Virus record (IMG/VR): IMGVR_UViG_3300037493_001386
Coordinates: 1-62,297 of that record
Source: a virus
Reading direction: 5' to 3' (one strand)
Length of the DNA: 62,297 nt
The notes beneath the pieces are model-generated. The model did no database searches, was not told the origin of the DNA, and saw only the letters and a program-made list of their open reading frames with translations. A program made the translations under genes and the position numbers. Below, one piece after another: positions 1 through 62,297 of this stretch (position 1 is the first letter of the stretch; each line of letters opens with the position of its first letter).

Positions 1-106
1 AGTAGGTAAAGATTTAAACTACGCATTATCAATTGTTGAATGGTATTCAGCAACAGACAAGCAAGACAAAGAAGTTAAATTAATCCTAAATCAAATCTGG
101 AATTAA
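1..106 (+). CDS. Small early protein, C-terminal part (5' end outside window)
   Basis: This is the last 34 or so codons of a 50-residue protein that is complete at 37083-37235. The DNA is identical over the shared part. The reading frame starts at base 2 and ends with TAA at 104-106. No family is recognised. In the full copy the gene follows a strong TAnnTTTG promoter and precedes a short terminator hairpin, like other small early genes here. Confidence 0.75.
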   Translation, partial: VGKDLNYALSIVEWYSATDKQDKEVKLILNQIWN

Positions 107-127
107 TAACCAACTAAGGGAGGCTCA
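1..127 (+). repeat. 127-bp exact direct repeat, copy 1
   Basis: Identical to 37130-37256 at every base; the first mismatch is T at 128 against G at 37257. It covers the 3' half of a small early gene and the first arm of its terminator. The left edge coincides with the window edge, so the true extent to the left cannot be seen. Confidence 0.97.
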
Positions 128-145
128 TACCTCCCTATATTTTCA
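118..145 (+). terminator. Hairpin terminator after small early gene
   Basis: GGGAGG at 118-123 pairs with CCTCCC at 130-135 across a 6-nt loop and is followed by a T-rich run. In the copy at 37247-37264 two changes break the second arm, so that version should be weaker. Confidence 0.6.
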
Positions 146-185
146 TTTTTAAATTTTTAATTAATCAATCCTAAATTCGTGTAAT

Positions 186-557
186 ATGAAAACTGAATCC
201 AAATTATCACTTTCCCAAATCTTAAATAACTATATCGACTTTTACGAACTTAGAGTTAGTGAGTTGATGGTAAAATTAGAATCAGATTACCTATACCAGT
301 TACCTTGGCTTGGGGAGGAAATCTATAAGTATAAGTATACCATTGCATATTACAAGTCAATGCTTAATGATTTGCAATCTGAGACCGATGGAGTTGTACT
401 TGGATATCATACAAGAATGTTATTAAACTACTGCAAGAGGGCATATAATGTAAGGGAAAATTCAACTGGTACATTGCATCGTGAGGTATCTACTTGGAAA
501 TTTCAATGCAATTTGGAAATACTTGAAAAGATTGAACAACTAACTAACAATAACTAA
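186..557 (+). CDS. Hypothetical early protein, 123 aa
   Basis: I do not recognise a family. The protein is soluble, rich in Leu, Glu and Tyr, and predicted mostly helical, with no membrane segment and no clear metal or nucleotide motif. It follows a terminator hairpin and is preceded by an AT-rich leader without a Shine-Dalgarno site, typical of this phage. Genome B lacks it; there a 65-residue protein at 37302-37499 occupies the slot, so this is a variable accessory position. Confidence 0.75.
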   Translation: MKTESKLSLSQILNNYIDFYELRVSELMVKLESDYLYQLPWLGEEIYKYKYTIAYYKSMLNDLQSETDGVVLGYHTRMLLNYCKRAYNVRENSTGTLHREVSTWKFQCNLEILEKIEQLTNNN

Positions 558-586
558 TAATAAATCAATCACTAAAATCAATCAAA

Positions 587-1081
587 ATGAAAAAGCAAAA
601 AATGAAATTATCAGGAAGTTTCTTTAATTATTTAATGGGAAACAATGAAAGTATACCAGTAGTCGGTCAAGGCGGAACGGTTCTCGGATACTCGGACCGA
701 CACGCCTTTGAAGTACTGGAGGTATCAAAATGTGGGAAGAAAGTTCTATGCGAATATTACAAGGCAAAGAGAACTGATGATTGGGGAATGAGCGATTCGC
801 AGTCCTATGAATATACTGAGCTTAACGGGCATCAATTTACTCTTGAGTACCGATATGGTTCTTGGAAAGTAAAACATCAGGAAATGCATTTTGAAGAGGC
901 GCATTGGAAACTTTATTATGCTGCTGGAAATGACGGATATGAAAAGTATATCAAACCATATCAGGATGATAATGGAACCACTAACGTACTGGTAAAAGAT
1001 GTGACCAAAATGTATATCACATACTCAAAGAAGAACGTAATATTTGGAGTTAGAAATGAATACTATGATTATTCATTCTAA
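587..1081 (+). CDS. Hypothetical early protein, 164 aa
   Basis: No family recognised. The protein has many Tyr, Trp and Lys residues and alternating hydrophobic segments that suggest a beta-rich fold. Its DNA is locally more GC-rich (for example around 660-710) than its neighbours, which may point to separate acquisition. It is absent from genome B. It sits 29 nt after the preceding gene and ends at a GGGGA/TCCCC hairpin, so the two genes probably share a transcript. The gene also carries one of only three AGCT sites in genome A (about 828). Confidence 0.75.
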   Translation: MKKQKMKLSGSFFNYLMGNNESIPVVGQGGTVLGYSDRHAFEVLEVSKCGKKVLCEYYKAKRTDDWGMSDSQSYEYTELNGHQFTLEYRYGSWKVKHQEMHFEEAHWKLYYAAGNDGYEKYIKPYQDDNGTTNVLVKDVTKMYITYSKKNVIFGVRNEYYDYSF

Positions 1082-1088
1082 AGATAAT

Positions 1089-1117
1089 GGGGAGTAACTT
1101 CCCCAATTATTTTTGAT
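1089..1117 (+). terminator. Hairpin terminator
   Basis: GGGGA at 1089-1093 pairs with TCCCC at 1100-1104, and a T-rich run follows. It separates two early units; a promoter begins immediately downstream. Confidence 0.6.
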
Positions 1118-1124
1118 TTTAATA

Positions 1125-1154
1125 TTGCATATTCAAAATATATTGTTACATTTA
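1125..1154 (+). promoter_or_regulatory. Bacteroidetes-type promoter for gene at 1187
   Basis: TTG at 1125-1127 (-33) and TACATTTA at 1147-1154 (-7, one mismatch to TAnnTTTG) are 19 nt apart. The stretch after TTG (CATATTCAAAA) is nearly the same at 6250, 37008 and 44622, giving a promoter family. Confidence 0.65.
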
Positions 1155-1186
1155 CAGAACATTAATCAATTACTAAATCAAACGAA

Positions 1187-1429
1187 ATGAATCGAAACCT
1201 TATTGAACACCAAGACACAATATTTTCAATGTTAGAAATTTACGCAAAAGGTAATATTGAAAGTATGGAAGTTGTTGATGCGCTGCAGACAGTTGTATTC
1301 CTGAAGATGAGCCTTGCTCGTCATATTGAAAATGATTTCAAATATATTGGATCAACTGAATATCACGTATTAGTTTCTTCAATTAACTCGTACAAAATAA
1401 GACTAATCAAATCTGTTTCTAATTACTAA
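1187..1429 (+). CDS. Hypothetical early protein, 80 aa
   Basis: No recognised domain. It is a short, probably all-helical soluble protein. It is the first gene after the promoter at 1125-1154 and the head of a run that continues into the SSB-like gene. There is no counterpart in genome B. The A-rich leader with AATCA repeats before the ATG is shared with other early genes. Confidence 0.65.
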   Translation: MNRNLIEHQDTIFSMLEIYAKGNIESMEVVDALQTVVFLKMSLARHIENDFKYIGSTEYHVLVSSINSYKIRLIKSVSNY

Positions 1430-1450
1430 TCAATCAAATTTCTAATTACT

Positions 1451-1744
1451 ATGAAAGCATCAACACTTTTCAAATCACAAGAAGGAAATACCTACTTCCA
1501 TTATGATCATCTAAATGGCTCAATGATTACCATTATAACTGATGGCTGCTATACTGGTATATTTACACGATGCGATAATAATTGCGCTGCAATGGCAAGG
1601 CAATTCCACAAGGAAGAATATCACAATGTGCCAGTAATATATCGTGACTATGTTGCAGTCACAACTGATGAATATGTAGAGGCCTTCGATAAGGCAATGG
1701 CAAAACTGGAAGATGCTGCAACCATAATGTTTAAATCACTTTAA
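1451..1744 (+). CDS. Conserved early phage protein, 97 aa
   Basis: Clearly homologous to the product of 37541-37834 in genome B, with the same length, the same start (MKAST) and the same ending (TIMFKSL). The protein is soluble and contains a few Cys and His residues but no clear zinc motif. The function is unknown. It always precedes the SSB-like gene, so a role in phage DNA metabolism or early takeover is an inference from position only. Confidence 0.8.
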   Translation: MKASTLFKSQEGNTYFHYDHLNGSMITIITDGCYTGIFTRCDNNCAAMARQFHKEEYHNVPVIYRDYVAVTTDEYVEAFDKAMAKLEDAATIMFKSL

Positions 1745-1771
1745 TTTTTAATCAATAAATCCAAATCAATT

Positions 1772-2479
1772 ATGTTACCAACACTAAATGCTCCAGTAGG
1801 AGGCGAATCAAATTACACGAATAAGATTGCACCAGTTGGTGTCCATCTTGCAAGAATCTACCAAATCATTGACTTAGGTACAACCGAACAAGGTGGTCAG
1901 TTTGGTGGCAAGAAAAGGAAAGTTCAGATACTATTTGAACTTCCTCTTGAAACTGCAGTCTTTGACCCTGAGAAAGGAGAGCAGCCATTCTATGCTCGCA
2001 ATATGTATACGTTGTCAATGCACGAGAAAAGCACCCTGAGAAAAGATGTGCATTCAATGCTTGGAAAAACATTGACAGATGATGAGGCTAAATCATTTAA
2101 TGTTTTTAATCTGCTTGGCAGAGAATGTATGGTTAGTATTATCCATCGACCAAGTGGTGATAAGGTATATGCCAACATTCAAACAATAACACCAGTTCCG
2201 AAAGGAATGGTTTGTCCTCCATCTGTTAACCCTCCTTTAGTGTTCTCAACGCAGATGCCTGATATGCAAGTATTCAGAATGCTTCCTGAGTTCGTACAAG
2301 ACAAGATTAAACTGAGCGACGAATTCATTGCCTATATGAATGCTCAGATGGCTGGTAACTATCCACCAAATAAACCGCAACCTATTCCACTACCAACATT
2401 TACTATCGAAAAGACGAATGATAGTGGTTTACAATGGATGCTTGGTGATGCAGAAGATCCTGATAAATTGCCATTCTAA
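1772..2479 (+). CDS. Putative phage ssDNA-binding (SSB-like) protein
   Basis: 235 residues. The N-terminal half has the pattern seen in phage OB-fold-type replication or recombination proteins: a HLARIYQIIDLG strand, a basic GGKKRKV segment, then a polar linker and an acidic C-terminus ending EDPDKLPF. An acidic tail is typical of SSBs, where it contacts partner proteins. The genome B homologue (37862-38572) keeps the same tail (EDPTKLPF). The gene sits just upstream of the exonuclease and helicase genes. The assignment rests on pattern and context and has not been searched. Confidence 0.55.
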   Translation: MLPTLNAPVGGESNYTNKIAPVGVHLARIYQIIDLGTTEQGGQFGGKKRKVQILFELPLETAVFDPEKGEQPFYARNMYTLSMHEKSTLRKDVHSMLGKTLTDDEAKSFNVFNLLGRECMVSIIHRPSGDKVYANIQTITPVPKGMVCPPSVNPPLVFSTQMPDMQVFRMLPEFVQDKIKLSDEFIAYMNAQMAGNYPPNKPQPIPLPTFTIEKTNDSGLQWMLGDAEDPDKLPF

Positions 2480-2487
2480 ATTCATAT

Positions 2488-2527
2488 GGTCGGAGATTTA
2501 ATAATTAGTTATTTCTCCGACCTTTTT
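2488..2527 (+). terminator. Strong intrinsic terminator
   Basis: GGTCGGAGA at 2488-2496 pairs perfectly with TCTCCGACC at 2514-2522 and is followed by TTTTT. It ends the SSB-like unit. Because the hairpin covers the ATG at 2486, that ATG is rejected as the start of the next gene. Confidence 0.85.
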
Positions 2528-2572
2528 AAAAATAATAGGAAAATAAAATTGTCCTACAAAAATCCTACAACT

Positions 2573-3223
2573 ATGAAATCAGAAATTATATTAAATGTTG
2601 ATTCGCTATATGAAGTGATCAATCATCCATCCACATTAAAAAGCCAACAATTAATTAATGATGCACCATCAAAGGTAGAAGATAAGTTAACCTATGATAT
2701 TATGGAGCATACCATTAAACTTGCCAATGATGTAGTCAAGTTAATTGAGACAAATCGTAAATCAATTACTGCTCCATTGGATGCCTACAAAAAGCAAATA
2801 ATGGAAATTGAAAAGGATGCAGTAGAACCATTAAAGAAGTTTATTGAATCTGGTAAGTCTCAACTGCTATCATACAATAATGAATTAGAAAAAGTGCAAC
2901 GAGAGGCAAATGAAAAACTAAGGATTGAATCTGAAGCGGCATTAATAAATTCTGATGCTGATGTATTTAATACTCTTGCTGGATACTTTACCGACCAATC
3001 AGTTTCAATTAATACTGAGCAGCCAAAGAATATCAGGACTACTAAGAAGGCTCGCATTTGTGGCGAAGTAAACTGGTCAATGGTACTTAATGTATTATTT
3101 GCAGCCGAGTCATTGGACTACCAAGACTTACTAACTCCACTTGCAAAGGCAATGGAAAAATGCGGAGTTGTAATGATTGAAGGTATTGAAATCTATGATC
3201 ACAAAACACAAGTAATAAGATAA
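2573..3223 (+). CDS. Coiled-coil phage protein, possibly recombination-related (DUF1351-like?)
   Basis: 216 residues from the ATG at 2573. That start is chosen because an upstream in-frame ATG (2486) lies in a terminator and because the genome B homologue starts at the equivalent place. Residues about 60-125 form a long charged helix or coiled coil, followed by a compact C-terminal region. Similar layouts occur in phage proteins encoded beside recombinases and exonucleases, and here the RecE-like exonuclease follows closely. The exact family is uncertain. Confidence 0.6.
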   Translation: MKSEIILNVDSLYEVINHPSTLKSQQLINDAPSKVEDKLTYDIMEHTIKLANDVVKLIETNRKSITAPLDAYKKQIMEIEKDAVEPLKKFIESGKSQLLSYNNELEKVQREANEKLRIESEAALINSDADVFNTLAGYFTDQSVSINTEQPKNIRTTKKARICGEVNWSMVLNVLFAAESLDYQDLLTPLAKAMEKCGVVMIEGIEIYDHKTQVIR

Positions 3224-3226
3224 GTT

Positions 3227-3727
3227 ATGGAAGATAAAAAACCAGTACTAAATTTCAGAGGTGCAAATCCAATTAAACCAGTTTCAATTAATCAACACAT
3301 AAATCCAAAACAAATGAATACACAATTAACTATTGCTGATGAATTAAAAGTATCGCAAACTCATAAATATAAATTTGCGCCACATAACCATTCCGAAATT
3401 ATTAAGGCACTTGACACTTATAGGAATCATTTTAATATAGGTACTCAGGAGTTCTCTAAAATGGCTGGATATTGGGAAGGGCACTTTAATGCTTTATGTA
3501 CCTATAAACATAAATTCTCTGAGCCAAGTTATAGAAAATACAGAGAAGTGGTTATGGCATTAAAGGCAAAAGAATTAAATAAAGAAAAGCCAGTCTATGC
3601 GCCAACAGAACCAGCAACAATTAACAATACTGAATTAACAGAAGATATCTGCATTAACTTTTTGAAAGCGACCGGAGAATATAAAATATCCAAATTAGAA
3701 ACTATTACTAATTGGGTTGAATTATGA
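3227..3727 (+). CDS. Hypothetical protein, 166 aa (genome A only)
   Basis: No recognised family. There is a polar, probably disordered N-terminus (about 1-45), then a helical region with a possible helix-turn-helix character (about 60-100), and a short C-terminal helix. It starts 3 nt after the previous stop and overlaps the next gene by 4 nt (ATGA), so it is translationally coupled in the nuclease operon. Genome B lacks it: there the coiled-coil gene directly overlaps the exonuclease. Confidence 0.7.
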   Translation: MEDKKPVLNFRGANPIKPVSINQHINPKQMNTQLTIADELKVSQTHKYKFAPHNHSEIIKALDTYRNHFNIGTQEFSKMAGYWEGHFNALCTYKHKFSEPSYRKYREVVMALKAKELNKEKPVYAPTEPATINNTELTEDICINFLKATGEYKISKLETITNWVEL

Positions 3728-4332
3728 CACGAAATGATTTCATTTATTATCCAGCATTATCGTGTTCTAAAATAAAGAAGTACTATACTGGAGATATTAG
3801 TTATGCAAAAGTAGCAATGGAAAAAGGCATTAGTATCCATAACCAATTGCTGGAAACTAAACCTGAGGATATGAATCCTGAAGCATTTAATATTCATAAC
3901 GCAATAGGTAACCATCCAATTGCATCAAGAATAATGTATGAATCAATTAATGAATATCCAATAATAAAAGACGTAACTATTGGAAAGCATACTATTCAAG
4001 GGAAAGCACTATTTGATATCTATAATGAGAAATTAAATCTGATAGCAGATATCAAAACAACATCTGCCAAAACATTGGATGTATTCGCATCAGATATGAT
4101 TAAGCACTATAATCACATTCAAGCAGTTTGGTACTCCCTAATCGCTGGAATTGATCCCAAGAACTTCTATTACATTGGAGTAACATCAATGTCTAAAAAA
4201 GTAGGGAGTAAATCTGATAGCATATTTATATATAGGCATAATGATAATGAGATTTCAGATGCTTATAAATTGATTACTGGATACCTTGATATAAATATTG
4301 CAGAACTAAAAGATAAATACAAAAGCAAATGA
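3724..4332 (+). CDS. PD-(D/E)XK exonuclease, RecE/exonuclease VIII-like
   Basis: 202 residues. The core fits the PDDEXK_1 phage exonuclease family: N-terminal LSCSKIKKYY segment, conserved His near 39, Asp98 in KALFDIY, then the ADIKTT strand (Asp109, Lys111) and a C-terminal AGIDPKNFYYIGV strand. Such enzymes resect dsDNA ends for single-strand annealing recombination. The position between the SSB-like protein and the VRR-NUC nuclease fits. The genome B homologue (39277-39894) keeps all these motifs. Confidence 0.8.
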   Translation: MTRNDFIYYPALSCSKIKKYYTGDISYAKVAMEKGISIHNQLLETKPEDMNPEAFNIHNAIGNHPIASRIMYESINEYPIIKDVTIGKHTIQGKALFDIYNEKLNLIADIKTTSAKTLDVFASDMIKHYNHIQAVWYSLIAGIDPKNFYYIGVTSMSKKVGSKSDSIFIYRHNDNEISDAYKLITGYLDINIAELKDKYKSK

Positions 4333-4697
4333 ATGTAGTTTCAAGTACAGATTATGATTTGCTTTTTAGTTATAATCCTTGCGATATATTTCATTATTAT
4401 AATATTGATGAGATGCACGGATTGAATTTATATGACTGCATAAATTATAATAACACAAAAGAATCTGCATACTTTGCTGGTTGGTGCAATCTAATTCCAA
4501 ACTCAAATAGGCATTATGTATTTATTAATCTAAGTAGATGTAATAATGATATAGAGACATTTGGATTAATAATGCACGAACTGATGCATCTTAGTTTTGA
4601 TCTTCATACAGATGAAGAAGAATTAATTACTTGGGCGGAAAATGAATCTTACAAAGTATTTCAAATAATTAAAAACAATTTAATAAATGAATCCTGA
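4329..4697 (+). CDS. Putative zinc metallopeptidase-like protein (HExxH)
   Basis: 122 residues. An HELMH motif (His83, Glu84, His87) on a predicted helix, with acidic residues some 10-20 positions later, matches a zincin active site. No signal peptide or membrane segment is seen, so it would act in the cytoplasm. Phage proteins of this kind include ImmA/IrrE-like repressor proteases, but no helix-turn-helix partner is adjacent, so the role is open. It overlaps both neighbours. Genome B replaces it with an unrelated 79-residue protein. Confidence 0.6.
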   Translation: MNVVSSTDYDLLFSYNPCDIFHYYNIDEMHGLNLYDCINYNNTKESAYFAGWCNLIPNSNRHYVFINLSRCNNDIETFGLIMHELMHLSFDLHTDEEELITWAENESYKVFQIIKNNLINES

Positions 4698-5151
4698 ATT
4701 AGTTAGCCACATTGAATACTTAACTGGTAAGTCAATTAAGTTTAAAGAGATAGAAAATAGGTATGCCATTGGAGTTAAAAGATGGTTTCTTTGCGGAGGT
4801 GATTTGCCATCAATTGAAATAGCAAAGTATCTTGATATCAGCCATAATAAATTGACACTATTAATTCAGAAGCAAATGTCAAAAGTTACTGGTATAAAAC
4901 TTAAAGATGAAGCACCAATAGTTGATGTAATGTATACTCCATATTCATTAGAGAAATTATATCCTAAGTCTTACAGATTTGATTGGCAGCCAGTATATGA
5001 ATTAAACTATTATCTTTACCTCGCTAACAATTCAAGGGATCAAATAATTGATAATTACAAAGTATTTCTAAATGAGTCACGAGGTAGAGATATACAAAGT
5101 CATAGCAAGGTATCTTTCAATAAAATATCCAAAGGTAATATTCAGATTTGA
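4687..5151 (+). CDS. Conserved hypothetical protein, 154 aa
   Basis: Homologous to 40126-40590 in genome B. The segment around residues 35-65 (GGDLPSIEIAKYLDISHNKL) reads like a helix-turn-helix, so DNA binding is possible. The final 80 nt overlap the VRR-NUC gene in another frame, and this overlap is kept in genome B. Its C-terminus differs between the phages because the overlapping nuclease sequence constrains it. The function is unknown; a replication or recombination accessory role is inferred from the neighbours. Confidence 0.7.
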   Translation: MNPELVSHIEYLTGKSIKFKEIENRYAIGVKRWFLCGGDLPSIEIAKYLDISHNKLTLLIQKQMSKVTGIKLKDEAPIVDVMYTPYSLEKLYPKSYRFDWQPVYELNYYLYLANNSRDQIIDNYKVFLNESRGRDIQSHSKVSFNKISKGNIQI

Positions 5152-5455
5152 TTTTGCTGCTGGTATGTATCTGAGTCCATATATGGCAACAAAGCATAGG
5201 TCGCAAAATCCAATAAAAGGATATCCCGATTTATTTATTGCTTTACCTCGTGGAAAATTTGCTGGTCTATTTATTGAAATCAAAACTGAGAAAGCGAATC
5301 CATTTAAAAAGGATGGCACTTTGAAATCTAACGAGCATACAGAAAGACAAGCCGAAGTATTATCAATGCTGAATGAGGTTGGATACTATGCAGTATTTAC
5401 AAGTGGTGTTGACGAAACAATAAAAATTATAGAGAACTATATACATCAAAAATAA
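5072..5455 (+). CDS. VRR-NUC domain nuclease (Holliday-junction-resolvase-like)
   Basis: 127 residues that fit the VRR-NUC fold over their whole length: GYPDLFI (Asp53), IEIKTEK (Glu69, Lys71) and HTERQAEVL with Gln93 form the PD-(D/E)XK active site. Stand-alone phage versions are thought to act on branched DNA during recombination or before packaging. It overlaps the upstream gene by 80 nt in both genomes. The structured RNA follows within 20 nt. Confidence 0.85.
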   Translation: MSHEVEIYKVIARYLSIKYPKVIFRFDFAAGMYLSPYMATKHRSQNPIKGYPDLFIALPRGKFAGLFIEIKTEKANPFKKDGTLKSNEHTERQAEVLSMLNEVGYYAVFTSGVDETIKIIENYIHQK

Positions 5456-5460
5456 TTTTC

Positions 5461-5468
5461 TATTTTAG
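5461..5468 (+). promoter_or_regulatory. Possible promoter for the structured RNA
   Basis: TATTTTAG resembles the -7 box with one mismatch and lies just before the RNA. The equivalent in genome B is TAACTTAG at 43820-43827. No convincing -33 element is seen, so this is tentative. Confidence 0.35.
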
Positions 5469-5580
5469 CAACATTCAGAGGTGGTATCCTGAATGCAACA
5501 AAAATATGTCGCCCTATGGTGACTGAGAGGCAACGATTAAAATCTGAGCCGATACCACCTCAGTCTTCATAGGGCATTTT
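5469..5580 (+). ncRNA. Two-hairpin kissing-loop RNA with terminator-like 3' stem
   Basis: Hairpin 1 pairs CATTCAG (5472-5478) with CTGAATG (5489-5495). Its whole 10-nt loop (5479-5488) is perfectly complementary to 5551-5560, which lies inside hairpin 2. Hairpin 2 pairs GCCCTATG (5511-5518) with CATAGGGC (5568-5575) and GACTGAG (5521-5527) with CTCAGTC (5559-5565), then runs into TTTTT. Genome B has the same structure at 43831-43936 with two compensatory base-pair changes. It ends about 15 nt before the initiator gene and may be a small RNA or a leader controlling that gene. Confidence 0.8.
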
Positions 5581-5594
5581 TAATTCTTATAACA

Positions 5595-6215
5595 ATGAAT
5601 AATCGGGACACTTGCATTTTTTATCGATCAATGTTTGAATCTATAAAGGAACTTCCAAAAGAGAATCAGGCAGAACTATACAATGCCATATTTGAATACT
5701 CTTTAGATTTTGTTGAACCTGAATTGGCTGGTCTATCAATGACAATATGGAGACTTATAAAGCCAGTACTGGAAAAAGGAAATACTAATTACATTAACGG
5801 AAGCAGACCGAAAGCGAAGCAGATAGTAAGCGAAACCGAAGCGAAACCGAAGCGAAGTAGAAGCAAAAGGCAAGCCTATAAGGATAAGGATAAGGATGTA
5901 GATATAGATAATGATATTATTGTTAAAGCACCATCTTTCAAGGCAATGACTAATGATGACTTAATAAATCAGATCAAACCATTTATAGAAAAGTACGGAA
6001 AGGACACTTGCAATGCTTTCTATTCATACTGGTCGGAACCACTTTCCAATGGTAGGATGAGATTGACAGAACAGAAGGCTTGGGATACCAGTAGAAGACT
6101 TTTCACTTGGAAACAGAGGGAGAAGCAGCCTGAATCTTCATATGTAAAAAAAGTACCAGTGCCTTTCAATCGCAGTAGTCAAGGGCAAACCTATGTAGGG
6201 GATGATGTGGTATAA
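5595..6215 (+). CDS. DUF6291-type protein, putative replication initiator
   Basis: 206 residues. The N-terminus (CIFYRSMFESIKELP to about residue 70) matches the DUF6291 pattern found in Bacteroidetes prophages, a winged-helix/DnaD-like initiator setting. A charged low-complexity linker (about 73-110, Lys/Arg/Asp) follows, then a conserved C-terminal helical domain (about 115-185) that ends near GQTYVGDDV. The linker is encoded by 11-nt iterons, as expected for an initiator gene that contains its own origin. The homologue is 43949-44587. The initiator role is inferred from layout, RNA, iterons and the downstream DnaB. Confidence 0.65.
   Translation: MNNRDTCIFYRSMFESIKELPKENQAELYNAIFEYSLDFVEPELAGLSMTIWRLIKPVLEKGNTNYINGSRPKAKQIVSETEAKPKRSRSKRQAYKDKDKDVDIDNDIIVKAPSFKAMTNDDLINQIKPFIEKYGKDTCNAFYSYWSEPLSNGRMRLTEQKAWDTSRRLFTWKQREKQPESSYVKKVPVPFNRSSQGQTYVGDDVV
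5813..5935 (+). repeat. 11-nt iterons plus AT-rich tract: candidate replication origin
   Basis: Repeats of AGCGAAnnnGA type lie at 5813-5823 and, back to back, at 5829-5839, 5840-5850, 5851-5861 and 5862-5872 (the last degenerate). An AT-rich stretch with ATAAGG repeats follows to about 5935. Because 11 is not a multiple of 3, the repeats cycle through reading frames and are not explained by a repeated peptide. Genome B has the same array at 44172-44226. Confidence 0.65.
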
Positions 6216-6246
6216 AAAAAAATTTAAAAATATTTTGATAAATGTA

Positions 6247-6276
6247 TTGCATATTCAAAAAACTATATTAAGTTTG
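6247..6276 (+). promoter_or_regulatory. Bacteroidetes-type promoter for gene at 6298
   Basis: TTG at 6247-6249 and TAAGTTTG at 6269-6276 are separated by 19 nt, a full match to the Bacteroidetes -33/-7 pattern. It shares the CATATTCAAAA spacer motif with the other early promoters. Confidence 0.8.
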
Positions 6277-6297
6277 CAGAACACTAAATCAAACACT

Positions 6298-6555
6298 ATG
6301 AAAATTTCAGCAAAACAAATCGTAAGAAGAACGAATAAAAATACTGCAACCACTATAATGGAGGGATATCATATGACTAAAATTGGTAATGACAATATTG
6401 GATGGAGAGGAGCAGAAGAAAATGAATATCATTTTATTACCAAGTATGGAAGTAAAATTCCGAAATGCGGTCAAGAAACAATAATAAGGGTTCTTGAAAT
6501 TGAATCTGAATTAATAAGATTTGATGGAGCGAATATTTACATAAAATTTAATTAA
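6298..6555 (+). CDS. Hypothetical early protein, 85 aa
   Basis: The start is ATG 6298, about 20 nt after the -7 box. An upstream in-frame ATG (6202) would lie inside the initiator gene and upstream of the promoter, so it is rejected. The protein has a basic N-terminus and a probable beta-rich remainder; no family is recognised. Genome B has no clear counterpart, although a different small gene occupies the same promoter position (44684). Confidence 0.65.
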   Translation: MKISAKQIVRRTNKNTATTIMEGYHMTKIGNDNIGWRGAEENEYHFITKYGSKIPKCGQETIIRVLEIESELIRFDGANIYIKFN

Positions 6556-6582
6556 TCAATCACTCTTAATAAATACTATAAT

Positions 6583-6789
6583 ATGACAACACAACACTAC
6601 TCGGAAGTTTTTCGGTCTGAAATAAGCCGCAAAAATGATCTACTGGATTTAATAAGCGAAGAGTTAACTGATACTCTTGTATACCTATCATCAAGTAAAT
6701 TTCAAGGCTTTGAAAACAACTATGTCAATGCTCAGGAAATGGCAAACAGAATACTGGAAATAAGGAGTCTAATTTTAGCAAAATACTAA
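6583..6789 (+). CDS. Hypothetical protein, 68 aa
   Basis: A small, acidic, probably all-helical protein beginning MTTQ, as does the 64-residue protein at 44684 in genome B, though wider similarity is weak. It ends at a strong hairpin terminator. The function is unknown. Confidence 0.6.
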   Translation: MTTQHYSEVFRSEISRKNDLLDLISEELTDTLVYLSSSKFQGFENNYVNAQEMANRILEIRSLILAKY

Positions 6790-6797
6790 TCTATTCA

Positions 6798-6822
6798 GGG
6801 AGGCAAACGGCCTCCCTATTTT
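6798..6822 (+). terminator. Intrinsic terminator
   Basis: GGGAGGC at 6798-6804 pairs with GCCTCCC at 6810-6816 and is followed by TATTTT. It closes the small early unit that starts at 6247. Confidence 0.75.
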
Positions 6823-6843
6823 AACCAACTTAATAATTGAAAT

Positions 6844-7065
6844 ATGAATAATGCATTTCAGCCAATGGACGAGTCTTTAAGACTAAAAAGAATTTATGAC
6901 TTACAGAATATCTTGTATAAAATGGATTACTACCAAAGGGAGAGCGGATTTATCGCAGAGGATATATTGGGTAATCTAACATTCTTTGATTCTGAGCCAT
7001 CGTTTGGTGGCGCATTTATTACACGAGGTGACATTTTAGACTTCATAGATATATTCAATGGCTAA
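6844..7065 (+). CDS. Hypothetical protein, 73 aa
   Basis: A small acidic protein with no recognised motif, flanked by a terminator upstream and the RadC-like gene downstream. It is absent from genome B. Its ATG follows an A-rich leader (TTGAAAT) typical of these genes. Confidence 0.55.
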   Translation: MNNAFQPMDESLRLKRIYDLQNILYKMDYYQRESGFIAEDILGNLTFFDSEPSFGGAFITRGDILDFIDIFNG

Positions 7066-7121
7066 TCATTATTGATGGCTGCAAATCACATATAATACAC
7101 AATCTTAATCAATCAATCGTT

Positions 7122-7607
7122 ATGATCAAATCTAAAGTAAATCAATTGTTAAATGATGTATCACATATTTGCGATGTATCTGCAAAGTATTCTACCAAAG
7201 TAAAATCCAAAGACAGACCAGTAATTAAAACTGAAGTAGACATTTATAAATTAATGCATCATTGGTATGCAAATACAGAAATGTTTGAGCAAAGGGAAAT
7301 CTTTTCAGTAGTATTAATGACTCGGGCAAATCAGGTATTAGGAGTTGTAAATTGTGGCGAGGGAGCAGCAACTTCAACTATTGTAGATAAGCAATATATT
7401 GCAAGACTTGCAATTTTGGCAAATGCTCAAGCGGTTGTCTTATGCCACAATCATCCATCAGGTAATATAAAACCCAGCGATGCGGATATAAGGATAACTA
7501 AGGAAATAAAAGAAGCACTTAAGTTATTAGAAATAACATTACTGGACCATTTAATACTAACACAAGACAATGGATTTACTTCATTGGCAGCAGAAGGCTT
7601 AATTTAA
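7122..7607 (+). CDS. RadC-like JAB/MPN domain protein
   Basis: 161 residues. The JAMM metal site is complete: His109-x-His111 in CHNHPSG, Ser119 and Asp122, preceded by a central strand (FSVVLMTRAN) and ending in LTQDNGFTSLAAEGLI, as in the UPF0758/RadC family. The N-terminal helix-hairpin-helix part of chromosomal RadC is missing, which is usual for phage and plasmid copies. The role is unknown despite the old DNA-repair label. It lies 6 nt before dnaB in genome A, and genome B lacks it. Confidence 0.85.
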   Translation: MIKSKVNQLLNDVSHICDVSAKYSTKVKSKDRPVIKTEVDIYKLMHHWYANTEMFEQREIFSVVLMTRANQVLGVVNCGEGAATSTIVDKQYIARLAILANAQAVVLCHNHPSGNIKPSDADIRITKEIKEALKLLEITLLDHLILTQDNGFTSLAAEGLI

Positions 7608-7613
7608 AATCAA

Positions 7614-8990
7614 ATGACAAACCCACAACAAGCAATAATCGCAATATTAATGACTGGTGAAAACCATCAGGATTTAATGCCACAACTGGAAGAGCATCTC
7701 TTTAATGAGGTGCTCACATCAAGATGCTACAAAGTAATAAAGCGCACTATTGAAAAAGGACAGACACCTAATATGGTTAACTTCTTTAGTACTGCGAATG
7801 AACTTGATAAGTTTACACCTAAAGAAACATCTGCAATAGTTGGCTGGTCTAATAGTCTAACATATAACGAGCCAGTTAATGAATATATTGCAATCCTAAA
7901 GGACAATCATATTAAAAGATCAATAGGTAATATTATTACCGAGCAGTCTTTCGGACTATCAAATAATGTTGATGGCTATACAACTGCAACCGAAATAATA
8001 AAGTCATTAACTAATCTATTAGATACTGGAAGCAACTCAGATAATATTATTGATCTATCGGAATTAACTAATGAAGAAAGGGAATCATACTATCGTAGAG
8101 CAGCACTAACATTATCAGGAAAAACTACTGGATTAAATACTGGATTAAATGCTTTAAATAAATTTACTGGTGGTTTTCATCCTGAGTTTATTATAATTGC
8201 CGGTCGACCATCAATGGGAAAAACGGCATTGGCATTGTTTCACGGAATGAAAAGTGGCGAGGCTGGTATCTACTTTAATCTTGAAATGAATAAAAGCCAG
8301 TTATGCCAAAGATTAATTCTTCAGGAGGCTGGAGACACAATCCATTCTTCAAGACTTCGTGATGGCAATCTTAGCCAATCTGAATTGCACTCTTTTGAAA
8401 AGACTATTGGAAGTATCGAAAAGCAGCCATTCCTGATATATGATAAGGCAAGGTGTGGCGTACACGAAGCAATTAGAGTAATGAAGCGAGAGCATCGGAA
8501 AGGTAGGTGTAAGTGGGCAATAATTGATTACCTACAACTAATGACTATTGAGGGATTCAAAGGTGGCAATCGTGAAGCAGAAGTTGCTGAAATTAGCAGA
8601 ACATTAAAGGCAGCGCAAAAAGAGATTGGAATACCTATAATTGCCTTGGCGCAACTTAGCCGTGAAGTAGAAAAGCGACCTGATAAAAAACCTATACTAT
8701 CAGACCTAAGAGAATCAGGTTCTTTAGAGCAAGATGCAGATAGCGTTGCTTTTGTTTGGAGGCCATCGTATTATGGACTTAATGACGATAATGGCAATCC
8801 ATATACTAATAATATCTTTTATCTTTTTGAGAAGCATAGACAAGGCGCAACTGGTATTGTCGAATTTAGGCACTCACCAAATATGACAAACTTTACAGAT
8901 GTTACCAGTAATGATATTGGCAGCACATTTCTTCCACAACCTAAAGACCTAAGACATTATGCAGACAAAGATTGGGATGTACCATTCTGA
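7614..8990 (+). CDS. dnaB: Replicative DNA helicase, DnaB-like
   Basis: 458 residues, the usual DnaB size. There is an N-terminal helical domain (about 1-110), then the RecA-like C-terminal domain with Walker A GRPSMGKTAL (about residue 200), a hydrophobic strand with IIDYLQLM (Walker B), LAQLSREVEKRP and a SGSLEQDADSV loop. It unwinds the phage replication fork. No phage DNA polymerase is visible, so host polymerase is probably used. The homologue at 45111-46487 is closely similar. Confidence 0.95.
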   Translation: MTNPQQAIIAILMTGENHQDLMPQLEEHLFNEVLTSRCYKVIKRTIEKGQTPNMVNFFSTANELDKFTPKETSAIVGWSNSLTYNEPVNEYIAILKDNHIKRSIGNIITEQSFGLSNNVDGYTTATEIIKSLTNLLDTGSNSDNIIDLSELTNEERESYYRRAALTLSGKTTGLNTGLNALNKFTGGFHPEFIIIAGRPSMGKTALALFHGMKSGEAGIYFNLEMNKSQLCQRLILQEAGDTIHSSRLRDGNLSQSELHSFEKTIGSIEKQPFLIYDKARCGVHEAIRVMKREHRKGRCKWAIIDYLQLMTIEGFKGGNREAEVAEISRTLKAAQKEIGIPIIALAQLSREVEKRPDKKPILSDLRESGSLEQDADSVAFVWRPSYYGLNDDNGNPYTNNIFYLFEKHRQGATGIVEFRHSPNMTNFTDVTSNDIGSTFLPQPKDLRHYADKDWDVPF

Positions 8991-9222
8991 ATATATTAAT
9001 TATTTGGAAAAGCATAAAACAGAACCATTTGTAATGTTGGATGAAATGAATCTAACTTATGATCAATTTGAAATGCTATTTAATAACTCATATCCATTTC
9101 GGGAGATGTGGAAAATAGATGAATGTGATTTTAATTACTATGATATCAGAGGTGGCAAGTGCCAGTATGCAAAAGTTTATTACGGAAAAATACATTGCAC
9201 AAACAAGCAATGTAAAACATAA
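8959..9222 (+). CDS. Conserved small protein, 87 aa, Cys-containing
   Basis: Overlaps the end of dnaB by 32 nt in another frame. An alternative ATG at 8977 would shorten the overlap to 14 nt, and genome B has both ATGs too (46456 and 46474). The protein is well conserved between the phages (EPFVMLDEMNL, WKIDEC, GKIHC) and has Cys residues near its end that could bind metal. The function is unknown; co-translation with the helicase suggests a replication accessory role. Confidence 0.7.
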   Translation: MQTKIGMYHSEYINYLEKHKTEPFVMLDEMNLTYDQFEMLFNNSYPFREMWKIDECDFNYYDIRGGKCQYAKVYYGKIHCTNKQCKT

Positions 9223-9234
9223 TCAAAATATTAT

Positions 9235-9242
9235 TATATTTG
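9235..9242 (+). promoter_or_regulatory. Promoter -7 box 6 nt from start codon (leaderless gene)
   Basis: TATATTTG followed by six bases and the ATG at 9249. With the usual Bacteroidetes spacing transcription would begin at or next to the ATG. Genome B keeps the same spacing at 47485-47492. Confidence 0.7.
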
Positions 9243-9248
9243 CAATCT

Positions 9249-9458
9249 ATGGAACAGAAGATAAAAGATAATAGAGGTGGCAAAAGAGAAGGTGCTGGTC
9301 CTCCATTTAAGTACGGAGAGAAAACAATAAACATTACATTCCGCATACCGAAATCGCATAAAGAACTAATTAAATTAATGGTAAAAGAATACCTGAATAA
9401 AGTTAGTTCTGAATATAAATCAAACAAATCAAACAAATCTGAACATTATGGCTGCTGA
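9249..9458 (+). CDS. Small basic DNA-binding-type protein (GGKRxGAG)
   Basis: 69 residues. It begins with a basic RGGKREGAGPPF motif, then a possible ribbon-helix-helix (NITFRIPKSHKELIKLMVKEY) and a Lys/Ser-rich tail. GGKRxGAG-type proteins are frequent in phages and plasmids and are thought to bind DNA. ATG 9249 is preferred over the TTG at 9240 because the -7 box overlaps the TTG and because the genome B homologue aligns from there. It may be an autoregulator of its own promoter (inference). Confidence 0.7.
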   Translation: MEQKIKDNRGGKREGAGPPFKYGEKTINITFRIPKSHKELIKLMVKEYLNKVSSEYKSNKSNKSEHYGC

Positions 9459-9666
9459 ACAATCTTGTATTGAATTAATATTTGAGCAACACAATTTACT
9501 ATCTGATGCCGATTTTAAGTCTTGGATGCTAAATAACTATGAAGAACTTGTTGACCAACACAAATTAGAAGTAATGGGCGCATTTGATTGCGGACAAGAA
9601 GATGCTTACGAAAGTGGATTTTCAAATGCTGGAGCACTGGTATTCTATAAAGAGTTCTATGGATAA
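9448..9666 (+). CDS. Conserved small acidic protein, 72 aa
   Basis: Overlaps the previous gene by 11 nt, an arrangement kept in genome B (47701-47919). The protein is acidic, with a repeated Glu/Asp helix pattern and a final FYKEFYG shared by both phages. It could neutralise or bind the basic neighbour, but this is only suggested by the pairing of a basic and an acidic product. No family recognised. Confidence 0.7.
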   Translation: MAAEQSCIELIFEQHNLLSDADFKSWMLNNYEELVDQHKLEVMGAFDCGQEDAYESGFSNAGALVFYKEFYG

Positions 9667-9759
9667 AATAAAGTTGGCAATAAAATGGTTTGAAATAAAC
9701 CTAAAATATTATTTGTCATTTATTTTCTTTTTAGATCACAATGATAAAAATAAGTATTA

Positions 9760-9981
9760 ATGAAAAAGCAAACAGCAGTTGAGTGGTTAGTTGATGCAAT
9801 ATTTAATGATGTTGATTTGAAAGATTCAATCTTAAAGTTAGCAATCAGTCAGGCGAAAGAAATGGAAAGAGAGCAAATAATTGAAGCATATAGAGATGGA
9901 AGAACAGACCAACAAACTCGTATTCCAAAGTTCTACAATCGAAGTTCTGCAATCTACTACACATCAACCTATGGAGAATAA
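9760..9981 (+). CDS. Hypothetical protein, 73 aa (genome A only)
   Basis: A small helical protein without recognised motifs. It overlaps the next gene by 11 nt, so the two are translationally coupled. Genome B lacks it: there the upstream acidic protein gene overlaps the downstream gene directly, so this looks like a one-gene insertion. Confidence 0.65.
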   Translation: MKKQTAVEWLVDAIFNDVDLKDSILKLAISQAKEMEREQIIEAYRDGRTDQQTRIPKFYNRSSAIYYTSTYGE

Positions 9982-10354
9982 CCTACTACTTATACCTTGT
10001 GCAATTGAATCTGTTTCCACAAGGAGAGATAAGACATTAAAAGTAATTATAGGTACTCAGGAATTGCCACCATCAAAAGCAGCCGAACTATTAAACCAAT
10101 GGGCATCAGGTGTTGGAGTGATGGCATTCAAAGGTGAATCATTTAGTTACGATGATGAAGAATTGCTAAAATCAATTAAGATTGATGCAGAAGAAATGGG
10201 AAGTAAGACACCAAGCCAAAGGTTAAGGTCTTGCTTATATGTATTATTTGAGCGCAATCCAGAGGGTTACAGAGACTTTAATAGTTATTATGCTGCTATG
10301 ATGGACAAGTTTATAGATATGGTCAAGAAGCGGATAGATACCTACCAATTATAA
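9971..10354 (+). CDS. Conserved hypothetical protein, 127 aa
   Basis: The start at 9971 is chosen because the genome B homologue (47912-48295) begins at the matching NLLLIPCAIESVSTRRD; a longer reading from 9881 would run through the preceding gene. The N-terminus looks like a beta-strand domain in which SVSTRRDKTLKV may contact nucleic acid, followed by helices. It ends the early/replication block just before packaging (genome B) or before the ParB cassette (genome A). The function is unknown. Confidence 0.75.
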   Translation: MENNLLLIPCAIESVSTRRDKTLKVIIGTQELPPSKAAELLNQWASGVGVMAFKGESFSYDDEELLKSIKIDAEEMGSKTPSQRLRSCLYVLFERNPEGYRDFNSYYAAMMDKFIDMVKKRIDTYQL

Positions 10355-10361
10355 CATTAAC

Positions 10362-10369
10362 TACATTTG
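10362..10369 (+). promoter_or_regulatory. Promoter -7 box 4 nt from start codon
   Basis: TACATTTG is followed by CATT and the ATG at 10374, so the cassette mRNA is predicted to be leaderless. This promoter would drive the whole 10374-13933 cassette. Confidence 0.7.
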
Positions 10370-10373
10370 CATT

Positions 10374-10964
10374 ATGTCAAGCATAAAAACAAAAAACGTA
10401 AAGATTAGCGATATTAAAATAAATCCTAATAATCCAAGACTTATTAAAGATGAGAAATTTAATAAGTTAGTGCATTCAATAAAAGAATTTCCTGAGATGT
10501 TGGCAATAAGACCAATCGTTGTAAACTCAGAAATGGTGGTTATTGGTGGCAATATGCGATTAAAGGCTTGTAAGGATGCTGGATTAAAGGAAGTGCCTAT
10601 AATCATTGCGGATAACCTAACGGAAGAACAACAGAAAGAATTTGTAATAAAAGATAATGTTGGATTTGGAGATTGGGACTGGCAAATTATTGCAGAGGAA
10701 TGGGGAACAGAATCACTGGAAGATTGGGGTTTAGATATACCTAACTTTGCCAATGATGAATTGTTAGAAGAATTTGATACCAAGGCATCAGATATTAATC
10801 TAACTCCAAAACCAACTGATGATGACTATTCAACATTTGAAATGGTTATGCTGCATCAAAATAAATTGCTGCTATTGGAAACATTAAATAAAATAAAAAA
10901 TAACTTCCTATTTGAAAAGCAAGAGGATTCATTAATGGAACTCGTAAGACAATACAATAAATAA
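10374..10964 (+). CDS. ParB/Srx-fold nuclease-domain protein
   Basis: 196 residues. The N-terminal 90 residues match the ParB N-terminal fold: KISDIKINPNNPR, LVHSIKEF, IRPIVVNSEMVVIGGNMRL, ACKDAGLKEVPIIIA. The GGNMR segment corresponds to the conserved nucleotide-binding loop. The C-terminal half is acidic and lacks the helix-turn-helix of chromosomal ParB, so it is not a plasmid-type partition protein. It leads a cassette with a cupin and a PAPS-reductase-like gene and is absent from genome B. CTP/ATP binding or DNA nicking is possible; not assigned further. Confidence 0.75.
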   Translation: MSSIKTKNVKISDIKINPNNPRLIKDEKFNKLVHSIKEFPEMLAIRPIVVNSEMVVIGGNMRLKACKDAGLKEVPIIIADNLTEEQQKEFVIKDNVGFGDWDWQIIAEEWGTESLEDWGLDIPNFANDELLEEFDTKASDINLTPKPTDDDYSTFEMVMLHQNKLLLLETLNKIKNNFLFEKQEDSLMELVRQYNK

Positions 10965-10970
10965 AAACCT

Positions 10971-11765
10971 ATGAAGCAAGAGACACTTTCATTTATTAAT
11001 TTTATTAATCCCGATTCAGGTTTAATATTTAATGATGAGGAACACGATAAATATCCATTAAAATACTATAATGTAATTAATGGCGAAGGCATTGATGTAG
11101 ATGAAAATAAAAGTTACTATGGTTTCGTTTATTTAGGTGAGGCGGTGATCAAAATAAAAGACAATATTCAATCTATACTGCCAAAGGATTCTTACTTTTC
11201 GCATCACGGAGAATTTACTCTTTGTGGCAATTTCAAAGCGGTAATCATTGAGGTAATTACCAGTAAAGGAATATACCTAAAGGAACGATTTAAGGCAATG
11301 ACTGCCATCGGAGGTGTTGTAGAAGATACTGGAAGATTAAAATATATAGATGGATGTACTGATAGTCTATTAATACCACCAGTTAAAAAAGGTAATCCTT
11401 GTTTAAATCATTTGCATTTTCCAAAAGACATTCGACAGACACCTCATACTCACCCAAGCCATCGTGTTGGATTAGTAATTAGAGGGCAAGGAAAGTGCGT
11501 AACACCATTCGGAGATCTTCCATTAAATGAGGGATGCATATTTGTTATTAAAGAATATGACGGCCTTTTAAAAGCGGTTGGTTTGGATGGCAAAATGTAT
11601 GATGCTGGTACTCATAAATTTGATACTAATTTTAGCAGTATGGATGTGATAGCATTCCATCCTGATAGCGACTTTGGTCCTGAAGATGAATTCCATCCAA
11701 TGATTAATCGCACAATAGTAAATGGAATTTCTGCAAAAGACATTGATCAAATAAGAACTAAGTAA
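10971..11765 (+). CDS. Cupin-fold protein, probably bicupin
   Basis: 264 residues. The C-terminal half carries a cupin motif with metal ligands HTHPSHR and a G-rich second strand (VIRGQGKCVTPFGDLPLNEG), and the N-terminal half has a cupin-like pattern without clear ligands. Cupins act as small-molecule dioxygenases, isomerases or binding proteins. Lying between a ParB-like gene and a PAPS-reductase-like gene in a 4-5-gene operon, it may act on the same unknown substrate. It is not a phage structural protein. Genome B lacks it. Confidence 0.65.
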   Translation: MKQETLSFINFINPDSGLIFNDEEHDKYPLKYYNVINGEGIDVDENKSYYGFVYLGEAVIKIKDNIQSILPKDSYFSHHGEFTLCGNFKAVIIEVITSKGIYLKERFKAMTAIGGVVEDTGRLKYIDGCTDSLLIPPVKKGNPCLNHLHFPKDIRQTPHTHPSHRVGLVIRGQGKCVTPFGDLPLNEGCIFVIKEYDGLLKAVGLDGKMYDAGTHKFDTNFSSMDVIAFHPDSDFGPEDEFHPMINRTIVNGISAKDIDQIRTK

Positions 11766-12940
11766 TGGGAGTAGTTAGAAAGAAAGAATACAAAGAGATT
11801 GATGTATATGAGGAAGCATTAAATCGCATCAGATATATTTACGATAGATTTGATAAAGTAGTAGTTTCATTTTCAGGAGGAAAGGATAGTACTGCCGTTT
11901 TAAATACTGCATTAATAGTTGCCAAAGAAAGAAATAGATTGCCATTGGATGTAGTATTCTTTGATGAAGAAGCAATACATCCACCAACTATTGATTATGT
12001 AAAAAGAGTAAGGGAAAATAAAGATATCAGAATGCATTGGTACTGCTTAGAATTTAAGCATCGAAATGCTTGTTCGAATGAGGAACCATTTTGGTATACT
12101 TGGGATAAAGAAAAGAAAGATTTGTGGGTTATGGAAATGCCTGAGTTTGCAATAACTGAACATCCTAAATTTATTAAGGGAATGAGTTTCCAAGAATTCT
12201 CCCCTTACCTATTTAATAGAACGGATGGCAGCGTTGCAATGCTTACTGGTATCAGAACACAAGAAAGCCTCAGAAGATACCAAGTGATCGCTAAAAAAAA
12301 GAATGATGCATTTATGAATTCAACCAGCGAGTCAGGGCAAAACCAATATAGATGCTTCCCTATTTACGATTGGAGTTCTGAGGATGTATGGTTGGCAGTT
12401 AAAAAATTTGGATGGGATTATAATACCACATACGATATATTTAATCAAACCAAATTAAATAATGATTTTCTGCATCAAAGAGTTTGTCCTCCATATGGAG
12501 AAGAACCATTAAGAGGATTATGGGTTTATGCGGAATGCTTCCCTGAGATGTGGCATAAAATGATTAGTAGAGTGCAAGGTGTTAGTACTGCTTGGAGATA
12601 TGGCAATACAGAACTATATTCTAATGCCAGTAAAAAACCTGATAATAAAACGTACAAAGAGTATTTAAATATTATACTGGATAGTTACGATTATGATAGT
12701 CAGCAAGATGTTAAGAAAACAGTTAATGGATATATCAGAAGACATCAGTCATTAACTAAGCAGAAAATACACGAGGTAGATTGCCATCCATTGAGTGGTG
12801 TTTCTTGGGAGTGGCTATGCAAAGTAACCATACGAGGAGATTTCAAAGGCAGACAGAGTAATATATTAAATACCAATGCCAATAATGTAAGGGAGAAATT
12901 AGGTATTACTTTGGAAGAAGCGGAAAGGATTTATAAATGA
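11765..12940 (+). CDS. PAPS-reductase-family protein, IbrA/DUF3440-like
   Basis: 391 residues. The N-terminal adenine-nucleotide alpha-hydrolase domain has the P-loop SGGKDS (37-42) and VVFFDEE, with LTGIRTQESLRR further on. The C-terminal extension contains Cys and aromatic residues typical of IbrA-like proteins rather than assimilatory CysH, and the CysH C-terminal catalytic Cys motif is not seen. Relatives pair with ParB-like IbrB proteins, as here (13427). The chemistry is unknown; ATP-dependent activation of a substrate or DNA modification are candidates. It overlaps both neighbours by 1-4 nt. Confidence 0.8.
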   Translation: MGVVRKKEYKEIDVYEEALNRIRYIYDRFDKVVVSFSGGKDSTAVLNTALIVAKERNRLPLDVVFFDEEAIHPPTIDYVKRVRENKDIRMHWYCLEFKHRNACSNEEPFWYTWDKEKKDLWVMEMPEFAITEHPKFIKGMSFQEFSPYLFNRTDGSVAMLTGIRTQESLRRYQVIAKKKNDAFMNSTSESGQNQYRCFPIYDWSSEDVWLAVKKFGWDYNTTYDIFNQTKLNNDFLHQRVCPPYGEEPLRGLWVYAECFPEMWHKMISRVQGVSTAWRYGNTELYSNASKKPDNKTYKEYLNIILDSYDYDSQQDVKKTVNGYIRRHQSLTKQKIHEVDCHPLSGVSWEWLCKVTIRGDFKGRQSNILNTNANNVREKLGITLEEAERIYK

Positions 12941-13434
12941 AGATCAAAGAAGCAAAAATATTTATCAATAGTCAGCCGTTTACATTTGCCAAAAGTTATG
13001 CAGATACATTTCCGCACACCTATTTGCAAAGAGCAAAGACAACAGACGAAAATAAATTTGAGCAATTCATTTCATTAATACGAAAGGAAGGACTGGTATA
13101 TAATTTTTTTAAAAAGCAATACGTATATTTATTTATTGACGATTTTATTTATTGGGAAGTTGGCAGACCTATCAAGTGCATACAAGTATTAAATAGAGCC
13201 AGTATTCATTCACTAAATCAAAATAAGCAACATCTTGTTTCGCAGCATATAGCAGATACTTTATTAGCGAAACTTAATGATAGAGAAATATATTTAGATA
13301 CCTTGCTGAATAAAGAGATTAAATCCATTCAGGATATAAGGCAAATTAAGTTCCTGATGGATACCGAAAGAAGAATAAACGGAGGAGGTAAAAACATAAT
13401 TGATAACTATAAACAAGAAGTAAAATATGAATAA
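12937..13434 (+). CDS. Cassette protein of unknown function, 165 aa
   Basis: Lies between the IbrA-like and IbrB-like genes, overlapping both (4 and 8 nt), so it is part of the same translational unit. The protein is basic and mixed alpha/beta, with aromatic-rich segments (FFKKQYVYLFIDDFIYWEVG) and a helical C-terminus. No recognised family. Its fixed place inside the pair suggests that it serves the same reaction. Confidence 0.65.
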   Translation: MKIKEAKIFINSQPFTFAKSYADTFPHTYLQRAKTTDENKFEQFISLIRKEGLVYNFFKKQYVYLFIDDFIYWEVGRPIKCIQVLNRASIHSLNQNKQHLVSQHIADTLLAKLNDREIYLDTLLNKEIKSIQDIRQIKFLMDTERRINGGGKNIIDNYKQEVKYE

Positions 13435-13933
13435 GAAAGATCAGCCATTAAATGAAATCGTTTGGCGCAACAGAGAAGAACTAAAAGCAAATAATTACAA
13501 TCCTAATAAAGTTGCACCTCCTGAATTAAAACTATTAAAGGTTTCTATTATTGAAGATGGATGGACACAACCTATTGTAATAAATCCTGATATGACAATT
13601 GTTGATGGATTCCATAGATGGACGGTTTCGGGACATAAAGAAATATACCAGTTAACAGATGGACTTGTTCCAACCGTTATGATCAAACCGAAAGACATCA
13701 ACCAGCAACAGATGGCAACCATTCGACACAATCGTGCTCGAGGTACTCACGGAGTATTGGAGATGAGTAATATCGTAAATGATATGGTTAAGAATGGATT
13801 AAGTGGCGAAGAGATTATGAGTAGATTAATGATGGAAAAGGAAGAAGTAGTTAGATTATTATTTAGAGCGGGTATTCCAAAGAGTGAAGTCTTCAAAGAG
13901 AAAGATTTTAGCAAGGCTTGGTCACCTAAATAA
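13427..13933 (+). CDS. ParB-like protein, IbrB-like
   Basis: 168 residues. The ParB N-terminal domain is clear: NYNPNKVAPPELKLLKVSI, WTQPIVINPDMTIVDGFHRW (the GFHR nucleotide loop) and RHNRARGTHG, followed by a helical C-terminus. The combination with an upstream PAPS-reductase-like IbrA protein is the IbrA/IbrB arrangement known from bacterial genomes, where IbrB influences gene expression. It is the last gene of the cassette; the terminase small-subunit gene begins 20 nt later. Confidence 0.75.
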   Translation: MNKKDQPLNEIVWRNREELKANNYNPNKVAPPELKLLKVSIIEDGWTQPIVINPDMTIVDGFHRWTVSGHKEIYQLTDGLVPTVMIKPKDINQQQMATIRHNRARGTHGVLEMSNIVNDMVKNGLSGEEIMSRLMMEKEEVVRLLFRAGIPKSEVFKEKDFSKAWSPK

Positions 13934-13953
13934 CAACATTAAAACAACGAAAA

Positions 13954-14259
13954 ATGGCTGGTAAAGGACAAGTAGAACCACGTTGGAAAAAAGGCGAAAG
14001 TGGTAATCCAAATGGAAGGCCTCGTAAGTTGCCTGAGTTGGACAAATTACTTGCTGATGTACTTGGCGAGGAGAAGGATGGAATAACGGCTGGAGAGGTC
14101 ATATTAAAGGCAATAAGGGCAAAGGCAGCAAAGGGCGATGTAAGAGCAGCCGAACTATTATTAGATAGAGCATATGGCAAACCAAAACAAAGTATTGAAA
14201 ACAATATATCATCACTTGAGCCAATGGTTATTATCAGGACCGAGAGAAAAGAAATGTAA
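13954..14259 (+). CDS. Putative small terminase subunit, DUF5681-type
   Basis: 101 residues. The N-terminus has the WKKGESGNPNGRPRKLP motif of DUF5681 proteins, followed by a helical region (KAAKGDVRAAELLLDRAYGKPK) and a tail EPMVIIRTE. Its place directly before the large terminase supports the role of DNA recognition for packaging. Genome B has an unrelated N-terminal domain in this slot but nearly the same tail (EPLIIIRTE), so the tail may be the contact with the large subunit. Confidence 0.7.
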   Translation: MAGKGQVEPRWKKGESGNPNGRPRKLPELDKLLADVLGEEKDGITAGEVILKAIRAKAAKGDVRAAELLLDRAYGKPKQSIENNISSLEPMVIIRTERKEM

Positions 14260-14271
14260 TATTATACCAGT

Positions 14272-14280
14272 TACATTTTG
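14272..14280 (+). promoter_or_regulatory. Promoter -7-like box 4 nt from terL start
   Basis: TACATTTTG is followed by ATTA and the ATG at 14285. This fits the recurring -7/ATG geometry but has one extra T, so it is less certain than the others. Confidence 0.5.
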
Positions 14281-14284
14281 ATTA

Positions 14285-15559
14285 ATGGCTTATACATTAA
14301 CAGAAACACAAACAATTGCATATGATTATGCCACCAATGGAGATAAAAGAGTTATCTTATTTGGTGGCGCAATTCGTGGCGGTAAAACATATTGGTTGCT
14401 GCTAACATTAACCTCATTATGTTTGGCATATCCAAATAGCAGATGGGTTGTAATTAGAAAAACACTACCTGATCTAAAACGTACAACATTCCCAACATTT
14501 AAATCTATAATGAATGATGGTGTTGGACAATACATAAAGAACTGGAATAGGGATAATGTAGTTACATTTAATAACAACAGCCAATTAATATTTATGGGCG
14601 AGAGTTACGATGATGATAAAGAATTAAATAGGTTTAGGGGATTAGAAATAAATGGTGCTGGATTAGATGAAGTCAACGAGTTACAAGAAGTAACCTTTTA
14701 CAAAGTTCAGGAACGTATTGGTTCTTGGAACAAAGCAGAAGGTCAGCCACCAATAATATGCTTGGCTACTTGCAATCCATCACAAAATTGGGTGAAGACA
14801 TTAATCTATGAAAGGTATAAGTATGGAACGCTTCCAAACAAATGGGCATTCATACCATCAAAGATTACCGACAATCCATATATACCTATTGAGTATCTTG
14901 AATCATTAAAAGAATTGCCACCTATTCAATATGCAAGATTTGTTGAAGGTGATTGGGATGTACTGGATAATGTAGTTAATCCATTCTTGTACGAATGGAA
15001 TGATGAAAAACATATTGATGATAGCATAGAACACAATCCAAATCTACCAACATTTATTAGTGTTGACTTTAATGTTAATCCATTATGCGCATTAATCATT
15101 CAACACGTTGGCAGCGACACACGAATACTGGATGAGATTAAAATAGAAAAGGGCTCAATAGAAGCATTCTGCGATGCCGTTGAGAATTATAATATACCAA
15201 GTGGCTTGATGCGAATAACTGGAGATGCGATGGGCAAAGGCAGTTCAATACAACAACGTGATAACTCTTCTGCATATACTCAAATCAAACGCAAATTTAA
15301 ATTGTCTGATAGTCAAATTATGATACCAGCCAATCCAAGAATATCTAATAGTCGGATAGATTCCAATTTAGCATTAAAAAAATTAAATATTAAAGTTAAT
15401 TCAATCAGGTGCAAAGGATTTATATTTGATGCAAAGCAAGTGCAATGCGATGCGGAAGGTTCGTTAATAAAAACAAATAGGAAAAACCTATCGGAACGTG
15501 CCGATTTTTTAGATTGTTTTCGTTACTTTGTCAATACTATTTTAAAAAGATACCTATGA
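14285..15559 (+). CDS. terL: Terminase large subunit
   Basis: 424 residues. The N-terminal ATPase has Walker A GGAIRGGKT (27-35), GAGLDEVNE as Walker B with catalytic Glu, and LATCNP as the coupling motif. The C-terminal nuclease domain begins near FISVDFNVNP and has Asp residues in TGDAMG and SERADFLDCFRYF. It is the DNA-packaging motor docking on the portal. The stop overlaps the next ATG (ATGA). Closely similar to 49132-50412. Confidence 0.95.
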   Translation: MAYTLTETQTIAYDYATNGDKRVILFGGAIRGGKTYWLLLTLTSLCLAYPNSRWVVIRKTLPDLKRTTFPTFKSIMNDGVGQYIKNWNRDNVVTFNNNSQLIFMGESYDDDKELNRFRGLEINGAGLDEVNELQEVTFYKVQERIGSWNKAEGQPPIICLATCNPSQNWVKTLIYERYKYGTLPNKWAFIPSKITDNPYIPIEYLESLKELPPIQYARFVEGDWDVLDNVVNPFLYEWNDEKHIDDSIEHNPNLPTFISVDFNVNPLCALIIQHVGSDTRILDEIKIEKGSIEAFCDAVENYNIPSGLMRITGDAMGKGSSIQQRDNSSAYTQIKRKFKLSDSQIMIPANPRISNSRIDSNLALKKLNIKVNSIRCKGFIFDAKQVQCDAEGSLIKTNRKNLSERADFLDCFRYFVNTILKRYL

Positions 15560-15903
15560 GCATTTGTTCACCTTGTTACGATTCAGGTAGTTATGTTGAT
15601 GTTTGCGCTACTGGAATAACATTTGGAGTTGCAGAACCTGATACTTCATATCTTGTCTGCATTCAATATAAAGCGACCGGTCGCATACAAACATTTGTGA
15701 CCATTAGCGACGAGTTCGGCAACATTACTATTGAAGGTGTATTAATTGATCCATTGCAAGGATATACATTGTGGATCACAACTGATACACCTAATGGAAC
15801 AAGGCAACCAATTACAATAAATGAAATACCTTATACTTGCATTGACTTTTCAATAGCAGTTACCAATACAGAACCATCAATAATTAATCTAACAAATGAA
15901 TAA
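15556..15903 (+). CDS. Conserved structural-region protein, 115 aa
   Basis: The start ATG 15556 overlaps the terL stop; the longer in-frame reading from 15514 lies inside terL. The protein is beta-rich with several Cys near the N-terminus (SICSPCYDSG) and Thr/Ile-rich strands, like small tail or head decoration proteins. Genome B has a nearly identical copy at 50409-50753, one of the best conserved stretches. The role in the virion is inferred from position and fold pattern. Confidence 0.75.
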   Translation: MSICSPCYDSGSYVDVCATGITFGVAEPDTSYLVCIQYKATGRIQTFVTISDEFGNITIEGVLIDPLQGYTLWITTDTPNGTRQPITINEIPYTCIDFSIAVTNTEPSIINLTNE

Positions 15904-16102
15904 GATATACGCAATCATTAAAGGTTGGTACTATTACCTAACTGCCAGTTCAAAGAATAAGAAACTAAGTACCGAAAGAACTGCAATATGTAATAACTGC
16001 CAACATAGATACAAGAGATTAAACCTATGCAATGCTTGCGGATGTTTTCTTCCAGCAAAGACAAGAGTTGAGGATGCGCAATGTCCACATCAATACTGGT
16101 AA
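15896..16102 (+). CDS. Zinc-ribbon microprotein, 68 aa
   Basis: The second half is a Cys-rich zinc-ribbon pattern: CNNCQHRY, CNACGC, then QCPHQYW. The N-terminus is aromatic and basic. The copy at 50750-50956 is almost residue-identical, far better conserved than neighbouring proteins. It sits between packaging and tail-chaperone genes, overlapping upstream by 8 nt. Function unknown; a nucleic-acid or protein-binding ribbon. Confidence 0.75.
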   Translation: MNKIYAIIKGWYYYLTASSKNKKLSTERTAICNNCQHRYKRLNLCNACGCFLPAKTRVEDAQCPHQYW

Positions 16103-16104
16103 CT

Positions 16105-16350
16105 ATGTTAGGATTTATATTAGTAAAATGCAATCAATTTGATTACGATGAAATTCTTTCATTTCAAAATAAGGGACAGATTGATGTTTTATTAAATATC
16201 CAAAACATTGTATCAATCGAAGAAATTAATGATGAAGGAGATGGTTGTTGTATTTCAATGATCAATGGTGTCCATATACTAACAACAAATAAATTCAATG
16301 AAATTAGTAAGAAGATTATTTCCTCGCAAAGTATGGCATCGATTCAATAA
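16105..16350 (+). CDS. Hypothetical tail-region protein, 81 aa
   Basis: The start ATG 16105 is chosen to match the genome B homologue at 50960, which follows the same CTGGT context. The N-terminal part is diverged but the ending (SMASIQ) is shared because it overlaps the next gene in another frame by 53 nt. No recognised domain. It may be a small tail-assembly factor, by position only. Confidence 0.55.
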   Translation: MLGFILVKCNQFDYDEILSFQNKGQIDVLLNIQNIVSIEEINDEGDGCCISMINGVHILTTNKFNEISKKIISSQSMASIQ

Positions 16351-16948
16351 ATGGAATCAAAAGCATAGCAGTTACAATCTAATAAATGTATTTACTCAGG
16401 ATGGATATAAGTACCTGAGATTCCCAAAAGAAACTAATATGCCATTGGAACGATTTGCGATGTCAATGGCATTGTTGGAGAGATTGAGTAGTGGCATAAG
16501 CGGAAGCGAAATGGATGGCATATTAGAGGGTATGGAGAAGGCATTAAGTGCTGGACTATCTAATCCAAAGAACGCAGCATTGGTTGCCACCTACATTCAC
16601 ATTATTCGTGAAAGGCAAGATACTATTATACATCGTGATATATTATTAAACATTGCTGCTACTTGGATCATTCGGGAAGATGAAGATCCAACAATAATCA
16701 ATAATGATATTCATAGTGAAAAGTTAAAAGTATTTGAAGCGATGTGCAACGGAGGTGCTCACGATTTTTTTACACGTTTGGCTATCGAGCCTCTAACACC
16801 CTTAATGTCTATGTCAGCCGAAGACTTGCAGAAATTATGGGAATACAACGTGGAGCAACAACGCAATTTAATCAAAGCATTGAACCACTTAGATTCTCAC
16901 CACGATACCGAGCGACCGAAGCGACCAAGAGAATTAAAAGTCAAGTAA
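16298..16948 (+). CDS. Tail assembly chaperone, zero-frame product (gpG-like)
   Basis: 216 residues, mostly helical, immediately upstream of the tape measure gene, the standard place of the lambda G/T-type chaperone. Near codons 156-158 a T7 run allows a -1 shift into a second frame that stays open to 17070. The region after the slip is therefore read in two frames over about 180 nt. The homologue is 51168-51818. The chaperone binds the tape measure and recruits tube protein during tail assembly. Confidence 0.8.
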   Translation: MKLVRRLFPRKVWHRFNKWNQKHSSYNLINVFTQDGYKYLRFPKETNMPLERFAMSMALLERLSSGISGSEMDGILEGMEKALSAGLSNPKNAALVATYIHIIRERQDTIIHRDILLNIAATWIIREDEDPTIINNDIHSEKLKVFEAMCNGGAHDFFTRLAIEPLTPLMSMSAEDLQKLWEYNVEQQRNLIKALNHLDSHHDTERPKRPRELKVK

Positions 16949-17070
16949 TGACAATTGTTGAAGGTGATGTAGTGGCATACAATCAACTTATGAATGGAGA
17001 TGTTGATTTATTTTTAACTAAATTTGAGCAGTTTATAAATACTCAACAACGTGGCAACAGTTTACATTGA
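16298..17070 (+). CDS. Tail chaperone, -1 frameshift extension product (gpGT-like)
   Basis: Reading shifts by -1 at the T run 16765-16771 and continues to a stop at 17070, adding about 100 residues that include MTIVEGDVVAYNQLM and LFLTKFEQFI. This extension lies past the zero-frame stop (16948) and is conserved as protein in genome B, where the same frame runs to 51928. It overlaps the tape measure start by 20 nt. In lambda a minor frameshifted product of this kind is required for tail assembly. Confidence 0.8.
16765..16771 (+). other. Programmed -1 frameshift slippery site (T TTT TTT)
   Basis: In the zero frame the codons are GAT TTT TTT ACA, so T TTT TTT satisfies the X XXY YYZ rule with perfect re-pairing. 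In genome B the run is eight T residues (51635-51642). Confidence 0.75.
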
Positions 17071-20000
17071 TTATGAAGCGAGAGCAGCATCGTTAAAAGC
17101 AGTAACCGATACCATTATTAATGCCAATAAACAAATTGGTGATAGTGCTGAAGTAGCAGCCAAAGAGGGAGCGGATGCCTATAAGTCAATGGGCAAAGCA
17201 ATGGGTGCTGCATTCTCATCGCAAGAGGTATCTAAGGCATTGAATAGTAACATTGCCAGTATAAATAAAAATCGTGATGCGCTAACTAAATTAACTGGTG
17301 AATCAATTAAGTTTGGTAAGGCAGCAATAACATTAGGCGGTCAAGTAAAGCAGAATGCATCTGAAGTATTAAAAGCAAAAGAGGCATTGGCAAAGTACCA
17401 ACAAACATTAAATGATACTGGTAAGGGAACAGATAATACAGAGAAGAAAACCCAGTCATTAAAAGGTAGATTGCGAGAATTAAAAGAACAATTATCCGCA
17501 CTTGAAACGGCTGGTCAAGAGGGATCAATGGCATTTGAAAAGTTAGCGGTTGAGGCTGGTAAACTTCAGGATCAAATAGGAGATACAACAGAACGAGTTA
17601 AAGTATTATCATCCGACACATTTAAGTTTGATGCTGCATTGGGTGCGGTTAAAGGAATTGCTGCTGGATTTTCAATAGCGCAAGGTGCTGCTGCTTTATT
17701 TGGTGAGGAGAATGAGGACTTAAATAAAACAATTGCAAAGACTCAGGGAGCATTAGCATTACTTTCAGGATTGCAAGAGATTGCAACATTAGTAACTGGT
17801 CAAGGCGCAACAAAGATTGCCTTACAGAATCTATTTATGAAAGATAAAATAGTCACTACTACTGCTGCTGCTGGTGCGGTTACAACATTAGCGGTTGCCG
17901 AAGAAGGTGCTGCAGTTGCAACATTGGCAACTAAGAAAAGTCTTGACCTATTAAAGATTGCGATTGCTGGAACTGGTATTGGATTATTAGTAATTGGATT
18001 AGGTGCATTGTATGCAATCTATCAAAGAAATTCAGAGGCCTCTAAGAAATTTCAAGAAGCATTAGATGGAACTAATGTTGCAATAGGCAATGCTAAAATA
18101 TTACTTAAAGAATATTCAAACGATCAAATTAATTTGAATAATCAAATCGAAGTTGCTGCTGGAAGAATGAAGCAAAGTGATGCAGATAAGGATAAAGTAA
18201 AAAGAGATTCTAATGCTAAATTTAAAACAGAATCAAAAGCATTATATGCATCGCAAGTTCAATTAGATAATCAAGTAATTGAATTGAATAATAAAATAAT
18301 GTTCCAAGAAGTAGAAAGGCAAAAGAATGGAGCATTGGGCGCAAAGGGTTCTGATGCAGCAATTATTGCCACAAGAAAAGAAATTGCAGTAATTCAAGAA
18401 AAGTACAAAGAAGCGCAGAAAGGAATTAATGATTTAAGAGAAGCAAATAAAAAGTCCGAAGGAGCGCAAATTAAACTGATTGATGATGCAGAAATAAAAA
18501 GATTAAAAGATGAAGCATCTGCAGCATACGATAAAGCAAAGCAGATATCAGATAAATTAATTCAAGATAGATTAAATGCAGAACTAAATGGTCTTAAATT
18601 AATTCAGGTAATTAATGGAGATTCATTTAAGAACAAAGAAGATATATTAAAAAAAGAAGCAGAAATCGAAAGGGCATCAGCAACTGCCAGTATCACTAAT
18701 AAACAATTAAGGGCATCAACACTACTACTGATTGATGCTAAATTGGCTCAGGATACAGAACAATTAAAACTGGATGAACAAAACAAAGTAATTGCTAATG
18801 AGGTTAAATTGATTGAAGCGAAAAAGGTATTAAATACTGCAACATTAGGTGATGAAATTAAACAAGCAGAACTATCATTTAATATTGAAAAGTCTAATCT
18901 TGAAGCAAAGATTAAATTAAATCAGGCATCATCTGCAGACCTTGAATTACTTAGTGCTAATAACGAAAAGAAGATTCAGGATATAAAGAACAGAGGTATA
19001 CAACAAGAGTATACTTTAAGAGTTCAGTCATTCGAACTAAGAAAGATGTTAGGCGCAACTACATTAGCAGAAGAACTAAGTTTAATTCGTGCAAGAGCAG
19101 AAGCGGAGTTAAAGGCAAATGAATTATCAAATAAAACATTGCCACAAAAGGAAGCGGATAGGAAAGCAATCATTGCCAAGACTGATAATGATATCACTCA
19201 GGCAAAAGCAGTAGAAGCAAACAAACGTATTGATATTGAGAATGCAGAGGCTGAGGCAGCGTTAATACTTGGAACTGCTACATATGATCAAAAGGTAAAA
19301 TTAATAGAAGACGAGGGTCTAAAACAGAAGAATTCACTTGATAAAAAACTATTAGGTGAGGAAGCATATAATGCAGCGGTCTTAAAGATTAATGCAGACA
19401 CTACTGCCAAACTAAAATTAGAGCAAGATGCAAGAGTACAAAGTGTATTTGCATTACTAAATGCTGCATCAGGTGTATTTCAGGAATTAAATGCTTTGGG
19501 TCAACAACAGACAGATGAAAGAATTGCTGGAGTAACGGCTGCAAGTGAGGTTGAACTAAAAGCAATTAATAATAGTACTGCGCTGGAAACTGAAAAAGCA
19601 AGACAAAGAACTGCGCTGGAGAAAAGAACACAAAGAATAATTCGTGAGGATAAAAGAAGGCAAGCGGAATCTGATAAAGCATTAGCATTATTTCAGGCAA
19701 TTGTTGGTAGTGCATCAGCGGTTGCATCTGCTAAAACATTACCATTAAAGATATTAATTGCGGCGGCTGGAGCAATTCAGATAGCAGCCATATTATCAAG
19801 ACCAATACCTAAGTTTGAAAAGGGAGGGGAGATAGGTGGCAAAAGACATAGTGAGGGAGGTACAATTGTAGAAGCAGAACAAGGAGAATATATCGTTAAT
19901 AGAAAGCAAACATCGGCACATAGAAAAGAATTAATGGCAATGAATCAATCATCTGAATCATTTAAAAAATTAATTAATGATAGGTATGTTCGACCAGCCA

Positions 20001-20176
20001 TTATGAATTATATGTTGAATTCAAAGAACAAGGAAATGGGGGTAAATGTAAATGCTACATTAAACTCAAAAACTATGGAGACTGAATTAAAAGGATTGCG
20101 AAAAGATATAAGAAATAGTTCTCAGGTATTTAGTAATAACAAAAATGATTCACGTTACTTATGGCACAAGAATTAA
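17051..20176 (+). CDS. Tape measure protein
   Basis: 1041 residues from GTG 17051, the largest gene. Long coiled-coil stretches (about 120-180 and 380-880) flank a hydrophobic segment near 300-320 (AIAGTGIGLLVIGLGALYAIY), and there is a second hydrophobic stretch near 900. A conserved C-terminus carries FEKGGEIGGKRHSEGGT and GEYIVNRKQTSA. It sets tail length; at the usual ratio this predicts a tail of about 150 nm. GTG is chosen because genome B starts the same way. Confidence 0.9.
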   Translation: MATVYIDYEARAASLKAVTDTIINANKQIGDSAEVAAKEGADAYKSMGKAMGAAFSSQEVSKALNSNIASINKNRDALTKLTGESIKFGKAAITLGGQVKQNASEVLKAKEALAKYQQTLNDTGKGTDNTEKKTQSLKGRLRELKEQLSALETAGQEGSMAFEKLAVEAGKLQDQIGDTTERVKVLSSDTFKFDAALGAVKGIAAGFSIAQGAAALFGEENEDLNKTIAKTQGALALLSGLQEIATLVTGQGATKIALQNLFMKDKIVTTTAAAGAVTTLAVAEEGAAVATLATKKSLDLLKIAIAGTGIGLLVIGLGALYAIYQRNSEASKKFQEALDGTNVAIGNAKILLKEYSNDQINLNNQIEVAAGRMKQSDADKDKVKRDSNAKFKTESKALYASQVQLDNQVIELNNKIMFQEVERQKNGALGAKGSDAAIIATRKEIAVIQEKYKEAQKGINDLREANKKSEGAQIKLIDDAEIKRLKDEASAAYDKAKQISDKLIQDRLNAELNGLKLIQVINGDSFKNKEDILKKEAEIERASATASITNKQLRASTLLLIDAKLAQDTEQLKLDEQNKVIANEVKLIEAKKVLNTATLGDEIKQAELSFNIEKSNLEAKIKLNQASSADLELLSANNEKKIQDIKNRGIQQEYTLRVQSFELRKMLGATTLAEELSLIRARAEAELKANELSNKTLPQKEADRKAIIAKTDNDITQAKAVEANKRIDIENAEAEAALILGTATYDQKVKLIEDEGLKQKNSLDKKLLGEEAYNAAVLKINADTTAKLKLEQDARVQSVFALLNAASGVFQELNALGQQQTDERIAGVTAASEVELKAINNSTALETEKARQRTALEKRTQRIIREDKRRQAESDKALALFQAIVGSASAVASAKTLPLKILIAAAGAIQIAAILSRPIPKFEKGGEIGGKRHSEGGTIVEAEQGEYIVNRKQTSAHRKELMAMNQSSESFKKLINDRYVRPAIMNYMLNSKNKEMGVNVNATLNSKTMETELKGLRKDIRNSSQVFSNNKNDSRYLWHKN

Positions 20177-22194
20177 AGTTTTTATTAGATGGTGAAGATA
20201 GAGGGCAACCTACTAACTATATTGATTTTGGTTTAAGTATAACAGAAGATACAACTATTCAGGCAAGGATTGTTTCTTTTGATAATCCTTTAATATTTAT
20301 TGGAGAATCATACGAATACATTTTTGGTAAAGTAATTAGTGGAGAACATTGCGATTTGATTAATGTTCAAGTGCAATACAAATGTGGTAATATTTGGAAG
20401 AAATTAGTTGATGGCTATTTTATAATTACAGAATCTGATTTTGATTTAGATCGGTGTTCAGTTCAAACAAAGTTATACGATGAATCATTTTCAACTAAAA
20501 TAAATAATAATAAATCTATTCCATTTTATTCCGACTCTAATATATCCAAGAATTTATTTCCAATTGTTGCGCCAATAGTTACACCATTAAGGATATTTAA
20601 ACCGTCGGATGGTACTTACTACCAAGATAGTTGTGGATGTATTAGTGTATACGATGCATTTAAACATTTAGTTAATTGTATGTCAGATGGATTAATAGAT
20701 TTTGATTCTAACTTTTTTAAGCCAGTATATAATAATCCACCATTTGTTCCGCAGAATTATGTTGTAACAAATGCAGAAGCATTAAGGAATAAATCATTTG
20801 TGCATACTCAATTAGTATTTGATAAGTTATTCATAGCATTAAATAAAAAATTAAGATTGGGAATGGGGTTTGAAAAACAACCTAATGGCAGACCACTATT
20901 AAGAATTGAAGATGCTGAATACTTTTTTGATTCAACACCATCAGTAACATTAGATGACCAGCCTGATATCACTATGCGATATGATACTGAAAGTTTAATT
21001 GCTGGTGTTGACTTTGGATCAAATCCTTTCTTTAATAAAGGGGATTGTAATAATGGCAGTACACCTTGTTCATTTTTGCAGACTGCATTCTTTGGATTTC
21101 GTGATGAATCATTCGGTATACTTGGTACTTGCAATACATCTAAAATGTTAAACCTTGTAAGTGATGATGTAATATTTGATACTAATATTATTGAGGATAT
21201 AATAGTCCATAATAATTTAGATTACGAATTAAATATGATTGTAATGTATTGTGATGGTAATAGAGCATTACCAGTAAGCACATCATTTACAGCAATACAA
21301 GGTGACCCATTGGGTGCTGGTAATACAATATATAATGAACAATTAATAAATGAAAGATGTTCTGCTAATTGGTTAGGCGGTTATCCAAATTCTTTGATTC
21401 AGTATATAGTTGGATTTGATCCAGCACTAACACCATTTAATGCAAGAATGCTTAATCTATTACCAAGTGACCAACAATGGACTATATATCCAGTACCTCC
21501 AAATTCTCCACAATACTATTTAGCAGAAGAAGGTGTTCCAATTAAATATTTAGCCGAGATAAGTGATCCCAATAACTTATTTGACGGACAGAAATATACC
21601 GTTCCATTTTCAGGAACATATACATTTACTGCGAAGATAGCATTGCAGTTATTATCAGATACACCAGTTAATAGATATACAAAAGCAATTATTAGGCAAT
21701 ATAATTCTATTGATGTTGAAATAGGTTCTTATAGCAGCGGAGTATTTAATGATACTGGATTAGGAAATATAAGAATAGCAGTAACTGCAACATTTCCTTG
21801 TAATGCTGGAGACTTCATTAGGGTAGATTTAATGGAGTATTATACAGATGCCAATCTTCACGTAGCAAGAGTTCAAGATATAATAACATATGCAATAGAT
21901 GAGGAAGGTGATTTTTTATACTCAGAGTTCTTTGGTAGTGGAGTGCCATTTGGTAATACAGATTTGCAGCCAGTTGATCCAAATCTAATTAGGAATGTAT
22001 TATACAGATTTGAACGGCCTCTGTCAATGGATGAGATTAATAGTATTATAAATGCCACAAGTAATCCAATTCTAATTGGTAGGTACGATGACTTATTAAG
22101 AACAATACCAGCGCATATTAAATCAATAAATATTGATAGTATTATAAAGCAATCTGCTAAATTTGATTTACGTTCAAATAAAATATTAATATGA
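20161..22194 (+). CDS. Tail protein (distal tail/baseplate candidate), 677 aa
   Basis: Follows the tape measure with a 16-nt overlap, the usual place of the distal tail protein. The first 120 residues are beta-rich (ELKFLLDGEDRGQPTNYIDF start), the middle is variable, and a conserved block near the C-terminus (VPFGNTDLQPVDPN, YRFERPLSMDEI, GRYDDLLRTI) matches genome B. The middle diverges strongly between phages, as in adhesin-bearing tail-tip proteins. No enzymatic motif seen. Confidence 0.7.
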   Translation: MAQELKFLLDGEDRGQPTNYIDFGLSITEDTTIQARIVSFDNPLIFIGESYEYIFGKVISGEHCDLINVQVQYKCGNIWKKLVDGYFIITESDFDLDRCSVQTKLYDESFSTKINNNKSIPFYSDSNISKNLFPIVAPIVTPLRIFKPSDGTYYQDSCGCISVYDAFKHLVNCMSDGLIDFDSNFFKPVYNNPPFVPQNYVVTNAEALRNKSFVHTQLVFDKLFIALNKKLRLGMGFEKQPNGRPLLRIEDAEYFFDSTPSVTLDDQPDITMRYDTESLIAGVDFGSNPFFNKGDCNNGSTPCSFLQTAFFGFRDESFGILGTCNTSKMLNLVSDDVIFDTNIIEDIIVHNNLDYELNMIVMYCDGNRALPVSTSFTAIQGDPLGAGNTIYNEQLINERCSANWLGGYPNSLIQYIVGFDPALTPFNARMLNLLPSDQQWTIYPVPPNSPQYYLAEEGVPIKYLAEISDPNNLFDGQKYTVPFSGTYTFTAKIALQLLSDTPVNRYTKAIIRQYNSIDVEIGSYSSGVFNDTGLGNIRIAVTATFPCNAGDFIRVDLMEYYTDANLHVARVQDIITYAIDEEGDFLYSEFFGSGVPFGNTDLQPVDPNLIRNVLYRFERPLSMDEINSIINATSNPILIGRYDDLLRTIPAHIKSINIDSIIKQSAKFDLRSNKILI

Positions 22195-23858
22195 GTATTA
22201 CCTCAATACCAAACCAGCCAATATTATTTCATTCAGAAGATGAAATAATTGCACCTTGCGAAGAATGCGGAAGTTCTAATTATAATCAGTTAATTGATTT
22301 TAATGATAAGGTTTTCTTTCAATTAGAATCAACTGCTTGCGAACAATCCCCGATGATACCATTTGACACTTTATTGCAAGTTTGGTCAGATACAGAAGGT
22401 AATATTTGTGGTGATGGAGTATTGGCTGGTTCGTATGCACAATATTTATACATTGATTACTCATACGAATTATACTCCATAACATTTACAATTCTGAATA
22501 TTGAAGAAGGTACCTTAAATATATCAATGGATGGCAGCACAAACTATGAGTTATCATTGGCTGGAACTTATACATTATACTTTAATAATGTAAATACAAA
22601 TAATGATAGTTATGTTATATTATTAATTCAATCAAGTACATTCGTAGGTTGCTTTGATGCTAATAGTATTTTAGTAAAAGGTATTGCATCAAGAAACGAA
22701 ATAAAAGTTGGTATTGTTGATCCTATTACACTTCAACAATTAGATGTTATTTCTCCACAATACACAATAATAGATAATAAGATTATTGCTTCATTTGATT
22801 TCATAGATGTTGATGTTACTACTGGATGCTATCGACTTGCAATAGCAGATTTTTGTGAAAATACTTGCAGCCAGTTTAGAGTAATTAATAATCTTTTTAA
22901 TTTATACTTCAGTATTCCTTATGGTTGGAGCGCAGTAACTGGATTCGGTGCAACATATAGTTTTAATCAAAATCTATTTTGTGCGGAAACACCATATGAA
23001 GATGGGGAGATTACATTAGCATCTGTATCAGAATTATGCGAAGGGAAATTCTATTACATATCAATAGTAATTGAAAGCACAACAAATAATTTAATTTATG
23101 CTCAAATAGGTAATAGTACAATTCAGTTTCCATATAATGCAACGGGATACCAAACTATTGGTATAACTGCTGGAAGTCCATCATTAATTTATGGAATGAG
23201 GTTAACATTATTTATTCAGAATAATGGCAATGGACCGGGAAGTACTTGCATTTCAAAGGTGGATGTTCAGATTGATGATAGTAATATCCAATGGAATAAA
23301 TACTCAGATATAATTAGTTTGGGCGATTACAGCGATTCGTGCAACTATTATAAGATTGAGGGTTGCAATACACAAAACCAGTTTAATCTTGCGTTTAATG
23401 GCAGCGTATTTATGCCAATGGTTAGATTAGAGGGAAGACGAGTGAAACCACAATATGTAACTAATGCAAATACATTTAGATATGCATCAGGTAAATGGTC
23501 GGCAAACTATGTCAATAGAATAAAACAATGGACGTATCATTTTGGCAGACTGCCTGAATACATACTTGACTTTCTATCAACCATATTCTATTATGATAAT
23601 TGCTATGTGAATGGAGTATTAATGTTTCCACAAGATAACCAGTTCCCAACTATTGACTGGTCGGATGCTGATACATACTTAGGATCATTCAACATTGACT
23701 TAGTTGAAAAACAAAATAATGTTATTAAAGTACAATGTGCTGATTCTAATGCTACTTGTTTGCCATCGGTAATAGGATTAGACGAACCATATTTATTATC
23801 TGAGGATGGTATTATTTTAAATACACAAGATTCAATTAATTTGTATTCCGAAAATTAA
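22191..23858 (+). CDS. Tail protein, 555 aa
   Basis: Overlaps the previous stop by 4 nt. A conserved N-terminus (TSIPNQPI, CEECGS) and a strongly conserved C-terminal third (QFNLAFNGS, MVRLEGRR, YVTNANTFRYASGKWSANY) flank a diverged beta-rich centre. The pattern suggests conserved tail-docking ends and a variable, possibly receptor-facing middle. The homologue is 57052-58719. The order between the tail tip and the tube protein is unusual for lambda-like phages but the same in both genomes. Confidence 0.7.
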   Translation: MSITSIPNQPILFHSEDEIIAPCEECGSSNYNQLIDFNDKVFFQLESTACEQSPMIPFDTLLQVWSDTEGNICGDGVLAGSYAQYLYIDYSYELYSITFTILNIEEGTLNISMDGSTNYELSLAGTYTLYFNNVNTNNDSYVILLIQSSTFVGCFDANSILVKGIASRNEIKVGIVDPITLQQLDVISPQYTIIDNKIIASFDFIDVDVTTGCYRLAIADFCENTCSQFRVINNLFNLYFSIPYGWSAVTGFGATYSFNQNLFCAETPYEDGEITLASVSELCEGKFYYISIVIESTTNNLIYAQIGNSTIQFPYNATGYQTIGITAGSPSLIYGMRLTLFIQNNGNGPGSTCISKVDVQIDDSNIQWNKYSDIISLGDYSDSCNYYKIEGCNTQNQFNLAFNGSVFMPMVRLEGRRVKPQYVTNANTFRYASGKWSANYVNRIKQWTYHFGRLPEYILDFLSTIFYYDNCYVNGVLMFPQDNQFPTIDWSDADTYLGSFNIDLVEKQNNVIKVQCADSNATCLPSVIGLDEPYLLSEDGIILNTQDSINLYSEN

Positions 23859-23943
23859 TATATTTGCTCATCTTTTTGCACCATCGTAGGTTTAACGGAA
23901 GCAACCTTTAATAGCGACTGAAACAACTTAAATCTATACTACA
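23859..23943 (+). promoter_or_regulatory. Promoter and structured leader of the tube gene
   Basis: TATATTTG at 23859-23866 is a -7 box. The leader contains TTTTTGCACC and a GTAGGTT/AACCT hairpin (23886-23907) followed by TTTAATAG. The leader of genome B (58717-58800) has the same elements, and the capsid leader (30068-30096) has a related hairpin, suggesting strong or stabilised transcripts for abundant virion proteins. Confidence 0.65.
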
Positions 23944-24483
23944 ATGGGCTGCGCCTCATATTGCGAAACTGGACTTGAAACGCACGATTTAGTGCCTTGC
24001 GGTCAATATAAACTTGGCGGTGTTTCCGCTATTATTATCGGTGCTTGTGGAGCAGTGTTGGCTGTTCCAACTGATCCAATTGAAATTCAAGCATTATTAA
24101 CTTCAGGAGATGCAGTCTTGGTTGAAGATATCCGTTTTGCATTACCAGCGGGTTCTCCAATTCAGGTGGATTCACCAGTAGGTTGTGGCACTCAGATTCG
24201 TATCAACGAAGACCGAACTGCTACTCTTTACGATGCCAATGTTACCGACCAAAATAATTCATTTTATAATTCATTAAACTCTCAAAAGGTTGGATGGATT
24301 ATGGCTTATTTATGCGACTCAGGTAACGTAATCTATATCGACCCACCAGTTGGTATTACAACCTCTGCAAACTTTATTATTCCTGAGCAGAACAACGAAC
24401 TTCAGCGTTATGAAGTAACATTTAGTTGGAGACAAAAAGAGATTCCAACTCAGTTTGCTGCACCGGCTGGAATATTTAGTTAA
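23944..24483 (+). CDS. Major tail tube protein candidate, 179 aa
   Basis: A beta-rich protein of the size of siphovirus tube subunits with its own promoter and leader. It is one of the best conserved proteins between the two phages (PAGSPIQVDSPVGCG, RINEDRTATLYDA, QRYEVTFSWRQKEIP shared). Several Cys residues are conserved. The tube role is inferred from size, conservation and separate promoter. The stop overlaps the next ATG. Confidence 0.65.
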   Translation: MGCASYCETGLETHDLVPCGQYKLGGVSAIIIGACGAVLAVPTDPIEIQALLTSGDAVLVEDIRFALPAGSPIQVDSPVGCGTQIRINEDRTATLYDANVTDQNNSFYNSLNSQKVGWIMAYLCDSGNVIYIDPPVGITTSANFIIPEQNNELQRYEVTFSWRQKEIPTQFAAPAGIFS

Positions 24484-25436
24484 TGGAATTAGAAATTAAC
24501 ACTAACGATATTGCCACATCTTCTTCGGAGGGTGTGGTACTATTTGCATTTGGCAAGACTGCATACTATCAAGCAGCATATAATCTTGCATATTCAATTA
24601 AGTACCATTCACCATCAGTTAAGATTGCCCTATTTGTTGAAGACATCAATAAATGCAATAATTCTACTGGAGACATCAACACATATGTTGATTCAATAAA
24701 TCAAATCGAAAGTTCCGACCTTTATGTTAATGGGAAATTAGACCCAGCAATGTTAAAGGTGTCTATATATAAGTATCTGCCATTTAAAATTAATCTGTAT
24801 TTAGATGTTGATGCGGTATGCCTTAAAAACATTCAGCCATTAATAGATGATTTGATTAAAACAAAAAGGCACTACATCAGCCATTGCTTGGGTTATCATA
24901 CTATTGATTTAGGAAGAGAAATCCAATCAATGGTTTGGGCTTGGGCGGATGATATTTGGGAGCATTTTAAATTAGATCCTGATACAATACTACCATCTAT
25001 AAATAGCAGCATTCAATTCATTAAAAAATGTAAAAAGTCTAAAGACTTATTTGGAGTTCTTAGAATACTTTACACTACAAATCAATTGCCATTAAAAAAA
25101 TTAAAAAATAAATGGGGAGGTGGTCAACCTGATGAGTTGTATATGGATGTTGCTTTGGCAATGACAAAGTATGACCCATCTTATAAAAATGGAAATGTTA
25201 TTAGTGGAAGTAAATCGCAAAGTGGTTTCATTCACTTTGCATCAGTTCGTGGTTTGTCATTTCAGGAAGTAACGGATAACTATTATTTCCAATCATACTA
25301 TGGTGGTCGTAATTATACATCAAGATTCTATACTGAATGGCTTGAGAGACTTTTAAGAGTAATGATGAAGAAAGAAAACAAAACACATCAATTTCATATA
25401 GACCGAATCATTGGTAATAAATACGTGAACAAATGA
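24483..25436 (+). CDS. Glycosyltransferase, GT-A fold
   Basis: 317 residues. The N-terminal Rossmann-like pattern (VVLFAFGKTAYYQAAYNLA) and a DxD metal site (LYLDVDAVC, Asp108/Asp110) fit a GT8-like GT-A transferase, and the C-terminal half contains GGGQPDELYM. It is cytoplasmic, with no signal or membrane segment. It is unusual inside the structural block between the tube and portal genes and is kept in genome B (59340-60293), so it may glycosylate a virion protein or a host surface glycan. Confidence 0.75.
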   Translation: MELEINTNDIATSSSEGVVLFAFGKTAYYQAAYNLAYSIKYHSPSVKIALFVEDINKCNNSTGDINTYVDSINQIESSDLYVNGKLDPAMLKVSIYKYLPFKINLYLDVDAVCLKNIQPLIDDLIKTKRHYISHCLGYHTIDLGREIQSMVWAWADDIWEHFKLDPDTILPSINSSIQFIKKCKKSKDLFGVLRILYTTNQLPLKKLKNKWGGGQPDELYMDVALAMTKYDPSYKNGNVISGSKSQSGFIHFASVRGLSFQEVTDNYYFQSYYGGRNYTSRFYTEWLERLLRVMMKKENKTHQFHIDRIIGNKYVNK

Positions 25437-26035
25437 AAAATACTACTACCAAAAAACCGAAAGTAAAATCAAATAAAACTGATTATGATTTGCCAGTTGT
25501 AGAAATTGTTACAACAGAAACATTTAAAGAAGTTGCTCGTCACGAATGGAACTCAGAAGATGAAGTTGGTCAGTTCTTGGGATCACTTATTAAAATGTCT
25601 AAGTATAATACTGCTCTTGAAATTGGAGTATTTGAAGGCGAAACATCGCAGCATTTAATTAATGCTATTCCAAAAGGAGGTCAATATATTGGCATTGACA
25701 TCAATGATTATCGTACTGAAAAAACAAAATCATTAATGGCAGAGGGTGGCAAGTCAATTGATTTTATTCTTGGCAATTCACACGATGAATTATTAAAGTT
25801 ACCAAAGAATCATTTTGATTTGATATTTGTTGATGCCGACCATTCTTGGGTATCAGTATTACCTGAATTTAAACTTGTAGAAAAACTGGTAAGTACTGGA
25901 GGTGTAATTGTGTATCACGATACAATACATATTTCAGCACCTAAAAAACTTGTTGAGTATGCGAGATACCGAAACTATAAAACAACTACCTTAAACACTC
26001 CCGAAGGACGTGGATTGTCAATATTACATAAATGA
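25433..26035 (+). CDS. Class I SAM-dependent methyltransferase
   Basis: 200 residues. After a Lys-rich disordered N-terminus, motif I is ALEIGVFEGETSQHL (about 62-76), followed by YIGIDINDY (acidic residue binding the SAM ribose), FDLIFVDADHSW and GGVIVYHDT, the layout of Methyltransf_24-type enzymes. These act on small molecules or sugars rather than DNA. The 4-nt overlap with the glycosyltransferase implies a joint modification step. The homologue is 60290-60889. Confidence 0.8.
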   Translation: MKNTTTKKPKVKSNKTDYDLPVVEIVTTETFKEVARHEWNSEDEVGQFLGSLIKMSKYNTALEIGVFEGETSQHLINAIPKGGQYIGIDINDYRTEKTKSLMAEGGKSIDFILGNSHDELLKLPKNHFDLIFVDADHSWVSVLPEFKLVEKLVSTGGVIVYHDTIHISAPKKLVEYARYRNYKTTTLNTPEGRGLSILHK

Positions 26036-26042
26036 TAAACCT

Positions 26043-26123
26043 ATGAAAACTACATACTGCCGTTCAAAGTCTTGTGGCTCGCACATTATTAATTCAACTA
26101 CATCAACTAAAATCGTTGCGTAA
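26043..26123 (+). CDS. Conserved 26-residue microprotein
   Basis: This short frame sits between the methyltransferase and portal genes, and its TAA overlaps the portal ATG. Genome B has the same 26-codon frame (60894-60974): 22 of 26 residues, including CRSKSCGSHIINSTTST, are identical although many third bases differ. Purifying selection at protein level is therefore likely. It has two Cys and a Ser/Thr-rich tail. The function is unknown; a leader peptide coupling portal translation is an alternative. Confidence 0.65.
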   Translation: MKTTYCRSKSCGSHIINSTTSTKIVA

Positions 26124-28033
26124 TGGCACTTTCAATTGAGGAGGTAAATAAATTAGTTAATCGTTTTGCCAGTAAACACAAGGCATTCGAAAGTGATAAA
26201 TCAAGATCACAAATTAATCCTATCTCAAAACGTAGAATTGGAATGTACCAGTATCCTGAGTATTGGGATGGCTACAACTTTTCTGCTATGATGTATGATA
26301 GTATTTTACCTCACGCAAGAGCAGATGTATATCCTGAGCATATACTATCAGTTAGAAGTCCAAATCAAACTGAGGCTCAGTATGAATACATTAAGGCGAA
26401 TTATAAAGCAACAACATTAAATGTATTTGAAGATTTTAAGGCAACAATTTCTCGTGCTTTTGCGGACCAAAATTGGTCATTAAATATCCGACCTGAAACT
26501 GATGAAAGATTTGGAGAGGATACATTAAGCAAATTTGTAAATGAAGAAATAGAAAAGTTTGGTAGTGTTGAAGCATTTGTAAAGTCTATGCTGCCAACCT
26601 TAAAGTTAATTGATCCTAATGGTATTATTGCAATAGAACCTGAGGACTTTGATATTGAAAAGAATTCAGATACTGAGGAAGTATTAATTAGCAATAATCT
26701 AATTAAGCCAATGCCATCGTATTACAATTGCAAAAAAATTGTTGGGCAAGAATATGGTCAATACTATTTGGTAATTGATGAGGATAAAAGTTATGTAAAG
26801 TCAGGAAGCAAAACAGAAGAATCAGGTATTATATTAGAATTATTTGATGACACTAATATTTGGAGAATAGAGCAAGTAGGAAAGAAATCTGAATTTACTT
26901 TTGGAGAACCAGTTGTTTATTTCCAACACGATTTGGGTTATGTTCCTTGCAGAAAATTAATGGGAACACCATTATTAGTTAATAGCGAATTAGTATTTCA
27001 ATCTCCATTTATAACTGCAGTTCCGTTACTTGACCAAGTTATACTGGATGAAAGTTATTTACAAATGTCAAAAGCCACAAGTGCATTTCCATTTATGGTT
27101 GCTCTTGGAGAAATTTGTGAGTTTGTTGATCGTGAGGGGAACCGATGTGATAACGGGCAAATCTTTGATGCTATTGGTGGAGGATATAGAACTTGCAGTA
27201 GTTGTAATGGTGCTGGAGTAAAGAGTAGATTTTCGCCAACTGGAATGTTATTAGTAAAACCAAAAACTTCTTTAAGTGAAGGTGATGCTGGACTATCAGG
27301 AGAGTATATGAAATTTGTTTCTCCACCAATGGATACTCTTACATTCTTAAGAACTGAGATTAATACTCAGATGGATAAGTCAAGAAACATTTTGCACTTG
27401 CCATCAAGTGATGCATCAGGTACTATTGGCGAGGCTACTACTGCTACTGGATCATTAAATAAAATGAGAGCCTTATATGCTTTTGTTAAGCCAGTATCAG
27501 ACCAATTATTCGGGATGTATGAGTTTATGCTTAACACTATTGGGAAAATGCGTTATGGAGAATACTTTGGCGGTATTACTTTAGTGTATCCGACATCATT
27601 CGACATAAGCACTCCAAGTGATTATCTTGCAGTAATATCTGAGGGCATTAAGGCTGGTGTTCCACCAGCAGTTACATATGCCAATGTTTACAATTATATT
27701 AAAGCCATTAATTATACAGATGATGAAAGTGCTGCGATCTATGAATTAATAATGTCAGCGGATGAACTTCTATTAATGGGTCAGGCAGATATTGTTGCAA
27801 GACTTGGATTAGGTACAATTGAAAAATGGCAAGATGTTTTACATCAATCTGCTCCACAACTTGTAATGGAGTTAATACGTAACTTCATACCTAATGTAGA
27901 CTATGATAACTTTCTTGACCAGCCAATGAAAGAACAAATTATTCAACTTCGGGAAGCAGCGGTAAGTAAAGTTCGTGAGGTATTAGATCCAATACAATTA
28001 GCACAACAAAATCTACTAAGTGGCATCGCTTAA
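26123..28033 (+). CDS. Portal protein
   Basis: 636 residues, the usual portal size. Its place before a Mu gpF-like head protein, the scaffold candidate and the capsid protein identifies it. The N-terminus is well conserved with genome B. An insertion near 330-380 has four Cys (CEFVDREGNRC and TCSSCNGAG), a zinc-ribbon or DnaJ-like element that is not typical of portals. The C-terminus ends in helices (PIQLAQQNLL). It forms the dodecameric vertex that docks the terminase. Confidence 0.85.
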   Translation: MALSIEEVNKLVNRFASKHKAFESDKSRSQINPISKRRIGMYQYPEYWDGYNFSAMMYDSILPHARADVYPEHILSVRSPNQTEAQYEYIKANYKATTLNVFEDFKATISRAFADQNWSLNIRPETDERFGEDTLSKFVNEEIEKFGSVEAFVKSMLPTLKLIDPNGIIAIEPEDFDIEKNSDTEEVLISNNLIKPMPSYYNCKKIVGQEYGQYYLVIDEDKSYVKSGSKTEESGIILELFDDTNIWRIEQVGKKSEFTFGEPVVYFQHDLGYVPCRKLMGTPLLVNSELVFQSPFITAVPLLDQVILDESYLQMSKATSAFPFMVALGEICEFVDREGNRCDNGQIFDAIGGGYRTCSSCNGAGVKSRFSPTGMLLVKPKTSLSEGDAGLSGEYMKFVSPPMDTLTFLRTEINTQMDKSRNILHLPSSDASGTIGEATTATGSLNKMRALYAFVKPVSDQLFGMYEFMLNTIGKMRYGEYFGGITLVYPTSFDISTPSDYLAVISEGIKAGVPPAVTYANVYNYIKAINYTDDESAAIYELIMSADELLLMGQADIVARLGLGTIEKWQDVLHQSAPQLVMELIRNFIPNVDYDNFLDQPMKEQIIQLREAAVSKVREVLDPIQLAQQNLLSGIA

Positions 28034-28934
28034 AGATATAGTAAAAGAGAAAATAAAACTCTTTGATTCGACACCTGAAAGGATGGCAACATCTGCAGAA
28101 AAGGTGCAATTAAAAATATGGAAAGAATTACTGCCAGTAATTAATGAACTTGAAGTAGATGCTACTGGTAATATTATTCAAAGTGATAATAATGTTGCAA
28201 GAATTGGAATCATTGCCGATACATTAAATGAAGTTCTTGCTGGTAAAGAATATCAATCAGTTATAAAAACATTTCTAAATTCTATTGATGAAGGAGTTGT
28301 ATTGACAAATGAGGTTGCTAAAAAATTTGATGCTGGATTCGAACCAACTGCAGCGCAAACTAAATTACTTCAAATATCAAAAACAAATGCCATTGATAAT
28401 TTTATTGGAAGTGGATTAAAGAATAATGTAACTCAGCCATTTCTTGAACAATTAGTTACTAATGTTTCTGCTCGTGCTCCATTATCAGAAACCATAAAAT
28501 CATTGCAAGGAGTTATCATAGGCAATGACAAATTAGAAGGAAATTTACTCCGACATATTAAGACTACTGCATTAACTGCTCAGGCGGTTGCAGATAGGTC
28601 TTACTCCTCCGCTATTAACGAAACTATTGGTGCGGTATACTATGAGTATTTAGGCGGTGAAATACCAACAACAAGACCTTTCTGCCAACATCGTGAGGGT
28701 GAAGTATTCCATAAAGAAGAAATAGAACAATGGGGAAAAGGGAATAATTCAGGTGGCATTAATGATATTGTTGATGGTACTTGGGCTGGTCGAATAGATG
28801 GTACGGATTCAAAATCTATTTTCACATTTGTTGGTGGCTGGAATTGCCGACATTATTTGATCCCAATAGAAAGTGATTTTGTAGATCCAACAGTTAAAGC
28901 AAGAGCAAAAGCAGAAGGTTTTAATCCAATATAA
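28020..28934 (+). CDS. Minor head protein, Mu gpF-like
   Basis: 304 residues from GTG 28020, overlapping the portal by 14 nt. The C-terminal half has the gpF/SPP1 gp7-type head-morphogenesis signature: TTRPFCQHREGEVF, EEIEQWGKG and GGWNCRHYLIP, with Cys and His that may bind metal. The first half is helical. Such proteins are injected or stay in the capsid and often follow the portal gene, as here. The end of the operon is marked by a new promoter 18 nt downstream. Confidence 0.85.
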   Translation: MASLKDIVKEKIKLFDSTPERMATSAEKVQLKIWKELLPVINELEVDATGNIIQSDNNVARIGIIADTLNEVLAGKEYQSVIKTFLNSIDEGVVLTNEVAKKFDAGFEPTAAQTKLLQISKTNAIDNFIGSGLKNNVTQPFLEQLVTNVSARAPLSETIKSLQGVIIGNDKLEGNLLRHIKTTALTAQAVADRSYSSAINETIGAVYYEYLGGEIPTTRPFCQHREGEVFHKEEIEQWGKGNNSGGINDIVDGTWAGRIDGTDSKSIFTFVGGWNCRHYLIPIESDFVDPTVKARAKAEGFNPI

Positions 28935-28951
28935 CGTAATCAAAAAATTAT

Positions 28952-28959
28952 TATCTTTG
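28952..28959 (+). promoter_or_regulatory. Promoter -7 box 4 nt from start codon
   Basis: TATCTTTG is followed by ACTT and the ATG at 28964. An AATCAAAA element lies about 15 nt upstream. The transcript should be leaderless. Confidence 0.65.
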
Positions 28960-28963
28960 ACTT

Positions 28964-29188
28964 ATGAATATAATCGTGATGCCTGATGGAGACATTAAGG
29001 CGGTATCTAATATGGTTGCAGAACTACTGGTAATAAATGGTGGTCGCATTGTAAAACTTAAACCAATTGAACTAAATATAAATAATAATGAAAGAAGCAG
29101 AAGCACTGGAACTGGTCAAGTTCCTAAACCTCGAAAGCGCAGAATCAATAGAAGAAGCGAAGGAAAAGTTTACTCAACATTGGATTAA
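28964..29188 (+). CDS. Hypothetical small protein, 74 aa, overlapping the scaffold gene
   Basis: The first 40 residues are hydrophobic/beta (IIVMPDGDIKAV, ELLVINGGRIVKL); the last 30 are strongly basic (PKPRKRRINRR). The 3' third overlaps the next gene by 101 nt in another frame. The ATG sits 4 nt after a good -7 box, which supports expression. The basic tail may be partly a by-product of the overlap. Function unknown. Confidence 0.55.
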   Translation: MNIIVMPDGDIKAVSNMVAELLVINGGRIVKLKPIELNINNNERSRSTGTGQVPKPRKRRINRRSEGKVYSTLD

Positions 29189-29903
29189 AGCGGAAGAACT
29201 ATCTTCTAAAATTGGAAGGGTTACTGGAAGCATTACTAATGTTGCAAGAAAAGCATTCGAACCATTTGGCATTGTACTTACAGAAGAAGACTTTAAGGAT
29301 AAGAAAGTTGAAGAAGTAATTCGCAGCGCATCAGAAAGAGCAAAAGAATCATTTGAAACACAAAAAGATGAGTGGGAAAAACGTGCATCAGGAAATGGCT
29401 CAGAAACATTGATCAAAGAATGGGAGTCAAAATACAAATCACTTGAGAAAAAACATAATGAAGTGGATTCTGCAAGGCAAGATGTAATGGCTCAATTTGA
29501 TAAGTATAAGGAAAAGGTAAAAGAGGAATCTAAGATTAATAACATTAATAACATATTTGAAAAAGAGTTAACTGCTATTAAAATTGATCCATCAGTTTCC
29601 GATATTACTATAAGAGGATTTAAATCTGTTATTGCAGAAAAATATATTTTTGATATTGAAGAAGATGGCAATGCAATAGTGAAAGACAAGAAAAGTGGCG
29701 AGAGATTAAAGTCATCTGCAAAGGCTGGTTCGTTTTTAGGTATTAATGATATCCTATTAAAAGAAGCAACTGATGCTGGTATTATTCAAAAGAATGTGCA
29801 TCAAGGAAAACCAATTAATCAAAGAGGTGCTTACATTCCAGCCATCGAACCGATACAAAACAATAAAGTAAAATCTATTAATCCTCGTTTTTTCGGAGTT
29901 TAA
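29088..29903 (+). CDS. Putative capsid scaffolding protein, 271 aa
   Basis: A highly charged protein with a long coiled coil (about 30-160, rich in Glu and Lys), directly before the major capsid gene, as expected for a scaffold. The C-terminal region (about 165-271) is more compact and ends in a basic NNKVKSINPRFFGV. No protease motif is seen, so maturation would be by scaffold release without a phage-coded protease in this stretch. Confidence 0.7.
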   Translation: MKEAEALELVKFLNLESAESIEEAKEKFTQHWIKAEELSSKIGRVTGSITNVARKAFEPFGIVLTEEDFKDKKVEEVIRSASERAKESFETQKDEWEKRASGNGSETLIKEWESKYKSLEKKHNEVDSARQDVMAQFDKYKEKVKEESKINNINNIFEKELTAIKIDPSVSDITIRGFKSVIAEKYIFDIEEDGNAIVKDKKSGERLKSSAKAGSFLGINDILLKEATDAGIIQKNVHQGKPINQRGAYIPAIEPIQNNKVKSINPRFFGV

Positions 29904-29909
29904 ATAATA

Positions 29910-29917
29910 TATATTTG
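29910..29917 (+). promoter_or_regulatory. Promoter -7 box (TATATTTG) upstream of terminator
   Basis: A full match to TAnnTTTG. The transcript would meet the terminator at 29968-29997 after about 50 nt, so either a short RNA is made or the site acts with read-through into the capsid gene. Confidence 0.5.
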
Positions 29918-29967
29918 CATTGTTCATCGGTTTGCTTTTTATGCGAAAGTAGATTTGTATTAATTCT

Positions 29968-29997
29968 AAAAAAGGCAGCAGCAATGTTGCCTTTTTT
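29968..29997 (+). terminator. Intrinsic terminator between scaffold and capsid
   Basis: GGCAGC at 29974-29979 pairs with GTTGCC at 29986-29991, flanked by A6 and T6 runs. This stops read-through from the head operon and leaves capsid expression to its own promoter. Confidence 0.85.
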
Positions 29998-30005
29998 ATT
30001 TAAAA

Positions 30006-30124
30006 TATATTTGTAAATTAGCATCGCAAAAAGACAAGTAGTCAATCGTGACTCTAACACGATAAAAGTAGGTAGAACTCTCAACCTTTTAATGAGAATT
30101 AAACTAACTATTAAATCGACTAAA
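30006..30124 (+). promoter_or_regulatory. Major capsid promoter and long leader
   Basis: TATATTTG at 30006-30013 is the -7 box. The leader of about 105 nt contains a GTAGGT/AACCT hairpin (30068-30087) followed by TTTTAATGAG, like the leaders of the tube genes. A strong dedicated promoter with a stable leader fits the most abundant virion protein. Confidence 0.7.
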
Positions 30125-31174
30125 ATGTCAATTTCTCGTATACTATCCGAATGCCCTAATATTCAGGCTCCGCTTGGACAACTTTTTATTGAAGTTGGAC
30201 AACGTGAATCTCTCCCATTTCTTGAGTATTTAAATTCTCCTGAAAATGTTAAATTAATTCGTCAACAAGTATCGCCCGGTGGTGGTAAATTAAGAACAGT
30301 TGAAGCACGTTGGATTCAACGCTTACCTGAAACAGAAGTAGAAGAAGGCGCAGACATTATGAATTGTTCTGCAACTAATATTTACGGAGATACAACAACT
30401 ACTTATACTCTTGAAACAACTGATACTTATCAGGCATCGCAGTTAATTACTGCAACTGATATTGCTCGTCATTGTCAAGATAATAATGTTTATTTCCTTG
30501 AATCAGTTATGCGATTAATGGATGTTATTGATCGTAAGGTTGCTTCGGCTGCAGCAACACAAGCGGTTGCTGCAACTGGTGCTTGGGGAACTGATGTAGA
30601 AAACTTCTTTACTATGGATGGCGACTGCATCGAAGTTGCAACTATTGCATCTACTGGTGTTGTTAATGAGTTTGCACTTGCTGATATTACACAAGCAACA
30701 CAAATGGCTTTGTATCCATCTTCACCAATCGCATTCGGTGGTGCTGCAATGCAACGCTATGCAAATGCAGTTAAGGCTGGTTGCTGCACACAAAACGGAA
30801 TTGATTTGTTGGCTATTTCTCAACAAAATGGTTTCGGGTTTGCTTATGATTCTCGTGTTGCTGCTGCTCAAGGTGATCAAACTCACGCTTTGGTAACAAC
30901 TGCTGGAGCAATCCAATGGTTATCATACAATTTGGCTGAGTGGAATTCTAACTTTACTCCAACCGTTGGTGCTGGATATGCAAGAACAATTGCATTTACT
31001 CCATCAGGTGTGCCAGTAGATTTAACATTAAAAGATGATTGCGGAAATCTATCTGTTATTTTAACTGCAACTGGTAAGATTGTTACTTTGCCGACTGATA
31101 TCTATGAGGCTGGAGATAAACTTTCAGGTGTTAACTATGTGAATTGTGTATCAATTGTAAATGTAAACCCATAG
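30125..31174 (+). CDS. Major capsid protein
   Basis: 349 residues, the size of an HK97-fold capsid protein. It follows the scaffold candidate, has its own promoter and two terminators around it, and uses more regular codons than its neighbours. The start at 30125 (MSISRILSE) is preferred to ATG 30092, which lies next to the leader hairpin. The many Thr, Ala and Gly residues and the strand-rich C-terminus (SVILTATGKIVTLP) fit. Confidence 0.8.
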   Translation: MSISRILSECPNIQAPLGQLFIEVGQRESLPFLEYLNSPENVKLIRQQVSPGGGKLRTVEARWIQRLPETEVEEGADIMNCSATNIYGDTTTTYTLETTDTYQASQLITATDIARHCQDNNVYFLESVMRLMDVIDRKVASAAATQAVAATGAWGTDVENFFTMDGDCIEVATIASTGVVNEFALADITQATQMALYPSSPIAFGGAAMQRYANAVKAGCCTQNGIDLLAISQQNGFGFAYDSRVAAAQGDQTHALVTTAGAIQWLSYNLAEWNSNFTPTVGAGYARTIAFTPSGVPVDLTLKDDCGNLSVILTATGKIVTLPTDIYEAGDKLSGVNYVNCVSIVNVNP

Positions 31175-31177
31175 ATA

Positions 31178-31288
31178 ACCCACAATTTCTACTGAGTCAG
31201 GACTCGGATGAATTGTTGGGTCAAAATGGTGACAATTTACTATCACAATAAATTGAGGGGAAGGTGATTAATGCCTTCCCTTTTTTAT
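31178..31288 (+). terminator. Terminator region after capsid gene (hairpin plus strong stem)
   Basis: An imperfect stem pairs ACCCACAATT near 31179 with AATTGTTGGGT near 31211. It is followed by GGGAAGG (31258-31264) pairing with CCTTCCC (31274-31280) and TTTTTT. The second is a strong intrinsic terminator; the first may protect the capsid mRNA 3' end. Confidence 0.8.
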
Positions 31289-31308
31289 AACTTTAGAAAA
31301 AAGAAATT

Positions 31309-32355
31309 ATGTGCTTTGAAAAACTACTTGGTTTGAAAGGCTGCCAATTATCAGAGCCGACTACTGGTTTATTTATTGATGATTTAGGCATTAATACCAC
31401 ATTACTCGCACAATTAATTACGGACCAATACAATACTGGTATAGAATTATTTGAAGCAAAGAGAGCGTTTGCGTGGCGCAAATTATCAAGTGATATCCTA
31501 AGTAGGTTACAACCTACGATGACGGCAGACACGATAATAGAGAATAAGAGGATAGGTCAGGTATTAACTAATGCATCTAACATAGACCTTGCACTTGGTG
31601 CTGGAAGATATGCTGGTATCAGAATTAAAGTTGATCCTAATAATACGTCATTCTTAAACTTCTATCTAAGTCAATTACAGATTGATATTTACACAATGGC
31701 AACACCAGTTGAGATACTGGTATTTGATATGGCAACCCTTAAATTAATTGATACTTTTGATTATCAATCTGAAGCAGTCGAGGAATTTATTGGCAGAACA
31801 TTTAAAGCGAAAAGAAGAAAATTAGATTTAGCATTTGTTTACGAATCGTTGTGGGATACAACAAAAATGATTACAAAACGAGGTGCTTGTACTGATTGCG
31901 GAGGAAGATTAAAAGAGGCGCACATTTGTCCATTTGTTGATGCTATTGGAATCGAATTAACTACTGATGGATTTAATGTCATTTCATCTATTGCAAAGAA
32001 GTATACTCAGGGAATGTCATTTGTTTACAATATTAATTGTGATCGTGAAAGTTGGCTTTGTTCAATAGGTGGATTGATGGCAATGCCATTGGCATATTCA
32101 ACTGCTATTGAAATATTTAATTATGCATTAACTATATCACCAAACCAAAGAGTAAATACTGCCGTTTCAATTAATAAAGGAAATAAAGTATTTGCAACAT
32201 CAGATGCAACAGAAGGTATTGTTGCTGCAAGGGATATAGCGGTAACAAGATATAATGAAGAACTATCTGCAATGCTAACAAATATGCGATTGCCTGATGA
32301 TAGGCATTGCTTTGATTGCAGAAAGAATTACAAATACGTAACTGCTCTTCCCTGA
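31309..32355 (+). CDS. Head-completion region protein, 348 aa
   Basis: Lies between capsid and neck-type genes. The protein has a helical N-terminus, a central beta-rich part, a CTDCGGRLKEAHICPF cysteine pair that may bind zinc, and a C-terminal CFDCRK. No family is recognised. The position suggests a capsid-vertex, minor capsid or connector component. It overlaps the next ATG by one base (TGATG). Confidence 0.55.
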   Translation: MCFEKLLGLKGCQLSEPTTGLFIDDLGINTTLLAQLITDQYNTGIELFEAKRAFAWRKLSSDILSRLQPTMTADTIIENKRIGQVLTNASNIDLALGAGRYAGIRIKVDPNNTSFLNFYLSQLQIDIYTMATPVEILVFDMATLKLIDTFDYQSEAVEEFIGRTFKAKRRKLDLAFVYESLWDTTKMITKRGACTDCGGRLKEAHICPFVDAIGIELTTDGFNVISSIAKKYTQGMSFVYNINCDRESWLCSIGGLMAMPLAYSTAIEIFNYALTISPNQRVNTAVSINKGNKVFATSDATEGIVAARDIAVTRYNEELSAMLTNMRLPDDRHCFDCRKNYKYVTALP

Positions 32356-32936
32356 TGCCAACTATTAAGGAAATAAATATTAAGATGGATGCATTATACA
32401 ATGGCTGGTTAAAAAACTTTCGCCCTTTGTATCGTGCTGGTAATAATCTTAAAAGAGTTATGATAAAAAGAATATTTGGAAAAGGCTCAAGTGGTGGCTA
32501 TAATTCAGAAATGAAAAAGTTACCTACTCGTCCATATTCAACCAAAGCAATTTACGTAAGTGCAAATTCTTTAAGGAGTGCTCCAGCATCATTTAAATTT
32601 GGAAAACCTACTACTGATAGCAAAGGTAAAACAAAGAAAGGAAAGCCAATTAAATCATTGTATTTTCCGCAAGGATATGCTCAGTTAAAAACAAAGACTT
32701 CCGCTAAATTGCCACTTCAATTAACTGGAAATTTATTTGGTGCATTTGTTAAGTCAGGACAAAGTAATGATGGATTAAGTTGGGAATTAGATATAGATGA
32801 AAGTCAGGATGGAAAGATAGACGGCCTTGAAAGAAAATATGGATTTATATTTCAACCTACTGATGAGGAAGAAAAACAGTTTTTATTACTTCACGGACAA
32901 TATGTTGTTGAGCAAATAAACGATATGCTAAAATGA
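32355..32936 (+). CDS. Putative neck/head-tail joining protein, 193 aa
   Basis: The start ATG 32355 overlaps the previous stop (TGATG); an in-frame ATG at 32316 lies inside the previous gene. It is a basic protein with a Lys-rich loop (KGKTKKGKPIKS) and conserved features of HK97 gp10-like tail-component proteins: LTGNLFGAF and a C-terminal helix after GFIFQPTDEEEKQ. It is followed by a tail-terminator-sized gene, as in head-tail joining modules. Confidence 0.6.
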   Translation: MPTIKEINIKMDALYNGWLKNFRPLYRAGNNLKRVMIKRIFGKGSSGGYNSEMKKLPTRPYSTKAIYVSANSLRSAPASFKFGKPTTDSKGKTKKGKPIKSLYFPQGYAQLKTKTSAKLPLQLTGNLFGAFVKSGQSNDGLSWELDIDESQDGKIDGLERKYGFIFQPTDEEEKQFLLLHGQYVVEQINDMLK

Positions 32937-33478
32937 ACATTCTAAAAACAATTATTGATAGGTTAAACGAACGTTTAATTCTTAAAAATATCTTTGATCA
33001 AGTGTATCCGCTATGCGAACAGAATGAGAATGGAAACGATAAGGCTTGGGTCCATTATATTGGAAATGGTCAGGCGGAAGTGGTAACTAATTTTGATTCT
33101 AATAATGCAACATTATTTTGGGCGAAAAGTAGCAGAGTAAATATATTTAAATCTGATAATATAAAAGCAAGAAGTTGTGATATAGTTTACCAAACTACAT
33201 TTCCATTGACTGCATATATTGTAATTAAAAAAAGTTATTGTCCTTGCGATGATTCATATATTGATGACTGGATTGCATCACAAGTTATTAATGCAATTGC
33301 TGGTTTTGATACTGAATTAAAAGACCAATTAAATCTTATTACATTTGAGGTAATACCTAAGTCATATGATACTGAAAATAAGACATTGCCCAATAACTAT
33401 GAGTATGCTACATTGACAATTGATTTTGATGTGACATTCCAAATAACTACAAACAATCCTTGTTTTACATATTGCTAA
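32933..33478 (+). CDS. Putative tail terminator/completion protein, 181 aa
   Basis: Overlaps the previous gene by 4 nt. The mixed alpha/beta pattern and size resemble tail-completion proteins that cap the tube before joining the head. Four Cys near positions 96-100 and the C-terminus are unusual. The assignment comes from gene order (capsid, connector, neck, this gene); no strong motif. Confidence 0.5.
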   Translation: MNILKTIIDRLNERLILKNIFDQVYPLCEQNENGNDKAWVHYIGNGQAEVVTNFDSNNATLFWAKSSRVNIFKSDNIKARSCDIVYQTTFPLTAYIVIKKSYCPCDDSYIDDWIASQVINAIAGFDTELKDQLNLITFEVIPKSYDTENKTLPNNYEYATLTIDFDVTFQITTNNPCFTYC

Positions 33479-33497
33479 CAATTAAAAACTAAAGAAA

Positions 33498-34322
33498 ATG
33501 GCTGGAATTAAAATTACCGAATTGCCCGTTTCGGGAAGTCTTGAAAAAACAGATTTAACTTATGTTGTAGATGTAAGTACAGATACATCAAAACAAGCCA
33601 CAATACAAAATGTTATTGATGCAGTTGACCAAGTAGGTATTACTGATGTAGATGGCTATGCAGTTTTACAAGCAATTGATTCATTTGGGTTAAAAGTTAA
33701 AAGTGATAATGCAGCATTTCAAGGCATTTATTATAATGAAGATAATTCTGCTAACTATACAGATAATTCTTTAATTGCAAGAAAGGATGCTCCAAAAGTT
33801 TTGCAGTTTGCAAATACACCTTGCGATGAGGGAGAAAATCCAACAAGGGTAGGAGATATTTATATAGATTCTTTGAACAACAAAGTATACTTGGCATCAA
33901 ACATTAATACTTGTACCGATTGGGTAAAAATAGAATCTATTGAAAGTAGCACTTATAACCCATCGGTAATTCTACCATCAGTAAATCAGATAATAAGTTT
34001 TATAGGGGCTGCTATTTATACAAGAGTAGGAGATATAGTGTCTTGTAAAATACGATTATCATTAACATTTGGAGGTGTTTCGGGACATAATTATAATTTC
34101 TATGTTAGTTTACCAATACCTCCAACAAATCCATTTGGGATTAATACACAAGTTTTAGGTAGTGTAATACCTTTTGGGAATGTAACATTATGGCATAAAG
34201 TAAATCATACATCAATAATTGCAAATGTGCTTAATGATTATGCTGAAATTGATGTAGAGGTTGATAATTCTATGAATGGGGTTTGCCAATTTGTACTTGA
34301 CTTTTCATACCTTGTTCAGTAA
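33498..34322 (+). CDS. Putative tail fibre / receptor-binding protein, 274 aa
   Basis: The N-terminus MAGIKITELPVSGSLEKTDL is a typical phage fibre anchoring start; the rest is beta-rich with a C-terminal domain (about 155-274) of Gly- and Asn-rich strands. It sits directly before the lysis genes. Receptor binding is inferred from these features and its late position. Confidence 0.65.
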   Translation: MAGIKITELPVSGSLEKTDLTYVVDVSTDTSKQATIQNVIDAVDQVGITDVDGYAVLQAIDSFGLKVKSDNAAFQGIYYNEDNSANYTDNSLIARKDAPKVLQFANTPCDEGENPTRVGDIYIDSLNNKVYLASNINTCTDWVKIESIESSTYNPSVILPSVNQIISFIGAAIYTRVGDIVSCKIRLSLTFGGVSGHNYNFYVSLPIPPTNPFGINTQVLGSVIPFGNVTLWHKVNHTSIIANVLNDYAEIDVEVDNSMNGVCQFVLDFSYLVQ

Positions 34323-34780
34323 TGAATATTAGTAAGACTGGAATCCAATTAATTAAAGACTTTGAGGGTCTGCGATTAAATGCCTATAAGTGTTCGGCTG
34401 GTGTTGCAACAATTGGCTATGGAAGTTGCTTCTATCCTGATAAATCCAATGTAAAAATGGGAGATGTTTTGCGAGATAAAAATGAAGCAGAGTTATTATT
34501 AATTAATACTCTTAAAGACTACGATATATATGTTAGCAAGTACACTAAATCAGTTAATTTAACCCAATACCAATTTGATGCATTGGTGTCTTTTGCTTTT
34601 AATGTTGGATTAGGTAACCTTAGCAAGTCAACTTTGCTAAAAATGGTACTTAGCAACCCCAATGATAAAAATATACCAGCAGAGTTCGCCAAATGGAATA
34701 AAGGAGGTGGTAAAGTATTAACTGGATTAGTAAAAAGAAGGGCAAAAGAAGCCGAACTATACTTTAAGGTATTCGTATAG
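34322..34780 (+). CDS. Endolysin, GH24 lysozyme (T4-type)
   Basis: 152 residues covering one GH24 domain. The catalytic layout Glu15-8 residues-Cys24-5 residues-Thr30 is visible in FEGLRLNAYKCSAGVATIGYG; the middle position is Cys, as in other lysozymes of the E-C-T type, instead of Asp. YQFDALVSFAFNVG and the final WNKGGGKVLTGLVKRRAKE are further family marks. There is no signal peptide, so it needs a holin, probably the next gene. Confidence 0.92.
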   Translation: MNISKTGIQLIKDFEGLRLNAYKCSAGVATIGYGSCFYPDKSNVKMGDVLRDKNEAELLLINTLKDYDIYVSKYTKSVNLTQYQFDALVSFAFNVGLGNLSKSTLLKMVLSNPNDKNIPAEFAKWNKGGGKVLTGLVKRRAKEAELYFKVFV

Positions 34781-34785
34781 TTAAT

Positions 34786-34995
34786 ATGGCTATCGATCCA
34801 AAGAAATTCAAACAAATAGCAGATTTACTTATGATATATTGGCACTTAACAATAGGATCGCTGGTGTCTGTTATTGGATTTTGGCTGTTCTTTAGTAAGA
34901 AGATAGATAAGGAATCATTTGCATACATTATTGGAGCAGTAGTTACTTTAAAGTGGGTCTGGAAACCATCAGATAAAGGAGGTAACAATGCATAA
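34786..34995 (+). CDS. Putative holin, 69 aa
   Basis: A small protein with two hydrophobic segments (about 17-36 and 45-58) and charged ends, immediately after the lysozyme. Size, topology and position fit a class II holin that forms pores in the inner membrane. No database family confirmed. Confidence 0.6.
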   Translation: MAIDPKKFKQIADLLMIYWHLTIGSLVSVIGFWLFFSKKIDKESFAYIIGAVVTLKWVWKPSDKGGNNA

Positions 34996-35497
34996 TGAAT
35001 TAAGAGATACAATAGTAACACATACATTTGATAGTATTTGTGTTATTGGTGCATCTTGTAAGTTGCACAATCATATTCATCACCAAATTGTCAATAATAA
35101 CCACGAGCTTTTACTGGTAAATACTATTATTGATGATTCAACAATTTATATTTACGAAAATCAATGGGGTCAGGTACTTTATCTTGACGAACAAATCACT
35201 AAATTTGATCCTATAATTGAGATTAATTCTAATTCATTGCCAGTAATACCATTTCGTGCATCAGATACCATTCAACCTTGTGATGCTAAGTGGTTAAATA
35301 AAGGTAAAATGTTAGAATTAAAAGCTTATTCTATACAAAAATGTAATAATAAGATGGCTGAAGACTACTTATATTGTGATTTATCTAATTCAATTGTAAT
35401 GATGCTGATGTTATTTGCTACATCTGTATGGTTATACAATAGCATATTTTATTGGGCGGAAATGATTTCCAAAATAAATAAAATAGTAAAGGATTAA
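34988..35497 (+). CDS. Hypothetical membrane-anchored protein, 169 aa
   Basis: The N-terminal 130 residues are soluble and beta-rich with several His and Cys; a single hydrophobic segment lies near 134-150, then a short basic end. It overlaps the holin candidate by 8 nt. It carries two of only three AGCT sites in genome A, which suggests recent arrival or special constraint. A lysis or superinfection role is possible by position. Confidence 0.55.
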   Translation: MHNELRDTIVTHTFDSICVIGASCKLHNHIHHQIVNNNHELLLVNTIIDDSTIYIYENQWGQVLYLDEQITKFDPIIEINSNSLPVIPFRASDTIQPCDAKWLNKGKMLELKAYSIQKCNNKMAEDYLYCDLSNSIVMMLMLFATSVWLYNSIFYWAEMISKINKIVKD

Positions 35498-35500
35498 AAA

Positions 35501-36070
35501 ATGTCTACTCAATATATCTTAGCCAATTCAATTGACTTGTTGTATGTAGTATCGGACTATGAAGGAAATATTGTAAGGTCTAATGATTTATTCAAAGAGT
35601 ATAGCAGCCATATAAAACCCAAGAAAGTTAGTGATATAATTAGTGATGATACTGAAATGGACGATTATGTTATTTCAGTAAAGAAAGCAATTGAATTATC
35701 TCCTAACCCAGTTCGTATTTATGCAAGAACTAAACAAAAGAATAGTGGATTAAGATGGAATTTGTGGAACTGCTTTGCAATACTTGGATCACTTCATTTT
35801 GTTGGTTTTCAAATTACTGATGTTACCAGTATAACTTCTCACGAACACGAAAAACAAAAGCAGTTACTGGAGGAATTTAGATTTATGCTTTCTCACGAGT
35901 TAAGGCAACCATTGACATCAGTTGCTGGAGTGGTAAAGTTACTTCTTGACAAAGGCAGTAATATTTCAGATGCCGAACAAAATGAATTATTAAATATGGT
36001 TGATGATTCAATGAAACGATTAGATGATTCAATTCATTTACTTGTAAAAAAGGCAACACGGCAGTTATGA
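35501..36070 (+). CDS. PAS plus HisKA-like protein without kinase domain
   Basis: 189 residues. The first 110 read like a PAS sensor domain (LLYVVSDYEGNIVRSN). Residues about 118-188 form a histidine kinase dimerisation domain with a clear H-box: EFRFMLSHELRQPLTSVAG, phospho-acceptor His132 followed by Glu133, and a second helix. The ATP-binding domain is absent and the protein simply stops. It could dimerise with or take phosphate from host kinases. It lies with the lysis genes. Confidence 0.75.
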   Translation: MSTQYILANSIDLLYVVSDYEGNIVRSNDLFKEYSSHIKPKKVSDIISDDTEMDDYVISVKKAIELSPNPVRIYARTKQKNSGLRWNLWNCFAILGSLHFVGFQITDVTSITSHEHEKQKQLLEEFRFMLSHELRQPLTSVAGVVKLLLDKGSNISDAEQNELLNMVDDSMKRLDDSIHLLVKKATRQL

Positions 36071-36267
36071 AAGATTGCACTTTACCGATGGATGAGGAAG
36101 AAGCAGACGAGAGACTTCTTATTGTGGTAAAGCATTATGTTGTTGAAAGAGAGATGCCAATTTATGTTGCAAAGAATGTTTTACGAAGTAACCTAAGAGA
36201 CAAATCTTGCTTTGAAATAAAATGGGAAAAGTTCATTAAATTAATTGGTGGTTATGCAGCAAAATAA
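36067..36267 (+). CDS. Hypothetical protein, 66 aa
   Basis: Overlaps the HisKA-like gene (4 nt) and the next gene (14 nt). A charged helical protein with no recognised motif. Coupling to the PAS/HisKA gene may mean joint function, such as a binding partner. Confidence 0.6.
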   Translation: MKDCTLPMDEEEADERLLIVVKHYVVEREMPIYVAKNVLRSNLRDKSCFEIKWEKFIKLIGGYAAK

Positions 36268-36931
36268 TTTTGAGTCAATAGATAAAGTATTAGGTATTGT
36301 TGTTGCAATCGTACTGGTATTAATTTTAATGCATACTTGCGGAACAAATGGTCAACTGAATATTGATCATAAGAAAATGAAAGATCAAATAGAAAACTAT
36401 AAAGTTCAGCATCTTTCCGACTCAAGTAAATTAATAAGTCAGGCAATTAATTACCAAAATGAAATTGATTCAAAAGATATAGCATTAAAAAAATTAAATA
36501 TCAGGAATCCAAAAGAGGTTGTTAAAATAAAATATAAGACAATTGTTCAAACTGAAATCAAATTAAGTGATCCAATAGTAATTGACAGTTCGAACTACAT
36601 AAAGTTGCCAGTAGTCTTTTCAGATTACAATGATTGGTGGTCCATAGATGGAAGCATTGATTCATCAGGTGTGCTTAAAATAGACTCCATAGTATCTACT
36701 GGTACTTTGACCTATTCCGTTGGTGATACTCTCAGGAATGGTCTATTTAATAGGTTATTGAGGAAATATGATAGTGTTATCCGTCTGCATATTGATAACC
36801 CTACAATGTCAATATCAAATCTCTCTAATATATATATGAATAAAACACCTAAGTGGTTTCAAACTACTGCATTCAAAGTAGGTGTTGGTGTTTTGATAGG
36901 CATCGGCCTCACCAGCCAAATAGCAAAATAG
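36254..36931 (+). CDS. Membrane protein, spanin-like position, 225 aa
   Basis: ATG 36254 is preferred over TTG 36245. There is an N-terminal membrane segment (about 13-29, IVVAIVLVLILMHTCG) followed by a coiled coil, a beta-rich region, and a C-terminal hydrophobic segment (about 203-220). An N-terminal anchor plus coiled coil in the lysis region resembles an i-spanin, but the second hydrophobic end does not fit well. It is the last gene of genome A before its early promoter. Confidence 0.5.
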   Translation: MQQNNFESIDKVLGIVVAIVLVLILMHTCGTNGQLNIDHKKMKDQIENYKVQHLSDSSKLISQAINYQNEIDSKDIALKKLNIRNPKEVVKIKYKTIVQTEIKLSDPIVIDSSNYIKLPVVFSDYNDWWSIDGSIDSSGVLKIDSIVSTGTLTYSVGDTLRNGLFNRLLRKYDSVIRLHIDNPTMSISNLSNIYMNKTPKWFQTTAFKVGVGVLIGIGLTSQIAK

Positions 36932-37004
36932 AAATTAGGCATTCACAATATCAATTAGTTACGTTTCGTGACCAAAAATAATTGTGTTTATTTTGATAGA
37001 GGTA

Positions 37005-37034
37005 TTGCAGATTCAAAATATAGTTTTACATTTG
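37005..37034 (+). promoter_or_regulatory. Early promoter at the A/B junction
   Basis: TTG at 37005-37007 and TACATTTG at 37027-37034 with a 19-nt spacer; the spacer contains ATTCAAAATA as in the other early promoters. It drives the 50-residue gene at 37083. Confidence 0.8.
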
Positions 37035-37082
37035 CCTATCAATAAGTCACAAAATATTTACTTACTCACTAAATCAAACATT

Positions 37083-37235
37083 ATGAAAAGCCAACAAATT
37101 GCCAATTACATTATGAATCTTTCTAAATCAGTAGGTAAAGATTTAAACTACGCATTATCAATTGTTGAATGGTATTCAGCAACAGACAAGCAAGACAAAG
37201 AAGTTAAATTAATCCTAAATCAAATCTGGAATTAA
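37083..37235 (+). CDS. Small early protein, 50 aa
   Basis: ATG 37083 is chosen because an in-frame upstream ATG (36984) lies before the promoter. The protein is helical with no known family. Its last two thirds are the exact repeat of 1-106, so the gene spans the join of the two genomes: the 5' part belongs to the end of A, the 3' part to the start of B or of A again. Confidence 0.75.
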   Translation: MKSQQIANYIMNLSKSVGKDLNYALSIVEWYSATDKQDKEVKLILNQIWN

Positions 37236-37256
37236 TAACCAACTAAGGGAGGCTCA
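37130..37256 (+). repeat. 127-bp exact direct repeat, copy 2 (A/B junction)
   Basis: This is the point where genome A passes into genome B. The last GATC (36569-36572) is upstream and the first B-type AGCT is near 37789, so the compositional switch falls around this repeat. It may be a real shared segment or a k-mer used by an assembler. Confidence 0.97.
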
Positions 37257-37301
37257 GACCTCACTATATTTTCATTTAATCAATCTCTAAATTTAATCAC
37301 A

Positions 37302-37499
37302 ATGAACAAACAATTTCAAATCTCAATTGAGACCAACACAACATCTGAAGGTATCTCTTCACATCAACTTTTAAAGGATGCCAAAATGTGGGTAGATATC
37401 TACCTTACCACCAAGAAGTCAGGATACATAGAGTCAGAAAATCCATCCATCGTAATTTGGGAAGGTGACTATATGGTTCAGTATATTCCTTTTTTTTAA
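37302..37499 (+). CDS. Hypothetical early protein, 65 aa
   Basis: A small protein with a polar N-terminus and aromatic C-terminus (MVQYIPFF). No family recognised. It fills the slot where genome A has three other small genes (186-1429). Its leader (TTTAATCACA before the ATG) is of the usual A-rich type. Confidence 0.6.
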   Translation: MNKQFQISIETNTTSEGISSHQLLKDAKMWVDIYLTTKKSGYIESENPSIVIWEGDYMVQYIPFF

Positions 37500-37540
37500 T
37501 CCACTAATTTTCTAATCAATCAATCCTAAATTCGTGTAAT

Positions 37541-37834
37541 ATGAAAGCATCAACATTATTTAAACTTCAAGATAATAATACCTATTTCCATTACGACCAT
37601 ATCAACGGGTCAATGATTACCATCGTGAATGATGGTTGTTACAAAGGCATCTTTACAAGGTGTGATTCTAACTGCGCTATGATGGTTAGACAATACTTCA
37701 AAGAAGACCATCACAACGTACCTATGGAGTATAGAGATTACCAGCCTATCTCAGTTGATGAATGGGTAACAGCCTATGATAAGGCATTAGCTAAATTAGA
37801 AGAGACTGCTACAATAATGTTTAAATCACTTTAA
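37541..37834 (+). CDS. Conserved early phage protein, 97 aa (B copy)
   Basis: Homologue of 1451-1744, same length and ends, with most differences in the middle (MVRQYFKEDHHNVP against MARQFHKEEYHNVP). Function unknown. The 25-nt leader before the ATG (TCAATCCTAAATTCGTGTAAT) is the same as that before the unrelated gene at 186, so the leader was kept while the gene changed. Confidence 0.8.
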   Translation: MKASTLFKLQDNNTYFHYDHINGSMITIVNDGCYKGIFTRCDSNCAMMVRQYFKEDHHNVPMEYRDYQPISVDEWVTAYDKALAKLEETATIMFKSL

Positions 37835-37861
37835 TTTTTACTAAATAAATCCAAATCAATT

Positions 37862-38572
37862 ATGTTACCAACACTAAACGCTCCCATCGGTGGAGACTCA
37901 AACTACAGCAACAAGATAGCACCAGTAGGTATGCATCTTGCAAGAATCTATCAAATCATTGACTTAGGAACTACAGAGCAAACTGGTCAATTTGGTGGAA
38001 AAAAAAGAAAGGTTCAAATCCTTTTTGAACTACCATTAGAGACTGCGGTCTTTGACCCTGAAAAGGGTGAGCAACCATTCTACGCACGTAATATGTATAC
38101 CTTGTCAATGCACGAGAAAAGCACTCTAAGAAAAGATGTTCACTCTATTGAGGGTAAGACATTGACTGAGGATGAAGCTAAGAAGTACAATGTGTTTTCT
38201 TTAATTGGTAGAGAATGTATGGTCAACATCATTCACAAACAAAGTGGTGAAAAGACCTTCGCTAACATTCAAACTATCACACCACTACCTAAAGGAATGG
38301 TTTGTCCACCAGCTGTGAACCCACCACTTATATTCTCAACTCAACAACCTGATATGGTTGTGTTCAGGACACTACCTGAGTTCGTACAAGATAAGATTAA
38401 GTTGAGTGATGAATTTATAGCATACATGAATGCTGAAATGTCAGCTAACTACCCAGCTAATAAACCAGCACCAACACCACTACCTACATTCACAATTGAG
38501 AAAGGTGTTAACCCAAGTGATTTCGATTGGATGCAAGGTGAACAAGAAGACCCTACTAAATTACCATTTTAA
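37862..38572 (+). CDS. Putative SSB-like protein (B copy)
   Basis: 236 residues, homologue of 1772-2479 with the same HLARIYQIIDLG strand, basic GGKKRKV and acidic tail EDPTKLPF. Differences cluster in the linker near the C-terminus. The gene is followed by a hairpin terminator. Confidence 0.55.
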   Translation: MLPTLNAPIGGDSNYSNKIAPVGMHLARIYQIIDLGTTEQTGQFGGKKRKVQILFELPLETAVFDPEKGEQPFYARNMYTLSMHEKSTLRKDVHSIEGKTLTEDEAKKYNVFSLIGRECMVNIIHKQSGEKTFANIQTITPLPKGMVCPPAVNPPLIFSTQQPDMVVFRTLPEFVQDKIKLSDEFIAYMNAEMSANYPANKPAPTPLPTFTIEKGVNPSDFDWMQGEQEDPTKLPF

Positions 38573-38581
38573 TTAATCAAT

Positions 38582-38604
38582 GGAGGGTGTAATAGCCCTC
38601 CTTT
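38582..38604 (+). terminator. Hairpin terminator
   Basis: GGAGGG at 38582-38587 pairs with CCCTCC at 38596-38601, followed by TTT. It is in the same place as the terminator at 2488 in genome A, but its sequence is unrelated. Confidence 0.6.
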
Positions 38605-38620
38605 AAAAACCTTTACTCAA

Positions 38621-39280
38621 ATGAAAAATACTAAGTCAGAAATATTACTCAAGGTTGATTCACTCTATGAAGTCATCAACCATTCAAATACATTAAAGAC
38701 TCAACAACTAATCAAAGATGCACCATCTAAGGTAGAAGACAAACTATCTTATGACATTACTGAGCATACTATCAAATTAGCAAATGAAGTTCTTAAAACG
38801 ATTGAATCAAGTCGTAAGGCTATTACCTCACCATTGGATGCATACAAAAAGCAAATAATGGAGATTGAGAAAGAAGCAGTTGAGCCACTAAAGAAGTACA
38901 TTGAATCAGCTAAGATTAAGATGTTAGCCTACAATGAAGAACTTGAGAAAGTGCAACGTGAGGCAAATGAGAAACTAAGGATTGAATCTGAGAAAGCATT
39001 AGAAGATGCACCCTTTGATGTATTTAATACACTTGCTGGTTACTTTGTTGACCAAGCAGTTAGCATCAATACTGAGCAACCTAAGAACATAAGGGTGACT
39101 AAGAAAGCAAGAATCAATGGTGAGGTGAATTGGTCAATGGTACTTAATGTCTTATTTGCTGCTGAGGTATTAGATTATCAAGAACTACTCACACCACTTG
39201 CTAAAGCTATGGAAAAATGCGGAGTAGTTAAGATTGATGGTATTGAGATTTACGACCATAAAACACAAGTAATAAGATGA
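38621..39280 (+). CDS. Coiled-coil recombination-region protein (B copy)
   Basis: 219 residues, homologue of 2573-3223. The long charged helix (about 60-125) and the ending GIEIYDHKTQVIR are kept. Here its last 4 nt overlap the exonuclease gene directly (ATGA), since the 166-residue gene found in genome A at 3227 is missing. Confidence 0.65.
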   Translation: MKNTKSEILLKVDSLYEVINHSNTLKTQQLIKDAPSKVEDKLSYDITEHTIKLANEVLKTIESSRKAITSPLDAYKKQIMEIEKEAVEPLKKYIESAKIKMLAYNEELEKVQREANEKLRIESEKALEDAPFDVFNTLAGYFVDQAVSINTEQPKNIRVTKKARINGEVNWSMVLNVLFAAEVLDYQELLTPLAKAMEKCGVVKIDGIEIYDHKTQVIR

Positions 39281-39894
39281 CACGTGACCAATTCGTTTAC
39301 TACCCAGCACTATCTTGTTCAAGAATTAAGAAACACTATACTGGTGACATTAGTTATGCAAAGGTAGCCTTAGAATTAGGTGTTAGCCTACACCATCAGT
39401 TGTTAGACCTTAGACCTGAAGATATGAACCTTGAAGCATTTAACGTACACAAGGCAATATCTAACCACCCAGTAGCTAAGAGAATAATGGAAGGTGCAAT
39501 AAATGAATACCCACTAATCAAAGAGGTGAACATAGGTAGGCATACAATAGAAGCTAAAGGTATGTTTGACATCTACAATGAAAAGTTAAATGTGATAGCA
39601 GACATCAAAACCACATCAGCTAAAACCTTAGATGTGTTTGCATCCGACATGGTCAAGCACTACAATCACATTCAAGCGGTATGGTATTCACTACTTGCTG
39701 GAATTGACCCTAAGAACTTCTTTTACATTGGTGTAACTGCAAGGTCTAAAAAGACTAATAGCACATCGGATAGCATCTTAGTATATAGACATAGTGATAA
39801 TGAGATTGCAGATGGTTACAAGTTAATTACTGGGTATCTTGACATCAACATTAATGAACTCAAATCACATTTTAATTCATCTTATAAATCATAA
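39277..39894 (+). CDS. PD-(D/E)XK exonuclease, RecE-like (B copy)
   Basis: 205 residues, homologue of 3724-4332. The active-site strands GMFDIYNE and ADIKTTSAKT and the AGIDPKNFFYIGV strand are conserved. It would resect phage DNA ends for recombination together with the SSB-like and coiled-coil proteins. Confidence 0.8.
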   Translation: MTRDQFVYYPALSCSRIKKHYTGDISYAKVALELGVSLHHQLLDLRPEDMNLEAFNVHKAISNHPVAKRIMEGAINEYPLIKEVNIGRHTIEAKGMFDIYNEKLNVIADIKTTSAKTLDVFASDMVKHYNHIQAVWYSLLAGIDPKNFFYIGVTARSKKTNSTSDSILVYRHSDNEIADGYKLITGYLDININELKSHFNSSYKS

Positions 39895-39896
39895 CA

Positions 39897-40136
39897 ATGA
39901 AAAACGAAACTGCAATTCAAATAATACTAAGATTACTTAGTTCACATGATAAGTTGAATAAAGAATGTCCTGAAGTTCTTGAAGTCATTGAAAGTTATTT
40001 AACTATTGAACAGATTCAAATTACATCTGCTTGGAATGATGGTTATTTGTTAGGTGTAAATGGCTTTATACTTGAGAATTATAGCACTGGTAAAGGGTAC
40101 TACGAACAACTATACAAGGTGACTAATGAAGTCTGA
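39897..40136 (+). CDS. Hypothetical protein, 79 aa (genome B only)
   Basis: A helical acidic protein without known motifs. Its C-terminal part (AWNDGYLLGVNGF, NYSTGKGYYEQLY) resembles the small acidic proteins at 9448 and 47701 (GQxDAYxSGFxxAGAL, FYKEFYG), which may indicate a shared small fold. It stands where genome A has the HExxH protein and overlaps the next gene by 11 nt. Confidence 0.6.
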   Translation: MKNETAIQIILRLLSSHDKLNKECPEVLEVIESYLTIEQIQITSAWNDGYLLGVNGFILENYSTGKGYYEQLYKVTNEV

Positions 40137-40590
40137 ACTAATTGAACACATTGAATATCTAACTGGTAAGTCAATCAAGTTTAAAGAGATTGAAGATAGA
40201 TATGTGATTGGTGTTAAGAGATGGTTTCTTTGTGGTGGTGACCTACCATCAACTGACATAGCTAAGTACCTTGACATCAACCACAATAAGTTAACTCTAC
40301 TGATTCAGAAACAGATGTCTAAGATAACTGGTGTTAAGTTAAAAAATGAAGCACCAGTAGTTGAGGTAATGTATACACCATCTTCATTAGAAAGGCTCTA
40401 TCCTAAGTCATATCGTTATGAGTGGTTACCAGTATATGAACTCAACTACTATCTTTACCTTGCAAATAATTCAAGAAGTCAACTAATCCACAACTATAAA
40501 CTATTCTTAAATGAGTCACGAAGTAGAGATTTACAAAGTCATAGCAAAGTATCTAAGCATCAAACACCCAAAAATAATATTCAGATTTGA
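40126..40590 (+). CDS. Conserved hypothetical protein, 154 aa (B copy)
   Basis: Homologue of 4687-5151, again with a helix-turn-helix-like segment (GGDLPSTDIAKYLDINHNKL) and an 80-nt overlap with the nuclease gene. The shared overlap in diverged DNA shows that the arrangement is under selection. Confidence 0.7.
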   Translation: MKSELIEHIEYLTGKSIKFKEIEDRYVIGVKRWFLCGGDLPSTDIAKYLDINHNKLTLLIQKQMSKITGVKLKNEAPVVEVMYTPSSLERLYPKSYRYEWLPVYELNYYLYLANNSRSQLIHNYKLFLNESRSRDLQSHSKVSKHQTPKNNIQI

Positions 40591-40894
40591 CTTTGCTGCT
40601 GGTATGTACCTTAGTCCATATATGGCTACTAAGCATAGGTCACAGAATCCAATCAAAGGTTACCCTGACTTATTCATTGCCTTACCACGTGGTAACTTTG
40701 CTGGTCTATTCATTGAGATTAAGACTGAGAAAGCTAACCCATTTAAAAAGGATGGTACATTGAAAGCTAATGAGCATACTGAACGTCAAGCAGAAGTATT
40801 GAAAGCATTAAATGAAGTTGGTTATGCTGCACTATTTTCTACTGGAGTAGACGAAACAATAAAAGTTATTGAATCATACATAAATCAAGAATGA
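40511..40894 (+). CDS. VRR-NUC domain nuclease (B copy)
   Basis: 127 residues, near-identical to 5072-5455, with GYPDLFI, IEIKTEK and HTERQAEVL. The stop overlaps the ATG of a small gene (ATGATGG), unlike genome A where the structured RNA follows at once. Confidence 0.85.
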   Translation: MSHEVEIYKVIAKYLSIKHPKIIFRFDFAAGMYLSPYMATKHRSQNPIKGYPDLFIALPRGNFAGLFIEIKTEKANPFKKDGTLKANEHTERQAEVLKALNEVGYAALFSTGVDETIKVIESYINQE

Positions 40895-41067
40895 TGGAAA
40901 TTGAAGAAAATGAAAACAAAATAATGGTTGAAATAACTCTTATTGAAAAAGATATAAGAAGTATTAAACTTTGGGAAAAACTTGTAAAAGAGCTTGATGT
41001 ATTAAAAGACAATAACTATACAGCAAGAATACTTTTTGATTATATAGAAAAGCATTATGGAATTTAA
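40891..41067 (+). CDS. Hypothetical small protein, 58 aa
   Basis: Starts MMEIEENENKIM and ends FDYIEKHYGI. A charged helical protein. It overlaps the VRR-NUC stop (4 nt) and the next ATG (11 nt), an arrangement that supports real translation. Absent from genome A. It is the first gene of the block inserted between nuclease and structured RNA. Confidence 0.6.
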   Translation: MMEIEENENKIMVEITLIEKDIRSIKLWEKLVKELDVLKDNNYTARILFDYIEKHYGI

Positions 41068-41317
41068 AGAAATCAAAGACAAAGAAAAATACTTAAAAAA
41101 GAATTATCCATTTGATGATGTGCCAAAACTAACTGAGATAAAGCATTGTGTTCATTGTGGTCAAAACTTTTTAGTTGGAGATTATAAAGTACATCTTGAG
41201 TATAATTCTTTTGCAAAGAAAAAAATAGAATACATTGTCTGTCCTTATGCACCTGATTGTAGTGGTAGTGTAATTGATTGGTTTACTTTAGAAGATGAAG
41301 ATTTAGATATTGATTAA
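41057..41317 (+). CDS. Zinc-finger-like protein, 86 aa
   Basis: Two Cys pairs, CVHCGQNF (about 32-35) and CPYAPDC (about 63-69), with an intervening beta hairpin suggest a treble-clef or zinc ribbon. Function unknown. It is part of the genome B insertion with the helicase and methyltransferase genes and may help recognise DNA. Confidence 0.6.
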   Translation: MEFKEIKDKEKYLKKNYPFDDVPKLTEIKHCVHCGQNFLVGDYKVHLEYNSFAKKKIEYIVCPYAPDCSGSVIDWFTLEDEDLDID

Positions 41318-41328
41318 TCAATAAAAAA

Positions 41329-41409
41329 ATTGACACGATGTCAATGGGGTGGGCGGTTGTTACAAATACAAAATAATTTAAGGGAGTAATTGAACTGCCC
41401 ACTTTTTTT
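41329..41409 (+). ncRNA. Two-hairpin RNA/terminator before the helicase gene
   Basis: A perfect hairpin ATTGACA-CGA-TGTCAAT (41329-41345) is followed by GTGGGCGGTT (41349-41358) pairing with AACTGCCCAC (41393-41402) over a 34-nt loop and T7. The layout of hairpin, long-loop hairpin and T-run parallels the kissing-loop RNA, but no loop-loop complementarity is obvious. It may be a terminator or a small RNA. Confidence 0.5.
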
Positions 41410-41432
41410 AACTCACAATAAAAATAACTACT

Positions 41433-42800
41433 ATGAACGAGTACGAAAAATTTTTAGAACAAAAAAAACATTCAATTGGTAATTTTGGATTTGATGCTAA
41501 TTACATTCCTGATATAGCATTTGACTTTCAAAAGTATATAATTGAGAAAGCAATTAAAAAAGGACGTATTGCAATATTTGCTGATACTGGATTAGGTAAG
41601 ACATTAATTCAATTATCAATTGCAAATAATATTATAAGAGAAACAAATAAGAAAGTATTAATCTTAACACCATTAGCAGTTGCATTTCAATTTATTTTAG
41701 AAGCAGAAAAGTTAGGTATTGATGACATTGAGTATTCAAAGGATGGTAAGCATACTAAGAAAATAGTAATCTGCAATTATGAGAGATTACATTACTTTGA
41801 TTCTAATGATTTTATTGGTGTTATCTTAGATGAAAGTTCAATCTTAAAAAACTTTGATGGTGCTATTAAAAATCAGGTAACAACATTTGTAAAAAAGATT
41901 CCTTATAGATTTTTATCTACTGCTACACCATCACCTAATGACTTTATTGAATTAGGTACAAGTAGTGAGGCATTAGGATATATGGGTTATATGGATATGT
42001 TAGGAAAGTTTTTTAAAAACAATCAAAACTCAGTTGATTCTAATAATAGAAACATTGGTGAAAAGTTTTACTTAAAACCCCACGCTGAAAAAGATTTCTT
42101 TGCATGGGTTAATCAATGGTCAATTATGGTTAAGATGCCGTCTGACATAGGATTTTCAAATGAAAGATATAATCTACCTGAGTTAATAGTTAATAAGCAT
42201 ATTGTAGAGAATCAATCAATGATTGATGCTTATGGTCAAATTCAATTATTTACACCAGTAGCAAAGTCAATGACTGAGGTAAGACACGAACAAAAGAAAA
42301 CAGAATCAATTAGATGTGAGAAAGCAATTGAATTAGCTAATGGTAAAACAAGTGTATACTGGTGCAATACTAATAATGAAAGCAGCATCTTAAAAAGTTT
42401 AGATAAGGAAGCAGTAGAAATTATAGGTAGTCAGTCAATAGAACGTAAAGAAGAGATTCTATTAGCATTTGCAAATGGTGATATTAAAAGATTAATCACT
42501 AAAGCTAAGATGACATCTATGGGTCTTAACTGGCAGCATTGTAATCACTCTGTATTTTTTCCTACATGGTCTTATGAGCAATATTATCAAGCTATAAGAA
42601 GGTTTTGGAGATTTGGTCAAAAGAATGATGTTACTATTGACATGGTTATTTCAGATGGTCAAACAAGGGTAATAGAAGCATTACAACAAAAAACAAAAAA
42701 GGCAATTGAATTACATGAGAATCTAACAAAAAATGTAAATAGTACATTTACAAACATCACAAAAGAGTTTAACCAGCAAATAATCAAACCTAAATTTTAA
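41433..42800 (+). CDS. SNF2/superfamily II DNA helicase-like ATPase
   Basis: 455 residues. Motif I FADTGLGKT (49-57), motif Ia ILTPLAVA, motif II LDESSILKN, motif III FLSTATPSPNDF, and C-terminal motifs V/VI (TKAKMTSMGLNW, YYQAIRRFWRFGQ) give a full two-lobe SF2 engine. It stands 6 nt before a DNA methyltransferase gene. SNF2-like plus methylase pairs are common on mobile elements and phages. It could translocate DNA for the methylase or serve replication. Absent from genome A. Confidence 0.85.
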   Translation: MNEYEKFLEQKKHSIGNFGFDANYIPDIAFDFQKYIIEKAIKKGRIAIFADTGLGKTLIQLSIANNIIRETNKKVLILTPLAVAFQFILEAEKLGIDDIEYSKDGKHTKKIVICNYERLHYFDSNDFIGVILDESSILKNFDGAIKNQVTTFVKKIPYRFLSTATPSPNDFIELGTSSEALGYMGYMDMLGKFFKNNQNSVDSNNRNIGEKFYLKPHAEKDFFAWVNQWSIMVKMPSDIGFSNERYNLPELIVNKHIVENQSMIDAYGQIQLFTPVAKSMTEVRHEQKKTESIRCEKAIELANGKTSVYWCNTNNESSILKSLDKEAVEIIGSQSIERKEEILLAFANGDIKRLITKAKMTSMGLNWQHCNHSVFFPTWSYEQYYQAIRRFWRFGQKNDVTIDMVISDGQTRVIEALQQKTKKAIELHENLTKNVNSTFTNITKEFNQQIIKPKF

Positions 42801-42805
42801 TAACT

Positions 42806-43819
42806 ATGAACAACAAAGTAAAAGACCAAATTGTAACAGACAGATACGCTATGTATAATAGTGATTGTATGTTAGTCATGCCAACTATTGAAGATGAATC
42901 AATAGACCTAAGTGTATATAGTCCACCATTTGCAGGATTATATAACTACTCAAGTTCAGAAAATGACTTTAGTAATTGTGAAAGCAAAGAACAATTTTTA
43001 GAGCAGTATGAATTTCTTATTAAAGAAGTTGCAAGGGTAACTAAGAAAGGTAGAATAACTGCAGTTCATTGTACTGATGTATTTGATAATACTTGTAGAC
43101 TTTGGGATTTTCCAAATGAGATTATTAGACTGCATACTAAATATGGTTTTGAATATCGTAATAGAATTACAATTTGGAAAGAGCCACTAAAAGTTAGAAT
43201 GCGTACAATGGTACAATCATTAATGCATAAATTCATAGTAGAAGATTCTACAAAGTGTTTTACTGCTATGCCTGACTATGTATTAATATTTACTAAGAAA
43301 GGAGATAATCAAGTCCCAGTTACACATGAGTTTGGAATTAATCATTATGCTGGTGAAATTCCAATCTTACCAAATATTTTAAGAGCATGGAATAATGCTA
43401 ATAAATCAGATTTAAATGAAGAGCAACTATGGGTGCATCTAAATAATATAAATGAAGATGGTAAGATAACTAAGTTGAATCATTATATATGGCAGCGTTA
43501 CGCATCAAGTGTATGGGATGACATTAGAATTGATAATGTACTACCATTTAGAGACTCTAAAGAAGAGGATGATGAAAAGCACGTACACCCACTTCAATTA
43601 GACGTTATTGATAGGATAGTTGAATTATACTCAAATCCTAATGAAGTTGTATTAACTCCTTTTATGGGTGTAGGTAGTGAGGTGTTTAGTCCAGTTTCAA
43701 TGGGTCGTAAGGCAATTGGTATAGAGTTAAAAGATTCTTACTTCAAACAAGCTAAGTTAAACCTACAAGAAGCAGATAATAGATTTAAAAAAGAAAGTAA
43801 ATTTTTGAAATTATTTTAG
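42806..43819 (+). CDS. DNA N4/N6 methyltransferase, beta-class order
   Basis: 337 residues. The catalytic motif IV, SPPF (39-42), comes first and the SAM motif (TPFMGVGSEVF, about 290-300, then GIELKDSY) near the end, giving the beta-class order. SPPF rather than DPPY favours N4-cytosine methylation, though N6-adenine is not excluded. No endonuclease partner is seen, so it is likely an orphan protecting phage DNA. Recognition site unknown; see the AGCT finding. Confidence 0.85.
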   Translation: MNNKVKDQIVTDRYAMYNSDCMLVMPTIEDESIDLSVYSPPFAGLYNYSSSENDFSNCESKEQFLEQYEFLIKEVARVTKKGRITAVHCTDVFDNTCRLWDFPNEIIRLHTKYGFEYRNRITIWKEPLKVRMRTMVQSLMHKFIVEDSTKCFTAMPDYVLIFTKKGDNQVPVTHEFGINHYAGEIPILPNILRAWNNANKSDLNEEQLWVHLNNINEDGKITKLNHYIWQRYASSVWDDIRIDNVLPFRDSKEEDDEKHVHPLQLDVIDRIVELYSNPNEVVLTPFMGVGSEVFSPVSMGRKAIGIELKDSYFKQAKLNLQEADNRFKKESKFLKLF

Positions 43820-43827
43820 TAACTTAG

Positions 43828-43941
43828 CACCATTCAGAGGTAGTATCCTGAATAGATTGTAAAACATTGTCACCCTATGGTGACTGAGAGACTAAGAGTA
43901 AAATCAAGGTCGATACTACCTCAGTCCTCATAGGGTATTTT
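43828..43941 (+). ncRNA. Kissing-loop RNA (B copy) with compensatory changes
   Basis: CATTCAG (43831-43837) pairs with CTGAAT (43848-43853). The loop AGGTAGTATC (43838-43847) is perfectly complementary to GATACTACCT (43912-43921). The second stem pairs ACCCTATG (43872-43879) with CATAGGGT (43929-43936) and GACTGAG (43882-43888) with CTCAGTC (43920-43926), followed by a T run. Against genome A, one loop G to A change is matched by C to T in the partner, and the basal G-C pair is replaced by A-T. Confidence 0.8.
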
Positions 43942-43948
43942 TTATGAT

Positions 43949-44587
43949 ATGAATAGCAGAGATACTTGCATCTTTTATCGGTCAATGTTTGAATCAATAA
44001 AAGAACTACCTAAAGAGAATCAGGCTGAGTTATACAATGCCATATTTGAATACTCATTAGACTTTGTTGAGCCTACTTTGAGTGGTCTATCAATGACCAT
44101 ATGGAGATTGATAAGACCAGTATTAGAGAAAGGTAATACTAACTATATCAATGGAAGTAAACCGAAATCAAAGCAAACAATAAGCGAATTAGAAGCGAAA
44201 GTGAAGCGAATTAGAAGCGAAAGCCAAGCCTATAAGGATAAGGATAAGGATAAGGATAAAGATGAAGATATAGATAAGGATAAAGTTAAAAGTGCTAAAG
44301 CACCATCATTCAAATCATTTACACCTCAAGACCTCATTAACCAAATGAAACCACTAATAGATAAGTTTGGCAAAGATACTTGTAATGCTTTCTACTCTTA
44401 TTGGTCTGAACCATTAGCCAATGGTAAGATGAGATTGACAAATGAAAAGGCTTGGGATACACATAGAAGGTTAGCATCTTGGAAACAAAGAGAAAAACAA
44501 CCTACTACCAACTTTGTCAAACAATTACCAGCGGTCTTCAATCGTAGTTCACAAGGTCAAAAATATGTAGGTGACGATGTGATTTAA
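43949..44587 (+). CDS. DUF6291-type putative replication initiator (B copy)
   Basis: 212 residues, homologue of 5595-6215 with the same N-terminal domain and C-terminal domain ending GQKYVGDDVI. The linker is slightly longer because of extra ATAAGG units that encode Lys-Asp repeats. The initiator role is inferred as for genome A. It is separated from dnaB by two small genes. Confidence 0.65.
   Translation: MNSRDTCIFYRSMFESIKELPKENQAELYNAIFEYSLDFVEPTLSGLSMTIWRLIRPVLEKGNTNYINGSKPKSKQTISELEAKVKRIRSESQAYKDKDKDKDKDEDIDKDKVKSAKAPSFKSFTPQDLINQMKPLIDKFGKDTCNAFYSYWSEPLANGKMRLTNEKAWDTHRRLASWKQREKQPTTNFVKQLPAVFNRSSQGQKYVGDDVI
44172..44290 (+). repeat. 11-nt iterons plus AT-rich tract (B copy of origin candidate)
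   Basis: Four back-to-back AGCGAAnnnnA repeats at 44183-44193, 44194-44204, 44205-44215 and 44216-44226, preceded in phase by a degenerate one at 44172-44182. ATAAGG hexamers and an AT-rich stretch follow to about 44290. The array has the same period and place as in genome A. Confidence 0.65.
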
Positions 44588-44618
44588 AAAAATAAATAAA
44601 AATAATTTTATGAATGTA

Positions 44619-44647
44619 TTGCATAATCAAAATAATGTCTATATTTG
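44619..44647 (+). promoter_or_regulatory. Bacteroidetes-type early promoter
   Basis: TTG at 44619-44621 and TATATTTG at 44640-44647, spacer 18 nt, with the CATAATCAAAATA element shared with 6250 and 37008. It drives the gene at 44684. Confidence 0.8.
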
Positions 44648-44683
44648 CCTATCAATAATTCACTAATCAATTACTCAAACGAT

Positions 44684-44878
44684 ATGACAACTCAAGAATT
44701 TAAAGCAATCGCAACAGAAAAATTCAACACTATCTCTACTAACGATTTAATTGCTGAATCTAAAAAACTTATGTTTGATATTTCAGATGCATCTGATTTA
44801 GTTTTAGAAGTTATAACTGATATTCTTTTTGAAAGAATGCCTGAATCAGAATTTATCGAATTCTCAAAATCACTTTAA
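44684..44878 (+). CDS. Hypothetical small protein, 64 aa
   Basis: ATG 44684 is chosen, 36 nt after the -7 box; an in-frame ATG at 44645 overlaps the promoter and is rejected. An acidic helical protein. It begins MTTQ like the gene at 6583 in genome A, but wider similarity is weak. A short hairpin follows. Confidence 0.6.
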   Translation: MTTQEFKAIATEKFNTISTNDLIAESKKLMFDISDASDLVLEVITDILFERMPESEFIEFSKSL

Positions 44879-44886
44879 TTAATCAA

Positions 44887-44905
44887 GGGTGGCTAACAAC
44901 CACCC
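44887..44905 (+). terminator. Weak hairpin (GGGTGG/CCACCC)
   Basis: A 6-bp stem at 44887-44892 and 44900-44905 in the place where genome A has the terminator at 6798. No T run follows, so termination is uncertain. Confidence 0.35.
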
Positions 44906-44932
44906 ATTCACTTACTCAATAAATCAAACACC

Positions 44933-45118
44933 ATGACACAAGCAACTATTAGAATATTCGGAAACATGATATACTTAGACTTTTTTAATTCATCTGAGGT
45001 ATATTCAATTAAAGGATTTGATACATTAAGAAAGGCTAAAAACTATGCACGAAAATTCAATATTACATTAGTTGATAAGATGCCAAATAAAATAAAAGAG
45101 TTCGAGTATAATGACTAA
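44933..45118 (+). CDS. Hypothetical small protein, 61 aa
   Basis: A small mixed alpha/beta protein (ATIRIFGNMIYLDFF, then a basic helix KAKNYARKFN). It overlaps dnaB by 8 nt, taking the place of RadC before the helicase. No family recognised. Confidence 0.6.
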   Translation: MTQATIRIFGNMIYLDFFNSSEVYSIKGFDTLRKAKNYARKFNITLVDKMPNKIKEFEYND

Positions 45119-46487
45119 CCCACAACAAGCACTCATAGGTATTCTAATGACTGGTGAAACACATCAGGAACTTATACCACAACTTGGTGAGCATCTCTTC
45201 AATGAGGTGCTTACCAATAGATGTTATGCAGTAATCAAGAAAACTATTGACAAAGGACTTACTCCTAACATCGTCAACTTTTTTATGACTGCTAAAGACA
45301 TTGATAAGTTCACACCTAAAGAAACATCTGAGATTATTACATGGTCAAACAACTTGACCTACAATGAGCCAGTTAATGAATACATAGCTATACTTAAAGA
45401 TAATCACATAAAGAGGTCAATAGCATCAATTGTAACTGAGCAGTCATTAGGTCTTATCAATAACGATGGTTACACAACTGCCACATCAATAATCAAATCA
45501 CTTACCAACCTACTTGATACTGGTACTAACTCAGATAACATCATTGACCTTTCTGAATTAACCAATGATGAACGTGAGGCATACTATCGTAGAGCAGCCT
45601 TGACACTATCAGGTAAGACTACTGGACTTGAGACTGGTCTTAAATCACTCAATAAGTTTACTGGTGGTTTCCATCCTGAGTTTATTATCATAGCTGGTAG
45701 ACCATCAATGGGTAAAACTGCATTAGCATTATTTCATGGTATGAAATGTGGTGAGGCTGGTATCTACTTTAACCTTGAGATGAATAAGAGTCAACTTTGT
45801 CAAAGGTTAATACTTCAAGATGCTGGTGACTCAATCCACTCTTCAAGGTTACGTGATGGAAACCTTAGTCAATCTGAGTTACATTCATTTGAGCAGACCA
45901 TTGGCAGCATTGAGAAAGCACCATTTCTAATCTATGATAAGGCAAGATGTGGAGTGCATGAGGCAATTCGTGTAATGAAACGTGAACATCGTAAAGGAAG
46001 GTGTAAGTGGGCAATCATTGACTACTTACAACTAATGACAATAGAAGGCTTTAAAGGAGGTAATCGTGAAGCAGAGGTAGCTGAGATTAGTCGAACACTA
46101 AAAGCAGCACAGAAAGAACTTGGTATACCAATTATAGCACTTGCTCAACTTAGTCGTGAGGTGGAAAAACGACCTGATAAGAAACCTATCTTATCTGACC
46201 TAAGAGAATCGGGTTCATTAGAGCAAGATGCTGATAGTGTTGCTTTCGTATACAGACCATCATACTATGGATTGAATGATGAAGATGGTAATCCATATAC
46301 CAATCACATCTTCTATCTATTTGAGAAACATCGTCAAGGTGCTACTGGTGTGGTTGAGTTTAGGCATTCACCTAACATGACCAACTTTACAGATGTTACC
46401 ACTCACGAGATTGGTAGCAGTTACCTACCTCAACCACAAAAAGACCTAAGACATTATGCAGACCCTGACTATGATGTACCATTCTGA
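45111..46487 (+). CDS. dnaB: Replicative DNA helicase, DnaB-like (B copy)
   Basis: 458 residues, closely similar to 7614-8990 with GRPSMGKTAL, IIDYLQLM and LAQLSREVEKRP. The N-terminal domain is the more diverged part. The last 32 nt overlap the next gene, as in genome A. Confidence 0.95.
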   Translation: MTNPQQALIGILMTGETHQELIPQLGEHLFNEVLTNRCYAVIKKTIDKGLTPNIVNFFMTAKDIDKFTPKETSEIITWSNNLTYNEPVNEYIAILKDNHIKRSIASIVTEQSLGLINNDGYTTATSIIKSLTNLLDTGTNSDNIIDLSELTNDEREAYYRRAALTLSGKTTGLETGLKSLNKFTGGFHPEFIIIAGRPSMGKTALALFHGMKCGEAGIYFNLEMNKSQLCQRLILQDAGDSIHSSRLRDGNLSQSELHSFEQTIGSIEKAPFLIYDKARCGVHEAIRVMKREHRKGRCKWAIIDYLQLMTIEGFKGGNREAEVAEISRTLKAAQKELGIPIIALAQLSREVEKRPDKKPILSDLRESGSLEQDADSVAFVYRPSYYGLNDEDGNPYTNHIFYLFEKHRQGATGVVEFRHSPNMTNFTDVTTHEIGSSYLPQPQKDLRHYADPDYDVPF

Positions 46488-46716
46488 GTACACCAATTAC
46501 CTCAATAAACACCTTACTGAGCCGTTTGTAATGTTAGATGAAATGAATTTAAGCTATAATCAGTTTGAGGTGTTATACAATACATCTTACCCATTTAGAA
46601 AGATGTGGAAAATAGATGAATGTAATTTTAACTACTATGAGATTAGAGGTGGTAAATGCGAATTCGCTAAAGTATATCACGGCAAGATACATTGTAGTAA
46701 TAAGAATTGTAAATAG
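46456..46716 (+). CDS. Conserved small Cys-containing protein, 86 aa (B copy)
   Basis: Homologue of 8959-9222 (EPFVMLDEMNL, WKIDEC, GKIHC conserved). ATG 46474 is an alternative start. A promoter follows at once, so it ends the helicase unit. Confidence 0.7.
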   Translation: MQTLTMMYHSEYTNYLNKHLTEPFVMLDEMNLSYNQFEVLYNTSYPFRKMWKIDECNFNYYEIRGGKCEFAKVYHGKIHCSNKNCK

Positions 46717-46746
46717 TTGTATTATAAAAATATTATAATAACTTTG
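46717..46746 (+). promoter_or_regulatory. Promoter for the regulator-like gene at 46767
   Basis: TTG at 46717-46719 and TAACTTTG at 46739-46746 with a 19-nt spacer, a full match to the phylum pattern. Confidence 0.75.
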
Positions 46747-46766
46747 TAGAAACAATAAATAAAACT

Positions 46767-47459
46767 ATGGAAAGTAATATTATAATGAAGAGTAAAGACA
46801 GAGAATTGTTTGGTATTGTTATCAAGCAAGAAACAAAAACGGGATTTTTATCTGTTAGTGAATTACAGAAAGCATACGAAGTTGCAAGATGGCAGCATGG
46901 TTGGAGTGAAAGACGTATTGACAATATAATGCAGACTAATGATTTTAAAGAACGAGTTTACTATCTATTACAAAATCAAGGTATTATAAAAACAAGTATT
47001 CTTGGATTTATGGAAATGGTAGAAAAGGAGGGTATAGCAAAAGTATTAAAAGGACTTGGAGTCTATAAAACAACTGGAGCAAGACAAAGTAAAGTGACAT
47101 TTGCTAACCCATACATTTGGATATTATTAGCAATGGAGTTAAATCCTATGATATATGCAGCAGTTGTTACTTGGTTGACTGATACTTTAATATTTGATAG
47201 GATAGAGGCTGGAGACGAATTTAGACCTATGAACAATGCCATTAAAAAAATCATTCCTAATCCTGACTATAAGAAATATGCCATCGCAATAAATGAAAGG
47301 GTATTTGGTAAACATCTAACTGGAATGAGAAATTTAGCATCAGCACAAGAACTAAGAAAAATAACTAAGATTGAGCAGTTTATTTCTCAAGGTATCAATA
47401 TGAATATGATTAAAGACGATACTCAAACAATGTATGCAATTGGTAATTTTGCTCTATAA
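46767..47459 (+). CDS. KilA-N/Rha-like phage regulatory protein candidate
   Basis: 230 residues. The N-terminal half (FLSVSELQKAYEVARWQHGW, then a helix with RRIDNIM) and the central TFANPYIWILLAMELNPMIY followed by AAVVTWLTDTLI read like the KilA-N pattern of a start motif and a later helix pair; the C-terminal 80 residues are helical. It has its own promoter and is missing from genome A. Phage KilA-N proteins are regulators of unclear mechanism. The exact family is uncertain. Confidence 0.5.
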   Translation: MESNIIMKSKDRELFGIVIKQETKTGFLSVSELQKAYEVARWQHGWSERRIDNIMQTNDFKERVYYLLQNQGIIKTSILGFMEMVEKEGIAKVLKGLGVYKTTGARQSKVTFANPYIWILLAMELNPMIYAAVVTWLTDTLIFDRIEAGDEFRPMNNAIKKIIPNPDYKKYAIAINERVFGKHLTGMRNLASAQELRKITKIEQFISQGINMNMIKDDTQTMYAIGNFAL

Positions 47460-47484
47460 AAGTACAACATAATCATATAATCAC

Positions 47485-47492
47485 TATATTTG
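47485..47492 (+). promoter_or_regulatory. Promoter -7 box 6 nt from start codon
   Basis: TATATTTG, then TTGACT and ATG 47499: the same spacing as at 9235-9249 in genome A although the bases between differ. Confidence 0.7.
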
Positions 47493-47498
47493 TTGACT

Positions 47499-47711
47499 AT
47501 GAAAGAACAAATCAAGAAAGATAACAGAGGTGGTAAGAGACTTGGTGCTGGTCACCCATTCAAATATGGTGAACGCACCATAAATATCACATTTAGAATA
47601 CCAACATCGCATAAGGAACTAATAAAGGTAATGGTCAAGCAATATCTTGATAAGGTTAGTTCTAACTATAAAGAATCTAAACCAACTAAATCTGAACACT
47701 ATGGCTGCTGA
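47499..47711 (+). CDS. Small basic DNA-binding-type protein (GGKRxGAG, B copy)
   Basis: 70 residues, homologue of 9249-9458, with RGGKRLGAGHPF and NITFRIPTSHKELIKVMVKQY. Probably a ribbon-helix-helix-like DNA binder. The leaderless start is kept. Confidence 0.7.
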   Translation: MKEQIKKDNRGGKRLGAGHPFKYGERTINITFRIPTSHKELIKVMVKQYLDKVSSNYKESKPTKSEHYGC

Positions 47712-47919
47712 ACAATCGGTTGTTGAATTAATCTTCGAGAATCACAATGAACTATCTAATGTTGACTTTACATCGTGGTTGATAAATAACTATGAAGAGT
47801 TAAAAGACCAACATAAGGTTGAGGTAATGGGTGCTTATGAAGTTGGTCAAGCAGATGCCTATGATAGTGGATTCTCAGAAGCTGGTGCATTAGCATTTTA
47901 TAAAGAATTTTATGGATAG
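47701..47919 (+). CDS. Conserved small acidic protein, 72 aa (B copy)
   Basis: Homologue of 9448-9666, starting MAAEQS and ending FYKEFYG. ATG 47701 overlaps the previous gene by 11 nt; an upstream ATG at 47647 is inside that gene and rejected. It also overlaps the next gene by 8 nt. Confidence 0.7.
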   Translation: MAAEQSVVELIFENHNELSNVDFTSWLINNYEELKDQHKVEVMGAYEVGQADAYDSGFSEAGALAFYKEFYG

Positions 47920-48295
47920 TAACCTACTACTTATACCTTGTGCAATTGAATCAGTATCTACAAGAAGAGATAAAACTCTCAAGGTAGTGATAGGTACACA
48001 AGAACTTTCACCATCAAAGGCTGCTGAGTTATTCAATCAATGGACATCAGGTGTAGGTGTTATGGCATTCAAAGGTGAATCATTCAACTACAATGATGAA
48101 GAGTTACTAAAGTCAATCAAGATAGATGCTGAAGAGATGGGTTCTAAGACACCCAGTCAAAGGTTGAGGTCGTGCCTTTATGTTTTGTTTGAACGCAACC
48201 CTGAAGGATACAATGACTTCAATAGTTACTATTCAGCTATGATAGAAAAGTTTATAGAGATGGTCAAGAAACGAATTGACACCTACCAACTTTAA
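47912..48295 (+). CDS. Conserved hypothetical protein, 127 aa (B copy)
   Basis: Homologue of 9971-10354, nearly identical at LLLIPCAIESVSTRRDKTLK and through the C-terminus. Function unknown. In genome B it is followed by a single 128-residue gene and then the terminase. Confidence 0.75.
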   Translation: MDSNLLLIPCAIESVSTRRDKTLKVVIGTQELSPSKAAELFNQWTSGVGVMAFKGESFNYNDEELLKSIKIDAEEMGSKTPSQRLRSCLYVLFERNPEGYNDFNSYYSAMIEKFIEMVKKRIDTYQL

Positions 48296-48300
48296 TACCT

Positions 48301-48687
48301 ATGAACAAGACTCACACAATAGAAGATGGTAGTGGTAATAGATTAATTGCCACACATAACGATGCAATCATTAACCTATCACTATTACTCACCGATGGTA
48401 AAAAGAGAGCCATAGGTCAAATTGATAAAGCTACAAGAACATTAAGACTAATCAGGTCAAGGTCTAAACATCTTATGAGAGTCAATAACTCTTATGGAAT
48501 CAACTACTACCTGATAGAGAATGGTAAGGCATTTGACAAAGTTCAGATAGTAGACGAACAAAATAGCTGGTTAGTATCTAAAGACTATCTTATAGAACAT
48601 TGCACAACGATGAACTTTAAGTCTCAAGGATTTGAACTACAGAAATTCATATCACTTGACAAACTAAATTCTTTCGTAAATTCGTAG
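48301..48687 (+). CDS. Hypothetical protein, 128 aa (genome B only)
   Basis: A mixed alpha/beta basic protein (RTLRLIRSRSKHLMRV) with no recognised family. It occupies the slot where genome A carries the five-gene ParB/cupin/PAPS-reductase-like cassette, so this is a hotspot for exchange between replication and packaging genes. Confidence 0.65.
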   Translation: MNKTHTIEDGSGNRLIATHNDAIINLSLLLTDGKKRAIGQIDKATRTLRLIRSRSKHLMRVNNSYGINYYLIENGKAFDKVQIVDEQNSWLVSKDYLIEHCTTMNFKSQGFELQKFISLDKLNSFVNS

Positions 48688-48688
48688 T

Positions 48689-49135
48689 ATGGAATCACAA
48701 GAAGAAGTTAACAAAGGTGGTAGACCAACTGAGTATAAAGAGATATTCAATGAACAAGTCTTTGAAATGGCTCTACTTGGTCTTTCAGATGTTCAGATGT
48801 CTAACATAATTGGAATATCAGAGGTGACATTTAATGCATGGAAACACAAACACCCTGAGTTTCTTAAGTCGTTAACGCAAGGGAAAGAGAATGCAGACGG
48901 CAAAGTAGCTAAGGCAATGTACAAACGTGCATTAGGTTTGACCATCATTGAAGAGGCATTGACTAAGGATGGGCAAATAGTACAACTAAGAAAAGAACTA
49001 CCACCTGATACACCAGCAGCTAAACATTGGTTAGCTAATCGTCAACGTAAGCTATGGGCAAACAATGGTGAAAGCACAATGTATACTACTGAGCCATTGA
49101 TTATCATAAGGACTGAGGGAGATAAAGATGAATGA
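48689..49135 (+). CDS. terS: Terminase small subunit (HTH type)
   Basis: 148 residues. It begins GGRPTEYKE, followed by a helix-turn-helix (SDVQMSNIIGISEVTFNAWKH), the usual small-terminase layout, then a central oligomerisation region and the tail EPLIIIRTE. The N-terminal domain is unrelated to the genome A protein (13954) while the tail is shared. A -7-like TAAATTCG lies 4 nt before the ATG. It overlaps terL by 4 nt. Confidence 0.8.
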   Translation: MESQEEVNKGGRPTEYKEIFNEQVFEMALLGLSDVQMSNIIGISEVTFNAWKHKHPEFLKSLTQGKENADGKVAKAMYKRALGLTIIEEALTKDGQIVQLRKELPPDTPAAKHWLANRQRKLWANNGESTMYTTEPLIIIRTEGDKDE

Positions 49136-50412
49136 GTTTCAAGTTAACCAAACGTCAAACAACTGCATACGACTTAGCAGTTAATGGAGTTAAGAAAGTA
49201 ATAGTATTTGGTGGCGCAATTAGAGGTGGTAAGACGTACTGGTTACTCTTAACCCTATCTTCACTTTGTTTACTCTATCCTAAGTCAAGATGGGTAATCA
49301 TTCGTAAGACATTACCTGACTTAAAGAGGACTACCTTTCCTTCATTCAGTTCAATTATCAATGATGGTTTGAGTGAATACATTAGTAGTTGGAATCGTGA
49401 GACCAATGTAGTTACATTTACTAATGGTAGTGTACTAATCTTCATGGCTGAATCCTTTGACGATGACAAAGACTTAAATAGGTTTAGAGGGTTAGAAATT
49501 AATGGTGCTGGGTTAGATGAGGTAAACGAACTACAAGAAGCAACCTTCTACAAGGTACAAGAAAGGATAGGTAGTTGGAATAAGGCTAATGGTCAACCAC
49601 CCATTGTACTACTTGCTACTTGCAACCCAGCTAACAACTGGGTCAAGTCAGTTATCTATGAAAGGTGGAGAAGTAATACATTACCTGATAAGTGGTCTTA
49701 CATCAATTCACGCATAACAGATAACCCATACATCAGTCAAGAATACCTTGAGTCACTTAAAGAACTACCACCAATTCAATATGCAAGATTTGTTGAAGGT
49801 GACTGGGATGTAATGGACGATGTCTCTAATCCATTCCTTTATGCTTGGGACGATGAAAGACACATAGACGATTCACTAAGTCTTAATCCTAACCTACCAG
49901 TATTTATCTCAGTCGATTTTAATATTAACCCATTATCAGCATTAATCATTCAGCAACACACCACTAAAGGTTGTTCAGTCATTGGTGAGATAAACATTGA
50001 TAAGGGTAGCATTGATGCTTTCTGTGATTATGTTGAGGGGTTGAATTTACCACGTGGTCTACTTAGAATAACTGGAGATGCAATGGGTAGTGGTAGAAGT
50101 ATTCAACAAAGAGATAATAGTTCAGCATATACCCAAATCAAAAGAAGGTTACACCTTGCAGACTCACAGATAATAATACCAGCTAACCCTACGCACTACA
50201 ATAGTCGTATTGATTGCAATAACGCATTAACACGACTTGAGATAAGAGTTAACTCAGTTAAGTGTAAAGGATTGGTCTACGATGCTAAACAAGTACAATG
50301 TAATGCTGATGGTGGTATAATCAAATCAAACAGAAAGAATTTATCTGAAAGAGCAGATTTCTTAGATTGTTTTCGTTATTTTGTAAATTCAATTTTAAAA
50401 AGATACCTATGA
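49132..50412 (+). CDS. terL: Terminase large subunit (B copy)
   Basis: 426 residues, homologue of 14285-15559 with GGAIRGGKT, GAGLDEVNE, LATCNP and the nuclease strand FISVDFNINP. It ends SERADFLDCFRYF. Packaging motor. Confidence 0.95.
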   Translation: MSFKLTKRQTTAYDLAVNGVKKVIVFGGAIRGGKTYWLLLTLSSLCLLYPKSRWVIIRKTLPDLKRTTFPSFSSIINDGLSEYISSWNRETNVVTFTNGSVLIFMAESFDDDKDLNRFRGLEINGAGLDEVNELQEATFYKVQERIGSWNKANGQPPIVLLATCNPANNWVKSVIYERWRSNTLPDKWSYINSRITDNPYISQEYLESLKELPPIQYARFVEGDWDVMDDVSNPFLYAWDDERHIDDSLSLNPNLPVFISVDFNINPLSALIIQQHTTKGCSVIGEINIDKGSIDAFCDYVEGLNLPRGLLRITGDAMGSGRSIQQRDNSSAYTQIKRRLHLADSQIIIPANPTHYNSRIDCNNALTRLEIRVNSVKCKGLVYDAKQVQCNADGGIIKSNRKNLSERADFLDCFRYFVNSILKRYL

Positions 50413-50753
50413 GCATTTGTTCACCTTGTTACGATTCGGGTAGTTATGTAGATGTATGTGCTACTGGTCTTACATTCGGGGTTGCTGAACCTGATACATC
50501 TTACCTTGTTTGTATTCAATACAAGGCTACTGGTCGCATTCAAACCTTTGTAGCAGTTAGTGATGAATTTGGTAACATTACTATTGAAGGAGTATTGATT
50601 GACCCACTACAAGGCTATACGTTGTGGATAACAACTGATACACCTAATGGAGTTCGTCAAGACTTGACCATAGGTGCTGACACCTATACTTGTATTGACT
50701 TTAGTATTGCGGTAAGTGATACTGAACCATCAATAGTTAATCTAACACTATGA
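50409..50753 (+). CDS. Conserved structural-region protein, 114 aa (B copy)
   Basis: Homologue of 15556-15903, almost identical over the first 90 residues. ATG 50409 overlaps the terL stop. Beta-rich with N-terminal Cys pair. Confidence 0.75.
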   Translation: MSICSPCYDSGSYVDVCATGLTFGVAEPDTSYLVCIQYKATGRIQTFVAVSDEFGNITIEGVLIDPLQGYTLWITTDTPNGVRQDLTIGADTYTCIDFSIAVSDTEPSIVNLTL

Positions 50754-50956
50754 GCAAACTATACGCTATAATCAAAGGGTGGTACTACTACCTTACTGCA
50801 AGTTCTAAGAATAAGAAACTAAGCAGCGAAAGAACTGCTATTTGTAATAACTGCCAACATAGGTATAAGAGATTGAATCTATGCAATGCTTGTGGATGTT
50901 TCCTACCAGCAAAGACACGTGTTGAAGATGCACAATGCCCACATCAATACTGGTGA
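50750..50956 (+). CDS. Zinc-ribbon microprotein, 68 aa (B copy)
   Basis: Homologue of 15896-16102, with the Cys pattern CNNC, CNACGC and QCPHQYW unchanged. Only a few residues differ in 68. Confidence 0.75.
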   Translation: MSKLYAIIKGWYYYLTASSKNKKLSSERTAICNNCQHRYKRLNLCNACGCFLPAKTRVEDAQCPHQYW

Positions 50957-50959
50957 CCT

Positions 50960-51220
50960 ATGTCTAACTTTATTATCTTACAATCTACGTTAATCGAATA
51001 CAACAAGAACATTGAAGATGAAGAGTTACAAGAACTATCTGCAATTGACTTAGGTGACTGCAAGGTATTAGTTAATGTCAATGCTATTATGATGGTAGTA
51101 GAGAATCAAGGTACTACAATTTTAACCTTAACCAACTTAGATAGATTGGTTAGCAACAACACAATAGATGAAGTTATTCAGAAAATTAATGCCAGTCAAG
51201 TTATGGCATCGATTCAATAG
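50960..51220 (+). CDS. Hypothetical tail-region protein, 86 aa (B copy)
   Basis: Counterpart of 16105-16350; the sequence is diverged except for the end (MASIQ), which overlaps the chaperone gene by 53 nt. Acidic, possibly beta-rich. Confidence 0.6.
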   Translation: MSNFIILQSTLIEYNKNIEDEELQELSAIDLGDCKVLVNVNAIMMVVENQGTTILTLTNLDRLVSNNTIDEVIQKINASQVMASIQ

Positions 51221-51818
51221 GTGGAATAAGAAGCAGACCAGTTACAACTTAGTCAAGGTTTTCACTCAAGATGGGTACAACTACCTTAGATTCCCGAAAG
51301 AAACCAATATGCCACTTGAAAGGTTCTCAATGTCTATGGCATTACTTGAGAGATTAAGTTCAGGTATTAGTGGTGCTGAAATGGAATTGATATTAGAAGC
51401 TATGGAGAAAGCATTGAGTGCTGGTCTATCAAATCCTAAGAATGCTGCATTGGTTGCTACCTACATTCATATCATACGTGAACGTCAAGATACCATCATA
51501 CATCGTGACCTACTACTTAACATTGCAGCTACTTGGATAATCAGAGATGATGAAGACCCTACCATCATAAACAATGATATACACAAAGAAAAGTTAGAAG
51601 TGTTTGAAAAGATGTGCAATGGAGGTGCGCATGATTTTTTTTCACGTTTGGGTATAGAGCCGCTAATACCCTTAATGTCTATGTCAGCAGAAGACTTTCA
51701 GAAATTATGGGAATACAACGTGGAAGCACAACGCAACCTAATCAAAGCATTGACCCACTTAGATTCTCACCACGACACAGAGCGAGTGAAACGACCAAGA
51801 GAATTAAAACTCAAGTAA
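51168..51818 (+). CDS. Tail assembly chaperone, zero-frame product (B copy)
   Basis: 216 residues, closely similar to 16298-16948. The slip site reads GAT TTT TTT TCA in the zero frame. The region after it is dual-coding. Confidence 0.8.
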   Translation: MKLFRKLMPVKLWHRFNRWNKKQTSYNLVKVFTQDGYNYLRFPKETNMPLERFSMSMALLERLSSGISGAEMELILEAMEKALSAGLSNPKNAALVATYIHIIRERQDTIIHRDLLLNIAATWIIRDDEDPTIINNDIHKEKLEVFEKMCNGGAHDFFSRLGIEPLIPLMSMSAEDFQKLWEYNVEAQRNLIKALTHLDSHHDTERVKRPRELKLK

Positions 51819-51928
51819 TGACAATAGTTGAGGGTGACGTGGTTGCATATAATCAACTCATGAGTAATGATGTTGACTTATTTTTAACTAAATTTGAGCA
51901 GTTCATTAAGACTCAACAACGTGGCTAA
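51168..51928 (+). CDS. Tail chaperone, -1 frameshift product (B copy)
   Basis: A -1 shift at 51635-51642 gives a frame that stays open to 51928, with the same extension as in genome A (MTIVEGDVVAYNQLM, LFLTKFEQFI). Conservation beyond the zero-frame stop (51818) shows that the second frame is translated. Confidence 0.8.
51635..51642 (+). other. Programmed -1 frameshift slippery site (T8)
   Basis: An eight-T run where genome A has seven. The zero-frame heptamer T TTT TTT is kept and the following codon starts with T. Confidence 0.75.
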
Positions 51929-54900
51929 AGTTATAATTGAATACGAAGCTCAAGCAGCATCACTCAAACAAGTAACAGATACTATTATCAATGCTAACAA
52001 GCAGATAGGAGATAGTGCTGAGTTAGCATCTAAGGAAGGCTCAGATGCTTATAAAGCTATGGGTAAGTCTATGAGTGCTGCCTTTAGTTCACAAGAAGTT
52101 AGCAAGGCAATCAATAGTAACATAGCTAACATCAACAAGAATCGTGATGCACTAACTAAGTTAACTGGTGAATCAATTAAGTTTGGTAAGGCTGCTGCTA
52201 CATTAGGTGGTCAAATCAAACAGAATGCAGCACAAGTATTACAAGCAAAGGAGGCATTATCTAAGTATCAATTAACATTAGCAGATACTGGTAAAGGAAC
52301 TGACACTACAGAAAAGAAAACACAATCACTCAAGGGTAGACTAAGAGAATTAAAAGAGGAACTATCAGCACTTGAGTCTGCTGGTCAAGAAGGTACACAA
52401 GCATTTGAAAAGTTATCTATTGAGGCTGGTAAGCTACAAGACCAAATAGGTGACACACAAGAAAGGGTTAAGGTACTTGCATCCGACACGTTTAAGTTCG
52501 ATGCAGCAGTTGGTGCGGTCAAAGGTCTTGCTGCTGGGTTTGCAATTGCACAAGGTGCTGCTGCATTATTTGGAACTGAATCTGAAGAACTTAATAAGAC
52601 CATTGCTAAGACTCAGGGTGCATTAGCATTACTAACTGGGTTGCAAGAAATAGCAACATTGGTAACTGGTCAAGGTGCTACTAAGATAAGTTTGCAGTCT
52701 ATCTTTATGAAAGAAAAGATAGTTGTAACAAATGCTGCTACTGGTTCAGTTACTGCATTAGCAACGGCAGAAGAGGGTGCTGCGGTTGCTACATTAGCAA
52801 CTAAGAAAAGTCTTGACTTGTTAAAGGTTGCAATAGCTGGTACTGGTATTGGTTTACTTGTGATAGCATTAGGTGCATTGTATTCTATCTATCAAAAAAA
52901 CTCAGAGGCATCTAAGAAGTTTAATGACTTGATGAAAGAATCTGAAGAGGCTAATAAGAATGCAACGGCTGCTATCAAAGAACAAAGAGCAGCACAAAGT
53001 GACCTTAATGACCAAATATTAGTTAGTTCAAAACAAATAAGTCAAGAAGAGGCTGATAGGAGAAAAACAAGAAGGGATGCATCAAAGGAGTTAGAAGCAC
53101 AACAAAAGCCACTATTTTTAAATCAAGCTAAACAAATCTCACAAGAAAAAGAATTAGCTAATAAGATTGAATTTAAGAAAGCACAAATTGATGCAGCATC
53201 TAAGTCATCAAGGGATAATGCTGCAATTAACTTATCAACTTATGTATCTGAATTAAAAAACTTAGAGACTCAAAGAGTTGCAACTAACAAAGCATTGAAT
53301 GATACTAAGGCAAGTATTAAAGATTTAAGAGCAGAATCAAATAAAACAACTGGTGGTAAAATTGAACTTATTGATGCTGCTGAAACACAAAGATTAAAAG
53401 ATGAGGCAAAAGCAGCAGCAGATAATGCAAAACAGATAAGTGACAAAGCAATACAAGATAGGATAACTGCTGAACTTAATGGTCTTAAATTGATTGGAAT
53501 CGTTAATGGTGAATCATTCAAGAATAAAGAAGACATCTTAAAGAAAGAGGCTGAACTTGAAAGAGCATCAGCAAAAGCCAGTATAACAAATAAAGCATTA
53601 AGAGCATCTACACTACTACTCATTGATGCTAAGTTAGCACAAGATACTGAGCAACTTAAACTTGATGAACAAAACAAACTTATCTCTAATGAAGTTAAGT
53701 TGATTGAGGCTAAGAAGATATCAGGCAAGGCAACAATAGAAGATGAAATCAAACAAGCAGAATTATCATTTAACATTGAAAAGAGTAACCTTGATGCAAA
53801 GATTAAATTAAATCAAGCATCTGCTGGTGACCTTGAAGTATTGACTGCTAATAATGTCAAGAAGATTCAAGATATTAGAAACAAGGGTATACAAGAAGAG
53901 TTAACACTAAGAGTTCAGGCATTTGAACTACAAAAGATGTTAGGTGTTACCACCCTCGAAGATGAACTATCATTGATACGTGCGAGGGCTGAAGCAGAAC
54001 TAAGTGCTAATGAACTATCAAATAGTACACTTGCAGTTAAAGAGGCTAATAGGTTAAGTATTATAGCTAAGACTGACAAACAGATTACAGATGCTAAGGT
54101 AGTTGAGGTCAACAAACGTATTGACCTTGACAATACTGAAGCACAAGCAGCGGTAACATTAGGTACATCAACATACGACCAGCGAGTTAAATTGATTCAA
54201 GATGAAGGTCAAAAGCAAATCAACTTACTTGATAAGAAACTATTAGCTGAAGAGGAATACAATGCAGCGGTGGTTAAGATTAATGCAGATACAACTGCTA
54301 AGTTGAATGTTGAACAACAAGCACGAGTTGATAAGGTATTTGAATATGGTAATGCTATTATTTCAGCATTTACTGCTTTAAATGAATTAAGTCAACAAGC
54401 AACTGAGCAAAGGGTAGCAGACATCACAACATCAAGTGAGGCTGAATTAAAAGCCATTAATGAATCAGTTGAATCAGAAGCTTATAAACAACGGCAAAGG
54501 GAGAACCTAGAAAAAAGAACTAATAGAAAAATTGCAGCTGAAAAAACAAAACAAGCAAATCAAGATAAGGCATTAGCAATATTTCAAATTGCACTCAATA
54601 CTGCATCATCTATTATTAAAACTGGAGCAGAGTTAGGTTATCCAGCAGCTATACCATTTCAAATAGTTGCTGGTATTGTAGGTGCTGCACAAATAGCAAT
54701 TGCATCCGCTAAAACACCACCAAAATTTGAACGTGGTGGTGAGATTGGAGGTCAAAGACATAGTCAAGGTGGTACTATGGTAGAAGCAGAGCAAGGTGAG
54801 TACATCGTAAACAGAAAGCAAACGTCCGCACATCGTAGAGAATTGAATGCATTAAATCAATCCTCTGATGCCTTTAAGAAACTAATTCAAGATAGGTATG

Positions 54901-55085
54901 TTAGACCAGCATTGATGAATTATATGTTAGGTTCTAAGTCTAAGGAGATGGGTGTAAATGTAAATGCTACATTAAATTCTAAAAGTATGGAGGCTGAATT
55001 GAAAGGATTAAGAAAGGACTTAAGACAAAGTAATAAATTCTATAATAACCAAATTGATACACGCTACCAATGGCATCAGAAATAA
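51921..55085 (+). CDS. Tape measure protein (B copy)
   Basis: 1054 residues from GTG 51921, matched to the genome A start; an upstream in-frame start at 51894 would be inside the chaperone extension. The hydrophobic segment (AGTGIGLLVIALGALYSIY) and C-terminus (FERGGEIGGQRHSQGGT, GEYIVNRKQTSA) are conserved. The region after the hydrophobic segment is diverged and 13 residues longer overall, so tail length should be almost the same. Confidence 0.9.
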   Translation: MAKVIIEYEAQAASLKQVTDTIINANKQIGDSAELASKEGSDAYKAMGKSMSAAFSSQEVSKAINSNIANINKNRDALTKLTGESIKFGKAAATLGGQIKQNAAQVLQAKEALSKYQLTLADTGKGTDTTEKKTQSLKGRLRELKEELSALESAGQEGTQAFEKLSIEAGKLQDQIGDTQERVKVLASDTFKFDAAVGAVKGLAAGFAIAQGAAALFGTESEELNKTIAKTQGALALLTGLQEIATLVTGQGATKISLQSIFMKEKIVVTNAATGSVTALATAEEGAAVATLATKKSLDLLKVAIAGTGIGLLVIALGALYSIYQKNSEASKKFNDLMKESEEANKNATAAIKEQRAAQSDLNDQILVSSKQISQEEADRRKTRRDASKELEAQQKPLFLNQAKQISQEKELANKIEFKKAQIDAASKSSRDNAAINLSTYVSELKNLETQRVATNKALNDTKASIKDLRAESNKTTGGKIELIDAAETQRLKDEAKAAADNAKQISDKAIQDRITAELNGLKLIGIVNGESFKNKEDILKKEAELERASAKASITNKALRASTLLLIDAKLAQDTEQLKLDEQNKLISNEVKLIEAKKISGKATIEDEIKQAELSFNIEKSNLDAKIKLNQASAGDLEVLTANNVKKIQDIRNKGIQEELTLRVQAFELQKMLGVTTLEDELSLIRARAEAELSANELSNSTLAVKEANRLSIIAKTDKQITDAKVVEVNKRIDLDNTEAQAAVTLGTSTYDQRVKLIQDEGQKQINLLDKKLLAEEEYNAAVVKINADTTAKLNVEQQARVDKVFEYGNAIISAFTALNELSQQATEQRVADITTSSEAELKAINESVESEAYKQRQRENLEKRTNRKIAAEKTKQANQDKALAIFQIALNTASSIIKTGAELGYPAAIPFQIVAGIVGAAQIAIASAKTPPKFERGGEIGGQRHSQGGTMVEAEQGEYIVNRKQTSAHRRELNALNQSSDAFKKLIQDRYVRPALMNYMLGSKSKEMGVNVNATLNSKSMEAELKGLRKDLRQSNKFYNNQIDTRYQWHQK

Positions 55086-57055
55086 AGTTTATTTTAGATG
55101 GTTCAGATAGAGGTCAGCCAACTAATGCAATAGAATTTGGATTTACTATTTCAGAAGAGATTGATATAAAAACAAGAGTTGTATCATTCAACAATGATTT
55201 GATATTTAGTGGTGCTGCTTATGACTACTTATTTACATTATTAGTTAATAATGGTATTTGTAATTTAGTAGATGTTAATGTACTATATGAATGTCAAGGG
55301 ATATGGAAAAACCTAGTAAATGGGTATCTGATTGTATCTGAATTAATCTTTGATTTTGATAGATGTACTTGTAGAACTAAGATGTATGATACATCATTTA
55401 GCACAAGAATTAATAATAACAAAGACATACCATTTTCACTTAATAGTTTAAAAACTAAAAATCTTTATCCTAAGTCTGCTGCTAATATTGTTCAATTAGA
55501 ATTCTTTAACCCATCAAATTGCGTAACTAATACAATTGATACAATTGGTGGATATTCTGTTTGGGAGGCATTTAAAAATTTAATTGCATCAATGAGTGAC
55601 AATCTTATAGATTTTCAATCTGATTTTTTTAGAATACAAACATTTGGATTAGCTAGTAGAGTTAATTATTTTGTTACTACTGGTAAATCAATTGCTGATA
55701 AATCAAGTTCAGTAGATGCTATTGTTTCATTTAAGCAATTATTCTCAACACTTGATTCAAAGTTAAATTTAGGTATTGGATTTACAAGACAATCTAATGG
55801 TAGACCATTAATGAGAATTGAACCAGCAAGTTTCTTTTATGAACAGAATTCAATCGTAAATCTTTATGACCAGCCTGATATAACATTATCAGTTGATAAG
55901 ACTCAATTGTATGGTACAATAAGATTAGGTGCAAGTGAATCACTACAATTTAATGAATGCAATAATGGTGATTCAAATTGTCAATTTGTACAAACACCAG
56001 TTGATGGATTTGAAGAAAATACATTTGGATTCTTAGGAACTTGTAATACTGGCACAGCATTAAATTTAGTTTCAAATGAAGTAATTATAGATACTAATAT
56101 AATTGAAGATACTTATATCTTTAATAGTGATGCATATTTAACAAATACATTTATAATTGAAATAAAATACAACTTTCAACCAGCTGGTGGAGGTCAACCA
56201 GCAAAGATTAGATATTTAGCAAATAAACAAGACCCTTATGAACAAGGTAATTGCTACTATAATATCTCACTTAATAATTTAGCATCATCATTTAATTGGA
56301 GAACCGAATTACATAATTCAATTGCTCAATATCAAGAACCATATACACCAGCATCTACAAACTTTAATGTTAGGGTATCTTCTAATTTATCATTTGTAAT
56401 AACTCCTACCTCAGCAACATATTTTGAAACTACAGACCAGTACATTAAATATTTAGATGAGGTAAATGATGTTGGTAATAACTTTTCAGTAGACAAATAT
56501 GTAGTTCCTCGTGCTGGACAATATACATTTGATGTAGAGATATTTACATTTTGTTCAAATAGTTATTCAATTCAAGCAATTATACAAAGGTTTAATTCTA
56601 ATGATGAATTTGTTGGACAAGTGGTTAGTTCCACACAAAATAGTACGGGTGGAATTCTATCTGCAACCATAACATTAACTGCTGTATTTAATCAAGGTGA
56701 TATTATAAGAACAGATTTACAAGCCGTTTCAGGAAATGGTGGCAATCAAACACTAATTATTCAAAATATATTTAGTGCTAATCCATCTATATTTTATGGT
56801 AGCGGTACACCATTTGAAAATGAGTTTCAAGTAGTAGACCCTAATGCATCTAAAAAGATATTATATAAATTTGACCGACCATTAACAATGACTGAGATTG
56901 AGGCAATACTTGACAATACCTCACGACCTATAGCATTTGGTAGATGGGATGACCCACTAAGAACTATTGAAGGTTACATTAAGAAGGTTGATGTTAAGTC
57001 AATTATAGAACAAGAAGCATCATTTGAATTAAAGTCTAATAAGATACTGAGATGA
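55070..57055 (+). CDS. Tail protein, distal tail/baseplate candidate (B copy)
   Basis: 661 residues, homologue of 20161-22194. N-terminal domain and C-terminal block (GTPFENEFQVVDPN, YKFDRPLTM, GRWDDPLRTI) are kept; the centre is strongly diverged, in line with a host-contact role. Confidence 0.7.
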   Translation: MASEIKFILDGSDRGQPTNAIEFGFTISEEIDIKTRVVSFNNDLIFSGAAYDYLFTLLVNNGICNLVDVNVLYECQGIWKNLVNGYLIVSELIFDFDRCTCRTKMYDTSFSTRINNNKDIPFSLNSLKTKNLYPKSAANIVQLEFFNPSNCVTNTIDTIGGYSVWEAFKNLIASMSDNLIDFQSDFFRIQTFGLASRVNYFVTTGKSIADKSSSVDAIVSFKQLFSTLDSKLNLGIGFTRQSNGRPLMRIEPASFFYEQNSIVNLYDQPDITLSVDKTQLYGTIRLGASESLQFNECNNGDSNCQFVQTPVDGFEENTFGFLGTCNTGTALNLVSNEVIIDTNIIEDTYIFNSDAYLTNTFIIEIKYNFQPAGGGQPAKIRYLANKQDPYEQGNCYYNISLNNLASSFNWRTELHNSIAQYQEPYTPASTNFNVRVSSNLSFVITPTSATYFETTDQYIKYLDEVNDVGNNFSVDKYVVPRAGQYTFDVEIFTFCSNSYSIQAIIQRFNSNDEFVGQVVSSTQNSTGGILSATITLTAVFNQGDIIRTDLQAVSGNGGNQTLIIQNIFSANPSIFYGSGTPFENEFQVVDPNASKKILYKFDRPLTMTEIEAILDNTSRPIAFGRWDDPLRTIEGYIKKVDVKSIIEQEASFELKSNKILR

Positions 57056-58719
57056 GTTATACATCAATACCAAACCAACCTATTATCTTTCATACGGAAG
57101 AGGAACTACTAACACCTTGTGAAGAGTGTGGAGATGGTAGCTATAGACAATTGGTTGACCTTAATGACCAGTTATTCTTTCAAGTTGATGCACCTGATTG
57201 TACTGGTAAGTTACCACTTAGCAGTTTGTCAAATGTAATATGGACTTTAGATGGTAATATTGTTTGCTCAACTACAGCATCTAATGGTAGTGCATCTGTT
57301 ATATTTACCACACCTTACCCTTATGAAGTTTATAGGTTAGAAATACTTGTTACTGAACTTACAGAGGGTGACTTAGTGGTTACCATTCAAAACGGTGAAT
57401 CATTCACATTTTATACGGCTGGTACTTATAACATCTACCTATCAACTCAAGCAGCCATCAATGGTGACCTATCACTACAAGTTAACTTTGCATCAACCAC
57501 TTTTGTAGGTTGTTTCAATCTACGTGTAGGTGCATTTGGTGTTGGTACTGATATGCAGTTAGGGTGGGTAGACCCATCTACATTCGAGTATGTTGCACCA
57601 GTAGTTGGATTCTTAACTACCATTAAAGATAATAAAGTGACTGCTGCTATTCCAATGGTAGACCAAGAGATAGGTATTGGATGCCATAGGTTAGCAATAA
57701 CAGACCCTTGTGATAATGGATGTTCTACCTATGGCATTGATAATCCTAACTTTAATGGTTCGGTAGCAGTTGGTGGTGCTGGTAGTGGATGGGATTTGAC
57801 TAATGGTATTTGGGAGATAAGCGGTGGTCAAGCAATATTTACAGATGTTATTACTGGAGATAATGCAGTAATGGTAAGTGATTCTTTCTTATGTGCTGCT
57901 GAAGATTCAGTCTATGATGTTACCATTACTATCACTCAACATCAAGATGTAAGGGTATTTGTATTAGCACCATCAGGTGGTTCAGTCACACCTAACTATG
58001 TTGCTGGTGTAGGTACATTTACGTTTCAAGTTACTACTGGTGCATTTGCTGAACAACTAACTATAAGAGGTCAAGCAATGGCAGATGGTGCATTTGTGTA
58101 CATTGATAGTTGTGTTGTTAGTCTTACTGCTCAATCTTCTACATTCGTTCAATACTCTGACATCTTTGACTTAGGTGACTATAACGATAGTTGTAAATAC
58201 TTTAAGATTGAAGGTTGTAATGCTCAAGACCAGTTTAACTTTGCCTTTGGCGGTTCATCATTCTTACCAATGATAAGGTTAGAGGGTAGAAGGTCTAAGG
58301 CTCAATACGTGACCAATGCTAACACCTTTAGATATGCATCAGGTAAGTGGTCTGCTAACTATGTCAACCGATTAAAACAATGGACATATCATTTTGGGAG
58401 ATTACCTGAATATGTATTAGACTTTTTATCTACCATCTTCTACTATGACAATTGTTATGTCAATGGTGTGTTAATGTTTCCACAAGATAATGCATTCCCT
58501 TCTATTGACTGGTCTGATGCTGACACCTACTTAGGTTCTTTTGCTATTGACTTAGTTGAGAAAGACAATAAGGTTGTTAAGGTACAATGTGGTGACTCAG
58601 ATGCTGACTGCTTACCATCAATCTTAGATAACTCAGATGAACCTTTCTTATTGACTGAAGACCTAAATAGAATAACTACACAAGATTCAGTTAATTTGTA
58701 TTACGAAAATAATTTGTAG
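57052..58719 (+). CDS. Tail protein, 555 aa (B copy)
   Basis: Homologue of 22191-23858 with identical length. Ends are conserved (TSIPNQPI, LEGRR, NANTFRYASGKWSANY); the region about 230-340 is replaced by a different beta-rich, Gly-rich segment, a likely exchangeable domain. Confidence 0.7.
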   Translation: MSYTSIPNQPIIFHTEEELLTPCEECGDGSYRQLVDLNDQLFFQVDAPDCTGKLPLSSLSNVIWTLDGNIVCSTTASNGSASVIFTTPYPYEVYRLEILVTELTEGDLVVTIQNGESFTFYTAGTYNIYLSTQAAINGDLSLQVNFASTTFVGCFNLRVGAFGVGTDMQLGWVDPSTFEYVAPVVGFLTTIKDNKVTAAIPMVDQEIGIGCHRLAITDPCDNGCSTYGIDNPNFNGSVAVGGAGSGWDLTNGIWEISGGQAIFTDVITGDNAVMVSDSFLCAAEDSVYDVTITITQHQDVRVFVLAPSGGSVTPNYVAGVGTFTFQVTTGAFAEQLTIRGQAMADGAFVYIDSCVVSLTAQSSTFVQYSDIFDLGDYNDSCKYFKIEGCNAQDQFNFAFGGSSFLPMIRLEGRRSKAQYVTNANTFRYASGKWSANYVNRLKQWTYHFGRLPEYVLDFLSTIFYYDNCYVNGVLMFPQDNAFPSIDWSDADTYLGSFAIDLVEKDNKVVKVQCGDSDADCLPSILDNSDEPFLLTEDLNRITTQDSVNLYYENNL

Positions 58720-58800
58720 ATTTGTATATCTTTTTGCACCCAGTAGGTTTAAATGTTACAACCTTAAATAGTAACATCAATAACTTTAAATCTATATAAA
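58717..58800 (+). promoter_or_regulatory. Promoter and structured leader of the tube gene (B copy)
   Basis: TAGATTTG at 58717-58724 is the -7 box and overlaps the stop of the tail gene. The leader keeps TTTTTGCACC, GTAGGTT/AACCT (58743-58764) and TTAAATAG. Confidence 0.65.
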
Positions 58801-59340
58801 ATGGGCTGTGCCTCATATTGCGAATCAGGTCTCGAAGCACACGACTTAGTCGTTTGTGGAGACTATAAATTAGGCGGTGTATCCGCTATAGTAATTGGTT
58901 CTTGTGCATCTGTATTAGCTGACCCTACAAGTGGTGAAGAGATTCTTGCTGCTATTAGTTCAGGTGATGCAGTCTTAGTTGAAGATATTCGTTTTGCTCT
59001 ACCAGCTGGTTCACCTATTCAGGTGGATTCTCCAGTAGGTTGTGGAACTCAGATACGTATCAATGAAGACCGAACTGCTACTCTTTACGATGCAAACGTA
59101 ACTGACCAAAACAACACATTCTATAACTCATTAAACCAACAAAAAGTAGGTTGGATAATGGCTTATCTATGTGACTCAGGTAAGGTTATCTACATCGACC
59201 CACCAGTAGGTATTACTACATCTGCTAACTTCATTATCCCTGAACAGAATAATGAACTTCAGCGTTATGAAGTAACATTTAGCTGGAGACAAAAAGAGAT
59301 TCCAACTCAATTTGCAGCACCTGCTGGTATTTTTGGATAA
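58801..59340 (+). CDS. Major tail tube protein candidate (B copy)
   Basis: 179 residues, very close to 23944-24483. Differences are concentrated near residues 38-52. Own promoter and leader. The stop overlaps the next ATG. Confidence 0.65.
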   Translation: MGCASYCESGLEAHDLVVCGDYKLGGVSAIVIGSCASVLADPTSGEEILAAISSGDAVLVEDIRFALPAGSPIQVDSPVGCGTQIRINEDRTATLYDANVTDQNNTFYNSLNQQKVGWIMAYLCDSGKVIYIDPPVGITTSANFIIPEQNNELQRYEVTFSWRQKEIPTQFAAPAGIFG

Positions 59341-60293
59341 TGACTGAAGAGTTAAACACTAACGATATTGCCACATCTTCTAATGAAGGTGTGGTACTAT
59401 TTGCTTTCGGCAAACAAGGCTACTATCAAGCAGCATACAACTTAGCCTATTCAATAAAGTATCATTCACCTAATGTAAAGATTGCACTCTTTGTAGACGA
59501 TATTAAGAAGTGTGAAAATGCAACGGGTGACATCAAGAAGTACGTTGATTCATTAAATCAAATCGAACATTCCGACCTATACGTAGATGGTAAATTTGAC
59601 CCAGCTATGTTGAAGGTGTCTCTATACAAGTATTTGCCTTTTAAAAACAATCTATATCTTGATGTTGATGCTATATGTTTAAAAGACATTCAGCCATTAA
59701 TAGACGATTTAGTAAGTACAAAGAGGCATTACATCAGTCATTGTGTGGGGTATCATACTATTGATTTAGGACGTGATATCCCCTCAATGCAATGGGCATG
59801 GGCAGATGATATTTGGAGTCACTTTAACTTAGAATACGATTCAATCCTACCAGCTATCAATAGCAGCCTTCAATTCATTAAGATAGGCAAAGAGTCGAAA
59901 ATGTTATTTGAGGTTCTTAGAAACCTTTATACGACTAACCAACTACCAACAAATAGACTTAGAATGAAGTGGGGTAATGGTCAACCTGATGAACTCTATA
60001 TGAATGTTGCATTAGCTATGACATCATACGACCCATCATATAAGAATGATGGTATAGTAGGTGGTGGCAAATCTGAAACTGGGTTTATTCACTTTGCTAA
60101 TGTTCGTGGTTTGTCATTCCAAGAAGTAACAGAAAACTATTATTTTCAATCTTACTATGGTGGTAGGAATTTTACATCAAGATTCTATACTGAGTGGTTA
60201 GATAGGTTAATGAAGGTAATGATGCGAACTCAAAACAAAATACATCAATTTCATATTGATAGAATCATAGGTCAAAAATACGTAAACAAATGA
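59340..60293 (+). CDS. Glycosyltransferase, GT-A fold (B copy)
   Basis: 317 residues, homologue of 24483-25436 with LYLDVDAIC and GNGQPDELYM. Same overlaps on both sides, so the modification pair is a stable part of this phage lineage. Confidence 0.75.
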   Translation: MTEELNTNDIATSSNEGVVLFAFGKQGYYQAAYNLAYSIKYHSPNVKIALFVDDIKKCENATGDIKKYVDSLNQIEHSDLYVDGKFDPAMLKVSLYKYLPFKNNLYLDVDAICLKDIQPLIDDLVSTKRHYISHCVGYHTIDLGRDIPSMQWAWADDIWSHFNLEYDSILPAINSSLQFIKIGKESKMLFEVLRNLYTTNQLPTNRLRMKWGNGQPDELYMNVALAMTSYDPSYKNDGIVGGGKSETGFIHFANVRGLSFQEVTENYYFQSYYGGRNFTSRFYTEWLDRLMKVMMRTQNKIHQFHIDRIIGQKYVNK

Positions 60294-60889
60294 AAGACAT
60301 ATCTACCAAAAAACCGAAAGGGAGACCTAAGAAGGTCGAAACAATATCTACAGAAATTGTAACTACTGAGACATTTACAGAGGTTGCAAGGCATGACTGG
60401 AACTCTGAAGATGAAGTTGGTCAATTCTTAGGTTCATTAGTTAGAATGTCAAAGTATAAGACCATTCTTGAGATTGGTGTATTTGAAGGTGAAACAACAC
60501 AACACCTTATTAAGTCACTACCTAAAGGCGGTCAATACGTAGGCATTGATATTAACGACTATCGTACAGCAGCAACTAAGTTGTATATGTCAGAGGGTGG
60601 TAAGTCAATTGACTTTATCTTAGGTAATTCTCACAATGAATTAAGTAAACTACCAGCTAATCACTTTGACTTAATCTTTGTGGATGGTGACCATTCTTGG
60701 GCATCAATCCTACCTGAGTTTAAGTTGGTTGAAAAGTTGGTTAGTCGAGGTGGTGTAATTGTATACCATGATACCATCCACCTTCAAGACCCTAAAAGAC
60801 TTGTTGAGTATGCAGCAAATTACAACTACAACACAACAACATTGAATACACCTGAAGGTCGTGGTATATCTTTAATATCTAAATACTAA
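60290..60889 (+). CDS. Class I SAM-dependent methyltransferase (B copy)
   Basis: 199 residues, homologue of 25433-26035. ILEIGVFEGETTQHL, YVGIDINDY and FDLIFVDGDHSW are intact. The basic N-terminus (KKPKGRPKK) is diverged. Confidence 0.8.
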   Translation: MKDISTKKPKGRPKKVETISTEIVTTETFTEVARHDWNSEDEVGQFLGSLVRMSKYKTILEIGVFEGETTQHLIKSLPKGGQYVGIDINDYRTAATKLYMSEGGKSIDFILGNSHNELSKLPANHFDLIFVDGDHSWASILPEFKLVEKLVSRGGVIVYHDTIHLQDPKRLVEYAANYNYNTTTLNTPEGRGISLISKY

Positions 60890-60893
60890 AACT

Positions 60894-60974
60894 ATGAAAG
60901 TTCTATTTTGTCGTTCTAAATCTTGTGGCTCACACATTATCAATTCAACTACATCTACTAAAATCGTAGCATAA
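60894..60974 (+). CDS. Conserved 26-residue microprotein (B copy)
   Basis: Same length and the same TAATG join to the portal gene as 26043-26123. The N-terminus differs (MKVLF against MKTTY) while CRSKSCGSHIINSTTST is unchanged despite third-base changes. Confidence 0.65.
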   Translation: MKVLFCRSKSCGSHIINSTTSTKIVA

Positions 60975-62297
60975 TGGCACTCTCTATTGAAGAGGTTAAT
61001 AAGATAGTCAATAAGTTTGCCTATAAACACAAGGCATTCGAGAATGATAAGTCAAGGTCAATTACAAACCCTATCTCAAAACGTAGGGTAGGAATGTATC
61101 AATATCCTGAATACTGGGATGGGTACAATTTCTCTGCAATGATGTATGATTCAATCTTACCTCATGCACGTGCTGATGTATACCCTGAACATTTACTATC
61201 TGTTAGAAGTCCAAATCAAACTGAGGCTCAATATGAGTATATCAAGGCTAACTATAAGGCTACTACTCTTAATGTCTTTGAAGATTTTAAGGCTACTATC
61301 TCACGTGCATTTGCAGACCAAAACTGGTCAATCAATGTAAGACCTGAGACAGATGAAAGATTTGGTGATGACACATTTAGTAAGTTCATCAATGAAGAGA
61401 TTGAAAAATTTGGTAGTGTTGAGGTCTTTGTTAAATCAATGCTACCTACCTTAAAGTTAATTGACCCTAATGGAATCATAGCCATTGAGCCTGAAGATTT
61501 CGATATTGAAGATAATGGTAATGATGAAGAGTTATTGATAGGTAACAACCTAATTAAACCAATGCCTTCATACTATAATTGTAAAAGAATTGTAGGTCAA
61601 GAATATGGTAGATGGTACTTAGTTATTGATGAAGATAGAAGTCACGTTAAGGTAGGTACTAAGACTGAAGAGTCAGGAATCATTCTTGAATTGTTTGACG
61701 ATACCTATATCTACAGAATAGAACAAGTAGGTAAAAAAAGTGATATGACATTTGGTGAACCAGTTGTATACTTTCAACACGATTTAGGTTATGTACCTTG
61801 TAGAAAGTTGATGGGTACACCACTCTTAGTTAATAATGAGTTGGTGTTTCAATCTCCATTTATTACAGCCGTTCCATTACTTGACCAAGTGGTATTAGAT
61901 GAATCATATTTACAGATGTCTAAAGCTACAAGTGCATTTCCTTTCATGGTTGCATTAGGTGAAATTTGTGAGTTCGTAGATAGAGAGGGTAATAGATGTG
62001 ATAACGGACAAATCTTTGACCCTATAGGAGGTGGGTATCGTACTTGTGGAAGTTGTAGTGGTGCTGGTGTTAAGAGTCGTTTCAGTCCAACTGGAATGCT
62101 ACTTGTTAAACCTAAGACATCAATGAGTGAGGGTGACTCAGGTCTATCAGGTGACTATATGAAGTTTGTAAGTCCACCAATGGACACATTGACCTTTCTT
62201 AGAAATGAGATTAATACTCAAATGGATAAGTCAAGAAGTGTATTACATCTACCTTCAAGTGATGCATCAGGAACGATAGGTGAGGCATCAACTGCTA
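60974..62297 (+). CDS. Portal protein (B copy, 3' end outside window)
   Basis: 441 codons are open to the window edge. It is homologous to the N-terminal two thirds of 26123-28033, including the four-Cys insertion (CEFVDREGNRC, TCGSCSGAG). The gene continues past the window. Confidence 0.85.
   Translation, partial: MALSIEEVNKIVNKFAYKHKAFENDKSRSITNPISKRRVGMYQYPEYWDGYNFSAMMYDSILPHARADVYPEHLLSVRSPNQTEAQYEYIKANYKATTLNVFEDFKATISRAFADQNWSINVRPETDERFGDDTFSKFINEEIEKFGSVEVFVKSMLPTLKLIDPNGIIAIEPEDFDIEDNGNDEELLIGNNLIKPMPSYYNCKRIVGQEYGRWYLVIDEDRSHVKVGTKTEESGIILELFDDTYIYRIEQVGKKSDMTFGEPVVYFQHDLGYVPCRKLMGTPLLVNNELVFQSPFITAVPLLDQVVLDESYLQMSKATSAFPFMVALGEICEFVDREGNRCDNGQIFDPIGGGYRTCGSCSGAGVKSRFSPTGMLLVKPKTSMSEGDSGLSGDYMKFVSPPMDTLTFLRNEINTQMDKSRSVLHLPSSDASGTIGEASTA

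Follow-up and report, generated by a model that had tools for sequence, protein, structure and literature searches.

Kissing-hairpin RNAs precede a probable replication initiator gene in uncultivated phages

In the leaders of the IncI-alpha/ColIb-P9 repZ, IncB and IncL/M plasmids, the loop of a first hairpin pairs with a strand of a later hairpin ahead of the initiator gene, and small changes in the kissing loops of IncK1 and IncK2 plasmids create compatible groups (PMC10724649). In attenuators of the pT181 type, a terminator hairpin lies between the promoter and the rep gene. Phages offer further parallels, namely, the HK022 put RNA, with hairpins immediately after an early-operon promoter (PMC9378689), the phi29 pRNA, a structured, phage-encoded RNA in the range of 110-170 nt with kissing loops, and the lambda OOP RNA, a short, terminated transcript next to the initiator gene O. 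Each of these traits recurs in the element described here, a kissing-hairpin RNA of about 110 nt found ahead of a probable initiator gene at about 5472-5581 on the + strand of the viral contig IMGVR_UViG_3300037493_001386 (62,297 bases; the window, i.e., the whole stretch of DNA analysed). The contig holds two related phages, each with a copy of the RNA. Across positions 1-62297 of the window, about 37 kb of one phage is followed by about 25 kb of the second, with similar blocks of genes around 17051-26035 and again around 51894-60889; the arrangement is either chimeric or a genuine concatenation. The features of the two copies, the second belonging to phage B, are as follows.

5072-5455, upstream nuclease-like gene, matching PHROG families of Holliday junction resolvases and endonucleases
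5461-5468, + strand, predicted -7 promoter box TATTTTAG (Bacteroidota consensus TAnnTTTG)
5472-5495, + strand, P1 hairpin, CATTCAG (5472-5478) with CTGAATG (5489-5495), all 7 pairs showing double changes across the family
5479-5488, + strand, P1 loop, AGGTGGTATC, corresponding to A followed by GGTGGTATC
5480-5488, + strand, L1, the loop strand of the kissing helix, in the family mostly [GAC]-G-U-N-R-N-A-N-C
5496-5510, + strand, A-rich linker from P1 to P2, with a nearly invariant AAAA core
5511-5575, + strand, P2 terminator hairpin, enclosing P3 and K
5511-5518 (GCCCTATG) and 5568-5575 (CATAGGGC), + strand, P2a, the terminator stem, paired across the family
5521-5526 (GACTGA) and 5560-5565 (TCAGTC), + strand, P2b, paired across the family
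5527-5528, + strand, unpaired GA between P2b and P3, in 77 of 77 aligned sequences (a count partly fixed by the search pattern; the GA is also kept in loci found by protein)
5529-5550, + strand, P3 hairpin, GGC (5529-5531) with GCC (5548-5550), often with an inner helix, supported by covariation
5551-5559, + strand, K, the partner strand of L1, abutting P3 and P2b with no unpaired base on either side
5560-5581, + strand, predicted intrinsic terminator, comprising the 3' strand of P2b (5560-5565), TT, the 3' strand of P2a (5568-5575) and the U-run TTTTT (5577-5581)
5595-6215, + strand, DUF6291 gene (Pfam PF19808, E 1e-14), with 11-bp iteron-like repeats at 5828-5868
7614-8990, DnaB-type helicase gene, a few genes downstream of the DUF6291 gene
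43820-43827, + strand, predicted -7 box of the second copy, TAACTTAG
about 43824/43831-43945, + strand, second RNA copy (phage B)
43839-43847 (GGTAGTATC) and 43912-43920 (GATACTACC), + strand, L1 and K of phage B, respectively
43949-44587, + strand, phage B DUF6291 gene, its 11-bp repeats lying at 44182-44221

An earlier note on this DNA had claimed that the 10-nt loop of the first hairpin is completely complementary to a segment inside a second hairpin that ends in a T run. The claim is exact, with the P1 loop being fully complementary to GATACCACCT (5551-5560). Across the family, the kissing helix comprises 9 bp (5480-5488 with 5551-5559), the tenth pair not being conserved because the T involved pairs in P2. 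Even with the kissing helix left out, the nested fold is unusually stable (z of -4.2; none of 200 shuffles as stable). The L1 and K 9-mers find no further match anywhere in the 62,297-nt window, such that other loop targets within the window were rejected. The 'genome B' in which the earlier note had seen compensatory changes is the second phage of the same record, whose RNA copy is 81% identical to the first. Both changes described, one in the kissing helix and one at the base of the second stem, are present, as is a third that had been missed, converting GGC/GCC of P3 to GAC/GTC. The accompanying statement that all helices are preserved needs qualification, in that the outermost P1 pair is C-A in phage B and not every pair is thus kept.

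Loci were collected from viral contigs in three ways, namely, by DUF6291 protein search, by DNA pattern and by protein alignment; the alignment used on the viral contigs covered a narrower set of DUF6291 proteins, the full range of types being too diverse for a locus search. In this manner, the kissing-hairpin RNA was found at 115 loci of uncultivated phages, corresponding to 89 distinct sequences, with one copy per phage record, or two where a long record appears to hold two phages. Some letters are fixed by the pattern searches, and loci found only by protein reveal a broader family. P2b reads TTTAC/GTAAA in one such locus (L170), the loops differ in two (L193 and L204) and, in two more (L210 and L211), the architecture is kept with almost no sequence similarity (22 bits).

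When 53 sequences were aligned without reference to structure, 98.7% of the pair cells were canonical, with double changes at 19 of 33 pairs and 222 compensatory cells; sliding the partners along this alignment as a control brought pairing down to 29-48%. Alignment of 77 sequences to the model likewise gave canonical pairing in 98.7% of 2,530 cells, with double changes at 25 of 33 pairs and 319 compensatory cells (30-48% pairing in the sliding controls). In a tree-aware test, in which the changes of each column were placed randomly on the tree, 6 of 9,730 column pairs were significant. All six are helical and belong to one compatible fold, with three lying in the kissing helix (the strongest), one in P2, one in P3 and one in the inner P3 helix. 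The covariation that had earlier been read from two genomes is, as such, overwhelmingly supported in the wider alignment. In the 77 sequences, the kissing helix is 98.5% paired and contains no G-U pair. Across the family, G-U pairs outnumber A-C mismatches by 77:5, therefore identifying the plus-strand RNA as the selected molecule and ruling out a DNA-level structure or a minus-strand RNA. Together, these comparisons show a structured RNA, with predicted helices P1, P2 (the terminator) and P3 locked by the 9-bp kissing helix.

The promoter consensus of Bacteroidota reads TAnnTTTG at -7 (PMC7366714), and a TANNTT[TA][GA] box begins 10-13 nt 5' of P1 in 88 of the 89 distinct elements (per-position background of 0.0017), being kept although the upstream genes vary. 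Given this position, transcription is predicted to start at the base of P1. The hosts of the carrier phages are probably Bacteroidota, as the earlier note had assumed. P2 is followed by a U-run of 4-9 in 87 of 89 elements, and an ORF starts 0-14 nt past the U-run in all 86 cases scored. The transcript of about 110 nt that had been guessed at fits the distance from predicted promoter to predicted terminator. On the minus strand, the conventional -7 box was seen in 17 of 88 elements, which is less than the background of 29% and hence no enrichment; control by an antisense RNA, left without a minus-strand promoter signal, was rejected. Nor was a conserved leader peptide found, with 35 of 89 elements containing no internal ATG ORF and ORF lengths not being conserved; leader-peptide attenuation was accordingly rejected.

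Examination of the neighboring genes revealed a DUF6291-like gene directly or one gene after the element in 70 of 72 assessable loci, out of 74, two (L124 and L151) being cut off at the element. One of the two exceptions (L080) shows no DUF6291, and the other (L090) is cut before the gene in the stretch considered, with a protein search locating the DUF6291 gene further on in that contig (L207). Conversely, among 70 loci found by protein only, the element is strong in 62 and present in a diverged form in two; in another two (L169 and L203), the sequence breaks off at the gene. The element is absent from the remaining four (L208, L209, L213 and L220), where the two flanking genes are directly adjacent, and the module therefore sits at an operon junction. 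Identical RNAs precede very different DUF6291 proteins (27% identity for L064 and L117; almost no similarity for L071 and L098). The RNA is therefore not matched to the protein, making autoregulation by the cognate DUF6291 protein, or its sensing as a ligand, unlikely.

DUF6291 is a Pfam family annotated as of unknown function. The gene nonetheless probably encodes a replication initiator, since a helicase gene lies nearby, 11-bp repeats occur within the gene in both phages and weak structural matches of the protein model among viral proteins include a 'Replisome organizer'; the model is of low confidence (mean pLDDT 66) and, as query, found no PDB match. The placement of the RNA upstream of an initiator gene in the earlier note thus agrees with this probable identity. 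The 11-bp iteron-like tandem repeats (AAGCGAAACCG at 5828-5868; AAGCGAATTAG at 44182-44221) are accompanied by ATAAGG repeats inside the DUF6291 genes, and these repeats form a candidate replication origin. Alignments of the DUF6291 proteins (A3 and A4) show an N-terminal domain that is conserved inside subgroups and C-terminal parts that are swapped among unrelated types. Entire initiator genes are also seen to be exchanged beneath an unchanged RNA.

The kissing helix is the fastest-changing part of the fold. When changes were counted on a backbone tree from which the kissing columns had been left out, 24, 22 and 18 fell at kissing pairs 4, 6 and 8, respectively, as compared to 0-10 at P2 pairs, 16 at one P3 pair and 18-19 at the two basal P1 pairs, which are often unpaired. 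The allele switches at kissing pairs 4, 6 and 8 are always Watson-Crick swaps and lie far above most other pairs in number. Among relatives with a backbone difference of less than 4%, these positions differ by 17-20%, as opposed to 1-4% for positions in the unpaired linker and the P3 loop. In 16 disjoint close pairs, changes were seen at 14 of 144 kissing pairs and at 53 of 1,493 other sites, a rate about 2.7 times higher (P of 0.002) despite the two substitutions needed for each kissing change, albeit one based on few pairs and to which recombination could contribute. For the 12 commonest alleles, predicted duplexes between L1 and K have mean energies of -13.2 kcal/mol in cognate combinations and -5.0 kcal/mol in non-cognate ones, and such alleles, being predicted to pair selectively, could serve as orthogonal regulators. 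In every locus found by protein, loop positions 3-5 read U-N-R, a putative U-turn of the kind found in loops for antisense recognition. Avoidance of a shared allele by phages of the same sample was not seen (4 of 20 pairs shared versus 2.5 expected, in what is a weak test), and mutual exclusion therefore finds no support.

Taken together, the element is read here, with a probability of about 0.5, as a promoter-attenuator leader of the initiator operon in which the kissing helix would be the specificity element, with both the regulation and the action in trans being inferred. RNA polymerase would start at the base of P1 and the nascent RNA would fold, with most transcripts ending at the U-run and the read-through fraction serving as initiator mRNA. 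The gap of 0-14 nt between U-run and start codon leaves no room for a promoter, such that the initiator would be reached only via read-through of the terminator, whether from the element's own or an upstream promoter, hence the proposed attenuation. mRNAs of Flavobacterium johnsoniae lack a Shine-Dalgarno sequence and structure near the start codon tunes their translation (PMC6847099); P2 could therefore also affect translation of the read-through mRNA. More speculatively, the kissing helix may set the frequency of read-through, and the released RNA may offer its loop and strand in trans to nascent copies, leading to allele-specific negative feedback on initiator synthesis. Such feedback would explain why the kissing pairs diversify under strict Watson-Crick pairing. 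When the 'small RNA or switch' proposed in the earlier note is considered, the closeness of the U-run to the ORF that follows (0-14 nt) favours a leader or attenuator acting in cis. The switch fares less well: no mutually exclusive (antiterminator) pairing with covariation appeared among the 9,730 column pairs tested, leaving a classical two-state switch unsupported, and any effect would be kinetic or intermolecular.

Of the alternatives, a stable, autonomous 110-nt RNA acting in trans elsewhere, be it on a host RNA or protein, in phage assembly or in defence, with its position before the initiator reflecting inherited linkage in a compact genome, is a possible and serious rival to the leader reading. 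Such an RNA would account for the complete transcription unit, with promoter and terminator, for the single copy per phage and for the presence of the same RNA among varied upstream and downstream genes. Yet DUF6291 lies almost always within one gene downstream, even in loci found by the RNA pattern alone, while other neighbors change, and the lack of other matches to L1 and K in the window also speaks against it. A riboswitch-like or protein-binding leader, which would sense a small molecule or a host protein and use the kissing helix to build its binding fold, seems unlikely. The compact pseudoknotted fold, the invariant unpaired GA, the A-rich linker and the terminator before a gene would suit such a role, but the helix that would shape the pocket is the most variable part, no alternative pairing is conserved and the RNA occurs in a single gene context.

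It is quite improbable that the RNA is a primer or R-loop transcript at a phage origin, as are ColE1 RNAII or the T4 origin transcripts. While it adjoins an initiator gene carrying 11-bp iteron-like repeats, the terminator would end the transcript ahead of those repeats, the element stays unchanged as one initiator type replaces another and no copy could be detected in G029 and G030, two phage records of 38-39 kb. Least probable of all is an insulating terminator and promoter without regulation, with the kissing helix merely stabilizing the terminator; both signals are present and other terminator hairpins precede start codons in these phages, for example near 6800, but a long-range helix of 9 bp that stays strictly Watson-Crick while double changes recur is not something that plain terminators maintain.

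Within the attenuator-leader reading, a further proposal casts the kissing helix as an identity code written in RNA and subject to diversifying selection. Copies released at the terminator would recognize nascent leaders of the same allele, damping initiator synthesis and so sensing the genome number of the phage itself and of competitors with the same allele. This proposal is at present doubtful. If true, it would resemble plasmid incompatibility groups, except that a single sense-strand RNA would be both probe and target. A long-range helix that switches alleles faster than the remainder of the RNA under strict pairing raises the question of whether orthogonal RNA-RNA recognition serves phages, as it does plasmids, in controlling replication and in telling relatives apart.

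Searches against Rfam 15 yielded no match at the gathering score for the window or for 12 further loci, including diverged copies, the best sub-threshold hit (E of 0.09) involving the minus strand and a microRNA family. As such, a known RNA family was rejected, in line with the earlier statement that no phage family of this shape was known, and a self-cleaving ribozyme likewise found no Rfam family match in the same set. Searches of 84,980 prokaryote genomes, 50,697 records of cultured phages and 72,556 plasmids yielded no copy, which suggests that the carriers are virulent, uncultured phages.

Other structured elements were noted in these phages. A second, different RNA occurs in related phages (L225, G016:24780-25100; L226, G035:1950-2280; L224, G001:32550-32900), with a -7 box, a GATAG-loop-CTATC hairpin and a terminator hairpin about 400 nt before a long ORF. 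The loops GGGGG, TGAGGG and GGTGCGAC are complementary to the terminator-hairpin loops CCCCC, CCCTCA and GTCGCACC, respectively; a strict pattern detects this RNA in 3 of 34 records. In the window itself, 29896-30030 contains a promoter-like TATATTTG, about 60 nt, a terminator GGCAGCAGCAATGTTGCCTTTTTT, a promoter-like TTTGTAAATTAGCA and then a 360-aa ORF, while a large-loop hairpin (GTGGGCGGTT...AACTGCCCACTTTTTTT) at 41325-41410, before the helicase-like gene of phage B, is perhaps a structured leader.

When set against the systems described above, the phage RNA differs from each. HK022 put lacks an intrinsic terminator and acts to suppress termination (PMC9378689), whereas the RNA considered here ends in a U-run in 87 of 89 elements. 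The ring-forming loops of phi29 pRNA pair between molecules at the packaging motor and the RNA is encoded beside packaging genes, whereas here both partners lie in one molecule, encoded beside replication genes, between the nuclease-like and DUF6291 genes. Lambda OOP, transcribed antisense to cII, works by antisense pairing, unlike the sense-oriented RNA here. Type III antitoxins (ToxI-like) are tandem pseudoknot repeats before a toxin gene, whereas the present RNA is a single copy; no toxin family match was found among the flanking genes scanned. In pT181, a countertranscript chooses between exclusive pairings; in the phage RNA, neither a countertranscript promoter nor a second pairing was seen. 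The analogy to plasmid replication RNAs that the earlier note had drawn holds for the layout, with a loop and a later strand forming 9 bp (98.5% paired) before DUF6291, as in the IncI, IncB and IncL/M leaders. It does not extend to the antisense RNA over the first hairpin or to the translated leader peptide of those plasmids, since neither an antisense promoter nor a conserved leader peptide was found, the phage RNA having instead a promoter and terminator of its own. The kissing-hairpin RNA is thus a new family that may work like the plasmid rep leaders without being a member of them. It adds a widespread, deeply covarying RNA, tied to a gene that probably starts DNA replication, to phages in which gene control is almost unknown.
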